64,000 nucleotides of DNA from Dastarcus helophoroides. Lineage: Eukaryota; Arthropoda; Insecta; Coleoptera; Bothrideridae. The position numbers were made by a program, and so were the translations under genes. The notes beneath the pieces are model-generated. The model ran no database searches, had not been told where the DNA came from, and worked only from the letters and a program-made list of their open reading frames with translations. Each line of letters begins with the position of its first letter. Position 1 is the first letter of the stretch. The stretch is from contig CM053327.1 of NCBI GenBank assembly GCA_028583605.1, forward strand, positions 38,690,626 to 38,754,625, in the 5' to 3' direction. Shown piece after piece: positions 1 through 64,000 of this stretch.

Positions 1-1364
1 GTCAAACTTGTACATTTTATGGTATTTGTACTGACTCTAATTACGGCTACGTACTGAGACTTACGATAAGCGGCAGTAAGAATTATTTTCGCATTGCAAT
101 GTTAGGAAAGATGATTAATATCTTGACGTTCGTTTCCCCACTAATGGCGCCAAATTCAAGTTTAGTGAATACGTTTGCATTTTTAATTGTATTTAATCTT
201 GTTTAAAAGGTGGTGGTGTCATCTTTCAGAATATAGCTAACATTAAAAGATAAATCCTAAGGCATCACTTACTGCTTTTTCTATTAATTCAAACATATAT
301 TTCATGTTTTGGCATCTAGAGGGCGGCGAAATGTTTGAATTTTTGGTTGTATTTAAATGTATTTAAATATTTAGGTTGAAAAACCAGTACTGTCATCTAT
401 TAGAATATAGTTAAACATTTTTAAAAAATCTACTTAATCTATCATTTCCTGCTTTTTCCATGAATTGAAACATGGATATTTCATATTTGAGCGTCTAGAG
501 GGCTAATTGCTGTATTCCTTAATTCATTGATAATTGACAATCTTCGAAATGCGGTTTTTTCAAAAGATTATAATCTTCTCCCCATTTTGATTAGAATTTG
601 GTGTAATTTGGGTAACTAACTTAAAACAAAATGGTAATAATATTCTACATGTAACAGTTTTTACAAAGTGTGACGTCATATTGTTTAATATAATGAAGGT
701 TAAAATAATTTAAAATTATTTTATTATGGTAAGGTTGCAAGTTGGTATTGAGAATTTTGTTAAAACAGATAATATTCTAAAAAAGGACAAACTTCCTTAA
801 AATTTCAACTTTTTCTAGATATTTTAAAAGTTGAGCAAAATTTAATTTTTTTTTTTTTTCAAAATTTTACTGCTTTTCTAAAACCCCGAGTTTAAAATGA
901 GAAGGTTTATTAGAAAAATTAACATTCAAAAAAAAAGTCTTAACATTGAATGAATGTGAGATATTTCAAAAAAATTCGACTATTGTGTCACAATTTTAAA
1001 TTTTCAAGAAATTTTGAATCATTAAACAAAAACAATAACTAATATTTGTAAAATTTTAATGTTTTTTTTATACAATGCTAATTTTATGTTAAATTTTAAC
1101 TATTTCTTCAAAACTGTTTCCCAATACAAATTACTAAATTATTTATTGACTGAATTTAAATGCTTGGTTTCTTTTGCAAACCTCATTAGAATACCTACTT
1201 ATTTCTTTCATTTTAACAGTTCAAGCCTAAAAAATGTTTTACCTAAACCGCCGCTGGAAGTATCATGAATTTCCTCAACAAAATATATCTAATAAATTAA
1301 ATAGAAAAACTCTAATACAATAGTATAAGTAGTACTAATAGTACTAATGACAACCTATTCCGAT
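1..1364. other. AT-rich non-coding sequence
   Basis: No gene is recognised. The stretch is strongly AT-rich, with many A and T runs between about 780 and 1060. The short open frames have no family features and I treat them as chance. It contains the diverged direct repeat listed separately. Confidence 0.5.
171..500 (+). repeat. Diverged direct repeat, two copies of ~165 bp
   Basis: Two adjacent blocks (about 171-333 and 334-500) share the same order of short motifs: a TTGTATTTAA block, then GTCATCT..TAGAATATAG, then CTGCTTTTTC, then a TCTAGAGGGC end (near 315 and 490). They are clearly diverged, so this is an old tandem duplication. The family is unknown. Confidence 0.6.
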
Positions 1365-1725
1365 GGCAATGTGCCGCCCTCTGAATTTGTATCTCAGGGG
1401 GCGCTACGCCTCTGATATCTGTCGATCACAGTTCTGGTAACGTTGGGCAACTTTCTTCTGTCACTGGTATGGAAAACTTAATAGCCCTATTATTTGTAGG
1501 ACGATAAAATTTAAAGTTAAATTTGGCGGTCAACCGCAATGACAGACATCTGCTTGACTGTCATCGGCGGCTCCCGCGCATTATTAGACATTAGAAAGAC
1601 AAGACGATTCAAGTTGTTGTACAGTCGTTCGTGTTAGAATATGGCAAGTGTGATCGAGTGAATAAATTTTGTTACTAGAAGACTTTATTATTTGACAGGC
1701 CGAGTAGCTACCTCTTACATATTAA
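1365..1725 (+). mobile_element. Possible LTR-like sequence with a poly(A) signal
   Basis: A block of higher complexity than its flanks. It opens near TGTGCCGCCCTCTG, contains an AATAAA at about 1661, and could end near TTACA. This composition resembles LTRs of insect copia-type elements. I found no convincing target-site duplication and no internal retroelement sequence, so this is a weak call. Confidence 0.2.
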
Positions 1726-2833
1726 AATTTTTGTTAGATTTCCATTACAAAATCCAAAACTAACTAAAAATAAATATAAACATTCAAAATACTATCAATT
1801 TTTAAAATGTTTGCAGGACCTAGTAAACTTTAAATCTGTAAAACCTTAAAGCTCAAATTAATTCAGTTTATTTTCTTAAAAGGACCAGATACGTACAATG
1901 TCGAACGAAAATTTATTTAAACATCGAAGTTATTAATGCATTTTATTCATTAAAGAAAGTTGTTTTTACATGGCTTACTATTTGAAATAAATATCATAAA
2001 TATTTTTTGAGACAACTACTGTGTTTCACTTTTGACTGAATTAGGAAAAGAAAATAATTCAATATAATGTCTATAATAAAAACTAAGCAGATATAATTTT
2101 CTCAGAAATTATTCAACATAAAAATACTTAATCGCATTATTGTGAAGATTTTGAGAAACTAAGCCAAAATGATTAGTGGTCTTTTTTTTAATCGGACTAC
2201 AAATAAAGAATTTTCAGCAGAATTTAAAACAAGCCGGTATTCAATTATCTTCTTAATGTCATGTTCATAGCCATAAAAGTCTGCAATACTTTGCCCATTT
2301 AACCGATTTTCTATCTCCACTAATAACGAAATCATAAATATTAGACGCTGGCGCTTGTTTATGAGTAAAGTAGGTACGGAGAGTAGAGTTCCCCGCACGG
2401 AGAGTATTTTAAATCCAAAACGAAACTCGTCGCGCAGCGATGTAGTAATTTAGAAAGAGAAGTCGCGAAATGCGATAGAGGATGCGGCATTTCAACGTTG
2501 CCGCTAGCGAAAGGGCCTAACGTACGAGCCATACAATTTCACTTGGTCAAATATGCGCAAAGGCCACACGGTACGTAGCACATATAATGCATATAGACCT
2601 CCAGCGCCAGCGGCAAAGTGCTGAACTAACCGGACACTTTTGCCGGTACCAGGTGGTCGAAATGACCTTCTGCAAAATTTTCGGTTATGAGCTCTAAATA
2701 GCATTCCGAAGACATGGGCGAATTTTAAACTGGGGTACGTTGTGACCTGCAGACCTGGAGGCCACAGCGAAATATAAGAGGTCACAGCGAATGCTACATA
2801 TAATTTTTGCAGGTCACATAGTACATGTTGCAA

Positions 2834-2835
<2 letters not shown>
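1726..2835. other. Non-coding sequence, nothing recognised
   Basis: AT-rich to about 2400, then GC-richer to 2830. The GC-rich part holds open frames on the minus strand (2159-2398, 2504-2833) that match no family I know. It ends at a TA microsatellite. Confidence 0.4.

Positions 2836-2886
<51 letters not shown>
2836..2886. repeat. (TA)n microsatellite
   Basis: About 25 uninterrupted TA units sit directly at the left edge of the ~535-bp satellite array. TATATATATAAAA also marks the unit boundaries inside that array (3415-3428, 3947-3958), so the run may be an expanded unit junction. Confidence 0.95.
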
Positions 2887-2890
<4 letters not shown>

Positions 2891-4570
2891 CCCCCGAAAC
2901 TTAACTCGTCTTATGTATTTTCGATATTAGAAGAAATATTTTTAAAATTCGTTTCAGAACTTGACCATTCATTCCACAAACTAAAGCTTTAAGAGAGTTC
3001 TAAGATTTCGTTCGATCACCCTTATTTGCCTATGAACTATGTGATTCTTTTCGGGATTTTTGTTCCACGCCCTTTTTAGTGTTTGCTAGTTTTAATGAAT
3101 TTTGAATTGTCTTTTAGTAAACTTGTCAACTCTAAGCGCAAGGTTTGTATATAGAACCCCCAAAATCTACCTCGACTTTTGTGTTTTTGATACCACAGCA
3201 ACTATTTTTAGAACTTTTTCTATAATTTGACTATCCACCCACCCAGTATATTGCATCTCTGGGAAGAACGCTTGATTTTATGATTTCGTTCGATCACCCT
3301 TATTCGCCCCTGAACTATATGAAGTTCCTTCTGGATTTCTTTGCCTACGCCATTTTAAGCACTTGAAGACTGCAACAACAAATTGTTAACATTTTTTGGG
3401 CATTCTATCTGTAGTGTATATATATAAAACCTCCGAAACTTAACTCGTCTTATGTATTTTCGATATTACAAGAAATATGTTAAGAATTCGTTTTAGAACC
3501 ACTCCACAAACTGAAGCTTTAAGAGAGTTCTAAGATTTCGTTCGATCACCCTTATTTGCCTATGAACTATGTGATTCTTTTCGGGATTTTTGTTCCACGC
3601 CCTTTTTAGTGTTTGCTAGTTTTAATGAATTTTGAATTGTCTTTTAGTAAACTTGTCAACTCTAAGCGCAAGGTTTGTATATAGAACCCCCAATATTTAC
3701 CTCCACTTTTGTGTTTTTGGTACCACAGCAACTATTTTTAGAACTTTTTCCGAAATTTGACTATTCACCCACCCAGTATATTGGATCTCTGAGAAGAACG
3801 CTTGATTTTATGATTTCGTTCGATCACCCTTATTTGCCCGTGAACTATATGGAGTTCCTTCTGGATTTCTTTGCCTACGCCATTTTAAGCACTTGAAGAC
3901 TGCAACAACAAATTGTTAACATTTTTTGGGCATTCTATCTGTAGTGTATATATATAAAATCCCCGAAACTTAACTCGTCTTATGTATTTTCGATATTACA
4001 AGAAATATGTTAAGAATTCGTTTTAGAACTTGACCATCCACTCCACAAACTGAAGCTTTAAGAGAGTTCTAAGATTTCGTTCGATCACCCTTATTTGCCT
4101 ATGAACTATGTGATTCTTTTCGGGATTTTTGTTCCACGCCCTTTTTAGTGTTTGCTAGTTTTAATGAATTTTGAATTGTCTCTTAGTAAACTTGTCAAGT
4201 CCCAACGTAAGGTATGTAAATAGAATACCCAAAATCTAACCTAATTTTTGTGTCTCCGGTACCTCACCAATTATTTTTAATACTCGTCGTGGAATTGGAC
4301 CACCTACTTACCCTGTCAATTGCATTTCTAACAAAAACGATTGATTTTAAAATTTCGTTCGATCAACCTTATGTGCCCGTGAACTATGGAATTGTTGTTA
4401 GGTTTAACGCTGTAACAATAAAATTTAAATATTTTCTAGGCCTCTATTTGCCCCTAAACCCCCGAAACTTGGGTCGTTTTGTATATCTCCTGTACGATAC
4501 GGTTATTTATTTTTAGAACTTGTTGCGGAACTTGCAACGCAAACTGCAAATCTAAGGGCCGGTTTAATCA
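2887..4570 (+). repeat. Tandem satellite, ~535-bp units made of two related halves
   Basis: Units begin at CGAAACTTAACTCG near 2896, 3434 and 3964, giving spacings of 538 and 530 bp. Each unit holds two diverged halves of ~265 bp, both carrying a GATTTCGTTCGATCACCCTT motif followed by a TGAACTAT motif, so the array was built from dimers. The third unit decays after about 4200. Short open frames occur inside (for example 3675-3896), but they follow the repeat and show no known domain, so I do not call them genes. Confidence 0.9.
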
Positions 4571-5189
4571 CCTTTTAGGTACTGGTAATACAATCTGACG
4601 GAGAACACAATCTGACAGAAAAGCGTTGATTCACTCTCTGATAAATAAAAATCTTCTGATGTATTGCTTATCAGAGGGATAAATTTATCTGTTATTAGAT
4701 CCATCAGATAACTGATTTTTCAGAGAAATTATAACGTCAATTTTTATTTGCATACAAATTACTATAGGTTTCGAAAATGTTTTTATGCAAAATTGTTAAT
4801 TTAGTTAAAAATCCTAAGAACTAAAGCTGGATAATGTAATATAAGAGAAAGTTGTGTTTTAGGAAAGAAAGTGTAAGTCATATGTATTTTAAATATTTTA
4901 AGAAACAATCTGGTTGTAGCAAATATAAGATGTTCATACATTACGTATTACCCTCAATTTCAAAAACTGAAATACAAATCTTGCTTCCTGAAACCAAGAA
5001 AGATTTGTATTTCAATTTTTGAAGATCAACAAGGACCAATCCGTTCCACCAAAACCCTCAATTTGGTAACTGTCAGATAAATTTAGATGAAACAACAACA
5101 ATTTGTAGCTGTTTTCTGGTAAATTGATCTTATAGGTGGCTACCAACAAGTTTGTCAGCAGTTAAATAAATTGGTCCTAAAGAGGAATG
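4571..5189. other. Interrupting sequence inside the satellite
   Basis: This separates the main array from an outlying copy. It has several CAGATAA/CTCTGATAAA-type inverted motifs at 4600-4730, possibly a small MITE, and a fragment of the palindromic foldback module at 4968-5055. Confidence 0.4.
4968..5055. repeat. Palindromic foldback module, short copy
   Basis: CTGAAATACAAATCTTG, then CTGAAACCAAGAAAG, then its own complement (GATTTGTATTTCAATTTTTG), then CAACAAGGACC..CCGTTCCACCAAAA. The same module occurs at about 12.47-13.03, 15.38, 15.68-15.82, 18.97-19.17, 25.15-25.33, 28.2-28.33, 29.72 and 38.47 kb. Its function and family are unknown. Confidence 0.75.
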
Positions 5190-5570
5190 TCGTATTCTCA
5201 GATTTCGTTCGATTACCCTTATCTGCCCGTGAACTATTTTTTTTTTCGGGTTTCCTTTTCCACGTTCTTTTAAGCGCTTTCTAGTTCTATTTAATTTTGA
5301 ATTGTCTTTTTGTAAGTCTGTTAACTTTAAGAACAGGGTATGTGTATAGAACCCACGAAATTTAACTTGTTTTTTATCTTTCCGGAACCACACCAACTAT
5401 TTTTTGAACTCGTCGTGGAATTTGACTATTTATCCACCCAGTAAATTGCATCTCTAAGACTAACGCTTAATTTTATGATTTCGTTCGATCACCCTTATGT
5501 GCCAGTGAACTATGGAGTTCCTTCTGGGTTTTTCCGTCCACACCATTTTGAGTCTTTGAAGGCTGCAAAA
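5190..5570 (+). repeat. Outlying copy of the ~535-bp satellite
   Basis: It repeats the GATTTCGTTCGAT(C/T)ACCCTTAT motif twice (about 5203 and 5478), each followed by a GTGAACTAT motif, with the intervening satellite sequence in the same order as at 3-4.5 kb but more diverged. Confidence 0.8.
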
Positions 5571-8500
5571 ATAAAATTTAGACATTTTTAAAGTATTTTG
5601 ATTTATTTATTTCGAAATTTTGTTTTTAATGTGAAAATATGTCAATTTATTCCTGAAATTTAAGAATTTAATAACTTGTATTCTTCATTCATTCTACTTC
5701 ATTTTATGTTATTTCATTTTTGATCAGATTGCTTTACTAAACTCTACATTTTTAAAAGATAATTGAATAAATATCAACGGTGCATTTTCAATCTTCCAAT
5801 TGACATAAACGACATCAAAGCAAAATATCAAACAGAAAGAAATCTGTTTTAAATTAAATTCAGACACACCGAGTGAAATGTTTAATTAAATCGAAACCTT
5901 CAAACTACTTTCTGAGGCTAGTTGCATTAGATTCACTTGAACAGCTCCCCAAAGAGCACATTTTCCAGGCAACACATTTAATTTAAATTTAAAAACGGCT
6001 TATTCTAATCCTTACTACTTTCCTGGAAAATCAGCCTGATAATCCGCCCTATCAAGTTAATTTTGTTAATGCATTCCCCATTTCGTCAACACGAAATAGA
6101 GCGAAAATGTCTACCAAAAATTCACGAAGAGTGCCAAGATTTTAAAATGCCTCGTCAAATTTACCAAAAGTACCAGCTCATATCCTGCATGCATAGGAGG
6201 AAATTTATACGGTGGAAGCGAGCCGATAAGGCCGATTATCGATCCGACTTTTGTAAACCTGCCTCCTGTGTCTGTACACCGTTCATTCGGCTTTTGTAAA
6301 CACAAAAACATTACTATCAGTTACGTTTTAGAGTCCTGCTCGATGTCGACTCTCATCCGGCGGCACAAAGGAAGAATGGAGATAAACCAAAATCACGTGC
6401 GGCTTTTAGGTCGATCTGGGACACTTTTGCCTCCGCTTGAAAATGTCTATTTAGCGGGAAGTAAGCGATCGTAGCTTTGTCGAGAGAAGGTCGATGATGA
6501 AATAAATTAGAGCGCCACGGTGCGGTCGCAGGAAGCTTGAGCAAAGTTGGGACAGCTGTAATGGATTTTAAAACAACCCTTAGATATGCAAAGGAGGCCG
6601 TGAAACTAATTTCGATCCTGTCCGTGGCGAAAGAAATATAGTCGAAGAAGTTTTGTCCTCTGATTTTTACCGATTATTATTTTTTCATCCAATTTAGGCC
6701 GCAGAACTCTGGAGATTGCACCAAGTGGATGGTCACGTGAACGTTGCTTGGATCGAATCGTGCGATAATATTGAATTTACCTTTATAGCACATGACTCCC
6801 TCAGCTGCTTTGAGAAAAAGAAATTATTTCGAAAGACTTTTATATATTTTTTGTCTTCTAGCTACTTTTGAGTGTTTGGATTTACGCCTGAAGGTTCTGT
6901 GCTAAGGCTTATTAGCTTCTTAAGCTTGACAGCCTTGAAATTTTGTAGTTATTTTAGGATATTTGTGGTTAGGTACTTTGGCAACCAAGGATTTGTGTCT
7001 GATTTCATTTTTTCTACGAGTCTTGAAGGTCCTTGGTAGTTGATGGCTTTCTTAGTTCTTCCTGATAATACTTCTGAGAGTCAGGACAGACTTCTGTTTT
7101 TTCTTGTACGGTAATTACAATGCTTACACTTCCTGGATAACCTTGAAGAAGTGTAATTTTTTGCCAAGTCTTCAATTGCTTTCGATAGATAAGTCTGACG
7201 ACTTGGAGCTACTTCTAAAGACTATGTAATAGTTTTCAGAATTCTTGTAAACATCTGAGAGTCTTAACTTTTTTTAGAATTACTCTGTGTTGTCGTAGTA
7301 GTTGTGTCCCAATAGCTAAGATATAGAGAGAGGTATTTAAAACTTGTGGTAGCATTATTTTCCTTACAGATATATTGTCACTAACAGATGATTACATCGA
7401 TTGTCTTTGCGGTCATCATGGTTAACAATATCGAGCTGAAATCGTTCCTTAGACCTATTTTAGCAGTTATCCAAATGATATTAAAAAATTGAACTCTGTT
7501 TAGACAAGATTTTGCAACATTTCATCGACTTGGGCCAACTTGAAAGGTTTCCTCATTCAATATCTTACAAAATTCCAAGATACGACTTCAGCTTGATATT
7601 GTTACTCATGCAAAATATGAAACCCTTGTAGCTGCGATCCAGTTCAAAAGCGACGCTTTCGAGACACGTGTATATGCGCCTTTCCCATTTCGTCGAAACC
7701 GCGGCTTCGCATTCAAATTTAGGGCCGATAAATTAGGCGTTATTTTCGCATTGATGGGGAAATATGTTGTCGTGCGGCGAGATGCGCCATATCTATTTGT
7801 ATTCGGGGAAATACCCGACAAAAATAGCCCCGAAAATAAATTTCGCTTAAGGCCGCAAAGCCGCGCAGATTCTCCTCTAGAGATATTACCATCTTATACG
7901 TCAAATAAAGTTTGGAGAGGCTCAGCGAGATGGTGAAGGCACGTGTTATACGTTTTTGCGGTATACGCTAAATATTTATTCAAATTCTAACTCTTAGCGC
8001 AAATCTCGCTTGTGAAACAAGCTGACAAATTCGATATTTCGCAACGGAACAAAGGGACGACGGCAGCAAGAATATTAATAGAGTCGCAAATCGGGGCCCA
8101 GAAATGCGAAACTGTTGAATTATTCGCGTCGAATGACATTAAAATTTAACACCATTTTTCATTACGAAGGCGAAAATAAACAGTATATATTTGGATCAGG
8201 ACGCGGCAACGGAAGCAGAAAAAAAGGAATATCAGATTGTATATTGGTATTTTTTTGCCGGGAAACATGCTAAGCTGCTTTTTATTCCGAGCTTATCGAA
8301 AAACTTTCGATGAATGTCGATTTTATCGAAATAAATACGATACATTTCCGATGCTATTATGTTTCGAACGAAATTCATAAATATTCATGAGGGTTCTTTA
8401 TAAAAATTAACTGGGAGATCAATGTTAAACCGGCTTATATCTCTGCTGCGTTTGCAAATGGGTCGGTTTTTTATTCGAACTCTGCCACAGATTTTATGTG

Positions 8501-9558
8501 TTGTTGCTGTTCATTGTATGTATGTATATTTGAATATACATTGTATGTATATTTGAAAAAACCCCGCCACATTTTGCCATCCGGAAGCTAAGGCTGCAGA
8601 TATTCTGTAATTAGTCGCTTTATCTTAATTAGTTTTGTATTCGTAGGTCTTTTATTAAATTTCATGAAGAGATTATTGTCAATGATGCTATTGATAATGA
8701 AACTCATCTGTTAGTAATCGTAGAGTATATAGATCCCTTTGGTGGAATTTGCTAGATGGTTATTACTGCGGAGTGACTCATGTGCAGCTATACAGTTGAA
8801 CACCGTCTAGAATGTTCTGAATGAGATGGAAACTTCCGGAGCAAGTGTAGGATATAATTACACGAGTTTGTTTAATGCAATATTTATGTCATTCGATGTA
8901 TTAGGTGATGTTTCTTCGTTAAATAAGTTGTTTAAACTCACGACATATTCTTTTAATCAAATCGCTTACATGCAACAATCACATCATCCAATCAACACAT
9001 ATAACGACTTCTGTATAATTTCTTAGTTACTTCAGGGGCCAAATCAACCCCTCATTGTCCTTTAAGTGTTGACACGCGTGCATGTCATTGCAATGCACCC
9101 GAACACGGCTAAAAATCCGGAAATAAACCCGGCATGACACGCCATAGCTTCTTAGCGTACGACACACGTTATGAAAGGATTTCTTGAGTGACAGGACCAA
9201 TATAGTTGGAAATTTTCGTTTCATTAAACTGTCAGGAATTTGCGTGAATAATTGCCGTTTTTCAGGTTGACTTACTCATGCAAGCGACGACGAAATAACT
9301 ACCCTACTTTTTCATTAGTAAGTGTGCCACTTTAGGCGGAATCACAGGACATGAGAGATGTAAGAGTCATTTGTCAGATTTAGTCGGAACGTGTAACAAG
9401 TTAAATTAACTTGGGGAAAGGTGATGGCGCAAGTAGATAACTTGTTAAAAGAAAAAATTGTTTACTTGTTAAGAAACCTGAAATATATTTCTTGTTCTCT
9501 CCTTCTGGATAATCACTTTAAAGTAACTTTAATACCCTAGCGACCAGAAGAAGTAAGA
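5571..9558. other. Non-coding sequence, no gene recognised
   Basis: Moderate complexity, with GC-richer patches at 6050-6550 and 7600-8400. Open frames (6063-6299, 6268-6474, 7606-7821, 7751-7936, 8826-9026, 9027-9224) are under 80 codons, overlap on opposite strands and show no recognisable domain. It could be intergenic or intronic host DNA. A small duplication of TGTATGTATATTTGAA lies near 8520-8560. Confidence 0.4.
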
Positions 9559-10480
9559 GCTTAAAAGCTGATGAAGAAAAAACAACAGAAGGCACCCATC
9601 TTCAGGATTAGAGAAGTAGAGAAAAACTTGCAAAACACTCTCAGAAGGAACCAAAAGAATAACAGCTTTTTCATAAGAAGGTTAGATGCTGCTTAAAAGC
9701 TGATGAAGAGAAAACAACAGAAGGCACCCATCTTGAGGATTGGAGAAGTAGACAAAAATTTGCAAAATACTCTCAGAAGAAGCCGGAAGAGTAACAGCTT
9801 TTTTATAAGAAGGTTAGATGCTGCTTAAAAGCTGATGAAGAGAAAAAAACAGAAGGCACCCATTTTCAGGATTGGAGAAATAGAGAAAAATTTGCAAAAT
9901 ACTCTCAGAAGCAGTCGGAAGAATAATAGCTTTTTCATAAGAAGGTTAGATGCTGCTTAAAAGCCGATGAAGAGAAAACAACAGAAGGCACCCATCTTGA
10001 GGATTGGAGAAGTAGAGAAAAATTTGCAAAATACTCTCAGAAGCAGCCGGAAGAATAACAGCTTTTTCATAAGAAGGTTAGATGCTGCTTAAAAGCTGAT
10101 GAAGAGAAAACAACAGAAGGCACCCATCTTGAGGATTGGAGAAATAGAGAAAAATTTGCAAAGTACTCTCAGAAGTAGCCGAAAGAATAACAGCGTTTTC
10201 ATAAGAAGGTTAGATGCTGCTTAAAAGCTGATGAAGAGAAAACAACAGAAGGCACCCATCTTGAGGATTGGAGAAGTAGAGAAAAATTTGCAAAATACTC
10301 TCAGAAGAAGCCGGAAGAATAACAGCTTTTTCAGAAGAAGGTTAGATGCTGCTTAAAAGCTGATGAAGAGAAAATAACAGAATAGCATCTGGGCGATCGG
10401 ACAACTGGTAAAAAACTTGCAGCTGGAAGTAACTGGGAGAATAAGAGCTTGTTCATAAGAAGGTTGGAATTACGTACATG
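9559..10480 (+). repeat. Tandem array of ~132-bp units
   Basis: GCTTAAAAGCTGATGAAG recurs near 9559, 9691, 9822, 9955, 10087, 10219 and 10351, a steady 131-133 bp. The unit length is 44 codons, but each unit has a stop in the frames I read, so it is not an open coding repeat now. The last unit degenerates after about 10390. Confidence 0.92.
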
Positions 10481-10666
10481 TTTTTTACTTCTGAAGAGGT
10501 ACTAAGAGAGGCCCCACCAACATTCAAATCAACAGTTACTGGAACTAGATACGGATCTCTAAGAGCCAGAAGAACCAAATACTATACGTCTTGTTATCGT
10601 GGTTAGTATTGTTAAAAGATCTAACAAATCAAATTAATAAAGTGGCCATCCATTTCTGGCTGTCTA

Positions 10667-10694
10667 CGTGACGTTATATCCATATAACGTCACG
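10667..10694. repeat. Perfect 28-bp palindrome with two TGACGT cores
   Basis: Two 13-bp arms (CGTGACGTTATAT and its complement) are separated by CC. Each arm carries TGACGT, the half-site bound by CREB/ATF-type bZIP factors. No gene start is visible nearby, so a regulatory role is only a possibility. Confidence 0.6.
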
Positions 10695-10821
10695 AATACA
10701 AACATATGCGAACGGAAATCAAAACCCACATTTCCAAAATATGTGTACGACCAGAACTAACCTATGATACTGTGGCCAGAATGGACACCTAAAAGACCAA
10801 GAATATGATGAGATCGTCTAA

Positions 10822-11395
10822 ATGAAGACCTTGAGAATAATAGCAGGCAATACTCTCTGGGATCGAGTCAGAAACGATGACATTAAAAGAACATGTGCAG
10901 TCCAAGACCTTGAGAATAATAGCAGCAATACTCTCTGGAATCGAGTCAGAACCGATGACATTAGAAGAACAAGTGCAGTCCACGACCTTGAGAATAATAG
11001 CAGGCAATACTCTCTGGGATCGAGTCAGAAACGATGACATTAGGAGAACAAGTGCAGTCCACGACCTTGAGAATAATAGCAGGCAATACTCTTTGAGATC
11101 GAGTCAGAAACGATGACATTAGAAGAACATGTGCAGTCCAAGACCTTGAGAATAACAGCAGGCAATACTCTCTGGGATCGAGTCAGAAACGATGACATTG
11201 GAACATGTGCAGTCCAAGACCTTGAGAATAATAGCAGGCAATACTCTCTGGAATCGAGTCAGAAACGATGATATTAAAAGAACAAGTGCAGTCCACGACC
11301 TTGAGAATAATAGCAGGCAATACTCTCTGGGATTGAGTCAGAAACGAAGACATTAGAAGAAGGTGTGCAGTCCAAGACCCAGTAAAATGATGGAG
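10822..11395 (+). repeat. 79-bp tandem array derived from an RTE-like reverse transcriptase end
   Basis: Seven units start at TTGAGAATAA near 10831, 10910, 10988, 11067, 11146, 11222 and 11301. The first unit reads LRIIAGNTLWDRVRND, which matches the conserved segment just after the RT domain of RTE/BovB-type non-LTR retrotransposons. The array is followed in the right order by the C-terminal tail of such a protein. The 79-bp period shifts frame in every unit, so the array cannot encode a continuous protein. It is an expansion of a piece of a transposon gene into a satellite. Confidence 0.8.
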
Positions 11396-11400
11396 ACAGG

Positions 11401-11553
11401 GAAGAAGACTGGCACGAACACGTAAAAAGACTAGACCCAAACAGAAAAGTCCGCATTGCACTGGAAGGCAAACCAAAAGGACAGCGTTCCCCTGGAAGAC
11501 CACCCAAAAGGTGGCGAGACAGCTGGGACTTCATATCACAAGAACAATCATAG
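11401..11553 (+). pseudogene. RTE-like non-LTR retrotransposon, C-terminal fragment of the polymerase
   Basis: About 50 codons end in a stop at 11551-11553. They include HEHVKRLD, KVRIALEGKPKGQRSPGRP and PKRWRDSW. This basic GRP..RW tail is a hallmark of the end of RTE-type endonuclease/reverse transcriptase proteins, which copy element RNA at a nicked target. Only the tail remains. The RT and endonuclease domains are absent and the segment just upstream was amplified into a 79-bp array. Family assignment is from motif recall and the clade is likely rather than proven. Confidence 0.75.
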
Positions 11554-12469
11554 AATACGGTTAAAGAACAGATCAGCAAGATGATCTACTAAAAGCAAAA
11601 GAAGAAGAAGACGAAGAAGAAGAATAAAAAGTTTTTGGAAGGAGATTTGGATTTGCAAGAGGATAAACATTCACGCATTAGAAATTTAGAAGACAAACCC
11701 TTGCCTTAGAAGAAACCAATAAGAGATTTATAACTCCCAAAAGTAACTGAAGATTTCTATGTAAAACTAAAAGATTTAGCGAGTTACCTTAACAGTCAAC
11801 ATATCTGGTAGAAAGTCCTCAAAAGTAACTGTAAAATCTTAGGAGTATCCAAAAATAAATACCCAAGAAAAAATAAAGAATGAAAATGACAAAAAAAATT
11901 TACCTACACAGTAAAGTACAAGAGCAGCTTTCAAGGAATATAATACTGGTTAAATTTTCTCTTCTACTGAGGTCGGTGGTCAGGCATTTTGGAAGCATTG
12001 GTGTGACTTCCACCATCTGGAAGAACCAGCACCATGTCGGTCTTGTTATTAGCCTTCCTGCTTAGTGGATGGCTTAGTGTTTGTGTTTATTTCGAGTAGT
12101 TTTCTCTTTAAAAGGGTTTGCTGTGGTCTGCCACTGGACCGTCTAGAGCTGTAGTAGCTGGAAGAGCTGTAGTATGTAGTCTGTTACTTCGTTAGGACGT
12201 GGAGTCCAGATGGAACTATAAATGGCAGTGACAAACTTTGGGCCACAATGCACATTCTTTCCATAGAGGAACTTTTTTCTGGATAAATAATAGATTGTTT
12301 CATTTGTGGAACTTCAAAGAATTTCTACATCAGTTTTCATCGCAATCGCTTTAGTAGTTAAGCGGCAAAAGGGCAACAAACAGACGAGCAGATAAACACC
12401 GTTTCGTTTTTATACGTTAGTATGGAAAAGGATTGTACCGAAATTGGTATTTTGAAAGCAAAAATTAAA
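11554..12469. other. Non-coding sequence, nothing recognised
   Basis: It starts with an AAGAAGAAGA-rich stretch (about 11590-11630), which could be the tail region of the RTE-like copy. The rest has no recognisable gene or repeat apart from faint AAAGTAACT motifs shared with 9.5 and 14.1 kb. Confidence 0.35.
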
Positions 12470-13037
12470 AAACAAATCTTGTCCCCTGAAACCAAGAAAG
12501 ATTAACAAACATAACAAAGGTTGCTTTAACGCGTTTTGATAGCCAAACTATCATCTTCAGCGAGATACTCTTATTTGTTTGTAGAATAGATACGCTGGTT
12601 CTGACCCAACAATTACCACATATTCCTCTATCTGTTGATAAAATAGACATGTTCAATGGGATGCCTTCAGAAATATTTTAAGAAGACAAAAAAGCAGAGG
12701 GGAGAACATTAAAGTAGATCAATAGATTCAAAGAGGTAAAATTCGTCATTGTAAAACTCAATGCTCTTGGAAAACACATTTAACTGTAAAAAATTGTTGT
12801 TGTTTTTCCTTCATCGTATTTACTCAACTACATCCACAGCGGAAAATCTGTAATCCGCTCGTTTTTAAGTGATATTCAATCAAACCGTATTTCAGCAGAA
12901 ATTGTTTCTACAAAGGGACGTCGTTCTATAGCAACGTTTTCGACTGTGTTTTTTAATCATTCTTGGTTTCAGGCCACAAGATTTGTATTTCAATTTTCGA
13001 AAATAACCAAAAACCAGCCCGTTCCACCAAAATTTTG
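12470..13037. repeat. Foldback module, long copy with internal spacer
   Basis: The left half (12470-12575) carries CTTGTCCCCTGAAACCAAG, and the right half (about 12945-13037) carries the complement (TCTTGGTTTCAGGCCACAAG) and ends in CCGTTCCACCAAAA. Between them lie about 370 bp of other sequence. The left half includes a degenerate hammerhead-like hairpin (12524-12564, minus strand). Inverted ends around a core suggest a non-autonomous element. I could not define a target duplication. Confidence 0.6.
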
Positions 13038-13500
13038 AAAGCAAATAGATTATACAATAACGATTACTAACGTAATGAAATGCCTTGTCCCAAGTTGCCG
13101 CAAGTCTCAGCTCAATACGACACATACACATGCCGAAAGTAATTTAATTAAAATAAATGCCGCAGACCGAGACCCAAACTCATTTATCTTTTGTCAAGTT
13201 GTTATTTATCCTCGTTGCATAAAGCTGAATATAAAACCGCGGTCACAATCCAAACTAAATTTTAGTTAAATGAGTATCTCGGCAGTCGCCGAGTGTATAA
13301 TTCAATCAAGCCGCTAACTGATGCATTTCGAACGCCGCCGCCGCTCGTAACTAAATTCAACATCAACAGGAAAACTCAGCACGATATCCGCCGCAGGAAG
13401 TCAAGATTGGCATTTTTACAAGTCGATGCGACGCTGAAAGATGATCGTGTTCGAAATAATTCAATAGTTTTTTCGAAAGCGTCGCTCGCCACAGTCGCAT
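13038..13500. other. GC-richer unique sequence, no gene recognised
   Basis: Open frames at 13075-13269 and 13293-13544 have no recognisable domain. The latter runs into the neighbouring transposon fragment. It could be host intergenic sequence. Confidence 0.35.
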
Positions 13501-13925
13501 ACCACCAGTTTGGCCGTAGTGTGGGACTGTGTGCACACCCTTAATATTTCTGGGGGAACGGACTGATCCTTGGTTATCTTCAAGAATTGAATTTTTTTAA
13601 AGTTAAATCCACTTGCAAAGGGTAATCCCATTATGCTTTTAAAGACTGCGATTAGGATGCGGAAACAAGGCTAGATGGCGATGAATCGCCTTCTTAAACA
13701 AGGATAGGTTGTAGTTTTTGGGGAAAATTCCTTTCGATAACAAATTCCATAATTTGGAAGTTCTATAGAAAAAAAAGTCTCCGTAGACAGAAGTCCTCAC
13801 TGTGTCTGCGACTATCTAGTGCGCCTCAAGAATCTTCCCCTTGGGGGGATCAATCCAATTAGTTCCTGCGAGCATCTTTCATGATAGTACTTGTAGAAAA
13901 GAGACAAGTCAACGCCGGCACTGGG
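13501..13925 (-). pseudogene. Jockey-like non-LTR retrotransposon, 3' end fragment
   Basis: On the minus strand this matches, in order, the C-terminal coding end (GLIPPR, then a truncated FYRTSKLWNLLP-type block) and 3' untranslated end of the element better preserved at 33.3-36.4 kb. Shared plus-strand landmarks are CATACCACCAGTTTG, GGGGGAACGGACTG and CTTGGGGGGATCAATCC. The coding part is broken. It stops abruptly at about 13915 where unrelated sequence begins. Confidence 0.8.
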
Positions 13926-14207
13926 CAAAACAATTTGGCCCAAGCATAAATTTTTTACATGGCTTGGGCCATCTACTAATCACGTGTGATTTATTTTTAG
14001 AGATTTGTACATGTGATTTGGAAGTAGCCGTTTTAACTGAGATGATGAGGTTTCTGGAGCAAAGGTGGCGTCAATATGTTCCAAAATGTTTAACGTTAGA
14101 AGAGGTATTAAATTAACTTAAAGTAACTTTGGAGAGGTATTAAATTAAAGCCCATAGAGGGTCCATTCGCACCCAATTGGTCACGAAATTTTGCTACTGA
14201 AACATAT
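13926..14207. other. Short non-coding stretch
   Basis: No recognised feature. It contains AGAGGTATTAAATTAA repeated at about 14099 and 14132, and ends in ATAT directly before the inverted LTR. Confidence 0.35.
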
Positions 14208-14793
14208 TGTTGCGTTCGAAGAGTAATACTCCGTGAGTTGTAACCACTTTATTTCCAAACATTTCCGGAACACTACAATTATAGTTCACTAATTTACCCG
14301 ACCAACACTGTTTCTGGATTCTGGATTCGTTGAGGGGTGGCCTAAAATTGAGGCCAGCACTTAGGCCACCCTTTTCGGGCTCAGTATGCTATCTACGTGA
14401 TTGAGGTGTCTTTGGTCATTCATTCAGCCATCCAACTTTGTTGAGAAACTGAAGAATGTTCCTTGGATGCGCCTCTCTAAACCAACACTGTTTAATTAAT
14501 TAACTAACTGATTGACTAACTGAGGGAAAGCCGACCGCATATTTATAGATTCCGTTCCGGTTTCTAGAAGGAACGTACTAACTGACTGTTCAATGAACTA
14601 ACCTCTAAGGAAAAGCCGCCCGCGTTTATATACCTTCCCGGTATTCTAGACTAAATCCATACAGATGAGACTTATCGTTTACGGACATTTCTGAAGCGCT
14701 TATCTGACGTTTTATTCATTATCGCGGCCGCTGCCCTTATTAAATTTTTCTAGAAAAATTCCTTACTAAATTTTATAAATACATTTTGTTACA
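14208..14793 (-). mobile_element. Solo LTR (minus strand) at the outer end of the left palindrome arm
   Basis: Read on the minus strand it starts TGTAAC (ending at 14793) and finishes GCAACA (at 14208), matching the LTRs at 29229-29593 and 42531-42904. A TATA box lies at about 14625-14632. The outer flank is ATAT (14204-14207); the inner flank TTAT differs by one base. At 586 bp it is longer than its relatives because a 167-bp non-LTR fragment plus a 13-bp target duplication lies inside it. No gag or pol sequence is attached. Confidence 0.85.
14301..14493 (-). mobile_element. 5'-truncated non-LTR retrotransposon nested in the LTR
   Basis: The insert 14314-14480 is flanked by a perfect 13-bp direct repeat ACCAACACTGTTT (14301-14313 and 14481-14493), the signature of target-primed reverse transcription. 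On the minus strand it holds the last codons of the polymerase (a VGWLNE-type end, here degraded) and a 3' untranslated region with GTGGCCTAAGTGCTGGCCT. The same family is seen at 43140-43545 and 43660-43745. Confidence 0.88.
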
Positions 14794-14809
14794 TTATACT
14801 TTTTAACAT

Positions 14810-15010
14810 TAGTTAGTGTTTCCCGAATTTCTTGTTTTTGTCTTGCTTTTTTTTGTTAATGTCTTGTTTTTTTGCAAGAATAAGACAAGATATTTGTGGA
14901 AAAGAACAAAATAAGACAAGCAGTTCTCTTAGCAGGAGCAAGATTTCTTGTCAAGAAATTAGCAAGAAGTAAGATTTCTTGCTTTTTTAAAATATTTTTT
15001 CATAATAAAC
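14810..15010. repeat. CTTGT/ACAAG-rich subterminal zone, left arm
   Basis: Dense short inverted motifs: TCTTGTTTTTTTGCAAGA, AAGACAAGATA and ATTTCTTGTCAAGAAAT. Its counterpart is at 29030-29215. Such motif clusters near transposon ends often bind a transposase, but no transposase is visible here. Confidence 0.6.
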
Positions 15011-15373
15011 AAGTCTGTTCCCTCCAAACAGTTTAGAAAAATCTATCGAAGGTTCAGAAAAAGTTTTAAAGATTTAGAAAGTTACCGAAAGATTTAAAAA
15101 AACTACAAAAAATTGTAAGTTATTTTCAGACAGTTCATAGAAAAATTTTAAAAGGTTAGAAGAAACCTGAAGGGAAAAAATGCAGCCATAGAATTGGCTA
15201 CGTCTCCTCTATCAATGTTTATATATAAAATTGAAACACAAATCATGTCCTGAAGTTGCCCAAAAGTTAAAAAAAAATTAGAGAAATTAAAAAACCTCTT
15301 AAAAATTTATGCAAGAAGAATGTATAAAAACTTCATAAAATTAAAACTCGAATTCTTCAGAACAAATCTCAAA

Positions 15374-15832
15374 GTTTTGGTGGAACGGACTGGTCTGTCT
15401 CCTGAAACCAAGAAAGATTAAAAAACACAACAAAGGTAGCCTCTTTTCTAATATAAGACGTCACTTCTGGTTTTGAATTCTCAGACAAACACTGAAACTG
15501 TTTTTAATGACAATAAATTGTCGTGAAATTAAAGGCCTCTTGGTGCTATTTTAACACCTCTCTTACTTTTATGTAATCACTGTGATAGCCACATTCTTTT
15601 AGCGGCTCTTGTAAATGCTTTGGAAACATACGTTGCACAACTTCTGGTCCAGAAGCCTACCTATTTACTAATATTGAAAACTGAACTGAAACCAAGAAAG
15701 ATTAAAAAACACAACAAAGGTTGCTCTTGTTGTGTTTTTTAATCTTTTTTGGTTTCAGGAGACAAGTTTTGTATTTCAGTTTTTGAAGATAACCAAGGAT
15801 CAGTTCATTCCACCAAAAATAATAGACAATGC
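15374..15832. repeat. Foldback modules of the left arm
   Basis: A first piece (15374-15440) has TTTTGGTGGAACGGACTGG and the CCTGAAACCAAGAAAGATT motif. A second (15688-15832) is a near-perfect hairpin: CTGAAACCAAGAAAGATTAA..CACAAC, about 10 nt of loop, and the complement, followed by TTTGAAGATAACCAAGGATC. Mirror copies lie at 28200-28335 and 28590-28640. Confidence 0.7.
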
Positions 15833-16399
15833 TCAAAAAATAGTCCCTCTGATGAGACTATATTTTGTCGTTAAACTTAGTAGGAATTAGAGAGTTTACA
15901 CCATCACCAAGGAATATTTGTATCCTCTTCCATTTGGATATTTTAAAATATCAATCAACTTTCTGTCTAGTTAAATGTTGAAATAGATGCTTCGAGTTTT
16001 GATTGAGTTAATGTCTGACCAACATCTTCCATCTTCTATTGATTCCATCTTCAACCTCATGAAGGTATTGAAACGCACTATTTTCTCTTATAGAATTTAA
16101 AGCAGATAAAGAACAAGCATTACTTTTTTGCAACAATATAATTCTCTTCATTTTGCTCAAATTTTTTAATTGTCATTTGCTATCATTTGTTGAACTGCTT
16201 TTTTACACCATTGATTTAAAATTAGAGCAACACAATGTATTCAATTAAATTTTTTATAATGTTTTAAAAGTACGTCCCTGATGAAAGCGGATAACGTCCT
16301 AATAATGGTTCTATCTGATCCACTAACCAAATTGATCCTTCTACTTTGTCTTTACATCTTTTGCAGATGATGTACTTTTCCAATTTATCGTTCTACTTT

Positions 16400-17570
16400 G
16401 TCTAAAAGATTAGAGGTGATGTACTTTTTAAATTCATTGTCAGTTAATTCTGAACCTGTTTTATTGTTGCTCATGCGCAAAACGAGCAAACCAGCAAAAG
16501 CAAGAGAGAGCAAGGCCCTTGCTAGTAACAATTTATCGTTCTACTTTGTCTGTGCACCTTTTAGAGGTGATGTACTTTTTAATTTCATTGTCAGTCAATT
16601 CTGAACCTGTTTTGTTGTTGCTTGTGCGCTAAACAAGCAAACCAGCAAAAGCAAGAGAGAGCAAGGCCCTTGCTAGTAACAATTTATCATTCTACTTTGT
16701 CTGTGTACCTTTTAGAGGTAATGTACTTTTTAAATTCATTGTCAGTCAATTCTGAACCTGTTTTGTTGTTGCTTGTGCCCAAAACAAGCAAACCAGCAAA
16801 AGCAAGAAAGAGCAAGGCCTTTGCTAGTAACAACTTATCGTTCTACTTTGTCTGTGCACCTTTTAGGGGTGATGTACTTTTTAAATTCATTGTCAGTCAA
16901 TTCTGAACCTGTTTTGTTGTTGCTTGTGCGCAAAACAAGCAAACCAGCAAAAGCAAGAGAAAGCAAGGCCCTTGCTAGTAACAATTTATCATTCTACTTT
17001 GTCTGTGCACGTTTTAGAGGTAATGTACTTTTTAAATTCATTGTCAGTCAATTCTGAACCTGTTTTGTTGTTGCTTGTGCGAAAAACAAGCAAACCAGCA
17101 AAAGCAAGAGAGAGCAAGGCCCTTGCTAGTAACAATTTATCGTTCTACTTTGTCTGTGCACCGTTTAGAGGTGATGTACTTTTTAAATTCATTGTCAGTC
17201 AACTCTGAACCTGTTTTGTTGTTGCTTGTGCGCAAAACAAGCAAACCAGCAAAAGCAAGAGAGAGCAAGGCCCTTGCTAGTAACAATTTATCGTTCTACT
17301 TTGTCTGTGCACCTTTTAGAAGTAATGTACTTTTTAAATTCATTGTCAGTCAATTCTGAACCAGTTTTGTTGTTGCTTGTGCGCAAAACAAGCAAACCAG
17401 CAAAAGCAAGAGAGAGCAAGGCCCTTGCTAGTAACAATTTATCGTTCTACTTTGTCTGTGCACCTTTTAGAGGTGATGTACTTTTCAAATTCATTGTCAG
17501 ACAATTCTGAACCTGTTTTGTGGTTGCTTATGCGCAAAACAAGCAAACCAGCAAGAACAAGAGAGAGCAA
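16400..17570. repeat. 151-bp tandem array, left arm (about 8 units)
   Basis: TAGAGGTGAT and close variants recur near 16411, 16564, 16713, 16864, 17015, 17166, 17317 and 17468, a period of 151 bp. Each unit contains the palindrome AGCAAGGCCCTTGCT. Overlapping 94-codon open frames arise because 151 is not divisible by 3 and the sequence happens to lack stops. They shift frame every unit and are not genes. Confidence 0.95.
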
Positions 17571-17720
17571 GACCCTTGCTAGTAAGACCCTTGCTAGCAA
17601 GACTCTTACTAGCAAGACACCTGCTAGCAAGACAAAAATCAACCCAGCAAGAAATTGGCAAGACAAGAAGTAAAACAACTTTTTGTCTTGCTTGGCAAGA
17701 CAAAGCGAAAAGTTAACGAG
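17565..17720. repeat. Short CTTGCTAGCAAGAC-type repeats
   Basis: Four or five ~15-bp units with the palindromic core CTTGCTAGCAAG run from 17565 to 17635, followed by AGACAAG motifs to 17720. The mirror copy is at 26570-26760. It may be the edge from which the 151-bp array expanded. Confidence 0.8.
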
Positions 17721-17929
17721 CAAAACAAGAAATCTTGCTTTGTGCATCACCAATATTAGTAAATAAGTAGGCTTCTGGACCAGAAGTTGTGCACGTATGT
17801 TTCCAAAGCGCTTACAATAGCCCTTAAAAAACATGTGGCTATCGCACTGATCACATTAAAGTACGAGAAGTGTTAAAATAGCACCAAGAGACCTTTAATT
17901 TCATGACGATTTATTGTCGTTAAAAACGG

Positions 17930-18965
17930 TTTCAGTGTTTGTCGGAGGCTTCAGAACCAGAAGTGACGTCTTATATTAGAAAAGAGGCTACAGTAGAGTC
18001 CAATTAGAAAAGAGTCTGCAGTAGAGTCCCAAGAAAGTTTTAACTATCCCTTGAGTGGTTATAGCATTAATGCAGGTAGTTGACGAAGCTTCCAAAAGGC
18101 GTTCACTTTTTATTATATTTTTAGTTAGTTAACATAGACAATATTGAGTTGTAGCAGATATATGATGGTATTTATGATTCGTAAATTGCCCAATAGAAGA
18201 ATTTACAAGACAGTAATAGAAATTTGACTACAGTGTTAGTCAGAGGCTTCAGAACCAGAAGTGACGTCCATATATTGCAAAAGAATTTAAAGCAGAGTCC
18301 AAGAGAGGTTTAGCTACTTCTTGAGTGTTTATAACATTAAAGCACGTAGTTCAAAAAACCCCCCAAAAACTTTTACTTTTCGTTTTATTTTTAGTTAGTT
18401 TTAAGTAGACATTATTAGTTTTAGCAGATATATGATGATATTTCTGGTTCGTAAATTGCATAATAGAACAATTTACAAGAAAGTAAAAGAAATGTGTGTG
18501 ACTATAGTGTTAGTCGGAGGCTTCAGAACTAGAAGTGATGTCCATTTAATGCAAAATAGTTTACAGAAGCGCCCAAGAGAGGTTTAACTACCTATTGAGG
18601 GATTATAACATTAAAGAGGGTAGTTGAAGAAGCCCCCCAAAGGCTTTCACATCTCATTTTATTTTTAGTTAGTTAAAAGTAGACAATATTTAATTATAAT
18701 AGATATATAATGATATTCCTGATTCATAAATTGCATAATCGAACAATTTACAAGAAAGTAAAAGAAATGTGACTACAATGTTAGTCAAAGGCTTCAGAAT
18801 CAGAAGTGACGTCCGTTTAATGCAAAATAGTTTACTAGGAATGCCAAGGGAGGTTTAACTACCTATTAAAATTATAACATTGAGATTATAACATTAAAGC
18901 AGGTAGTTAAAGCAGCCTCCAAAAAGCTTTTACTTTTCATTTTATTTTTAGTTAGTTAAAAAGAC
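17930..18965. repeat. ~272-bp tandem array, left arm (about 4 units)
   Basis: AGAAGTGACGTC or a variant recurs near 17959, 18257, 18531 and 18801, each with TTAACTACCTATTGAG and TTATTTTTAGTTAGTT motifs in order. The counterpart on the other strand is at 25340-26360, with an extra unit at the inner edge (24264-24445). No open coding frame. Confidence 0.9.
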
Positions 18966-18969
18966 ATAA

Positions 18970-19175
18970 TTTTGTTGGAATGCACTGGTCCTTGGTTATC
19001 TTCAAAAATTGAAATACAAATCTAGTCCCCTGAAGCCAAGAAGGATTAAAAATAAAGTATCTCTCTGAAGATGATAGCTTGGCTATCGAAACACGTTAGA
19101 GCAACCTCTGTTGTGTTTTTTAATCTTTCTTGGTTTCAGGGGACAAGTTCTGTATTTCAATTTTTTTTCGCAATT
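18970..19175 (+). repeat. Foldback module enclosing a hammerhead-like motif
   Basis: The left half is TGGTCCTTGGTTATCTTC..TAGTCCCCTGAAGCCAAG, the core carries the hammerhead-like hairpin (19061-19101), and the right half is TTGTGTTTTTTAATC..TTGGTTTCAGGGGACAAG. The two halves are inverted copies. The mirror copy is at 25150-25330. Confidence 0.8.
19061..19101 (+). ncRNA. Hammerhead-ribozyme-like motif (degenerate candidate)
   Basis: In order: CTCT, then CTGAAGA (fits CUGANGA), then T plus a 5-bp hairpin GATAG..CTATC, then GAA, ACACGT, T, then AGAG, which pairs with CTCT. This is the order of a type I hammerhead with a very short stem III. One extra U between the core and stem II departs from the consensus, and the related copy at 12524-12564 does not keep stem I. 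I infer a relic or variant; activity is untested. Confidence 0.4.
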
Positions 19176-19179
19176 TTGA

Positions 19180-19845
19180 CTTCTTCAACTCTTCTCTATA
19201 TTAGTCTTTTTTTTTTAATATCTATTTCCTTCCTAAGCTTAGACTTACTCCAAATATTTCTTTCTTCTCAAAACTCGACAATTTTTGAAAATATTTACTT
19301 TTTTCTAATTCGAATTACTGGAAGATTCAACTTATTTTTCAGAAATTCACCTTTTGTTGATTTTTTAATCAAGAGGTAAAAATTTGAAATAATTGGGGAT
19401 GTTAAGTAAAATAGTTTTTAAAGATCTCGATCTTTTTTTCAAAGTTTTCTTTTTTCGAAATTTGGATCTATTTTTAAATTTCACTTTTTTCCAAAATTAC
19501 ATTTTTTCGATTTTTTTTCTAAATTGCGGCTTGCTTCTAGAACTTTCTACATTTTTTTTAGAATTCGCCTGTTTACCAAATTTTTGGCTTTTTTCCCAAA
19601 ATTGGCTTTTACAAAACTTTAGACTTGTTACGTAAAATTCATTTTTATTTTCGAAATTTCGATTTTTAAAATTCGACATTTTATTGTTTTTGCAAATGGC
19701 GACTTTTTCGACGAACTTTATCAACATATTTTCAAAATGTTTGACTTAATCTCAAAATTTGTCTTTCTCTGGGAAATTTTGACCTTCAACACCTTAACAC
19801 TTTTCTCAAAATTTGTATATATTTTTTAAAATTCGTTTGTTTCAA
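19180..19845. repeat. T-rich zone of short TTTTTCGAAATTT-like motifs, left arm
   Basis: Low-complexity repeats of roughly 20-25 bp (TTTTT..AAATTT..TTCG) with irregular spacing. The mirror copy on the other strand is at 24450-25145, and a similar texture occurs at 52735-52930. Open frames here are composition artefacts. Confidence 0.7.
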
Positions 19846-20066
19846 TAGTTAAAAAAAGACAATATTAAATTGTAGTAGTTATATGATGATATTTCTGATT
19901 CGTAAATTGCAAAATACAAGAAAGCAATAGAAATGTGGCTACCTCTTTGACTGGATCATCATATTAGGTAAACGTAAAGAGTTAATTGAATCTTAAAAAG
20001 GTTTCATTTCAACATATTTTAGTGTTGGTTAAAAATATTTTTAGTTTTAGTATACCGATAGAAGTC

Positions 20067-20155
20067 TAGTATAGTATAGTATAGTATAGTATAGTATAGT
20101 ATAGTATAGTATAGTATAGTATAGTATAGTATAGTATAGTATAGTATAGTATAGT
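20067..20155. repeat. (TATAG)n microsatellite
   Basis: About 17 nearly perfect 5-bp units of TATAG sit just inside the left palindrome arm. No other long run of this unit occurs in the window. Confidence 0.97.
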
Positions 20156-23100
20156 AGTATAGATAGATGTTGGGGCTTCGAGGCCAGAAGTGCTGCACGT
20201 AGAAGCTTTTAGGCGAAACTTTAAAAAGAATGGTATTTAATTAAATCGTACAGCCTGTCAAAAGTTCCAAAGTCACAGAGTTTTCACAGTTCCTTTGGTA
20301 AATTTTCAGATTGTTTTTGAAAGGCTCCTTTCCTTTTCCCAATTTAAGCGTGCATCCTTTTCCCAATTTAAGCGTGCAAATGTCATTTTCGTATCTTTCA
20401 GCGCGAATAATTAAATAGAAACTCGTCGTAATCATCCTTTTAAATGCAGCTTCGCCATATTACAAAAGGAAACTATTGCCTTCGATAAATAGGAGCGGAA
20501 TATCTAATAAGTCACCGTCGCCGATCGCGCCGGAAACTCGACAAAAGGTCCATTAATTTATTCACCGAAATATCCAAAGTAACCGTCAGACTTGTTTTAA
20601 TTAAAAAGTTCGTATAACTCTATTGCCGTAATTTTCTACTTCACGCATCTAATCCAACACAGTAGCACGTACCAGCTGATTCACCCGAATCTCGTCGAAG
20701 TAAAAGCATCTTTTTGTTTGCTCTAATTAATTAAATGTTTTCGACGAATTATGTGGCCTATTTGGGATAATTTCGCCAAAGGAGTGCTTATTACTCCGTA
20801 TGCTATTAATTTCGTCGGGGATATTTCCGGAAAGAGACGTCGTAAACCCTTTATGGCTGGCTATACAAAACATTTTGTTATACTCACATAAACAGCTGGG
20901 GGGATTTTGTTCAGATTCGTAATTCTATCGAAATAAATCGTGTTTGTTACGGAAAGTTCCAAAATAATTGTCGTGTATCCTCATCGGGTTGTTATGTTGG
21001 GTAAACATCGGATTGTGCCTCATTTTATTTTAAAAGAATCGTCTTGTTTTATCATTATTTTGAAGGATTTTGTTTCATATTCGTTGTCGTGTAAGTCAAT
21101 GTAGATAGAAATGTTTTATGAGAGCTAAGCCCAAAATATTTGAAGTATTGTCTACTTCAGCTCTTTCGAATTTATAAAACTCTCAATAGTTTACATTTCA
21201 GATATGTTGAATTTATAAGACTTTAATATTTACTTAGAAAATTCAAAATGACAATCCAGGGGATTTCCCAAATTAAATAAACTTTGGCTTGGCATTTGCT
21301 TTAATAGACGATTTATAGAGGAGAGCAAATTACTAGAAGTAGCAGTTGAAACAACAGTAAAGGCCGCCAACTGCATGTTTTCGTTCGATCCATCTTGTAA
21401 CTGCTCTGCAAGACTGGCTAAACGCTTGCGGTTTTCTTTGAAATCTCACCACATCGTCTACGAAGAGAATTAACGGCTCATAAAACTTCTTCAAAGCATG
21501 TCACATTTTTTACCCCCAGATGTACACATCTGGTGGAGTTATTGAGTCAGGTAATTGATCGTTTTTCGTGTAAAATTAACAAGACAGCTTTGGACGTGAA
21601 CAAATCACCCAGAAGGAGTACAAAACGTAAACGTTCTATTAAAAAGAATGTGACACTAAGAGATTTAAAGAAAAAAGTGGCAATTACAAGAATTACAACC
21701 CTAGGATAATGAAGGTTACTTTACTATTAGTGATCTTTGTAACCTTATATCGTACATAATCTAGTTGTGACATCCTAACAATCTGATTTCTTTTAAATTT
21801 ATCTGCATGTCTTATGTTGATTTTGACAATGGAAACATTTATGATGAAATTAGGAAATAAGAAAAATAGAAAAAAAATGTTAAGCTGCTTCAGAATGCAT
21901 CGTTTAAAAACTAAATCTTTAGTCAAAGATAGAGGGCTGCCTCATAATTAATAAGTAAATTCGGCGTTATATTTCAAAAATTGCCGGGCGTCGTCGTCAG
22001 AAGTGCAATCAATTTATCAAACGTCAGCGTCTAATGGAAATTTAAAATATCCGAAAGATTACATAAGCAGTATTTCGCATGCAGAGACATATTAATTCAT
22101 CGTTCGCCGCAAGAAGTATCATGAAAAATAACGAATTTATTCTCGAGTATCCTGTCAGAAACACAGAGCCGAATTTGAGGAGCATAATGGATTCTTTCAA
22201 TGGTCCGAAGGATAGACTGACAAATGGCGGCGGAATATTAATATGGAGGTCGCAATTTATTAATAACTCGGGTCCGGCAACCGCCCGATAATTCATCGAG
22301 TTTTGCTGCGTTCTTTATCCGAGTGTTCGGTCTTTTGTTGACGTTTCGAGCCACAGCAGATTCTACTGCTTTCTAAATAATCCCACGTCTGGTTATTTAG
22401 TTGTTTTTGTAGGCTTTTGAATTTTTATTGGGTTTTGAGGATCGTTAGCTCTAGACGGATGTTATTAATTTGATCTTGGGCAAGAACGCCGCGCCTATCT
22501 ACTGATCAAGTAGCTATGAGTGGCTGCTTCCATCCCACACTAAAATCAGTTATACGCATTGAAATCTCCTTATTCATTGGTAGATATTCTAGCTACTGTA
22601 GAGTTTCTGGATTTTTATAAACTTTGGAAAAACTATGCTCAAAAAAGAAAATTCTACAAATTAAGTGGTAAAGCCTTTAAGGACTAATCAGAAGAGTTAA
22701 GTGTCATCTGCAATACATTTAAATTCAGTGATGGCGAGGAGATAAAATCTTGGAAAGTGGTTGATTTTGTTGTGACTTTAAGCCTCTATTGGAAGCATGT
22801 TATACATTTTAGATGATATAAATGTTTAGCTTCTTATCCATGATTGTTATGCTATAATACTTGGGAAAGCATTTGGCAGCATCGATTTGAATCTCAATGC
22901 AGATGACTGTCGATGCATCTTTTGCTAATCTTTTTAGATTAGTGTGCTTGAAAATGCCAGTTCTGCTTTGCGTAATTATTTATTTAATTGCCGATGTGGT
23001 AAAGGGGTGAAACTCTTCTTTGGATTTAATCACAAGCCACAGTGTTTAGTTCAGTGCTTTAGAGAAAGCATTTGATGACAATTTGCCTACCTAATAAAAA

Positions 23101-23599
23101 AATCATTCAATAGCAATTCGTCTGGGCAATCGACCAGACTGCTGGCAATCGACCAGACGAAATTGTTACCAAAAACAATGTAACAGATATGAGAACAAAA
23201 GAATAACTCGGATTTCTCGCTTGTGTTCGTGTTCATCAAAACTTTATTTCTTGAAATAACTCGATCTAAGTAGTTTTAACTTCGTTGCTCTCGTTTATCT
23301 TACGTCGGTTGAGCATTTGTGCCCCACAAGCTGGAATATTGTTGCGGAAAATGAGCCAACATATGCGATTCGACCATTCCAATTAAAACTTTGCCAGCGT
23401 GGCTTTAACGTAAATATTTTCAAGGAAGTATCGCTTGCGTTGCACCCAATCCTCGAAGCTAAAATTAGCGGGGGTGCTGCTTCCGAAAATACTCGACTTT
23501 TGTGTTAAATTCAGTGCTTTGCACCGATACTTTCTCTGTTTGGGTTAAAGTTCCGGTTCGACTGAAAAGTCAATGTTTCAGATGTTCTGAAAAAGGTCG

Positions 23600-24110
23600 A
23601 AATTTTTAACCGCAATTTTCAAAAAAGGGGACATTTTTGGAAAAGGCGAAAATTATAAGTGACACACTTTTTAGAACAGTAAACATTTTGAAACAATCTC
23701 CAATTTTAAAAAATATTAAAAGTCTGAAAAAATTCTAAATTTTATGAAAAGGTTCCAAGTGTCAAAAAAGTCCAACCTTTGACAAGAAGCTATAACTTTG
23801 AAAAAAAATCTAAAATTTGAAATAAAATTGATATTTTGAATCTCCCAAAAAAGTGGATATTATCAGATACAGTTAAAATGTTCAAGTAAAAATGAAATTT
23901 TAAAAAATAAGACAACATTTTTGATCAAATGTCTAAAAGTAATTCAAAATTTTTAACAGAAAAGCTAACACTATTAGAAAAGCCAACATTTTCAAAAAAG
24001 CCAACATTATCAGAAAAGCCAACATTATCAGAAAAGCCATCATAATCAGAAAAGCCAAATTTTACAAAAAGGCGAAATTACCAAAATTTAATTTTGAAAA
24101 AGTCGAGCTG
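23600..24110. repeat. Short-period AAAAGCC/AAAAGTC repeats
   Basis: Irregular A-rich motifs become regular at 23985-24060: five copies of an ~18-bp AGAAAAGCCAACATTATC unit. The texture matches the T-rich zones of the palindrome arms on the opposite strand. Confidence 0.75.
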
Positions 24111-25149
24111 ACTCGTCACATTATCAAGTGGAAATTGATGGCGCTACAATTTTATCGTGCGCAGACCACTCAAAATCACTAAATTAGTTCAAAAGATTAT
24201 TGCCCAAAATACAAATTTTTGGTAAGTACCTGACTCATTTTTGATGATGATTGATGGTATCACCGCTTCAGAAGCTTAATAATAATCTCAATGTTATAAT
24301 TTTAATAGGTAGTTAAACCTCCCTTGGCATTCCTGTAAACTATTTTGCATTAAACGGACGTCACTTCTGATTCTGAAGCCTTTGATTAACATTGTAGTCA
24401 CATTTCTTTTACTTTCTTGTAAATTGTTTGATTATTGTCTCTTTTTAACTATTGAAACGAACGAATTTTAAAAAATATATACAAATTTTGAGAAAAGTGT
24501 TAAGGTGTTGAAGGTCAAAATTTCCCAGAGAAAGACAAATTTTGAGATTAAGTCAAACATTTTGAAAATATGTTGATAAATTTCGTCGAAAAAGTCGCCA
24601 TTTGCAAAAACAATAAAATGTCGAATTTTAAAAATCGAAATTTCGAAAACAAAAATGAATTTTACGTAACGAGTCCAAAGTTTAAACGTTTTGTAAAAGC
24701 CAATTTTGGGAAAAATGCCAAAAATTTGGTAAACAGACGAATTCTAAAAAAAATGTAGAAAGTTCTAGAAACAAGCCGCAATTTAGAAAAAAAATCGAAA
24801 AAATGTAATTTTGGAAAAAAGTGAAATTTAAAAATAGATCCAAATTTCGAAAAAAGAAAACTTTGAAAAAAAGATCGAGATCTTTAAAAACTATTTTACT
24901 TAACATCTCCAATTATTTCAAATTTTTACCTCTTGATTAAAAAATCAACAAAAGATGAATTTCTGAAAAATAAGTTGAATCTTCCAGTAAGTCGAATTAG
25001 AAAAAAGTAAACATTTTCAAAAATTGTCGAGTTTTGAGAAGAAAGAAATATTTGGAGTAAGTCTAAGCTTAGGAAGAAAATAGATATTAAAAAAGAAGAC
25101 TAATATAGAGAAGACTTGAAGAAGTCAAAATTGCGAAAAAAAAATTGAA

Positions 25150-25330
25150 ATACAGAACTTGTCCCCTGAAACCAAGAAAGATTAAAAAACACAACAGAGG
25201 TTGCTCTAACGTGTTTCGATAGCCAAGCTATCATCTTCAGAGAGATACTTTATTTTTAATCCTTCTTGGCTTCAGGGGACTAGATTTGTATTTCAATTTT
25301 TGAAGATAACCAAGGACCAGTGCATTCCAA
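25150..25330 (-). repeat. Foldback module of the right arm with hammerhead-like motif
   Basis: Mirror of 18970-19175, with the same inverted halves. The hammerhead-like motif is at 25204-25244 on the minus strand and is identical in its core to the left copy, as expected for palindrome arms. Confidence 0.78.
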
Positions 25331-25339
25331 CAAAATTAT

Positions 25340-26360
25340 GTCTTTTTAACTAACTAAAAATAAAATGAATAGTAAAAGCTTTTTGGAGGCTGCTTTAACT
25401 ACCTCCTTTAATGTTATAATCTCAATGTTATAATTTTAATAGGTAGTTAAACCTCCCTTGGCATTCCTGTAAACTATTTTGCATTAAACGGACGTCACTT
25501 CTGATTCTGAAGCCTTTGACTAACATTGTAGTCACATTTCTTTTACTTTCTTGTAAATTGTTCGATTATGCAATTTATGAATCAGAAATATCATTATATA
25601 TCTATTATAATTAAATATTGTCTATTTTTAACTAACTAAAAATAAAATGAGATATGAAAGCCTTTGGGGGGCTTCTTCAACTACCCTCTTTAATGTTATA
25701 ATCCCTCAATAGGTAGTTAAACCTCTCTTGGGCGCTTCTGCAAACTATTTTGCATTAAATGGACATCACTTCTAGTTCTGAAGCCTCCGACTAACACTAT
25801 AGTCACACACATTTCTTTTACTTTCTTGTAAATTGTTCTATTATGCAATTTACGAACCAGAAATATCATCATATATCTGCTAAAACTAATAATGTCTACT
25901 TAAAACTAACTAAAAATAAAACGAAATAGTAAAAGTTTTTGGGGGGTTTTTTGAACTACGTGCTTTAATGTTATAAACACTCAAGAGGTAGCTAAACCTC
26001 TCTTGGACTCTGCTTTAAATTCTTTTGCAATATATGGACGTCACTTCTGGTTCTGAAGCCTCTGACTAACACTGTAGTCAAATTTCTATTACTGTCTTGT
26101 AAATTCTTCTATTGGGCAATTTACGAATCATAAATACCATCACATATCTGCTACAACTCAATATTGTCTATGTTTAACTAACTAAAAATATAATGAAAAG
26201 TGAACGCCTTTTGGAAGCTTCGTCAACTACCTGCATTAATGCTATAACCACTCAAGGGATAGTTAAAACTTTCTTGGGCTCTACTGCAGACTCTTTTCTA
26301 ATTGGACTCTACTGTAGCCTCTTTTCTAATATAAGACGTCACTTCTGGTTCTGAAGCCTC
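25340..26360. repeat. ~272-bp tandem array, right arm
   Basis: Complement of the left array. GACGTCACTTCTG-type motifs recur near 25490, 26038 and 26335, with a GGACATCACTTCTAG variant near 25760. An extra unit lies at 24264-24445. Confidence 0.88.
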
Positions 26361-26569
26361 CGACAAACACTGAAACCGTTTTTAACGACAATAAATCGTC
26401 ATGAAATTAAAGGCCTCTTGGTGCTATTTTAACACCTCTCGTACTTTAATGTGATCAGTGCGATAGCCACATGTTTTTTAAGGGCTATTGTAAGCGCTTT
26501 GGAAACATACGTGCACAACTTCTGGTCCAGAAGTCTACTTATTTACTAATATTGGTGATGCACAAAGCA

Positions 26570-26760
26570 AGATTTCTTGTTTTGCTCGTTAACTTTTCGT
26601 TTTGTCTTGCTAAGCAAGACAAAAAGTTGTTTTACTTCTTGTCTTGCCAATTTCTTGCTGGGTTGATTTTTGTCTTGTTAGCAAGTGTCTTGTTAGCAAG
26701 TGTCTTGCTAGTAAGAGTCTTGCTAGCAAGGGTCTTACTACCAAGGGTCTTGCTCTCTCT
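26570..26760. repeat. Short CTTGCTAGCAAG-type repeats, right arm
   Basis: Mirror of 17565-17720, with an additional TTAGCAAGTGTCTTG unit, so the copy number changed after the arms formed. Confidence 0.8.
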
Positions 26761-27660
26761 TGTTCTTGCTGATTTGCTTGTTTTGCGCATGAGCAACAAC
26801 AAAACAGGTTCAGAATTGACTGACAATGAATTTAAAAAGTACATCACCTCTAAAAGGTGTACAGACAAAGTAGAACGATAAATTGTTACTAGCAAGGGCC
26901 TTGCTCTCTCTTGCTTTTGCTGGTTTGCTTGTTTTGCGCATAAGCAACAACAAAACAGGTTCAGAATTGACTGACAATGAATTTAAAAAGTACATCACCT
27001 CTGAAAGGTGCACAGACAAAGTAGAACGATAAATTGTTACTAGCAAGGGCCTTGCTCTCTCTTGCTTTTGCTGGTTTGCTTGTTTTGCGCACAAGCAACA
27101 ACAAAACAGGTTCAGAATTGACTGACAATGAATTTAAAAAGTACATCACCTCTAAAAGGTGTACAGACAAAGTAGAACGATAAATTGTTACTAGCAAGGG
27201 CCTTGCTCTCTCTTGCTTTTGCTGGTTTGCTTGTTTTGCGCATGAGCAACAACAAAACAGGTCCAGAATTGACTGACAATGAATTTAAAAAGTACATCAC
27301 CTCTAAAAGGTGTACAGACAAAGTAGAACGATAAATTGTTACTAGCAAGGGCCTTGCTCTCTCTTGCTTTCGCTGGTTTGCTTGTTTTGCGCATGAGAAA
27401 CAACAAAACAGGTTCGGAATTGACTGACAATGAATTTAAAAAGTACATCACCTCTAAAAGGTGCACAGACAAAGTAGAACGATAAATTGTTACTAGCAAG
27501 GCCTTGCTCTCTCTTGCTTTTGCTGGTTTGCTTGTTTTGCGCATGAGAAACAACAAAACAGGTTCAGAATTGACTGACAATGAATTTGAAAAGTACATCA
27601 CCTCTAATCTTTTAGACAAAGTAGAACGATAAATTGGAAAAGTACATCATCTGCAAAAGA
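26760..27660. repeat. 151-bp tandem array, right arm (about 6 units)
   Basis: TACATCACCTCT recurs about every 151 bp (near 26840, 26992, 27143, 27294, 27446 and 27597). Overlapping open frames on both strands are shadows of the repeat, as in the left arm. Confidence 0.95.
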
Positions 27661-27821
27661 TGTAAAGACAAAGTAGAAGGATCACTTTGGGTAGTGGATC
27701 AGATAGAACCATTATTAGGACGTTATCTGCTTCCAGTAGGGACATACTTTTAAAACATTATAAACAATTTAATTGCAATACATTGCGTTGCTCTAATTTT
27801 AGATCAATGGTGTAAAAAACA

Positions 27822-28046
27822 ATGTTCAACAAATTAGAGCAAATGACAATTAAAAAATTTGAGCAAAATGAAGAGAATTATATTGTTGCAAAAAGTAATG
27901 CTTGTTCTTTATCTGCTTTAAATTCTATAAGAGAAAATAGTGCGTTCAATACCTTCATGAGGTTGAAGATGGAATCAATAGAAGATGGAAGATGTTGGTC
28001 AGACATTAACTCAATCAAAACTCGAAGCATCTATTTCAACATCTAA
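27822..28046 (+). CDS. Small open frame of unknown function, partly mirrored in the left arm
   Basis: 74 codons, lysine- and glutamate-rich at the start, with a GRCWSDINSIK segment near the end. No family recognised. The mirror sequence in the left arm (about 15995-16205, minus strand) is closely similar but has an extra A in the AAAAAAGTAATGC run and other indels, so the frame is not kept there. It may be a remnant of a protein encoded by whatever element formed the arms, or chance. The start chosen is the first ATG; no promoter or splice signal supports it. Confidence 0.2.
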   Translation: MFNKLEQMTIKKFEQNEENYIVAKSNACSLSALNSIRENSAFNTFMRLKMESIEDGRCWSDINSIKTRSIYFNI

Positions 28047-28199
28047 CTAGACAGAAAGTTGATTGATATTTTAATATATTCGAATGGAAGAGGATACAAA
28101 TATTCCTTGGTGATGGTGTAAACTCTCTAATTCCTACTAGGTTTAACGACAAAATATAGTTTCATCAGAGGGACTATTTTTTTGAGCATTGTCTATTAT

Positions 28200-28335
28200 T
28201 TTTGGTGGAATGAACTAATCCTTGGTTACCTTCAAAAACTGAAATACAGAACTTGTCCTCCTGAAACCAAAAAAGATTAAAAAACACAACAAGAGCAACC
28301 TTTGTTGTGTTTTTTAATCTTTTTTTGGTTTCAGT
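28200..28335. repeat. Foldback hairpin of the right arm
   Basis: Mirror of 15688-15832. CCTGAAACCAAAAAAGATT..CACAAC is followed by about 10 nt and its complement, giving a stem of about 35 bp. A further partial copy is at 28590-28640. Confidence 0.75.
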
Positions 28336-29228
28336 TCAGTTTTCAATATTAGTAAATAGGTAGGCTTCTGGACCAGAAGTTGTGCAACGTATGTTTCCAA
28401 AGCATTTACAAGAGCCGCTAAAAGAATGTGGCTATCACAGTGATTACATAAAAGTAAGAGAGGTGTTAAAATAGCACCAAGAGGCCTTTAATTTCACGAC
28501 AATTTATTGTCGTTAAAAACAGTTTCAGTGTTTGTCTGAGGCTTCAAAACCAAAAGTGACGTATTATATTAGACAAGCGGCTACCTTTGTTGTGTTTTTT
28601 AATCTTTCTTAATTTCAGGAGACAGACCAGTCCGTTCCACCAAAACTTTGAGATTTGTTCTGAAGAATTCGAGTTTTAATTTTATGAAGTTTTTATACAT
28701 TCTTCTTGCATAAATTTTTAAGAGGTTTTTTAATTTCTCTAATTTTTTTTTTAACTTTTGGGCAACTTCAGGACATGATTTGTGTTTCAACTTTTTATAT
28801 AAACATTGATAGAGGAGACGTAGCCAATTCTATGGCTGCATTTTTTCCCTTCAGGTTTCTTCTAACCTTTTAAAATTTTTCTATGAACTGTCTGAAAATA
28901 ACTTACGATTTTTTGTAGTTTTTTTAAATCTTTCGGTAACTTTCTAAATCTTTAAAACTTTTTCTGAACCTTCGATAGATTTTTCTAAACTGTTTGGAGG
29001 GAACGGACTTGTTTATTATAAAAAAATATTTAAAAAAAGCAAGAACTCTTACTTCTTGCTAATTTCTTGACAAGAAATCTTGCTCTTGCTAAGAGAACTT
29101 CTTGTCTTATTTTGTTCTTTCCCACAAATATCTTGTCTTATTCTTGCAAAAAAAACAAGGCAATAACAAGAAAAAGCAAGACAAAAACAAGAAATTCGGG
29201 AAACACTAACTAATGTTAAAAAGTATAT

Positions 29229-29593
29229 TGTAACAAAATGTATTTATAAAATTTAGTGAGGAATTTTTCTAGAAAAATTTAATGAGGGCAGTTGCCGCGA
29301 TAATGAATAAAACGGCAGAAAAGCGCTCCAGAAATTTCCGCCAACAATAAGTGTTATCTGTATGGATTTCGTCTAGAATATCGGGAAGGTATATAAACGC
29401 GGTTGGCTTTTCCTCAGAGGTTAGTTCATTGAACAGTCACCAAGTTAGTTAGTCAATGAATAAGTTAGCTAATTAAACACTGCTAATTAGTTGGTCAGTT
29501 TAGTAAATCCATTGTACTATTCCGGAATCAATTTGGAAATTAAGTGGTTACAATTCACAAAGTGTTAATCATTCGAACCGATAACGCGCAACA
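29229..29593 (+). mobile_element. Solo LTR at the outer end of the right palindrome arm
   Basis: 365 bp, TGTAAC...GCAACA, with ATAT directly on both sides (29225-29228 and 29594-29597). It has a TATATAA box at about 29390-29396 and a CGAACCGATAACG motif near the 3' end, shared with the LTR at 42531-42904. A 4-bp ATAT duplication is known for several insect Ty3/gypsy elements, so that superfamily is likely. No internal retroelement sequence is attached. Confidence 0.88.
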
Positions 29594-29714
29594 ATATGAA
29601 TGGTAATTGTCAAAAATTACTACGATATTTGGAGGTTCTATAGAAAAACATGGCTTCTGTCATGGAAAGAAGAGATTCTGTTATGTGCAACAAATCACCA
29701 ATATGTATTTTTTT

Positions 29715-29805
29715 TTTGGTGGAACGGACTGGTCAAAAATTAAAATACAAATCTTGTCCCCTGAAACCAGGAAATATTAAAAACCAAAACAAAGGTTGCT
29801 CTTTG
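29715..29805 (+). repeat. Foldback module fragment
   Basis: TTTTGGTGGAACGGACTGG and CTTGTCCCCTGAAACCAGG are joined with the intervening GGTTATCTTC part missing. It lies outside the palindrome arm. Confidence 0.7.
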
Positions 29806-29879
29806 TAATTGTATTTCAACCAATATATATTTTTAATGTTATCTTCTTTAGTGTTTAAGGGACTTATTTCAGGGGCCAC

Positions 29880-30000
29880 CCTTCAGTTCTAATAATCATT
29901 ATTTAAATAACAATTAAACTTTATTAACGAATAAAAAGCAACAAATATTAAACAATGTACAATGTTTCGATAATTATTTGCTAACATCGGACCAGGTGTC
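29880..30000 (-). mobile_element. LTR-like end, family B
   Basis: On the minus strand it begins TGTTAGCAAATAATTATCG and contains a TTAATAAAGTTTAAT poly(A)-type motif. The same end occurs at 45244-45330 (plus) and 43005-43055 (minus). TG start plus AATAAA suggests an LTR, but its other end was not found. Confidence 0.4.
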
Positions 30001-30535
30001 AATTAATCGTTATTTTCCCAAAAGTAATACTTTTACCAAATAATCATTTTTTTTACCCTGAAAGCCTCATCTCATCATCGTAAAAACCACGATATTAATG
30101 AGATATACAATTTTCTTGGCATCGCGCTCGCCTTGGAGTTTCTCCCCGGCCTACCATTAGCCCGAAAAGTAATCACTTATTACGCATTACATTAGACTAA
30201 TTACATATTTATACGGTGCGGTCTTCTTACGGTGTCGGCTTAAACGCGGTCTGATTTTGTCTGTGCACAAGAGAACTCGATCGGCATTAAGGTTTGTTTG
30301 AGTAATTTGGGAATAACTAATTTGGGCGCTGACAATGCATTAGCCCTTCGGTGTTATTATTGAGATTAGGGGGCCTTTCCTTTCGGGTGATTAGAGAATC
30401 TAATTATTCCTCTGTGTAGACGAATAGCGCCTTCGTCAAATATTTATTTCGAGCGCCTAATTCGACGCTGGGAAGACCACGGGACTCGCCTTGGGACCAT
30501 TTAAGATCCAACTACTGTAGCTTGTTAGAAATGAT
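30001..30535. other. Unique-looking non-coding sequence
   Basis: No gene or repeat is recognised. It has moderate complexity and few homopolymer runs. Confidence 0.35.
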
Positions 30536-30539
30536 ATTG

Positions 30540-30650
30540 TGTGGTAGAGTTGTCGATTGACCTAGACTTGTAACAGCTTCGCAGCGTGCGTGCGCTCGAG
30601 CCAGAGGTCGCAAGTTCGATTCCGCCGTGCGCTGCTCAAATTTTTTTATT
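30540..30650 (+). tRNA. tRNA-related sequence (pseudogene or SINE head candidate)
   Basis: TGGTAGAGTTG (A-box-like) is at about 30542, and AGTTCGATTCC (B-box-like T-loop) at about 30613. The segment is closed by GCAGCG near 30586 and CGCTGC near 30630, and a T run follows. The spacing between boxes is too long and no clean cloverleaf forms, so it is not a functional tRNA as read. Confidence 0.3.
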
Positions 30651-31690
30651 ATATTTATTTGTTTCTGTTGGGGTTTAACAAGTGTTGACATTTTAATGAA
30701 AAAGAATGATGTGACATCAAAATAATCGCTTGCTTATTCGTAAGACGCGTACATATTTGAACCACGTCACAAACCGAACGTCGTCGCGAACCGCGCTGCT
30801 TCTAGTTTGGACGTTCATGCAAACCTGATAAGCTGCTGATAGGAGGTGCGCCCACGACTTGTCGGTCTTTCAGCGAAGCATATGCAGCTCAACAAAAATA
30901 AAACCCGTTGCGGTTGTAGAACGAGGTTTGAGTTCGAAGCTTACGACGTGGTTCGCAATGAGAGTCGGTTCGCGCGCTGTACGAGGCCTTGGTTTTCCAT
31001 GGGAAATATGAATGATGAAATACGGCGTAATCGTTATGTTTTCGTTTGCGGATAAGAACGTTCTTATTCGAAGCTTTGAGAACGGAGAATGCCAGCTAAG
31101 CTTTTAAAGCCGGCCGAATCTGATTGCGTCCACTTATGCGGATATCGCCAGATTGTATCGACGTTCGATGCAATTTCCCGAAGCGCCCCAGTTGTAATTC
31201 AATGCTATCTACTACAAATAAAGAGGAATCAGTATTTGTTAGTCCGCATTAAATGCCCACAGACACGTTATCCCACGGTTACATCTTATATATTTTAGTT
31301 AAAGGAAGGCAATAAATAAAAGCCGTGTTGGAACATTAAATTTATAGTTGGTTATACGACGGGTAACTCTCGGGGCACGGAAAATATGAAACTGAAGGCT
31401 TTTCATGGCTGGCAAGTCGATATTTTATAATTAAAACTTGTATCGCACTTTCCGATCTAGATCCATTATCCTCCACCAGTAAGCTTTTGCGGTTATTACA
31501 TTAAATTATCTATCTTGTCTCGGAAATAATAGCAAGGGGGGCTCTAATTCGAAAGCCCAACACGAGACGGCTTTTGAAAACTTTTCAACTCCCTTTAGGA
31601 ATGGCGAATGGTCCAGAAGTCCTTAGGAGTAGTGGGCTTCAATTATTTTTAAGTAGATGCGAAGAAAGGTAAACTTGTTTGCTAAGACCA
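30651..31690. other. Unique-looking non-coding sequence
   Basis: GC-richer than average. Open frames at 30846-31055 and 31089-31298 (69 codons each) show no recognisable domain. Nothing else is supported. Confidence 0.35.
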
Positions 31691-31694
31691 CAGG

Positions 31695-31860
31695 CTATAG
31701 AGACTGGACGCTTCAACCTCGTAGCATGAGAACCGTTGAATGCAAAACGCGGGGAAGAGAGAACTCGATATCCGCATACTCTTGACATGAACGGATTAAG
31801 TCAGACGTTCAGTGTTATCTTCCAAGTCACTGGTTACCCAGCAGCGTCCAGTCTATATAG
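31695..31860. repeat. 18-bp imperfect inverted repeat around 130 bp
   Basis: CTATAGAGACTGGACGCT (31695-31712) and AGCGTCCAGTCTATATAG (31843-31860) are inverted copies with one mismatch. It could be a tiny MITE or a structured RNA. No target duplication is visible. Confidence 0.55.
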
Positions 31861-31941
31861 TTTATGGTTAAGACAGTGAAGCGCAGTTTTTTTTAAGTTT
31901 GTTTTTAAGTTGCTTAATGCGGCGAATTTGCGTGATAAATC

Positions 31942-31982
31942 GCCTGATTGGTCGCGGCTTCAAACCCCGATGGTGATCAGGC
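31942..31982 (+). tRNA. tRNA-like hairpin followed by a T run
   Basis: GCCTGAT and ATCAGGC enclose GGTCGCGGCTTCAAACCCC, which resembles a tRNA T-arm (TTCAAAC). TTTTTT follows directly, as at a Pol III terminator. The arrangement parallels 30586-30645. It is too short for a complete tRNA. Confidence 0.25.
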
Positions 31983-33344
31983 ATTTTTTAATACTGTTAC
32001 GCGTCTTACTCAGAAACTCATAGCTACATAATTCTGATAACAGCAAAGCGTGTTGCTAACCCAAATTAGCGAAATGGTGACGCGAAACCATAAGATTTTC
32101 CCCAATTTATGTCCGAAAAAGTTTTTACTTCAATAAAGCGATGATAGTCCGGCGCATTCACCAAATTATAGCGTAATCTTGATTTTGAAATGGTGGATGC
32201 TCGAAAGCGAATCGCTTTATGGTTCGGGCACATATCGAAACATTTAGATTCTAACGAGACACGTCGTAAATAAATGCAAATTACAGCAACGGCTCATTTA
32301 TTCAAACGACTCAGTCTAACCGCCGCTAAAGGAAATAGCCAATAAAATCTAATACCTCCCCCATAAATACATCGGATTCATACACCGTTTTATGTAAGAC
32401 GTTCTGATGTTCAACGAACCGCAATATTCCAAAGTTTATTCCCGAAATTGCATGAGCCACACACTCACACACACACACACGGCAATCATTTTCTCTAGCA
32501 AGTAATAGAGAGCTCGAGTATTGAACGTCGGGATATCGATAGTGGAAGCGAGTGCGAGCTCTTAATAGTCCTCAAGCTTCGAGCCAAATGTCACGACAAA
32601 CATCTTCACATGTCGCTGAAGTACGTGATTCAGCTGTCTTGCCCTAGCTAAAAATAAATATTTCTCGTCAAGAAGCCAGTACCTACAGGCAACTGAGACG
32701 AGAGCCTTAGCTACTAATTAGGGAGAAGTCTATTCTAATTAATTTACCTATGAAGAAGCTTGATAAAACTCGAGAGTCGTTAATGTAACAGACGTTTCTC
32801 CCCCCTGTCAGTATATAATTTTAAACGAGGGTAAGAAGTCAATCCTTGTAATTTTTCCAAGAGCTTCAAAGGGAAATAAAAAAATGCTCCCATCTCTACG
32901 ATTTCAGGTTAAAATAGCACAGTTAACTAAGGTGCTCCATTGTCTCTCATGATGCTTTTTTGCTTTGCTGCTTTGGTATTCGTTCTTATAATAGGTGCAA
33001 TTAAATGGAAAAATTGAGCTGAATATACGATCCAGTAATATTTTAAAATCTCTAGTTAATGCAGCTTTGGCCTAGAGACACGAAAACACGACTGAAAGAA
33101 GCGGATTTTAATAGAGACACGCAACGTAGTTAACACAAATCGATGCAACACTTCGAAAACCTAATTACGTCCATCAACAAAACAGGCAAAGCGTGATTTA
33201 TTACGTCAACATGTTACCACAGAAGAAATTTCCCTCAAAGGAACATGTAATTACGAATATCAAGCAGCAAGCATCACACTTTTGCAAAAAAGTCTTCAAA
33301 ATCTAACTTTAATATTACTCCGATGCTGATTAATAGTAGACATA
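31983..33344. other. Unique-looking non-coding sequence
   Basis: No gene recognised. It includes a short (AC)n run at 32457-32480. There is no long open frame on either strand. Confidence 0.35.
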
Positions 33345-34965
33345 TCTGACCGATTTTACACCGAAGGTGACGTCACGCTCGACTGAAATTAATTTATTGA
33401 GTTCCATAACGTTTCCACGGTAAAATCAGTTTCGTAACTTAGTTACCTTTTAAGAGGATAAGTTCCAGCTACTTGATCTCGAACAAAAAAAAGATTAGGA
33501 AAAACCAGAAACCGCGGTATGCCAAAGAAATGACGTCTGGTTCACAGACAAATAGAGCCTTGGTGTAAGAACTGGGATCTCCAGATCAAGCAATAATTAC
33601 AGAAATAGTATTCCAATGGAAGAACATGCGGCGGTCTTTATGACTGAAGTATGGGCCATTCGAGGATGAGCAAATTTCCAAATCAATATGACGCCTAGTC
33701 GCTGAATCTACATCTGCACAGTAGCCGTGCAGCGTTAAATGCCCTAGAGGAGCATACCACCAGTTTGACAGTAGTGTGGGACTGTGTGCAAACCCTTAAT
33801 ATTTCTGGGGAAACGGGCTAGTCCTTGGTTATCTTCAAGAATTAGTTTTTTTAAAGTTTAATTTACTCTCAAAGGGTAACCTCCATTATGCTTTCAAAGC
33901 ACTGTGAGTGGGATGCAAAAACAAGGATAGATGGCGATGAACCGCCTTCTTAACCAAAAATAGGTTGTAATTTTTGGGGAAAATTCCTTTCGGTAACAAG
34001 TTTCATAACTTGGAAGTTCTATAGAAAAAAAAATCTCCTTAGACAGAAGTCCTCACTGTGTCAAGCTGGACCGCACAGGGATTTGCTGTCTCCGGCTGTC
34101 TAGTACGCCCCTCAAGAATCTTGCCCTTGGGGGGATCAATCCTATTAGTTCCTGCGAGCATCTTCCGTGATAGTACTTGTAGAAAAGAGACAAGTCACCA
34201 ACCATACGCCTGTGCTCTAGTGTTTCGAGAGAATCGGTCAGACTCTCGTCATCAATTAGGCGAATCGCTCTTCTCGCCTCAAGAATCTTGCCCTTGGGGG
34301 GATCAATCCTATTAGTTTCTGCGAGCATCTTCCATGATAGTATTTCTAGAAAAGAGACAAGTCACCAACCATACGCCTGTGCTCTAGTGTTTCGAGAGAA
34401 TCGGTCGGATTCTCGTCATCAATTAGGCGAATCGCTCTTCTCGCCTCAAGAATCTTGCTATTGGGGGATCAATCCTATTAGTTCCTGTGAGCATCTTCCA
34501 TACTAGTACTTGTAAAAAAGAGACAGGTCACCAACCATACGCCTGTGCTCTAGTGTTTCGAGGAAATCGGTCAGACTCTCGTCATCAATTAGGCGAATCG
34601 CTCTTCTTTGAATTGAACACAAAAGACCTAAAGTGTGTTTTGGGGCTGACTCCAAACATGAGAACAGTATTGGCTAGTGTTGGCCTAACTTGAGTTTTGT
34701 ATAGTGTTAATAGCTGATGAGATGTGAAGTACTTTTTAGCTCTAAAAGAAAAGCCTAGCTTCTGAGAGACGGATTTGGCAGTAACGCGCACATGATCGTC
34801 CCAAGAAAAGTAAGTGCTCGCATTCACTCCTAGAATGGATAGATTAGATCCCATCGGAAGGATTTTACCGTCCTTTAGTATGTTTGTTGCATTATTTCTT
34901 GATGTTTTCTTAGGGAAAACCGCGGCCTGAGATTTTGAAGAGTTGAAGTCAACCAAATTGTTGAC
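33345..34965 (-). pseudogene. Jockey-like non-LTR retrotransposon fragment, copy B
   Basis: The minus strand encodes the region after the reverse transcriptase active site: NNLVDFNSSKSQ, ILGVNAS, FSWDDHV, QKLGF, YFTSHQLLTLYK and the C-terminal SLETLEHRRMVGDLSLFYKY, LIGLIPPRARFL. It is followed by a 3' untranslated end with CCAAGGACTAGCCCGTTTCC. Frameshifts break the frame. The 55-codon C-terminal block is tandemly repeated three times (34111-34610), in frame (165 bp). It forms a tandem pair with copy A, the join lying near 34965, where both units start with the TGACGTCACGCTC block. Confidence 0.82.
34111..34610 (-). repeat. 165-bp tandem repeat inside the retrotransposon gene
   Basis: CCTCAAGAATCTTGC recurs at about 34111, 34276 and 34444. 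The period of 165-168 bp equals 55-56 codons. Two units of the same repeat occur in copy A (about 35870-36050, with a partial unit from 35715). Confidence 0.88.
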
Positions 34966-36420
34966 CGATTCTACACCGAAAGTGACGTCACGCTCAACTG
35001 AAAATAATTTATCGACGACAAAGTACCACAACGCTTCCATGGCAAAATTAATTCAACAAATCAGTTACCTTTTAGGAGAATGAGTTGCAGCTACTTGATC
35101 CTGAACAAAAAAGATTGGGAAAAACCAGAAACTGTGGTATGCCAAAGAAATGACGTCTGGTTCACAAACAGATAGAGCCTCGGTGTAAGAACTGGGATCT
35201 CCAGACCAAGCAATAATTACAGGAAAAGTATTCCAATGGGGGCACATACGGCGGTCCTTATGGCTGCAGTATGGACCATTCCAGGATGACGAAATTTCCA
35301 ACATGACGCCTAGTCGCTACATCTGCACGGTAGCCGTGCAGCGTTAAATGCTTTAGAGGAGCATACCACCAGTTCGACCGTAGTGTGGGACTGTGTGCAA
35401 CCTCTTAATATTTCTGGGGGAACGGACTGGTCCTTGGTTATCTTCAAGAATTGATTTTTTTTAATCCACTCGCAAAGGATAATCCCAATATGCTTTCAAA
35501 GCACTGTGAGTGGGATGCGGAAACAAGGATAGATGGCGATGAACCGACTTCTCAAATAAGGATAGGTTGTAAATTTTGGGGAAAATTCCTTTCGGTAACA
35601 AGTTCCATAACTTGGAAGTTCTATAGAAAAAAGACTCTCCGTAGATAGAAGTCCTCACTGTGTCAAGCTGGACCGCACAGGAATTTGCTGCCTTTGACTG
35701 TATAGTACGCCTTAAGAAACTTGCCCTTGGGAGATCAATCCTATTAGTTCCTGCGAGCATCTTTCATACTAGTACTTGTAGAAAAGAGACAGGTCACCAA
35801 CCATACGCCTGTGCTCTAGTGTTTCGAGAGAATCGGTCAGACTCGCGTCATCAATTAGGCGAATCGCTCTTCTCGCCTCAAGAATCTTGCTCTTGAGGGG
35901 ATTAATCCTATTAGTTCCTGCGAGCATCTTCCATGATAGTATTTGTGGAAAAGAGACAAGTCACCAACCATACGCCTGTGCTCTAGTGTTTCGAGAGAAT
36001 CGGTCAGACTCTTGTCTTCAATTAGGCGAATCGCTCTTCTTTGAATTGAATTCAAGAGAGTTAAAGTGGGTTTTGGAGCCAAACGTGAAAACAGTATTTT
36101 AGTGTTGGCGTAACTTGAGCTTTGTATAGTGTTAATAGCTGATAAGATGTAAAGTACTTTTTAGCTCTAAAAAAAAGCCTAGCTTCTGAGAGGCGGATTT
36201 GGCAATAACGCGCACATGATCGTCCCAAGAAAAGTTAGTGCTCGCATTCACTCCTAGAATGGATAGATTAGATTCCATCGGAAGGATTTTACCGTCCATT
36301 AGTATGTTTGTTGAATTATCCCTTGATATTTTCTTAGAGAAAGCCGCGGCCTGAGTCTTTGAAGCATTGAAGTCGACCAAATTGTTTCTTACTTCATTCC
36401 AGAATCATCTCGAGATCTCG
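34966..36420 (-). pseudogene. Jockey-like non-LTR retrotransposon fragment, copy A
   Basis: Same content as copy B. Minus-strand reading includes LVDFNASKTQAAAFSKKI, KILPMESNLSILGVNAS, FSWDDHVRVIAKSASQKLG, the SLETLEHRRMVGDLSLFHKY block, FFYRTSKLWNLLPKGIFPKI and HRHLSLFPHPTHSALKAYWD at the C-terminus, then the 3' untranslated region (35050-35460). A short upstream reading (QLIEISR) continues to about 36440. The active-site half of the enzyme lies beyond the R1/I-like insertion, at 38290-38468 on the same strand. Confidence 0.82.
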
Positions 36421-36489
36421 ATTAATTGTCTGTATTTGCTGATGTTTCTCTTAGTCGATCTAAAGCAGCGATAGATACTAGTTTGTCAA

Positions 36490-37843
36490 AGAAAAAGGAT
36501 AACACAAGGTTACTATTTATCTGCGTAGCTGTATTTAGCGTACAAAGAATAATGGCACTAAAAGCAGGGAAAGCTTATCGAACGGTGTCAACTGAGACGG
36601 CATTGGTATTAGCAGGGCTGGTACCAATAGATATTAAATTAGAAGAAATAAGGAAGAGGAAAAGAATATTTGAATGGACAGGGGAAAAAACTTCGGGAAG
36701 AAACTGGACTGGAGATTAATGCAGAACAGATAGAGAAAAAGGCCAACGGTGTCAACTGAGGCGGCATTGGTATTAGCAGGGCTGGTACCAATAGATATTA
36801 CATTAGAAGAAATAAGGAAGAGGAAAAGAATATTTGAATGGACAGGGGAAAAAACTCGGGAAGAAACTGGACTGGAGATTAACGCAGAACAGATAGAGAA
36901 AAAGGCCAAGACGAGAATGAAAACATCCGGTAAAGAAAGTGGACCAAAAGAAGCAAGAAATGGCAACGGAATACGAAATTTATACAGACGGATCCAAACA
37001 GGACACAGGCACAGGAGCAGCTTACGTTATTTATAGGAAAGGAAAGGAAATAGGTAAGGGGCAATACAGGCTCGGGGGTAATTGCTCGGTGTTTCAGGCG
37101 GAGGTGTTAGCTATTAGGAAAGCACTAGAACGAGCTCGTACGCTGGAAAGTTGCATTATAAGGAGTGATAGTAAGGCGGCAATAGCTGCCATGCAAAATA
37201 AACCAAGCTCGGAACTTGTTAAGGAAACGCAAGATCTGCTTCAAGAACAAAATAAAACGCGATTGGAATTGGTTAAGGGACATCGGGGAGTCACTGGCAA
37301 CGAAAGAGCGGACGAGCTTGCGAAAGGCGCATGTAGTTTAGGCAATAATGGTAATAATAACATGGTGGTGGAATATGAATACGATAAGGTGCCCTTTGGG
37401 CTTATTAGGAACAGATTGTTGCATTATTCTTTTTTCAGGTGGCAACAACGATGGGATTCTGCCATAACAGGGAGACGGACTCATTGCTACCTCGGAGGGT
37501 GAAAGGCTACAGGCGTCTAAGATGAAGGCAGCTTACGCAGCAGTGCGTACAGGTGCTTACAAGCCACGGAAGGTTCCAGGAATACCTCCACAGGATGGGA
37601 AAAAGGAACTCCTCATTATGCCAATGTGGAGAGCCCGAGGATGCTGACCATGTAATGTTCGTATGCAGAAATTGGGAGGAATGGAGGAACAGAACAGAGC
37701 AACTAGCGATTAGAAAGGGAAGTTCTCTGCTAAGAAATATCGAGGAGATTGATGAAGCGGCTTGGAACCCAAATTTCTTTGAAGTTCTGAACCGAGCCGC
37801 TGGAAAGCTTAAAGAACTCAAGTCCTCATTCGAGGAACAGTAG
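36490..37843 (+). pseudogene. R1/I-like non-LTR retrotransposon, RNase H and C-terminal zinc-knuckle region
   Basis: The 3' end of an element whose polyprotein ended in RNase H. Part 1 (about 36530-36908) reads VQRIMALKAGKAYRTVSTE, the linker between RT and RNase H in R1-type elements, and is tandemly duplicated. Part 2 (36939-37502) is an RNase H domain with its whole catalytic set visible in the 187-residue frame: D17 (YTDGS), E55 (FQAEVLAI), D77 (RSDSKAA) and D125 (NERADELAKG), plus H115. Part 3 (37506-37843) has GRFQEYLHRMGKR and CQCGEPEDADHVMFVC, a CCHC-type knuckle. Frame changes between the parts and the missing RT show it is 5'-truncated and dead. It lies within the Jockey-like fragment on the other strand. 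Confidence 0.87.
36581..36907 (+). repeat. Tandem duplication of ~164 bp in the R1/I-like fragment
   Basis: AACGGTGTCAACTGAG occurs at 36581 and 36745, and both copies end in GATAGAGAAAAAGGCC. The copies differ by a few bases, including one extra T in the first, so the duplication is recent. It shifts the reading frame. Confidence 0.93.
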
Positions 37844-38287
37844 ATTTCGAGTACCGGGGGATCGAGTATCTGGGAAATGAATCTACGAGAAAGCGGAATC
37901 AATCCCGGAAGAAGTATATCCTGTACTGACTCTGGCCGTGGAAGCCTTCGTTATCAAACCTACGCCGAACTCCAAGTTTTGACCTGGAACTATCCGAAGC
38001 CAAGGGGATCGAGTACCTTGGCATGGCACAAACTGGGGGATTGAGCACCCAGCCTTAGACGTAACGCAAGAGAAAGAAAAAAGAGACAACGCGAGGAAGA
38101 ATGTTAGAATAGAACTTTAGGTTAAATAGGTTAGGCTAGGTTAAGGTGAAGGGTAGGTTAGATAGATTAAATATAGGTTAGAAACTAGACTAGACTAGAT
38201 AATATATTGTAAACAGAGGTAGGATTTAAAATTGTAATTAAATAAGGACATTATGTAATAGTTAAGGTTAGAGGGGTATGGATGTGT
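37844..38287 (+). other. 3' untranslated region of the R1/I-like element, with AGGTTA motifs
   Basis: Follows the stop at 37841-37843. It contains AATCCCGGAAGAAG and GTACTGACTCTGGCCGTGG (shared, inverted, with 55.1 kb) and many AGGTTA/TAGGTTAG motifs from 38110 to 38180. It ends where the minus-strand RT fragment resumes. Confidence 0.6.
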
Positions 38288-38468
38288 AGGAACTCTCAAA
38301 ATGAAGTATAAATTACTTCAGTTAATACATATGTGTATTTAGGATTAAAAGTTAAAGCTAAGAGATCGTTTATGTGTAACAGGAATAGAGTAGGAGACAG
38401 AACAGGCTCCTGAGGCACCCCTGCTCTAATCGAAAATGTCTCGGATGAGATGCCATCGACGACGACCT
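38288..38468 (-). pseudogene. Reverse transcriptase active-site fragment of the Jockey-like element
   Basis: The minus strand reads VVVDGISSETFSIRAGVPQ then EPVLSPTLFLLHINDLL. This is the conserved VPQGSVLSPTLF..YINDLL block that directly precedes the catalytic YxDD motif of non-LTR reverse transcriptases. The expected YADD position reads YVLTE and a stop follows. In minus-strand order it precedes the thumb-region sequences at 36.4 kb, so the R1/I-like element probably inserted into one Jockey-like copy here. Confidence 0.8.
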
Positions 38469-38560
38469 GAATCTTGTCTCTTGAAACCCAGAAAGATTAA
38501 AAAACACAACTTCTGTTGTGTTTTTCTAATCTTTTTTGGTTTCAAGGGACAAAATTTGTA
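38469..38560. repeat. Compact foldback hairpin (~41-bp arms, 4-nt loop)
   Basis: AATCTTGTCTCTTGAAACCC..CACAAC (38470-38510), loop TTCT, then the complement with a few mismatches to 38558. This is the most compact copy of the foldback module and would form a long, nearly continuous stem in RNA or single-stranded DNA. Confidence 0.85.
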
Positions 38561-38594
38561 TTTCAAACCGTTAATAGGCTGAAAAAAACCAACA

Positions 38595-38812
38595 AGGTCA
38601 CACCTGCTTGGCCGCTTGCGCATAGCAACATACACGGCGACGAAGTCGTCGACGAACTAGCAAGTGGGGGCTCGGTGGAAGTTCTCACGGAATGGATAGG
38701 TAGGTGTGCCTTATGTTGTAGCCAAAAACAGCATATTAACAAATTTCGAACGGGCTCATTTGAATTGGTGGAGGAATATAACCATCTGCAGGCAAGCAAG
38801 ATTGCTGATGGG
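38595..38812 (+). pseudogene. RNase H fragment of a non-LTR retrotransposon
   Basis: It reads AHSNIHGDEVVDELASGGSV, matching the last RNase H motif (HxxxxGNExADELA) of I/R1-type elements, then a degenerate continuation ending NHLQASKIADG and a stop. The same continuation (NHLQASKTADG) occurs at 40930-40978, so both belong to one family. Confidence 0.7.
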
Positions 38813-40093
38813 TAAACTACGCGTTAGGGTTTAAATTTCCACTGGAAATAGTTGCTTGTGGTTAGGCCACCAAACATTTAGCTGTTGGTTTTATAAGTGC
38901 TGGCATATTATCTGTCAGTCTTTGTCTGGGGGAAATCGGCCATCGTCTCTCTTGTCGTTTACTTGGGTGTCATCCTTCATAAGATGTGGTTGTAGATCTT
39001 TCCAAGTAGATCCTGGGTGTCTTTTCCTTAAGGAATTTACTGTAACCCATCTTAGGACCGTCTGGGGCTATTGTATTTCGTGGTGTTACTGGGTTAGAAC
39101 AAAACGCTCAGATGGTTCCGGTATTTTCCGGGATAAACAGGGAGGTGCTCCCCAAGCACGCGGCAGAGCCGACCAACAACCAAGGTATGGGCATGTGCCA
39201 CTCAACCATCAGTATTTGGAGAACTAATCCTGTTTTCTTAATCCTTATAGGCTCTTTCTGTTGGGATTCTTGTAAGCTCTTTCTTTTGGGGTCAGTCTTA
39301 CGTTACGTTACGTTACGTTGTTTGTTTTGTGATCCTCTTTGACGGATTCTTTTCTGCTTGGATCTGTATCTATTTCCGACCTGTACTAAGACGCGAAGAG
39401 TCTCAAGGGAATAGCCATCGTCTGGTGGAAGACCCTCCCCCAAGTGTGGCCATCGAAGACTTCGCCGATGTGAGATCCTGTTCACCTACTGGGTGGCCAC
39501 ACGAGATTCAACCGTCCAAGTCGACCTGGGACCCTCCGCGATGCTCACTTAAGTACCCCTTCTTATATTATTATTTTTTTGGAATTTCGTCTGCTTGGCT
39601 AGAACCATATATTCAGTGTCAGATATTTTGATTTTGTCTAAATTGTAATACTATTTTATGTGATAATTACCTACAGCCCTTTTTTCTTATCGTTGCTTTG
39701 CATTTCCTCGTTGGCTTAGGTCCAGCCAGTTTTAATTGATCCAGTGGGCCATCAGTGGCCTACTGTTATATTTATATATTTTAAACAATAGTTCAAGGGT
39801 AAAGTTTACCAGCTCTTGTAAGAAAACTGTACAGAACAAAGTGGATACTTTATTCCACCCGAGCATAGTGTGTAAAATTCAAATTAGGATTGTTTGTGTG
39901 GAAAAAAATATTCACCTGAACTGTTAGGAATACTACCGCCCTAGCTGCGGACATTATTACTTTTCCTAATTGCAATACACTTAGAATTCTGGCTTTGAAA
40001 TGTTATGTTTTATTTGGTATAAGAATTATTTTCTTCCTTTTCTAGATTGTGAGGTAAAAACATAGATTACGTCACCACTCTCAACAAGGTAGG

Positions 40094-40095
<2 letters not shown>
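38813..40095. other. Unassigned sequence with a (TTACG)n run
   Basis: No gene is recognised. Open frames (38856-39227, 39112-39342, 39329-39631) lack a known domain. A four-unit TTACG/CGTTA run lies at 39298-39319. GC-richer sequence at 39000-39560 may be further retrotransposon debris. Confidence 0.35.
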
Positions 40096-40097
<2 letters not shown>

Positions 40098-40152
<55 letters not shown>

Positions 40153-40232
40153 AAGAGAGAGAGGGGGGGGGAGAGAGATAGAGAGAGGGTGAGAGAGAGA
40201 AAGGAGGGGGATAGAGAGAGTGTGAGTGACAA
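40098..40232. repeat. (GA)n microsatellite
   Basis: Long GA/AG run with AAAG and GGGG interruptions. The serine/leucine-rich open frame on the other strand is purely a product of this run. Confidence 0.97.
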
Positions 40233-40785
40233 CGAGACGCGCCGCTACAGAGAAAACTTCTGCCTGTAAACTACGTCATCTAGGAGTGAGTTGTCTAGCT
40301 TCCATCTTAGGTATATTTTGGCGATTTTTCGACTTCTTCGTTAGGTAAATTGTGAGATTTAAAATCACCTTACGCCTCGTTTAGGTATTCTTTAGCCGTG
40401 GTGCCGCGCAGTTAACAAATTTTATTCAATTTAAGCGGAATCTTGGACTTAGAAAAAATTTTACCCCCGAGTTCCGGACTTGTAAATTCTTAGAAAGTTT
40501 TTCATTTGTTATATTTTCACATCTGCCCAAACGAGGAGTTCCTCACAGGGGTGTACGACTCCCAGCATGTAACACGAAGAGTCTCTTGCTCTTTCCCCAA
40601 CGCTAGCCAGTTATAGTGGAGGAAATTATTTCATGCACTAGTAGTGGCACCAGAATTTCTCGTAAATTCATAAATACTAAGCCACGATTTCTTCACTGGG
40701 GAAAAATTTCGTAACCCCTGAGCTATGTTTTATTTACAATGTGATGCAATTTCACGTCCTGATTTTAAATGTAGACTATAGAGTT
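40233..40785. other. Unassigned non-coding sequence
   Basis: No recognised feature. Moderate complexity, no long open frame. Confidence 0.35.
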
Positions 40786-41300
40786 ACTCTGCCTTTACTC
40801 GGCAACGAGGTCGACGACGGAAATGGCAAGAGGGGGCTCTGTGGAAGTTCCCATCGAACAGATCGTAGGTTTGCCTTATGCTCTAGGCAAAAATATCATA
40901 TAAATGAACCTCGAATGGGTTCATTTGAATCGGTAGAGAAACATAACCACCTGCAGGCAAGCAAGACTGCTGATGGATGAACCCTTGCAATCAAGGGCTG
41001 AAGTACTTATTGCAATTAATAAGACTAAGCAAAGCACTAGGTCTGCTTCTGGTCACGGGAACTTTAAAAGGTACCTGGTTAAACTCAACCTAGCAGAAAG
41101 TGACCGCGGTTGACTGTATGAAACTGAAACGGGAACAAGTTTACACATTGCGTGTACTTGTTCAAATTTTGCCAGATACAGATATAATCTGACTGGCAAA
41201 AGCATTAAAACCAGAAGATCTGAAAGAAATAATGTAAGTCAGATGTTGAGCTTGACTGTAAAGCCTAGGATATATAATGCTGACTGAAACTCGAACAAAC
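40786..41300 (+). pseudogene. Non-LTR retrotransposon C-terminal fragment
   Basis: It begins in the last RNase H motif (LGNEVDD), then the RGGSVEVP-like and NHLQASK segments. After frame changes come SGHGNFKRYLVKLNLAESD and LYETETGTSLHIACTCSNFA, which match the TGHxxLxxHLxxLGL..C..C..E.T.xHxxCxC tail of I/R1/Jockey-type elements. Broken by stops and shifts. An A-rich stretch at 41341-41360 could be the element's tail. Confidence 0.72.
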
Positions 41301-41360
41301 TTCTGGAAGTTACAAAGGATTTTGAATCTAGGGGCCACCACAAAAGAAAAAAAAACTAGA

Positions 41361-42530
41361 TAATGTACGATGTAATTAGGTTTTCGAAGGTTACTAGTAA
41401 TAAGGCAAGGTTTATCCTTGTATTATGGGTTGCATAGCAACATTTATTAAGTAGAAGCGTCCTCCACGTGACTTGGGTTTGGGTTTAAATTTACTAGCGA
41501 CCTTTGTAACCGTAGTTACATCGTATTAGTCGCATTTTAAAAACTGTTTAAAAAATTGTCAACAAATCATAAAAATTTAAATATTTCCAAACTGGGCCGA
41601 AGAAATGTTAAATAAATTGAAAAAAACGTACATTACTTGATTGTAATTCTCGGCAACAATTGTTTTAATTAATGCACCCTTGTACATCCCCAGCACTAGT
41701 TGCTTCAAAAATGTAAAAAAAACTCCAGCCACGAAATAAATTTCTGCTGAAAAATAAAGTTACATGTTCGTTTTCTCTCCAGGTGTGATCTTATATCGTG
41801 ACAAAAATATTTGATGGGTTATCCTATTAGAACCGGTTTGGTCTTCCCCGTATATACCGAGTTTTATCAGCTTGTCGCTTTTTATTTTGCATCTCAAACG
41901 ACAGCTGCATCTAATATTGAAACTATCAGGTGCATATTTCACGTAGGAATAAAGCAATTCGCTTAGGGCGTATATTGGAAATTTTTGCGCTACAATCTCC
42001 GCTGGTTGTCTCGTCTTGCCAACATATTCGCTTTTTCCGTCTAACAAGCATATTGAAACGCAAACTTCATTTAGTAATATCAAGACTCAACAAATTTATT
42101 ATGGGAATTTCAGAGCACTTGGGGGCTTAGATCCATCTGAGTGGTAATAAGCTTGTAAAATACTGATGCTATTTTTTTTTCAGACGTTTACAACTCGAGA
42201 TTTAATTTTGGGGGTTTTCCCCGGCGAGTTTCCAAAGCTCGATTCGAATTGGGGCAATCAATCGAAAATTACGCTTTTATAAAAGTTTCCAAGCCTAAAA
42301 TTTCAATATGGGGCAAACAAAGTTAAAAACTGGTAAATCTGTTTCATCCGCGTTTTAGCGTGTCGCGCTTGATGTAGCCCCATGGCGAGAGCGTGTTAAC
42401 TAATTCAAATCCTTCATATGGGGTAATTGAAAACGTATTTCGACCTTTACAGCTTGAAGGACGATTTTTGCGTCGTGAGAATCAGCCTTTTTGAATTTAA
42501 ATTTCTCTATATGATTATTGACATACATAT
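41361..42530. other. Unassigned non-coding sequence
   Basis: No recognised gene. A 107-codon minus-strand open frame (41760-42083) shows no domain I know, and its codons resemble the flanks. The region ends in ATAT before the solo LTR. Confidence 0.35.
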
Positions 42531-42904
42531 TGTAACGCAATGTAAATAGATGGAATAGAATTTAGAATTGAATTGTATAATTTAGTAAATAAAAAAAGTT
42601 TCTAGAAAGATCTGATAAGGGGAAAGCGGCCGCGATAACGAAACAAATGGCAGATAAGCGTTCCAGAAATTTCGGCAAACGATAAGCCTTATCTGCCGAA
42701 AAGTTCTAGAAGCCGGAGGCCAAAACTATAAAAGGCGGTCAGCTTTCCCTCGAGTCAGTCAGTTAGAATCAGTGTAATTAGTGAGTTAGTAGAAGTCAAT
42801 AATAACTGAGTTAATTGTCAATTGTGGTGATCCAAGTTGAGTTCAGTAATAAAGTGGGTCTTATTCGATAAGTGTAATCAATCGAACCGATTACGCACGT
42901 AACA
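42531..42904 (+). mobile_element. Solo LTR with ATAT target duplication
   Basis: 374 bp, TGTAAC...GTAACA, flanked by ATAT on both sides (42527-42530 and 42905-42908). TATAAAAG is at 42727-42734, followed about 25 bp downstream by CGAGTCAGTCAGTTAG, a plausible transcription start region. TCGAACCGATTACGC lies near the 3' end. Solo LTRs form by recombination between the two LTRs of a full element. Ty3/gypsy membership is inferred from the 4-bp ATAT duplication and LTR structure. Confidence 0.9.
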
Positions 42905-43139
42905 ATATCATTGGATCTAGAGAGACAGAGATGTGTCAGATGACTACTAAATCTACCAAAAGTTATGAAATTGGTGATTTCTGGGATCTTTATCCTTTAG
43001 CAATAGATATTAAAAATTAAAGAATGTTTCGCTAAATATTTGCTAACACCTGACCAGGTTTCGCATTACCGCATCACCGGCCGTTACACCAGCAATATAC
43101 CTGGCCATGCCGACAAACTCACGCTTTTATTAGGATGCC
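42905..43139. other. Sequence between LTR and non-LTR fragment
   Basis: It includes an LTR-like family B end (43005-43055: TTTCGCTAAATATTTGCTAACACC on the minus side). The remainder is unassigned. Confidence 0.4.
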
Positions 43140-43545
43140 GTGCAGGAAAAGGGCAAAACTATGCCTACAACTCTCAAGGAATAATCTCAGGAAACTTGTA
43201 GGGATTTGGACAGGTCACTGTCGATTAAACAAACACCTTCACAGAATGGGAATTATAAAGTATCCGAATTGTAGAGGGGTTTAGAAGAAGACGAGAGTGT
43301 CGAGCACGTGATGTGTCACTGCCCAGCACTCGCATCAATCCGAGGGTCCATGCTGGGGGACTTCTGGCCTAGTGTGGCCAGTTTAAGGGAGGCACATCCA
43401 AGGGACGTTCTTTAATTTCTCAACAAGGTTGGGTGGCTAAATGAATGACCAAGGACACCGCAATCACGAGAAAAGCACAATGAGCCTAAGTGCTGGCCTC
43501 AATTTTAGGCAACCCACAACGAATCCAGAATCCAGGAGCAGTGTT
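43140..43545 (+). pseudogene. Non-LTR retrotransposon 3' end (R1/I/Jockey-type)
   Basis: It reads LVGIWTGHCRLNKHLHRMGI (43195-43256), then after a frameshift EEDESVEHVMCHCPALASIR and FLNKVGWLNE with a stop. This is the conserved C-terminal region of RNase H-bearing elements, including the HxxxCxC zinc-knuckle. The 3' untranslated region (GTGCTGGCCTCAATTTTAGG) ends at CCAGAATCCAG. The same 3' end is nested in the LTR at 14.3 kb and there is a partial copy at 43660-43745. Confidence 0.85.
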
Positions 43546-43650
43546 GGTCAGGTAGTTAAGTGAATTATAATTGTAGTGTTTCGGAAATGTTTGAAAATAA
43601 AGTGGTTACAATTCACGGAGTATTAATCTTCGAACCGATAACGTGCAACA
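43536..43650 (+). mobile_element. 3' half of an LTR fused to the non-LTR end
   Basis: From GCAGTGTTGGTCAGG to CGTGCAACA it matches the 3' part of the LTR at 14208-14793 (read on the minus strand), including AAAGTGGTTACAATTCACGG and CGAACCGATAACG. The join to the non-LTR 3' end is at the same LTR position as in the 14.3-kb copy. Confidence 0.85.
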
Positions 43651-43659
43651 TTATGTTTC

Positions 43660-43745
43660 ACCTCGATCACGGGGATAGCACAATGGGCCCGAAAAGAGTG
43701 GCCTAAGTGCTGGCCTAAACTTTAGGCAACCCACAACGAATCCGG
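43660..43745 (+). mobile_element. Partial second copy of the non-LTR 3' untranslated region
   Basis: GGGCCCGAAAAGAGTGGCC and AACCCACAACGAATCCGG match the 3' untranslated region at 14330-14420 (complement) and 43460-43530. Confidence 0.8.
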
Positions 43746-45200
43746 AAATACATATAATAGTCAAATACATTTATAGGTTTTTATGATTTTTTTAGTTGCC
43801 TCTAATGCAATATTTGGTAAAAATGAAGAGAATGTTCATTTAAATTGTTTCTGAAGAAGTTTGCTTACGGGTTTTACTATAGGTTGACGACACACAGCGC
43901 TTGAAAATATTTTACCTCACAAATATGTGCTTATTGAAAAGAGAAGAACATTTATTTCGAACCTTGCAACTTCCTTGGATGGGTTACAATTTTAAAAATT
44001 CAATTTTGTTTAGAGATATTAGCAGTCTAAATCTTGAAGTTGAATAATTTTTAAACTACCTTTTTTGTTAAATTTCTGGAACTGTTTAAAAGTCAGATTA
44101 TATTACTAAAAAACTTTCTTTTTGAAACTTACTTTGTTTAAACATATACATACAATAGCCAAAGACATTTATAAGTTGTTAGAATTTTTTAATTTGCCTT
44201 TTATGCAATATTTGGTAAAAGTGTTAAAAATCTACATTTATTTTGTTTCTGAAGAAGTTTGCTTTTACAGTTTTACCAAAGGTTGACGGCGCACAGCGTC
44301 TGAAAACCTTTTACCTTACAAATATGTGCCTATTGAAAAAAAAACTTACTTACTCTTTAACCTTGCAATTTCCTTGGATAGGCTTCAATTTTGAAAATTC
44401 AATGTTGTTAAAGGTTATCAGCAGTCTAAATCTTAAAGTTAAATAATTTTAAAATTACTTTTTCTGTAACTTTCTTAAACTGTTTAAAAGTCAGATTATA
44501 TTGTTAGAAAACTTTCTCTTCAAACTTACTTTTCTTAAAAAGTTACATATAATAGCCAAATACATTTATAAATTTTTAAGATTTTTTTATAAAGCCTTTA
44601 ATGCAATATTTGGTAAAAATGTAGAAAATGTTTATTTATTTTGTTTCTGAAGAAGTTTGCTTTTACAGTTCTACCAAAGATTGATGACACATAGCGCTTG
44701 AAAATCTTTCACCTCACAAATAGGTGCCTATTAAAAAGAAAACAAACATTTTTCTTGAACCTTGCAACTTCCTCGGATAGGCTTTATTTACAAAAATTGA
44801 ATTTTGTTTAGAGATACCACCAGTTAAAATCTTACAGTTTAATAATTTTTAAAACATTTTTTTTATAAATATTTAAAACTAATTAAAATTTAGGTTAAAT
44901 TGTTAAGAAACTTACTTTGCCTAAAAAATATACATATAATAGTCAAATACATTTATAAGTTGTTAAAAATTATTTAACTTGCCTCTAATGCAATATTTGG
45001 TAAAAGTGTAGAGAATGTTTATTTATTTTGTTTCTGAAAAAGTTTGCTTTTACGGTTCTACTAGCGGTTAACGGCACACAGCGTTTAAAAACCTTTCATC
45101 TCACAAATATGCGTCTATTAAAACAAAAAGAATTACTTGAAACTTAAGATTTCTTCAAATAGGCTTCAATTTAAAAAATTAAATTTTGTTTGGAAGATAC
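43746..45200 (+). repeat. ~395-bp tandem array (about 3.6 units)
   Basis: TAATGCAATATTTGGTAAAA or variants recur near 43805, 44203, 44601 and 44987. Each unit carries GAAGTTTGCTTTTAC.., GACGRCACACAGCG and ACCTTGCAACTTCC motifs in order. Units are diverged by substitutions and small indels. No coding capacity is kept. Confidence 0.9.
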
Positions 45201-45243
45201 CCACAACAAATCCAGAATCCATAATCCAGAGTACCTGGTACGG

Positions 45244-45330
45244 TGTTAGCAAATATTTGTCGAAACATTGTGAAATTTTTATTATCTGTTTCTTTTTAAT
45301 TGTTAATAAAGTTTAATAGTTATGAACATT
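45244..45330 (+). mobile_element. LTR-like end, family B, inverted relative to 43005-43055
   Basis: Starts TGTTAGCAAATATTTGTCG and contains GTTAATAAAGTTTAAT. The matching inverted end at 43005-43055 brackets the ~395-bp array. A fragment AACAAATCCAGAATCC just upstream again comes from the non-LTR 3' end. Confidence 0.45.
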
Positions 45331-47576
45331 AAAGAATTCCACGAAGTAAATTATGGAAATGTTAATTATTTTGTGCTGTTGTTACGTCATTGACAAACGT
45401 GGACATGCTAACGGTAAATTTTTTATTCGGTAGACCGAAGAGTCCACTGAAAGACCAACACCGGTGAGAAACGACGCCTATTTAACTGATTTATTGATGA
45501 CCTCAAATCGGGCAAATCGTCGCTGCATGTGTAGGATTTGTTGTTGGTAAACGTCCATTACGTGCCCGGGGTTTTCAAAATTTTAGCCCACTTGCGACGA
45601 CCGCAGTAAATATTAAGTTAACGCCCAGCGATCCGCTTATTCGTCTTCGTCGAGGGTTCGCCTCTGAAAGTTTCAAAGAAGCAAATTAAGATTTCTCGTG
45701 CTACTAATTGTGATTAAACGTGTGTCGACGAAGCGACGTGAGCGACGTTAGCGACGTTTTACCTTAGGAAGTATTTTCTGATAACCTCTAGATGGATACC
45801 GTAGCTCAATTTTGCCCTATGCGTCGCAAGAAGCCATAAATCTTTTCGCGTAAATATATAAGAAACACAGATGTACTTTATATGTGTCAAACGAATATCA
45901 AGAAAAACGCTAAGAGTTCTCGGCTTTCTGGAAGTTTACATGTTTAGTGTATATTTTATGATAAATTTATGGACATCCAAGTCGGGAGAATGTGGCGTTG
46001 GGAAGACGTGGTGAATTGATGTTGACTTCGACCGAAAGAGGGCTTTCGTTTGTCACACTGTTCTCCTTGATTTTTTGCGACGACGTGCCACAACTATCAA
46101 CAAAGTAAACAGCTTTACGATTCTTACAATTTAACCAGTTTTATGTAATTATCACTCAACGGGAAACGTTTCTACAAGTGTTTGTCTCTAAACAACTCCT
46201 TTTCTGAAATATGTCTTGATATTATACGTAACTTTTTAAGAATCTGGCCGTGTGGTCTCGCTTTAGAAGCTTTTTTTGTGCAATTCGGCAATGATTTTTA
46301 AAGCAGCTGTAGCCCTAATTACCCTAGACAGAGTCTATAAGAAAGAGCAATAGGATTTGAAGAGTTCAATAAAAGAGCTCATTGTCAGGATCAAAGAAAA
46401 TGTATGAGTAATAGTTAATTGGAATCTTGAGCAACATTGCATTCGATCCAAATATATCAAAAAAATCATTTAACTGGCATTTGTTAAGTATAACATACCT
46501 AAACATATGTCATGCCGAGGGTGCTTGTATTTAATATGTATGCATGCAATATGCAACCGATATAGTTACCTCAGACTTTTGTTACTTTAATTACATCATA
46601 ATAATCTGGTTGCAATCCTCAGCAGGAGTTGCTTCAATTAGGATCAACAAAAACGTAATATTTAGTCGAAAGTCAGTTGCGAGTTACTCAATGGAATTTA
46701 CATCTCTTGAGTACCTATGTGGCAGCTATAAGGAAATGTTTAAAACGATTGTACTATATTGATGAGGCCGAGAAATGTCAAAATGGGTTCACGGTTGTTA
46801 GTAATAAATATCATCGGTAGCACATCGACTGTCATTACAGAACATGACAAACAAGTACAGTCAATACAATATTTGTTATGTGGATTGTATTTATAAAGAA
46901 TCTAAGATACCATGTCACGTCAAAGCTGCTTGTAATTAAGGAATGTCATTATGCAACCCATAATACTAAAAGAGACGTTTGTGATTTTAGTTACACCGTA
47001 TATAACCTGGTTATTGTAGGTACTTGGGACCCTTGTTGGATAATTCTTTATGAGAATACCTTTCAGTAAATTGTTATCAAAACACAAAAGAATAGATGAA
47101 CAATAGATACTTAGTGTAGGGTGGCCTAGAATCAGCTCTAACTATCTACTCAAAGACATGATTGGATGATTGAAACGAGAACACTTTTCAGCAACTTGAC
47201 GATTTGATAAAATTTAAACAGAATTCTAAAATGAATCGTCACTGAACTTTTCTTTATTTCACATTTTCCTTAATCTTGTCAAACTATGATAACGAATAAT
47301 AAACAAAGTGACTCAACGAGAACTCATCTCTAAGATAAGGAGAGACAAAGTTTAAAATTCGTCAAAATAAAGAAGTTGAAAGAGCTAAAACTAGATTTTT
47401 AGGCTATAAGCTCTGCATTTTTCGTTGTGTTAAAAAAAAATTAAAAAAATAGTGGCATCGACATTGACCATGGCAATAGAACGGGAAACAACATGTCTTA
47501 CGTTTTTTAAAAAGTACTTTTAGCCTTGTCATGCTTTAGATTGTCCAAATATAAAAACCATTTGTATCTTGGATCG
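45331..47576. other. Unassigned non-coding sequence
   Basis: No gene recognised. 45.4-46.1 kb is GC-richer and complex. Open frames at 46544-46762 and 46878-47069 have no known domain. Confidence 0.35.
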
Positions 47577-50500
47577 AAGGTGCAATAAAGTTGGACTTGA
47601 TAAACAGGGAAATGGGGAAATTACTTTAAACTTCGTCACGCCTTATATATTTAAATTTGCCCCAATTTTACGACGTCTGGGCAAAAAGGTGGTTTTAATA
47701 ACTTTAATATTTGACTGATCTCGATTCAGTTTAATAAAATACCTAAAATGAAATATTGACAATTAAAAGAAATAATATTTTAAAAAAGATATCCTTAGAA
47801 AAAATCATCTCAGAGCTATTTAAATTTCATCAACGTCCCTTTATCAAAAAAATACTGCCACTTACTTGTTAGACGTAATAAACAAAGGGACAAGAGCAGG
47901 TCATAAAGAGGAATCATCATAGTAACGAAAGGGGGGGGGGCTTCAGGACCTATTTATATTTTCCCAAACAGTATTTTAGCATAATTAAATTTGAACAGAA
48001 AATTGACGTATGTATTAAGAAAAACTCAGGTGAAAATGAAATAATAGACGCTGTAGTTTGCTACAATTCAAATTAAAAAAAAATATATAACACATCAAAT
48101 ACAACTGTTTCTGCTTTTGAAATAGCTCCAACTTATTCATATTTTCCCAAACAGTATTTTAGCATGATTGAATTTGAACAAAAAATTGACGTATATATTA
48201 GGGAAAACTCAGGTGGGAATGAAGTAATAGACGCAGTGAGCTACAATTCAGATTTAAAAAAATATATAACAGATCTAATATAACTGTTGCTGTTTTTGAG
48301 ATAGCTCAAACTTATCCATATTTTCCCAAACAGTATTTTAGCATGATTAAATTTAAACAAAAAATTGACGTATATATTAAGGAAAACTCAGGTGGGAATG
48401 AAGTAATAGACGCAGTGAGCTACAATTCAGATTAAAAAAAAATATATAACAGATGCAATATAACTGTTGCTGTTTTTGAGATAGCTCAAACTTATCCATA
48501 TTTTCCCAAACAGTATTTTAGCATGATTGAATTTAAACAAAAAATTGACATATATATTAAGGAAAACTCAGGTGGGAATGAAGTAATAGACGCAGTGAGC
48601 TACAATTCAGATTAAAAAAAATATATAACAGATTTAATATAACTGTTTCTGTTTTTGAGATAGCTCAAACTTATCCATATTTTCCCAAACAGTATTTCAG
48701 CATGATTGAATTTAAACAAAAAGTTGACGTAAGTATTAGGGAAAACTCGGGTGGGAATCAAATAATAGACGCTGTAGTGAGCTACAATTCAGATTAAAAA
48801 AAATATATAACAGATCGGACTTGATAAACAGAGAAATGGGGCAGGTGCGTTCTTTTCCTTAAAATTACTTTAAACTTCCTCACGCTTTATATATTTATAT
48901 TTGCCCCAATTTTACGACGTCTGGGCAAATACGTGGTTTTAATTAGTTCAATATTTGGCTGATCTCGATCCAATTTAATAAAATATCTAAAATGAAATTT
49001 TGATTATTAAAAAAAATAATATTTTGAAAAAGATATCTCTAGAAAAAATCATCTCAGAGCTATTCAAATTTCATCAACGTCCCTTTATCAAAAAATAGTG
49101 CCACTTACTTGTTAGACGTAATAAACAAAGGGACAATAGCAGGCCATAAAGAGGAATCATCATAGTCACGAAAGGGGGGGCCTTAAGGACCTATTTATAT
49201 TTTCCCAAACAGTATTTTAGCATAATTGAATTTAAATAAAACATTGACGTATGTATTAGGAAAAAGTCAGGTGAAGATGAAATAATAGACGCTGTAGTTA
49301 GCTACAATTCAAATTTAAAAAAATTATATAACAGATCAAATACAACTGTCTCTGCTTTTGAAATACCTCAAACTTATTCATATTTTCCCAAACAGTATTT
49401 TAGCATGATTGAATTTGAACAAAAAATTGACGTATATATTAAGGAAAACTCAGGTGAGAATGAAGTAATAGACGCAGTGAGCTACAATTCAGATTTTAAA
49501 AAATATATAACAGATCAAATACAACTGTTTCTGCTTTTGAAATAGCTCAAACTTATTCATATTTTCCCAAACAGTATTTTAGCATGATTGAATTTGAACA
49601 AAAAATTGACGTATATGTTAAGGAAAACTCAGGTGAGAATAAAGTAATAGACGCAGTGAGCTACAATTCAGATTTAAAAAAATATATAACAGATCAAATA
49701 CAACTGTTTCTGCTTTTGAAATAGCTCAAACTTATTCATATTTTCCCAAACAGTATTTTAGCATGATTGAATTTGAACAAAAAATTGACGTATATATTAA
49801 GGAAAACTCAGGTGGGAATGAAGTAATAGACGCAGTGAGCTACTATTCAGATTTAAAAAAATATATAACAGATTCAATATAACTGTTTCTGTTTTTGAGA
49901 TAGCTCAAACTTATCCATATTTTCCCAAACAGTATTTTAGCATGATTGAATTTAAACAAAAAGTTGACGTAAGTATTAGGGAAAACTCGGGTGGGAATCA
50001 AATAATAGACGCTGTAGTGAGCTGCAATTCAGATTGAAATCAGAATTCAGAATGAAGAAATATATAACAGATCGGACTTGATAAACGGAGAAATGGGGCA
50101 GGTGCGTTTTTTTCCTTAAAATTACTTTAAACTTCGTCACGCTTTATATATTTATATTTGCCCCAATTTTACGACGTCTGGGCAAAAACGTGGTTTTAAT
50201 TAGTTCAATATTTGGCTGATCTCGATCCAATTTAATAAAATATCTAAAATGAAATATTAATAATTAAAAAAAATAATATTTTGAAAAAGATATCTCTAGA
50301 AAAAATTATCTCAGAGCTATTCAAATTTCATCAACGTCCCTTTATCAAAAAATAGTGCCACTTACTTGTTAGACGTAATAAACAAAGGGACAATAGCAGG
50401 CCATAAACAGGAATCATCATAGTCACGAAACGGGACGCCTTAAGGACCTATTTATTTTTTCCCAAACAGTATCTTAGCATAATTGAATTTGAATAAAAAA

Positions 50501-51876
50501 TTGACGTATGTATTAAGGAAAAGTCAGGTGAAAATGAAATAATAGACGCTGTAGTTAGCTACAATTAAAATTTAAAAAAATTATATAACATATCAAATAC
50601 AACTGTTTCTGCTTTTGAAATAGCTCAGACTTATTCATATTTTCCCAAACAGTATTTTAGCATGATTGAATTTGAACAAAAAATTGACGTATATATTAAG
50701 GAAAACTCAGGTGGGAATGAAGTAATAGACGCAGTGAGCTACAATTCAGATTTAAAAAAATATATAACAGATGCAATATAACTGTTGCTGTTTTTGAGAT
50801 AGCTCAAACTTATCCATATTTTCCCAAACAGTATTTTAGCATGATTGAATTTAAACAAAAAATTGACGTATATATTAAGGAAAACTCAGGTGGGAATGAA
50901 GTAATAGACGCAGTGAGCTACAATTCAGATTTAAAAAAATATATAACAGATGCAATATAACTGTTTCTGTTTTTGAGATAGCTCAAACTTATCCATATTT
51001 TCCCAAACAGTATTTTAGCATGATTTAATTTAAACAAAAAATTGACGTATATATTAAGGAAAACTCAGGTGGGAATGAAGTAATAGACGCAGTGAGCTAC
51101 AATTCAGATTTAAAAAAAAATATAACAGATCCAATATAACTGTTGCTGTTTTTGAGAGAGCTCAAACTTATCCATATTTTCCCAAACAGTATTTTAGCAT
51201 GATTGAATTTAAACAAAAAATTGACTTATATATTAAGGAAAACTCAGGTGGGAATGAAGTAATAGACGCAGTGAGCTACAATTCAGATTTAAAGAAATAT
51301 ATAACAGATTCAATATAACTGTTTCTGTTTTTGAGATAGCTCAAACTTATCCATATTTTCCCAAACAGTATTTTAGCATGATTGAATTTAAACAAAAAGT
51401 TGACGTAAAACTCGGGTGGGAATCAAATAATAGACGCTTTAGTGAGCTGCAATTCAGATTGAAATCAGAATTCAGAATGAAAAAATATATAACAGATCGG
51501 ACTTGATAAACGGAGAAATGGGGCAGGTGCGCTCTTTTCCTTAAAATTACTTTAAACTTCGTCACGCTTTATATATTTATATTTGCCTCAATTTTACGAC
51601 GTCTGGGCAAAAACGTGGTTTTAATTAGTTCAATATTTGGCTGATCTCGATCCAATTTAATAAAATATCTAAAATGAAATATTGATAATTAAAAAAAATA
51701 ATATTTTGAAAAAGATATCTCTAGAAAAAATCATCTCAGAGCCATTCAAATTTCATCAACGTCCCTTTATCAAAAAATAGTACCACTTACTTGTTAGACG
51801 TAATAAACAAAGGGACAATAGCAGGCCATAAAGAGAAATCATCATAGTCACGAAAGGGGGGGCCTTAAGCGGCGAA
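47577..51876 (+). repeat. Higher-order satellite: ~385-bp spacer plus 5-6 monomers of ~180 bp
   Basis: The spacer (GGACTTGATAAACAG.. through TTTACGACGTCTGGGCAAA to AATCATCATAGTCACGAAA) starts near 47577, 48827, 50074 and 51503, at intervals of 1250, 1247 and 1429 bp. Between spacers lie 5, 5 and 6 monomers. The difference of 179-182 bp between intervals is one monomer. Monomers share TTTTCCCAAACAGTATTTTA and come in two types (CAAACTTATTCAT versus CAAACTTATCCAT). A G-run in the spacer varies in length (10 Gs near 47930, 7 near 49175). Confidence 0.95.
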
Positions 51877-52734
51877 ATTGTGTCGTCACTCAATTTGCAC
51901 ATTCATCGCCACTTCGGTGCACAATTCACCATATCGTCTGATCGCACACCCTCATCGCAAATTCGGATAATCGCCCGGCGTAAATTCAGAACATCGCCGC
52001 GTGAATCGAGACGTTCGGCATCGCGACGCATCGGTGACTGCGATACATTCGGAGAGGCGGATAGAGACGCCATGCGCCTCTTTCGGTCGGCCGACGCGCG
52101 TCAGCGTTAGGTGGAAGACATAGTTGACTCTGCTGCATCTCTTCACTTTCGCGATTGCACCAGCAGATGTGCGGGCCCTAATGAATTGGCGGTTAGTTTG
52201 GTGTGAGTTCGGGCTTTTGTCAGATATTTGATGAATTTTTTCTCGAAGACGAATTACGTGGGTGCAATGGGGATTTCTTCGAAGCAGACGCTATTCGTGA
52301 GGTCTTTTGGTCCATCTTTTTTGAGATCGTTTCAATAAAGGAGAAAGTACGCTGGTGTAATTAGAATTTCCTTCGACTTCAACTTGGAATTTTGTCAACT
52401 TTTTAAATTTGTTTTCTTCAAGAAGATAAGGGATTTCCAGTTTTAAGAACTCTCCTTTTCTAAGATTTTTTAGAAATTATTTTATTACAGGAGGATAAAC
52501 GTCGTTGTAGTAAGAATTCTTCTTCTAAGCATTTACGTGTTGATAACTATTTGGGTAAATTTGTTAAGCTTTCAAACATAATTGGTATTTTATAGTGCTA
52601 TATGTTAAAAAATACCTACGGTGCCGAACCCCTCACATGTAGCTACTTGCCATATCGCCAAATCCAAACATTAAAGTCTTGTTATTATAAAGATGCATCT
52701 AGTTTTTTATTGACCTTTTTATAGAAATGAATAG
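51877..52734. other. GC-rich patch and non-coding sequence next to the satellite
   Basis: 51880-52150 is abruptly GC-rich, with many CG dinucleotides and TCG motifs, unlike the flanks. Open frames on both strands (51880-52110 plus, 51952-52146 minus) are likely products of this composition. No domain recognised. Confidence 0.4.
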
Positions 52735-52930
52735 TTAAGTTAAATTTTCAAAAAAGTCACAGTTTTCAAAAAGTCAAATTTTTCAAAACACGTCAAAACA
52801 AAAATTGAAATAGTCAACATTTTGAGAACACGACGAAATTAAAAAAAAAGTGAACAGTTCTAAACACATCGAAATTTTTAAAAAGTCGAAATCAAGGAAA
52901 AAAAGTCGAAACTCTGAACAATTTCAACAT
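52735..52930. repeat. Short-period A-rich repeats
   Basis: Irregular AAAAAGTC(A/G)AAATTTT motifs, the same texture as 23600-24110 and the T-rich zones of the palindrome arms. Confidence 0.6.
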
Positions 52931-53929
52931 TTCATGGATATGATTTTCAAAACGATTACAATTTGGTGCAATGCTTCCACCGCAAACAACGTTAATGTAA
53001 TTTGATCGCGTTTATAGCTTCTCGAACGAGTTAAGTCCATTACGTCAATTCGAACCTACGAATTTAGTTCGAACGTGCGATACCCAGTATGGCTTATCGA
53101 GATATCAACGCTGCCGCCCCCCAGTAGAGAAAATCAATCAAATGACGGCCGCTTCGGGACGCAAAACTGGATGAATATGGATTATTCGGGATCATCGCCG
53201 ACAATGGATCACTTCCTAGACATTTCGAAGCGTCACGGGACCTCATTTAATCGCGACCGACGTTTCGTACAGACTGCATTTACGTCCGGCGTTTTGCAAT
53301 GACTTTATGCCCTCAGGAAATGCATCATCGGGTTAGATGGGGAGCGTGCCCGTTTTGTCAATTTCGAGCATGGGGTTCGAGAGTTGTGGATGAATTGAAG
53401 AAGACGTATTGCGACATTTTTTTTGTGTGTTCGGGAGGGCGAGTGCGACGTGGCGGCAAACGAAGTAAGTGGGGAAGGTTGCCAGCTTAATAAAATCCGG
53501 CCGGTTAACGGGGAAATGAGAGAAATTCGTTCGTTTACGTAAGAGCTTGTCAGGAATAGTTTTCTCTCCGGTTGCAGCTCGAGTCCTTAATTTGGGCATC
53601 TAATAAGTTGAGCGTTTTATGAATTTTATTAAACTTGAGCGAGGAGATTACCAGCTCAAGTATTTTGTAAAAGCAACGATGTTTATTTTGGATTTAAAAT
53701 CATAACAATTCGCCAATTTTACTAACATCTAAAAGGGAGTTAATTAATAATTCAGCTGAAGATAAAACATTCATTTAAGGATCAATGTAAATCTGAAGTA
53801 CAACTTCGTAATAAGCAAAGGGGATGTGAATTAGAAACAGGTGATAAACCTAAAAGAATACTCGTAAGACTACTGCAGAAGTGTATTTCACCCCTCGCTT
53901 TGCTTTGAGGCGTTGGCCAAGAAGTCACA
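52931..53929. other. Unassigned non-coding sequence
   Basis: GC-richer around 53030-53600. Open frames at 53075-53302, 53299-53490 and 53333-53599 overlap and lack known domains. Confidence 0.35.
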
Positions 53930-55600
53930 TTAGAAATTCTTTAGTTCACGAGTAAATAAGGGTAATCGAACAAAATTTTAAATCGGATTTTTAAAGAAGC
54001 TTATAAAGAAATTTATAAAATTTTTATAGTTCACGAGTAAGTAAGGGTGGTTGAACGACATTTTAGAATTGACTTTCTAAATAATCGTAAAACGGTACGT
54101 TTTTAAATATGATATTTTACAGAAGTTCTATAGGAATTTCCATGATTCATGGGTTAATAAGGGTGGTGGAATGAAATTTCAGAACAGACTTTCTAAAGAG
54201 GGCTAAAATCGTACTTCTTTTTATATATTTTACAGGATATTACAGCAAATTTTTTAAGTACAAAATCAGAGACTGAATTATTTCGAAGCTAAGAAAAATT
54301 CTTCCAAGTGCCACTACCAATTATCGAAAAATTTCTATACTGTAGGTGGCCGGCTAGCATTGGCGAAGAAAGAGAGCGAAAAATTCATATATTTCTCGGG
54401 TGGGAATTGTAGACCCCTTTCCAGCTTCTTGCCCGGGATTCTAATAAGTAGGGTAAATTGTAAAAAATCTCAAGTTCGAATGTATATTACTAAAAATTGT
54501 TCTAAGCCAGAATCTCGTAAGATGACAAATGTTCGTTAACTCTTAAGTGCCCGACGGTGGTACTTTTAAGTACCATTCAGTCCTTATCTGATTCCTATGC
54601 ATGCATTTCTTTTTTTTAACAATTTGACTTGTTGAAACATAACAGTACCTAACACATAAGGTCCTTCTGTGCTCCAATGAGTAAAATTGTCAAAAATAAT
54701 ACAAACCAAGAACTTAAATAAAAACCGACGGTACTTATAACTGGTGCTGGGCATTAAAGAGTTAATGTGCAACAATACGGCGACTGCAAAGTAGAACTAA
54801 AAGAGATGACATTTGATTTCAAAGCGCGCCCAGTACTTGTCCAAAATAGCATAAAATCACTAAAACAAAATTTAACAGAAGTTGGACTATTCACTTCCAG
54901 ACTGTAACAAAAAGTTCCATAAAAGATTACCTACTTCATGAGTCAGTAAGGGTGATTGAACGATACTTTAGAAAGACTTTATATAGAGGGCTAAGATTTG
55001 TACTTTTATTTATTTATTTATTTACCAGGAAAATACAGAAAATACTCTGTCTACAGAGGTACACAATGTTACCTGTACGTAGTCCTGGTTTCCCTTAATC
55101 TAAATATGATAACGAAGGCTTCCACGGCCAGAGTCAGTACAGGATATACTTCTTCTGGGATTGGACCGTGTCAAATGACAACTAAAAGTGTTCTAGTTGT
55201 TCTTTGACACGGTCCAATCCCGGAAGAAGTAGTATCCCTTAATCTAAACTTACTAAATCTAAAACTTATATATTACTTAATTTGAATTAATATAATTTGC
55301 CAAAATTAATGTCATCCCCTTTTCTATACATTTATAAACTTACTAAAACAAACAATAAATATTTGTAAAAAAAAATTAACAAAATAACATTTTAAATACA
55401 AAATTAAATAATATCCCTAGACTAGACTAAACCTAGTACTTGTTTAATATAATATTTTACAGGAGTGCCATAACAATTTCATAGTTCACGAGCACCTAAG
55501 GGTGGTTGAACGATATTTTAGAACAGGCTTTTGAGGTAAAACTCTTTAAATATTTTACAGAGTTCTATAAGAAATTCCATTGTTTACGTGTAAAAGGGAG
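53930..55600 (-). repeat. Dispersed minus-strand copies of the ~535-bp satellite family
   Basis: TTCACGAGTAAATAAGGGT(A/G) followed by a GAACGA(A/C)ATTTTA motif recurs near 53943, 54032, 54148 (variant), 54937 and 55486 (variant). This is the complement of the TTCGTTCGATCACCCTTAT..TGAACTAT motif of the 3-5.6 kb satellite. Units are strongly diverged and interrupted, including by the hairpin at 55148. Confidence 0.7.
55103..55230. repeat. 37-bp-arm hairpin joined to an R1/I-like 3' fragment
   Basis: 55148-55184 and 55194-55230 are inverted copies (ACTTCTTC..GGACCGTGTCAAA) with about three mismatches and a 9-nt loop. The left side continues (55106-55150) into sequence matching the 3' untranslated region at 37896-37945 (GTACTGACTCTGGCC). 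Confidence 0.85.
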
Positions 55601-57055
55601 AAATATTCCTTGGTGATATGTCTAATCGTTCTTTTTCCACAATTTCGTCACCTTTAGTGTAAACATCAAATATTTCCACATGACTCAAGTTCATACTAAG
55701 CTTCCCGGTTGGTGCGGGGTATGCTTAACCGCCCTTTTTACCCGTATCGTCCCTCGCTTCGATGTGAGCTACATTTTCGCGTCACTTCCAATTCCGGACG
55801 AAGCTAAAGTGATTTCGTCTTTATAAGGTAGCATGTGGTATTATAACATAACCAGCATAATGTCATTACTTGTAACAAAAGACAATATGGGTGGCGCATC
55901 ATCCGATATCTTCGAGCTTGACCCACTTTCTCAGACGCTTGCTATCGGCGTTTTTGTTTTTTTGGCACTATTAGATACATTAACTTTTATCTAACCGCAA
56001 AGTTCATAAAATATATAGCACCTTGGCCGGGCTATCTCTATACGGTTAATCTAGATGGTTTTCGTACGTAATTATAGTCATAAAACTGCTGTTTCTTTTC
56101 AGTGGACTATAAAAAATTGTTATCACTTTGTCTGCCCATCTTGAGCATTTGTGTGGGGGCCCTAGAAATACAAGAAAATGTACTCAGAAATATCCCTTTA
56201 GTATCTTCCGCTAGCAGTTAATACGAAATTATGAATACGCAATTAAAATATAATGATAGACAAAACGCTTAAAATTACAGCATTATTAAGAAGCATTGTT
56301 TTAAAATCTTTAGATTATTGGTAATATGTTTATGAGCAGTCTGGGATCTGGACCTCCACCAACCGGCGTCGTAATTTTGCTAACAATCGTATAGCTGCTC
56401 ATATGTCCCTAAGAAGTAAAATAGTTGTAAATATAAACCCCTCAAAATCGTTAAACTAGGTAAAATTCATCTAAAAGAATCCGCGACTATAAATTGCAAA
56501 TAAATAGACCAATTGCGGTGTGTATTAAGAAAGATCGTGAGATGGCTCGTTACGTTTCGATCGCTTTTCGAGTCGAAACAACGAGTGGGAAACAAAAAGG
56601 CTTTTAACATCGAAGCCGGCACGATTCATTTTCTCAAAACGGGAAGGAATTGATAAACCGGAATTCTCATCGCTGTTTACGAGAAGCGAGCAAAATGATT
56701 GTACGAGATGTATCCATTTAGTTCCATTAAGTCGGGTCCATTGTCCGCCCAACTTTCGGCCCCCCCCGGCAATAAATCATCAAGGTACTTTTGTAGATGA
56801 ACAAAGTAATGACAATTCGGCTGAGTGTTTTCGAAACGAACTTTTAGCGCCATACGTTGAGTGCTTCGGGCGATAACAGTAAATTCCCAGCAATGACAAC
56901 TTTTCGAATATGTTTCTTAATGCGGGATCCGTATCGGTGAATGGGTCAGGAGGGAGAATGTTGCGTCGAGCAACAAGTGTCAAATATCTGAACCAATTTT
57001 TTTGGTTATTGAGGTTGTATCATTACGAGCTTTAACTGAGAAAATAAAATTATTT
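55601..57055. other. Unassigned non-coding sequence
   Basis: No gene recognised. 55.7-56.0 and 56.5-57.0 kb are GC-richer. Minus-strand open frames at 56525-56752 and 56780-56983 have no known domain. Confidence 0.35.
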
Positions 57056-58818
57056 GTTTCTATTTTTGAGATAGTCCAGACGTATTCATATTTTCCTAAA
57101 CACTATTTTAGCAAGATTGAATTCGAATAAAAAATTGACGTATCTATATTTTCTTTACTTAAAAGGTATAGTTAATCTACTTTTCCTTAAAATAGGTTCA
57201 CACGACATCAGAACTAAATCAACGTTAGTAATTAAATTATCAAGCAAACCTTTTTGGTGCATGTGATAAGGAGATTTTTAACTCAACCAATGAAAATAGT
57301 TTATTAAAATATTTCGCTTTGCTTAAGGGAGTGGCTTAACTCTCGTGTAAACAGAGTATAGAAAAACTTTGGTGTAAATAAAATAAGAGACGTTATAGTG
57401 AGCCTTAACTCCCATAGAAAAATAAATAATCAATATAAGAAACCAAATCTTACTGTTTCTATTTTTAAAAGTAGTTTGAGCTTATTCATATTTTCCCAAG
57501 CAGTAATTTAGCATAATTCAATTTTTTTTAAAATTGACGTATCTAGAAAAACTTCAGGTGAAAATGGAATAATAGAGGTTTTGGTGAACTGCACCTTACG
57601 TAGAAATAGGAATAATTTATAAAATACATCAAATCTTACGGTTTCTGTTTTTGAGATAGTTCAGACCTATTCATATTTTCCCAAACAGCATTTTAGCTAA
57701 ATTGAATTTGAACAAAAAATTGACTTATGTATTAAAGAAAACTCAAGTGGCAATAAAATAATGGACGCTATAGTGAGCTACAATTCAGATTAATAAAATT
57801 TATATACCAGATCAAATATAAATGTTTCCACTTTTGAGATAGCTCAGACTTATTCGTATTTTCCCAAACAGTATTTTCGCTTAATTGAATTTGAACAAAA
57901 AATTGACTTATGTATTAAAGAAAACTCAAGTGGCAATAAAATAATGGACGCTGTAGTGAGCTACAATTCAGATTAATAAAATTTATATACCAGATCAAAT
58001 ATAAATGTTTCCACTTTTGAGATAGCTCAGACTTATTCGTATTTTCCCAAACAGTATTTTCGCTTAATTGAATTTGATCAAAAAATTGACCTATGTATTA
58101 AAGAAAACTCAAGTGGCAATAAAATAATGGACGCTGTAGTGAGCTACAATTCAGATTAATAAAATTTATATACCAGATCAAATATAAATGTTTCCACTTT
58201 TGAGATAGCTCAGACTTATTCATATTTTCCCAAACAGTATTTTCGCTTAATTGAATTTGAACAAAAAATTGACTTATGTATTAAAGAAAACTCAAGTGGC
58301 AATGAAATAATGGATGCTGTAGTGAGCCACAATTCAGATTTAAAAAATTTCTATACCAGATCAAAGATAAATGTTTCCACTTTTGAGATAGCTCAGACTT
58401 ATTCGTATTTTCCCAAACAGTATTTTCGCTTAATTGAATTTGAACAAAAAATTGACGTATGTACCAAGGAAAACTCAGCTGGGATGAAAAAATAGACGCT
58501 ATAGTAAGCTACAATTCAGATTGAAAAAAATTATATAACAGATCGAATATAACTGTTTTCACTTTTGAGATAGCTCAAACTTATTCATATTTTCAGTATT
58601 TAAGCATGATGAATTTGAACAAAAAATTGACTTATTTATTAAGAAAATCCCAGGTGGGAATGAAATAATAGACGCTGTAGTGAGCTACAGTTCAGATTGA
58701 AGAAAATTATATAACGGATCAAATATGAATGTTTCCACTTTTGAGATAGCTCAGACTTATTCATATTTTTTCAAACAGTATTTTAGCATCATCGAATTTG
58801 AACAACAAATTGGCGTAT
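57056..58818 (+). repeat. Second block of the ~180-bp satellite, here mostly 183-bp units
   Basis: AGCTCAGAC recurs near 57841, 58024, 58207 and 58390, exactly 183 bp apart; more diverged units lie at 57056-57660 and 58500-58818. Compared with the 180-bp monomers at 48-51 kb these units have one extra codon (GTAGTGAGC versus GTGAGC). One unit is fully open from 58310 to 58495 (61 codons, containing FEIAQTYSYFPKQYF). The block is cut by the P-like element at 58819-58826. Confidence 0.93.
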
Positions 58819-59062
58819 GTACTAAGCACGATATAATATAAGACTGGTAATTTAACCCGCTATATCTCACTGTTGCGATAAGTGGCACTAAAACCGGAGA
58901 CGACTGAAAAGAGAACACGATATGAAGGATAAACAATAAAGGGCTGCCTTGAGTAGATTAAGCAATGCTTTCATATGCAAATATTGATACTTAATGCAAT
59001 TGTTTCGCAATTGTTCGGTTTTATATTTATTTTTCAATTACAAATTGGGCAAGACTTGCGTT

Positions 59063-59260
59063 ATGTCTATTTGCAATAGTGGTTATAAAAGCTGTCATGA
59101 AAAAGTGTCGTTGTTTCGAGTGCCTAAGGGCAAAGTTGATGTATGGAGGTGAACAATCCCGCGAAATGACCGGCAGTTGTCAATTCAAGATTTTGTTTGC
59201 AAAAAACATTTTAGTGCAGATTTTGTTCTAAGAGAAATAAACAATGAACTGTGGAGAGTA
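59063..59260 (+). pseudogene. THAP-domain exon of a P-type transposase, broken
   Basis: 66 codons read MSICNSGYKSCHEKVSLFRV then PKGKVDVWR, stop, TIPRNDRQLSIQDFVCKKHF and SADFV. The pattern of early cysteines, FRVP, W, and C-x2-H-F is that of the THAP zinc-binding DNA-recognition domain, which forms the N-terminus of P-element transposases. An in-frame TGA at 59150-59152 lies where an arginine would be expected. The spacing of the first two cysteines (6 residues between) is wider than usual. A GTACG after the last codon could be a splice donor. No downstream exons are seen. Confidence 0.8.
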
Positions 59261-60060
59261 CGTTTTTTTTCTAAAAAACTTAATCAGTTTCTATTAGATG
59301 AATATCTTATGCCCAAAGTAATTTAAACATAAACTTGTTTTTGTATATATATTTAATAAAGAGAAATGATATTAATAGACATATGAGCCGTTGGTTTATC
59401 AGAGTCCGGTGTATGTATAAAACATTAGCTATAACTTTTTTTAAACTGTTTATAGAAAAAATGTGTCAGATAAACTTTTTTGGTTAATTAAATGTCACTT
59501 TCCAGTGACTTTGATGTTGTTTTTTTAGCTTTTATTTTGTTGCTTTGGTAACTAATTTTTGAGTTTTCAAATGACACCTGAATTTTTATTTGCTCTTTTG
59601 AAAAAAATCTTAACTTTCTGCATTCGGTAACATCAAATTTGTAGGGGTTAGATTCGAAGAATTTCGAGAAATTATAATTTTACTGATTTTTGTCATTTAT
59701 TTTTTAATATTATATTTAAAGAACTCCAAGTACTAAAATGAAATCGTTACCAAAAACGAACATAGATATACTATAGAATCCTTGTCTTCTGGGAACTCTC
59801 CTAGAGAGCAACCGCTTCGCTAGGTGGCAGTGTTTCAACTGTTGGTAGTTCAGCTACCTATGATTCACTATACACGCCGCCTGGAGGGCTGCATGAATTT
59901 GTAGTCTAGGTTGCATTCTTCTTGCATACGACATTGTTGGCGATGGTCATAGTTTCTCTATGGACCAATAGGTGGTAGTACTAAAGAGTCACTCGCTTGA
60001 CGCCTGTGAATGTTTTAGTACTTACTTGTCAAAGCATTTATTAGCATTCGAGTTGAATAT

Positions 60061-60103
60061 ACCAAACTGACGAGATCTAACAAGATCGAAACCGGTATTT
60101 AGT
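60061..60103 (+). ncRNA. Type I hammerhead ribozyme, copy 1
   Basis: Stem I strand ACCAAA (60061-60066), core CTGACGA (60067-60073), stem II GATC-TAACAA-GATC (60074-60087, perfect), GAA (60088-60090), minimal stem III ACCGGT (60091-60096), cleavage base A (60097), then TTTAGT, which pairs with ACCAAA except for one mismatch. All invariant hammerhead positions I can check are kept, and the cleavage triplet is GUA. The self-complementary ACCGGU stem III is the short form that usually works best as a dimer. Confidence 0.88.
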
Positions 60104-60437
60104 TTCCAAACTTCGAATCTAATAAATGTTCAAACCTATTGGTCTGTGCATTAAAGAATCCTTGTCTTCTGGGAACTCTCCTAAAGAGCAACCGCTTCGC
60201 TAGGTGGCAGTGTTTCAACTGTTGGTAGTTCAGCTACCTATGATTCACTATACACGCCTGGAGGGCTGCATGAATTTGTAGTCTAGGTTGCATTCTTCTT
60301 GCATACGACATTGTTGGCGATGGTCATAGTTTCTCTATGGACCAATAGGTGATAGCACTAAAGAGTCACTCGCTTGACGTCTGTGAATGTTTTAGTACTT
60401 ACTTGTCGAAGCATTTATTAGCATTTGAGTTGAATAT

Positions 60438-60480
60438 ACCAAACTGACGAGATGTAACAAGATCGAAACCGGTATTTGGT
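60438..60480 (+). ncRNA. Type I hammerhead ribozyme, copy 2
   Basis: Same order as copy 1: ACCAAA, CTGACGA, GATG-TAACAA-GATC (one stem II mismatch), GAA, ACCGGT, A (60474), TTTGGT. Here stem I is perfect over 6 bp. The two copies have lost different base pairs, so their common ancestor had perfect stems I and II. Confidence 0.88.
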
Positions 60481-61007
60481 TTCCAAACTTCGAATCTAAT
60501 AAATGTTCAAACCTATTGGTATGTGCATTATAGAATAGAGATATACTGGCAAAAATTTTATTTTAATTAGAATCAGTAAAATTATGAAATTTTTATATTC
60601 TCTCAAACTTTTTCACTTCTAAACCTTGGAAGATTTGAGGTCTTCAAATGCAGAAAGATATGCAAATTCTAAAAAAAGCAAACAACGGATGTCATTTGAA
60701 ATTTCAAACTTCGTTACCGTAGCAATGAAACAAAATCAGGGAAAAAGAAATTAAGGTCACCAAAATGTGGCAGATAATTAACCAAAAAAGGTTTATCTGA
60801 AATATTTTGTTGTAAAATTATTTTTAAAAGAGTTACAGCCAATATTCCAGACATACGTCGAACGGTGCCGTATACTTTGCATAGAGTTATGCCAGTTCTT
60901 AAACATCTTATTGTCGATCTCTCTCTCTAAGCCACCAGTCTCCCGATTACGTGCCACATTTTGCCTCGCGCCGGATTACCTTACTTATACATTATCATGG
61001 TACTAAG

Positions 61008-61618
61008 GAAAACTTAGGTGAAAATGACATAACAGACGCTGTAGTGAGCTACAATTCAGATTGAAACAAATTATATACCAGATCAAAAATAAATGTTTCC
61101 ACCTTTGAGATAGCTCAGACTTATTCATATTTTCCCAATCAGTATTTTAGCATGATTGAATTTGAACAAAAAATCGACGAATGTACTAAGAAAAACTCAG
61201 ATGGGAATAAAAAAATAGACGCTGTAGTGACCTACAATTTAGATTACAAAAAAATTATATAACAGATCAAATACAACTGTTTCCAGTTTTGAGATAGCTC
61301 AAACTTGTTCATATTTTCCCAAACAGTATTTTAGCATGATTGAATTTGAACAAAAAATTAACATATGTATTGGGGAAAACTCAGGTGGGAATGAAATAAT
61401 AGACGCTGAAGTGAACTACAATTCAGATTTTAAAAATATATAACAGATCAAATATAACTGTCTTTGCTTTTGAGATAGATCAAACTTAATCATATTTTTC
61501 CAAACAGTATATTAGCATGATTGAATTTAAACAAAAGAGTGACGTATGTATAAAGGAAAACTCAGGTGGAAATAAAATAACAGACGTTGTAATGAGCTAC
61601 AATTCAAATTAAAAAAAA
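61008..61618 (+). repeat. Third block of the ~180-bp satellite
   Basis: It continues the block cut at 58818: about 3.4 diverged monomers with CAAACAGTATTTTAGCATGA and GTAGTGA..CTACAATT motifs. It ends in an A-run and TA where the pogo-like element begins. Confidence 0.92.
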
Positions 61619-61824
61619 TAGAGGAAAGTCACCAAATATGGAATAGTATCCTAATATGGAATACCTTAATTTCTCTAAAAATATAAGTATGAAACGCAAC
61701 ACACGACCATCTTTTGTTTCAGTCGGTCTATTTACTACCGCACTCACACCATCGTGTCAGTTGCGCGAACGCTACACGTGTGGCAGGCGTGTTTTGTTTT
61801 GTTGTCACGCAGAAAATTTTAAAG

Positions 61825-62107
61825 GTAAGTAATAAATGAGTATTACCAGTTATTAGGTATGTATACATAAGTGTTATACTATTTAGTATATCGATATTAT
61901 GTTTATTTCAACATTTTGTGATCTTCAGTAATTAAAATATTGTGACTTGAAAAAATATTTAGACGAGTTTGAACTAGTATAAAAATCCAAATATGGACAG
62001 TCGTCGGTGTCTAATTATGGAATATTCCATAATTAGGTCTTTATATTTCACATGATAGGTACTTGCTACTATTTCTTTAAAAAATTATATGTTATGTTTG
62101 TTTTTAG
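61825..62107 (+). other. Predicted 5'-UTR intron of the transposase gene
   Basis: AAAG|GTAAGT at 61821-61830 is a strong donor, and TTTGTTTTTAG ending at 62107 is a strong acceptor directly before the ATG at 62109. Splicing would remove 283 bp and place the start codon at the beginning of exon 2. Without splicing an upstream in-frame ATG at 62052 would add 19 hydrophobic, unlikely residues. Confidence 0.65.
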
Positions 62108-62108
62108 A

Positions 62109-63932
62109 ATGTGGGCTTCACAATCAACCAAGAAACGAAAAATCTGGGATGAAGAAAAAATGGCAGAAGCTATAAAATTCATCCGGGGAAAGAAAATGGG
62201 ATATTTGAAAGCGGCACAGCATTTTCAAGTGTCTAGGACAACTTTATTTCGTTTATGCCAACAAGATGAACAGTCTCCAGAAGTGGCAGCAGCTACTACA
62301 TTAGGACGAAAAACTATATTGGGCTCCGAACTTGAACGTCAGTTAGTAGAATACATATTAATGATGAAGAGCAAGTTTCACGGTTTAACAAGAACTGATC
62401 TTCGCCGTATGGCGTATATGCTAGCAAAGCGAAACAACTTGCAGAATCCCTTCGGTAAATCAGGTATGGCTGGAAAAAAGTGGTTAAAGTTATTTTTAAA
62501 TCGTCATAAAGATAAACTTGCGATAAGAAGACCAACTGGTACATCTTTTGCCAGAGCATTTGAATTTGATAAAGAAAAAGTGGATGCTTTTTTCAACCTC
62601 CTTGAAGAGCTTTACACTAAAAATAATTATCTACCAAATCGAATTTACAACGTGGATGAATCAGGCCTCACAATAGTACAAAGTAAGATACCACAAATCA
62701 TCGGTCACAAAGGTAAACGCCAGATAGCTGCACTGACATCAGCAGAAAGAGGATCTCTTATGACAATAGTTGTTTGCATGAATGCTACTGGTCATTTTGT
62801 GCCACCGTTCATTATTTTTCCCAGAAAAAATATGAGTGCCCAGCTAATAAGAGGCTGTCCTCCAGGATCAGTCGGAGTTGCACATCCATCAGGGTGGATT
62901 CAAATGAACATCTTTACAGACTGGTTCAGGCACTTTATTGAACACACCAACCCGACTCCTGAATCAAGGGTTTTACTGATACTAGATGGACACTATAGTC
63001 ATACTCACAATATCGATATAATAGATATTGCTAGGGAAAATAACGTGGACATAGTTTCGTTACCTTCACATACGACTCACAAATTGCAGCCGTTAGACAA
63101 GACTTTCTTGGGGCCATTAAAAACATACTACAGTGAGGAAACACGCATGTGGATTAGAAGCAACAACAGACCTCTAAGTCCATATGATATTGTGGAGCTG
63201 TTTGGCAAATCCTATTTGAAAGTACAAACAGGTGAAATTGCAGCCAACGGGTTCAAAGTCTCTGGATTATGGTCTTTAAATAAAAATGTGTTCAGTGATG
63301 TGGACTTTATTGCTGCGCAACAAAATGCTGTAAGAGACGGTTGTACAACCAATATCACTCCAGTGGAATCAAGATCTGAAACTGATCAAGTTCTGATAGA
63401 AATACCTGTACCAGAAACAACTGCTAATGTACAACCTGAACCTGCACCCTCGACTTCCGGGCTTAATCGCAGCAGTTTGAGTCTGGTGTCTCCGCATGCC
63501 ATAAGTCCAGCACCAGAGAAACGAAGAAAAGTATCTGCTGTAGCAGCAGTCATAACATCTTTACCCTACAAAAATGATTTAGTAAATAAAAATATGAAGA
63601 GACAAGAAAAAGAAAGTAAATTAGTCAAGACAAAAAATAAGAAGAAAACTGCGAAGAGAAAGAAACAAACGAAGAAAAATAAGGATGATTGGGAAGAAGA
63701 AGACTCTGAGGAACAGGACGATATCCAGTTTGATGAAGGCAGTGAACATAATGAGTTGATGGACCAAGTATCTCCTGACTCTGCTGATGCAGAATGTATG
63801 TTCTGTTCAAGACTTTTTTCCATGGATAAAAGTGGAGAAAGCTGGATTAAATGCTTAATGTGTGGGCTCTGGGCACATTATGATTGTGCTGGTCCAGAGT
63901 TTGATACTTGGATCTGTGACTTTTGCAAGTGA
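62109..63932 (+). CDS. Pogo/Tigger-like DDE transposase with C-terminal PHD finger
   Basis: 607 residues, uninterrupted. It would cut and paste the surrounding transposon in the nucleus. Residues ~15-50 are a Psq-type helix-turn-helix (AAQHFQVSRTTLFRLC), and ~75-145 a CENP-B-like second DNA-binding region. The DDE_1 catalytic domain spans ~170-400, with D183 (YNVDESGL), D293 (LILDGHYSH) and D330 (LQPLDKTF), all present. Residues ~520-550 form a lysine-rich stretch (likely nuclear signal), followed by an acidic stretch. Residues 563-606 form a C4HC3 PHD-type finger: C563, C566, C582, C585, H590, C593, C603, C606. I chose the ATG at 62109 over that at 62052 because a splice acceptor ends at 62107. 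It could be an active element or a domesticated gene; an intact frame in a repeat-rich setting favours a young transposon. Confidence 0.93.
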   Translation: MWASQSTKKRKIWDEEKMAEAIKFIRGKKMGYLKAAQHFQVSRTTLFRLCQQDEQSPEVAAATTLGRKTILGSELERQLVEYILMMKSKFHGLTRTDLRRMAYMLAKRNNLQNPFGKSGMAGKKWLKLFLNRHKDKLAIRRPTGTSFARAFEFDKEKVDAFFNLLEELYTKNNYLPNRIYNVDESGLTIVQSKIPQIIGHKGKRQIAALTSAERGSLMTIVVCMNATGHFVPPFIIFPRKNMSAQLIRGCPPGSVGVAHPSGWIQMNIFTDWFRHFIEHTNPTPESRVLLILDGHYSHTHNIDIIDIARENNVDIVSLPSHTTHKLQPLDKTFLGPLKTYYSEETRMWIRSNNRPLSPYDIVELFGKSYLKVQTGEIAANGFKVSGLWSLNKNVFSDVDFIAAQQNAVRDGCTTNITPVESRSETDQVLIEIPVPETTANVQPEPAPSTSGLNRSSLSLVSPHAISPAPEKRRKVSAVAAVITSLPYKNDLVNKNMKRQEKESKLVKTKNKKKTAKRKKQTKKNKDDWEEEDSEEQDDIQFDEGSEHNELMDQVSPDSADAECMFCSRLFSMDKSGESWIKCLMCGLWAHYDCAGPEFDTWICDFCK

Positions 63933-64000
63933 ATTAAGTAACTTCTTTCATTTATCACAATATGTTATTTGTAATTATTTGATCTCATAGATATTTATGT

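What the first reader, a model, noticed from the sequence alone, without database searches (positions are those of the whole stretch)
59773..60538. Retrozyme-like dimer with two near-intact type I hammerhead ribozymes
The sequence shows a tandem dimer (unit 377 nt between predicted cleavage sites after 60097 and 60474), each copy with CTGACGA, stem II, GAA, ACCGGT, A and a closing stem I. Each copy has lost a different single base pair (stem I in copy 1, stem II in copy 2), so the ancestor was perfect. Tandem ~150-400-nt units with type I hammerheads are known as metazoan retrozymes, which make circular RNAs. If real, this locus could produce a self-cleaved 377-nt circular RNA.
Basis: partly seen in the sequence, partly recalled or inferred. 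Interest (0 to 1): 0.92.

Follow-up and report, generated by a model that had tools for sequence, protein, structure and literature searches.

The report
Hammerhead retrozyme with two-ended insertion footprint
This is one worn copy of a tiny jumping element that carries a self-cutting RNA motif and is present in many copies in this genome; the way its copies are inserted points to the kind of enzyme that copies and pastes it.

Summary
59773-60538 is a tandem dimer (377-nt spacing, 96-97% identical) with a type I hammerhead motif in each copy. It is a real insertion: a 9-bp duplication (AGATATACT) flanks it, and 4 of 4 fetched copies of the host repeat are uninterrupted there. The genome holds 7127 such cores (3 mismatches or fewer; reversed control 0) and 2018 perfect 43-nt hammerheads. 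The window copy has lost base pairs that nearly all sampled copies keep, so it is a decayed member of a large metazoan-type retrozyme family.

What is new lies outside the window. Of 82 sampled insertion blocks, 53 are head-to-head inverted pairs. In 45 of those 53, one arm starts at unit position ~62 and the other at ~208. In the predicted circular RNA these sites are the 3' ends of the two strands of one helix. This fits two-ended, target-primed copying of a circular (or multimeric) RNA from two internal start sites, the behaviour shown in vitro for a Penelope-like element (PMC11167929). Penelope-like copies in this genome also end at just two sites (19 of 19 examined). Enzyme and circularity are inferred, not shown.

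The parts
59773..60538 (+). whole retrozyme insertion: single-arm copy, two turns plus ~8 nt of the 377-nt unit (unit positions ~55 to ~62)
59764..59772 (.). left copy of the 9-bp target-site duplication AGATATACT
   Evidence: present once at the empty sites L102, L104, L105 (L103 with one difference)
60539..60547 (.). right copy of the 9-bp target-site duplication
59773..60152 (+). copy 1
60153..60538 (+). copy 2 with the short overlap into a third turn
60061..60103 (+). type I hammerhead 1; predicted cut after 60097; one stem I pair lost
60438..60480 (+). type I hammerhead 2; predicted cut after 60474; one stem II pair lost
60098..60474 (+). unit between the two predicted cuts (u1-u377); predicted 377-nt RNA
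60145..60159 (+). strand ending at cDNA start site A (u48-u62); the next occurrence ends at 60536, the 3' end of this insertion
60292..60305 (+). strand ending at cDNA start site B (u195-u208), predicted to pair with u48-u62
59411..59688 (+). left arm of the older dispersed inverted-repeat element into which the retrozyme inserted
60593..60856 (-). right arm of the same host element (about 70% complementary)

Best explanation
The locus is a decayed copy of an abundant non-autonomous retrozyme. Proposed cycle: (1) genomic copies are transcribed; (2) type I hammerheads cut the transcript into ~377-nt units, probably acting in pairs because helix III is only ACCGGT, one A-U pair closed by a palindromic CCGG when alone and 6 bp when two copies pair; (3) the unit folds into a branched rod with its ends held together by a long stem I, and a host ligase closes it; (4) a Penelope-type reverse transcriptase-endonuclease, probably a dimer, binds the helix u48-62:u195-208, cuts AT-rich DNA with ~12-nt 3' overhangs and uses both overhangs as primers, one starting at u62 and the other at u208; (5) each cDNA runs round the template, often for more than one turn, and the two cDNAs are joined head to head; when only one primer works, a single-arm tandem like the one in the window results. 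Shown by sequence here: motif, copy number, duplications, empty site, two fixed start sites, head-to-head polarity, arms longer than a turn. Predicted: RNA fold. Inferred: cleavage, circularity, ligase, overhangs, dimer, identity of the enzyme.
For: Hammerhead; 2018 perfect 43-nt copies, control 0. Insertion: duplication and 4 of 4 fetched empty sites. Two-ended pattern (82 blocks): 53 head-to-head, no tail-to-tail in the sample; 45 pair start site A (u50-72) with B (u198-220), 3 AA, 0 BB, 5 with an end elsewhere; binomial P 1.3e-10 for 45 of 48. 123 of 135 outer ends fall at A or B (54 of 65 in loci picked only by the hammerhead core). Duplications of 8 bp or more in 49 of 82 against 1.1% in mismatched flank pairs, and in 41 of the 45 AB blocks; 27 of the 49 are 12-13 bp. 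Arms over 377 nt: 74 of 145 in all, 19 of 73 in pattern-picked loci. One helix joins the sites: MFE pairs u62-u195 and u48-u208; 27 of 39 natural units, the window's included, show a helix with both 3' ends within 2 nt of A and B. Structure z -8.0, -9.1, -9.6 in three of these units. Penelope link: a purified Penelope-like protein cuts and extends both target strands from two internal RNA sites and prefers AT-rich DNA (PMC11167929, parts 1-2 of 4 read); inverted repeats of Penelope elements are said to be most often head-to-head, with 8-10 bp duplications in examples (PMC3846280, passages). This genome has GIY-YIG and reverse transcriptase elements; 19 of 19 examined 3' ends lie at one of two sites, and L082 and L084 are head-to-head with one end at each site.
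Against: No expression, cleavage or circularity data were available. Multi-turn arms could also be copied from uncut multimeric transcripts; the in vitro Penelope work found hammerhead cutting unnecessary. 22 of 82 blocks show no duplication of 5 bp or more. No sequence similarity between the retrozyme unit and seven Penelope-like loci was found by blastn at E 1; start-site resemblance is weak (best ranks among 377 positions: A 2nd and B 12th in L009, A 10th and B 8th in the window unit). In the Penelope-like copies the two end sites were not the two ends of one predicted helix in the three folds tried, and their duplications were not measured. 12 of 39 units lack the A/B helix by the criterion used, in 6 of these because the motif text search failed. 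41 of 82 blocks were picked for similarity to the window unit; the other 41 come from one stretch of contig C1. The minus strand of the units is structured too (z -5.3 to -5.9).
Confidence: 0.75

Rival explanations
1. The retrozyme is moved by a LINE-type enzyme by ordinary twin priming, as in inverted L1 copies, not by a Penelope-type enzyme.
For: Head-to-head inverted insertions with duplications also arise in LINE twin priming (recalled); the window holds an RNase H frame, which I read as LINE-like.
Against: In LINE twin priming the second start is not at a fixed RNA site (recalled); here both are fixed (123 of 135 ends). I saw no A-rich or microsatellite tail at the ends listed. Two internal start sites are reported as special to Penelope-like elements (PMC11167929).
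Confidence: 0.12
2. The template is an uncut multimeric linear transcript, and the hammerhead and circle play no part in insertion.
For: Tandem loci can give multimeric transcripts; hammerhead mutants still served as template in vitro (PMC11167929). In pattern-picked loci only 1 of 57 inner ends lies at the predicted cut.
Against: Core and stems are kept: in similarity-picked loci 92 of 96 core-intact hammerheads have stems I and II fully paired. In the same loci 9 of 66 inner ends fall at u375-u1, the predicted cut, which is weak because of the picking. 124 of 145 sampled arms are no longer than two units, so few loci could supply a long multimer.
Confidence: 0.25
3. Inverted copies arise by self-priming or fold-back of one cDNA, as proposed for Penelope elements of Adineta (PMC3846280).
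For: Head-to-head polarity; 32 of 48 arm junctions overlap or miss by 3 nt or less.
Against: A fold-back copy would end where the first cDNA began (AA or BB); 45 AB against 3 AA and 0 BB.
Confidence: 0.03
4. An ordinary satellite or DNA-level tandem duplication that carries a hammerhead-like motif by descent, with no retrotransposition.
For: Tandem arrays of other sequences are common in the window.
Against: Target-site duplications, empty sites and many dispersed copies with two fixed ends.
Confidence: 0.02

Closest known systems
Metazoan non-LTR retrozymes with type I hammerheads (Cervera and de la Pena 2020, PMC7229834)
   Same: Type I hammerhead, tandem units of a few hundred bp, GC below 50%, no ORF found, duplications longer than 4 bp, self-paired unit, co-occurrence with Penelope-like elements.
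   Different: 53 of 82 sampled blocks here are head-to-head with two fixed start sites, which I did not find described. Helix III is the short palindromic kind that the paper reports for amphibians, whereas it says that most invertebrate retrozyme hammerheads cut well.
Newt, salamander and axolotl hammerhead repeats (described in PMC7229834)
   Same: 330-350-nt units; weak helix III with a single pair and a palindromic tetraloop, acting better as dimers.
   Different: Unit sequences were not compared; the present genome is probably an arthropod's (weak evidence).
Poseidon/Penelope-like elements (PMC11167929, PMC3846280)
   Same: Two internal cDNA start sites, both target strands extended, AT-rich target, head-to-head copies, short duplications.
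   Different: Those elements code for RT-GIY-YIG; no frame of 85 aa was found in the retrozyme. Duplications here are most often 12-13 bp against 8-10 bp in the Adineta examples seen.
Dolichopoda pDo500 satellite hammerheads (PMC2837043, passages)
   Same: Hammerhead in repeated DNA of an insect; single and double forms considered.
   Different: Described there as satellite DNA; dispersed insertions with duplications here. Sequences were not compared.

Membership tests
type I hammerhead ribozyme | catalytic core CUGANGA ... GAA ... UH at the cut, with open-ended stem I | tested here: met
   Rfam clan CL00010 model HH9 at E 2.2e-4 and 1.4e-3
type I hammerhead ribozyme | Rfam gathering score of a hammerhead family | tested here: not met
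   0 gathering hits in the window; HH9 24.6-35.6 bits against 52
type I hammerhead ribozyme | helix III able to form | tested here: inconclusive
   ACCGGT: one pair plus CCGG alone; self-complementary between two copies (duplex -8.3 kcal/mol)
type I hammerhead ribozyme | self-cleavage and loop-loop contacts | not testable with these tools
   needs bench work
metazoan non-LTR retrozyme | tandem units of about 150-450 bp bearing type I hammerheads | tested here: met
   377-nt spacing; arms from under one to more than two units elsewhere
metazoan non-LTR retrozyme | GC below 50% and no coding sequence | tested here: met
   GC 0.406; no open frame of 85 aa or more inside the element
metazoan non-LTR retrozyme | target-site duplication longer than 4 bp | tested here: met
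   9 bp here, 4 of 4 fetched empty sites; 49 of 82 blocks with 8 bp or more
metazoan non-LTR retrozyme | many dispersed copies in the genome | tested here: met
metazoan non-LTR retrozyme | stable, highly self-paired unit RNA | tested here: met
   window unit z -3.0 (as a linear strand -107.1, and about 3 of 51 sampled stretches of the window are at least as low); three less worn units z -8.0 to -9.6
metazoan non-LTR retrozyme | expression as linear and circular RNA | not testable with these tools
   no RNA data at hand
metazoan non-LTR retrozyme | absence of LTRs, PBS and polypurine tract | not tested
   not searched for
insertion by a Penelope-like enzyme | cDNA starts at two fixed internal RNA sites | tested here: met
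   123 of 135 outer ends at A or B
insertion by a Penelope-like enzyme | both target strands primed | tested here: met
   53 of 82 blocks head-to-head, 45 of these AB
insertion by a Penelope-like enzyme | AT-rich target | tested here: inconclusive
   76% AT in flanks and duplications of 49 sites; no matched genomic background was run; the window averages about 65% AT
insertion by a Penelope-like enzyme | RT-GIY-YIG element present in the same genome | tested here: met
   91 GIY-YIG matches with 150 of 1070 candidates scored; RT fragment in L087, 28.2 bits, just under the Pfam cut-off of 29.6
insertion by a Penelope-like enzyme | biochemical use of the retrozyme RNA | not testable with these tools
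   needs purified enzyme

The most novel reading that the evidence does not exclude
A retrozyme that parasitises a Penelope-type dimer by offering it one RNA helix with two usable 3' strand ends: the enzyme holds the helix across a ~12-nt staggered cut and each DNA overhang starts on one strand, so a circular RNA is copied in two directions at once and lands as a head-to-head, multi-turn insert. The same geometry might explain the long-puzzling optional 'tail' of Penelope elements.
Probability: 0.45. Interest if true: 0.85.

Novelty: new variant of a known kind. Interest (0 to 1): 0.68.

Why it matters
It was open which enzyme moves metazoan retrozymes and how a circle is copied into DNA; PMC7229834 names LINEs or Penelope-like elements as candidates. 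A family with thousands of hammerhead motifs, two fixed start sites and clean insertion footprints gives direct genomic evidence and exact RNA positions to test. It also links the two-site initiation seen in one purified Penelope-like enzyme to a natural, very short RNA template.

Tried and rejected
Rejected: chance motif; single-copy sequence; local DNA duplication (empty sites); fold-back self-priming (AB pairing).

Led nowhere or stayed weak: plasmid collection search with the unit, no match; viral contig pattern scan, 0; tRNA scan, 0; sequence mimicry of Penelope start sites, suggestive only; blastn of the unit against seven Penelope-like loci, nothing at E 1; tblastn of Penelope-like RT and EN fragments against the window, best E 0.10; pile-up of inner ends at the cut site, 9 of 66 in similarity-picked but 1 of 57 in pattern-picked loci; stronger conservation of the hammerhead stretch, rank 15 of 377 windows in similarity-picked and 55 of 377 in pattern-picked arms, modest, and the latter were picked by an exact core. 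The host was not identified: the pogo-like frame's best named relatives are insect proteins, but a transposon is weak evidence; the RNase H frame gave one unnamed hit. Picking and dropping: similarity-picked loci come from the 40 scored of 2883 candidates; pattern-picked loci all lie on contig C1 between 0.46 and 8.44 Mb and have an exact core. Before the count of 82 (from 71 of the 80 loci), blocks within 60 nt of a locus end, blocks with N in the flanks and repeats of the same flank were dropped; some loci give more than one block, so a few blocks may be pieces of one insertion. The 19 Penelope-like ends are 6 loci already at hand and 13 of the longest profile matches, out of 91; L083, less similar, was left out.

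Mended on checking: the units without the A/B helix for lack of a motif match are 6, not 5; 7 of 12 helix pairs, not most, exceed 0.9; the stem counts were redone without the biased loci.

Literature: searches listed no paper that, by title, start of abstract or the parts opened, describes inverted or twin-primed retrozyme insertions; the library lacks most subscription papers, and no supplements were read. Seen: PMC7229834 parts 1-4 of 6; PMC11167929 parts 1-2 of 4; PMC7761336, PMC3846280, PMC2837043 and PMC11722881 passages only; the rest search listings.

Full report
What is there. The finding's coordinates hold a two-unit element, 59773-60538, flanked by AGATATACT at 59764-59772 and 60539-60547. 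The two copies align with 9 substitutions in 375 columns and one 3-nt indel. Both carry a type I hammerhead motif, the only two in the 64-kb window by a stem-aware descriptor, which hit once in 150 shuffled windows. Rfam reports none at gathering threshold but matches both sites to Hammerhead_HH9 with E 2.2e-4 and 1.4e-3 when the 901-base stretch is searched alone. In four other loci the model scores 32.6-35.6 bits, still under its cut-off of 52.

It is an insertion. The element lies between the arms of an older inverted-repeat element (59411-59688 and 60593-60856, about 70% complementary). The left arm was found in full or nearly so at 40 places at 91-100% identity, the window's own included (40 of 477 candidates scored, so a lower bound). 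Four other copies that I fetched, L102-L105, are uninterrupted at the insertion point and hold the 9-bp target once, three of them letter for letter. So 766 bp came in with a 9-bp duplication.

It is a large family. The 31-nt core occurs 7127 times in the 539-Mb assembly with up to 3 mismatches, against 0 for the reversed control; the full 43-nt hammerhead with all stems occurs 2018 times exactly, control 0. The two base pairs that the window copies have lost are kept in nearly all others: 121 of 123 and 106 of 110 positions in similarity-picked arms without the window locus, where also 92 of 96 core-intact hammerheads have stems I and II fully paired; in pattern-picked arms it is 34 of 41. 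The window unit folds at -102 kcal/mol as a circle (z -3.0); its linear energy of -107.1 is not unusual for this window, where about 3 of 51 sampled 377-base stretches are at least as low. Three less worn units fold at -131 to -140 (z -8.0, -9.1, -9.6; their minus strands z -5.3 to -5.9), and 38 other natural units range from -108.6 to -139.5. The window locus is therefore a decayed member.

How copies are built. I mapped 82 insertion blocks from 71 of 80 fetched loci: 41 in loci picked by similarity to the unit, 41 in loci picked by an exact core on contig C1. Numbering the unit from the predicted cut (u1 = 60098), 123 of 135 outer ends fall at site A (u50-72, mostly u59-62) or site B (u198-220, mostly u207-208); in core-picked loci 54 of 65. 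53 of 82 blocks are inverted pairs, each of them head-to-head. In 45 of the 53 one arm starts at A and the other at B; 3 are AA, none BB, and 5 have an end elsewhere (P 1.3e-10 for 45 of 48). Duplications of 8 bp or more occur in 49 of 82 against 1.1% for mismatched flanks, in 41 of the 45 AB blocks, and 27 of the 49 are 12-13 bp; 22 of 82 show none of 5 bp or more. 74 of 145 arms exceed one unit and 21 exceed two; in core-picked loci 19 and 2 of 73. 32 of 48 simple arm junctions overlap or miss by 3 nt or less. The window copy is a single-arm case: from A, twice round, ending near A.

Why two sites. In the circular minimum-energy fold of the window unit, u48-53 pairs with u203-208 and u57-62 with u195-200; 7 of these 12 pairs have probability above 0.9 and all are above 0.6. 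Sites A and B are thus the 3' ends of the two strands of one helix, one of 15 in the fold. Of 39 natural cut-to-cut units from 29 loci, the window's included, 27 show a helix with both 3' ends within 2 nt of A and B; in 6 of the 12 others the A or B motif was not found by the text search.

Which enzyme. PMC11167929 (parts 1-2 of 4 read) reports that a purified Penelope-like protein cuts and extends both target strands, prefers AT-rich DNA, starts cDNA at two internal sites in its RNA that explain the genomic 'tail', and is predicted to be a dimer. PMC3846280 (passages) calls head-to-head the most frequent inverted arrangement of Penelope copies and gives example duplications of 8-10 bp, with some copies lacking one. 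This genome has many GIY-YIG matches (91 with 150 of 1070 candidates scored), and L087 has a Penelope-type RT fragment upstream of its match (28.2 bits, Pfam cut-off 29.6). In 19 examined copies the 3' end lies at one of two sites about 37 nt apart: 14 at the outer, 5 at the inner, L085 being the reference and L097 assigned by eye. L082 and L084 are head-to-head with one end of each kind. This is the same logic as in the retrozyme, so a Penelope-type enzyme is the best candidate. Against it: no detectable sequence homology between the unit and seven Penelope-like loci, only weak resemblance of start sites, and no single helix joining the two Penelope ends in three folds. Target flanks of 49 sites are 76% AT with a mild symmetric preference next to the duplication; no matched background was run.

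The ribozyme. Helix III is ACCGGT. Alone it gives one pair closed by a palindromic CCGG; between two copies it gives 6 bp (-8.3 kcal/mol). PMC7229834 describes such a weak form for amphibian retrozymes, which cut better as dimers. In that cross-paired mode stem I forms between copies. For the window, core 1 with the 3' side of copy 2 is then fully paired (cut at 60474), while core 2 with the 3' side of copy 1 collects both lesions (cut at 60097). This predicts unequal cutting. Evidence that cutting happens in vivo is thin: 9 of 66 inner ends in similarity-picked loci lie at u375-u1, but only 1 of 57 in core-picked loci.

Limits. Circularity is not proven: multi-turn arms could come from multimeric transcripts. 

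Verdict. Known kind (metazoan non-LTR retrozyme), a family that I could not match to a described one, with an insertion pattern that I did not find described in the searches listed. It makes the question of who copies retrozymes, and from which RNA positions, directly testable.

Noticed in passing
59411-60856: The retrozyme sits in the loop region of a dispersed inverted-repeat element (left arm at 40 places at 91-100%, the window's own included), a ready source of empty sites.
   Followed up: yes
62037-63932: Long open frame of 631 aa of pogo/Tigger type: DDE_1, HTH_psq and Tc5 HTH domains and a PHD-like C-terminal match under the Pfam cut-off; possibly a recent copy.
   Followed up: partly
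47956-51407, 57649-58825, 61000-61617: Arrays of what looks like one 179-184-bp satellite at several places in the right half of the window.
   Followed up: no
16381-18961 and 25441-27636: Paired 151-bp and 274/275-bp tandem arrays in mirror order, suggesting a large inverted duplication centred near 22 kb.
   Followed up: no
34110-37502: 167-bp and 164-bp tandem repeats next to an RNase H open frame, 36921-37502, perhaps of a LINE.
   Followed up: no
L082, L084-L101: The Penelope-like copies examined in this genome end at one of two 3' sites about 37 nt apart (19 of 19), like the 'tail' reported for other species.
   Followed up: partly
L009 2152-2263, L030 2051-2128: Centres of head-to-head inserts give miRNA-precursor matches well under gathering score, as expected of long palindromes; transcripts would form long double-stranded RNA, a possible small-RNA source.
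   Followed up: no
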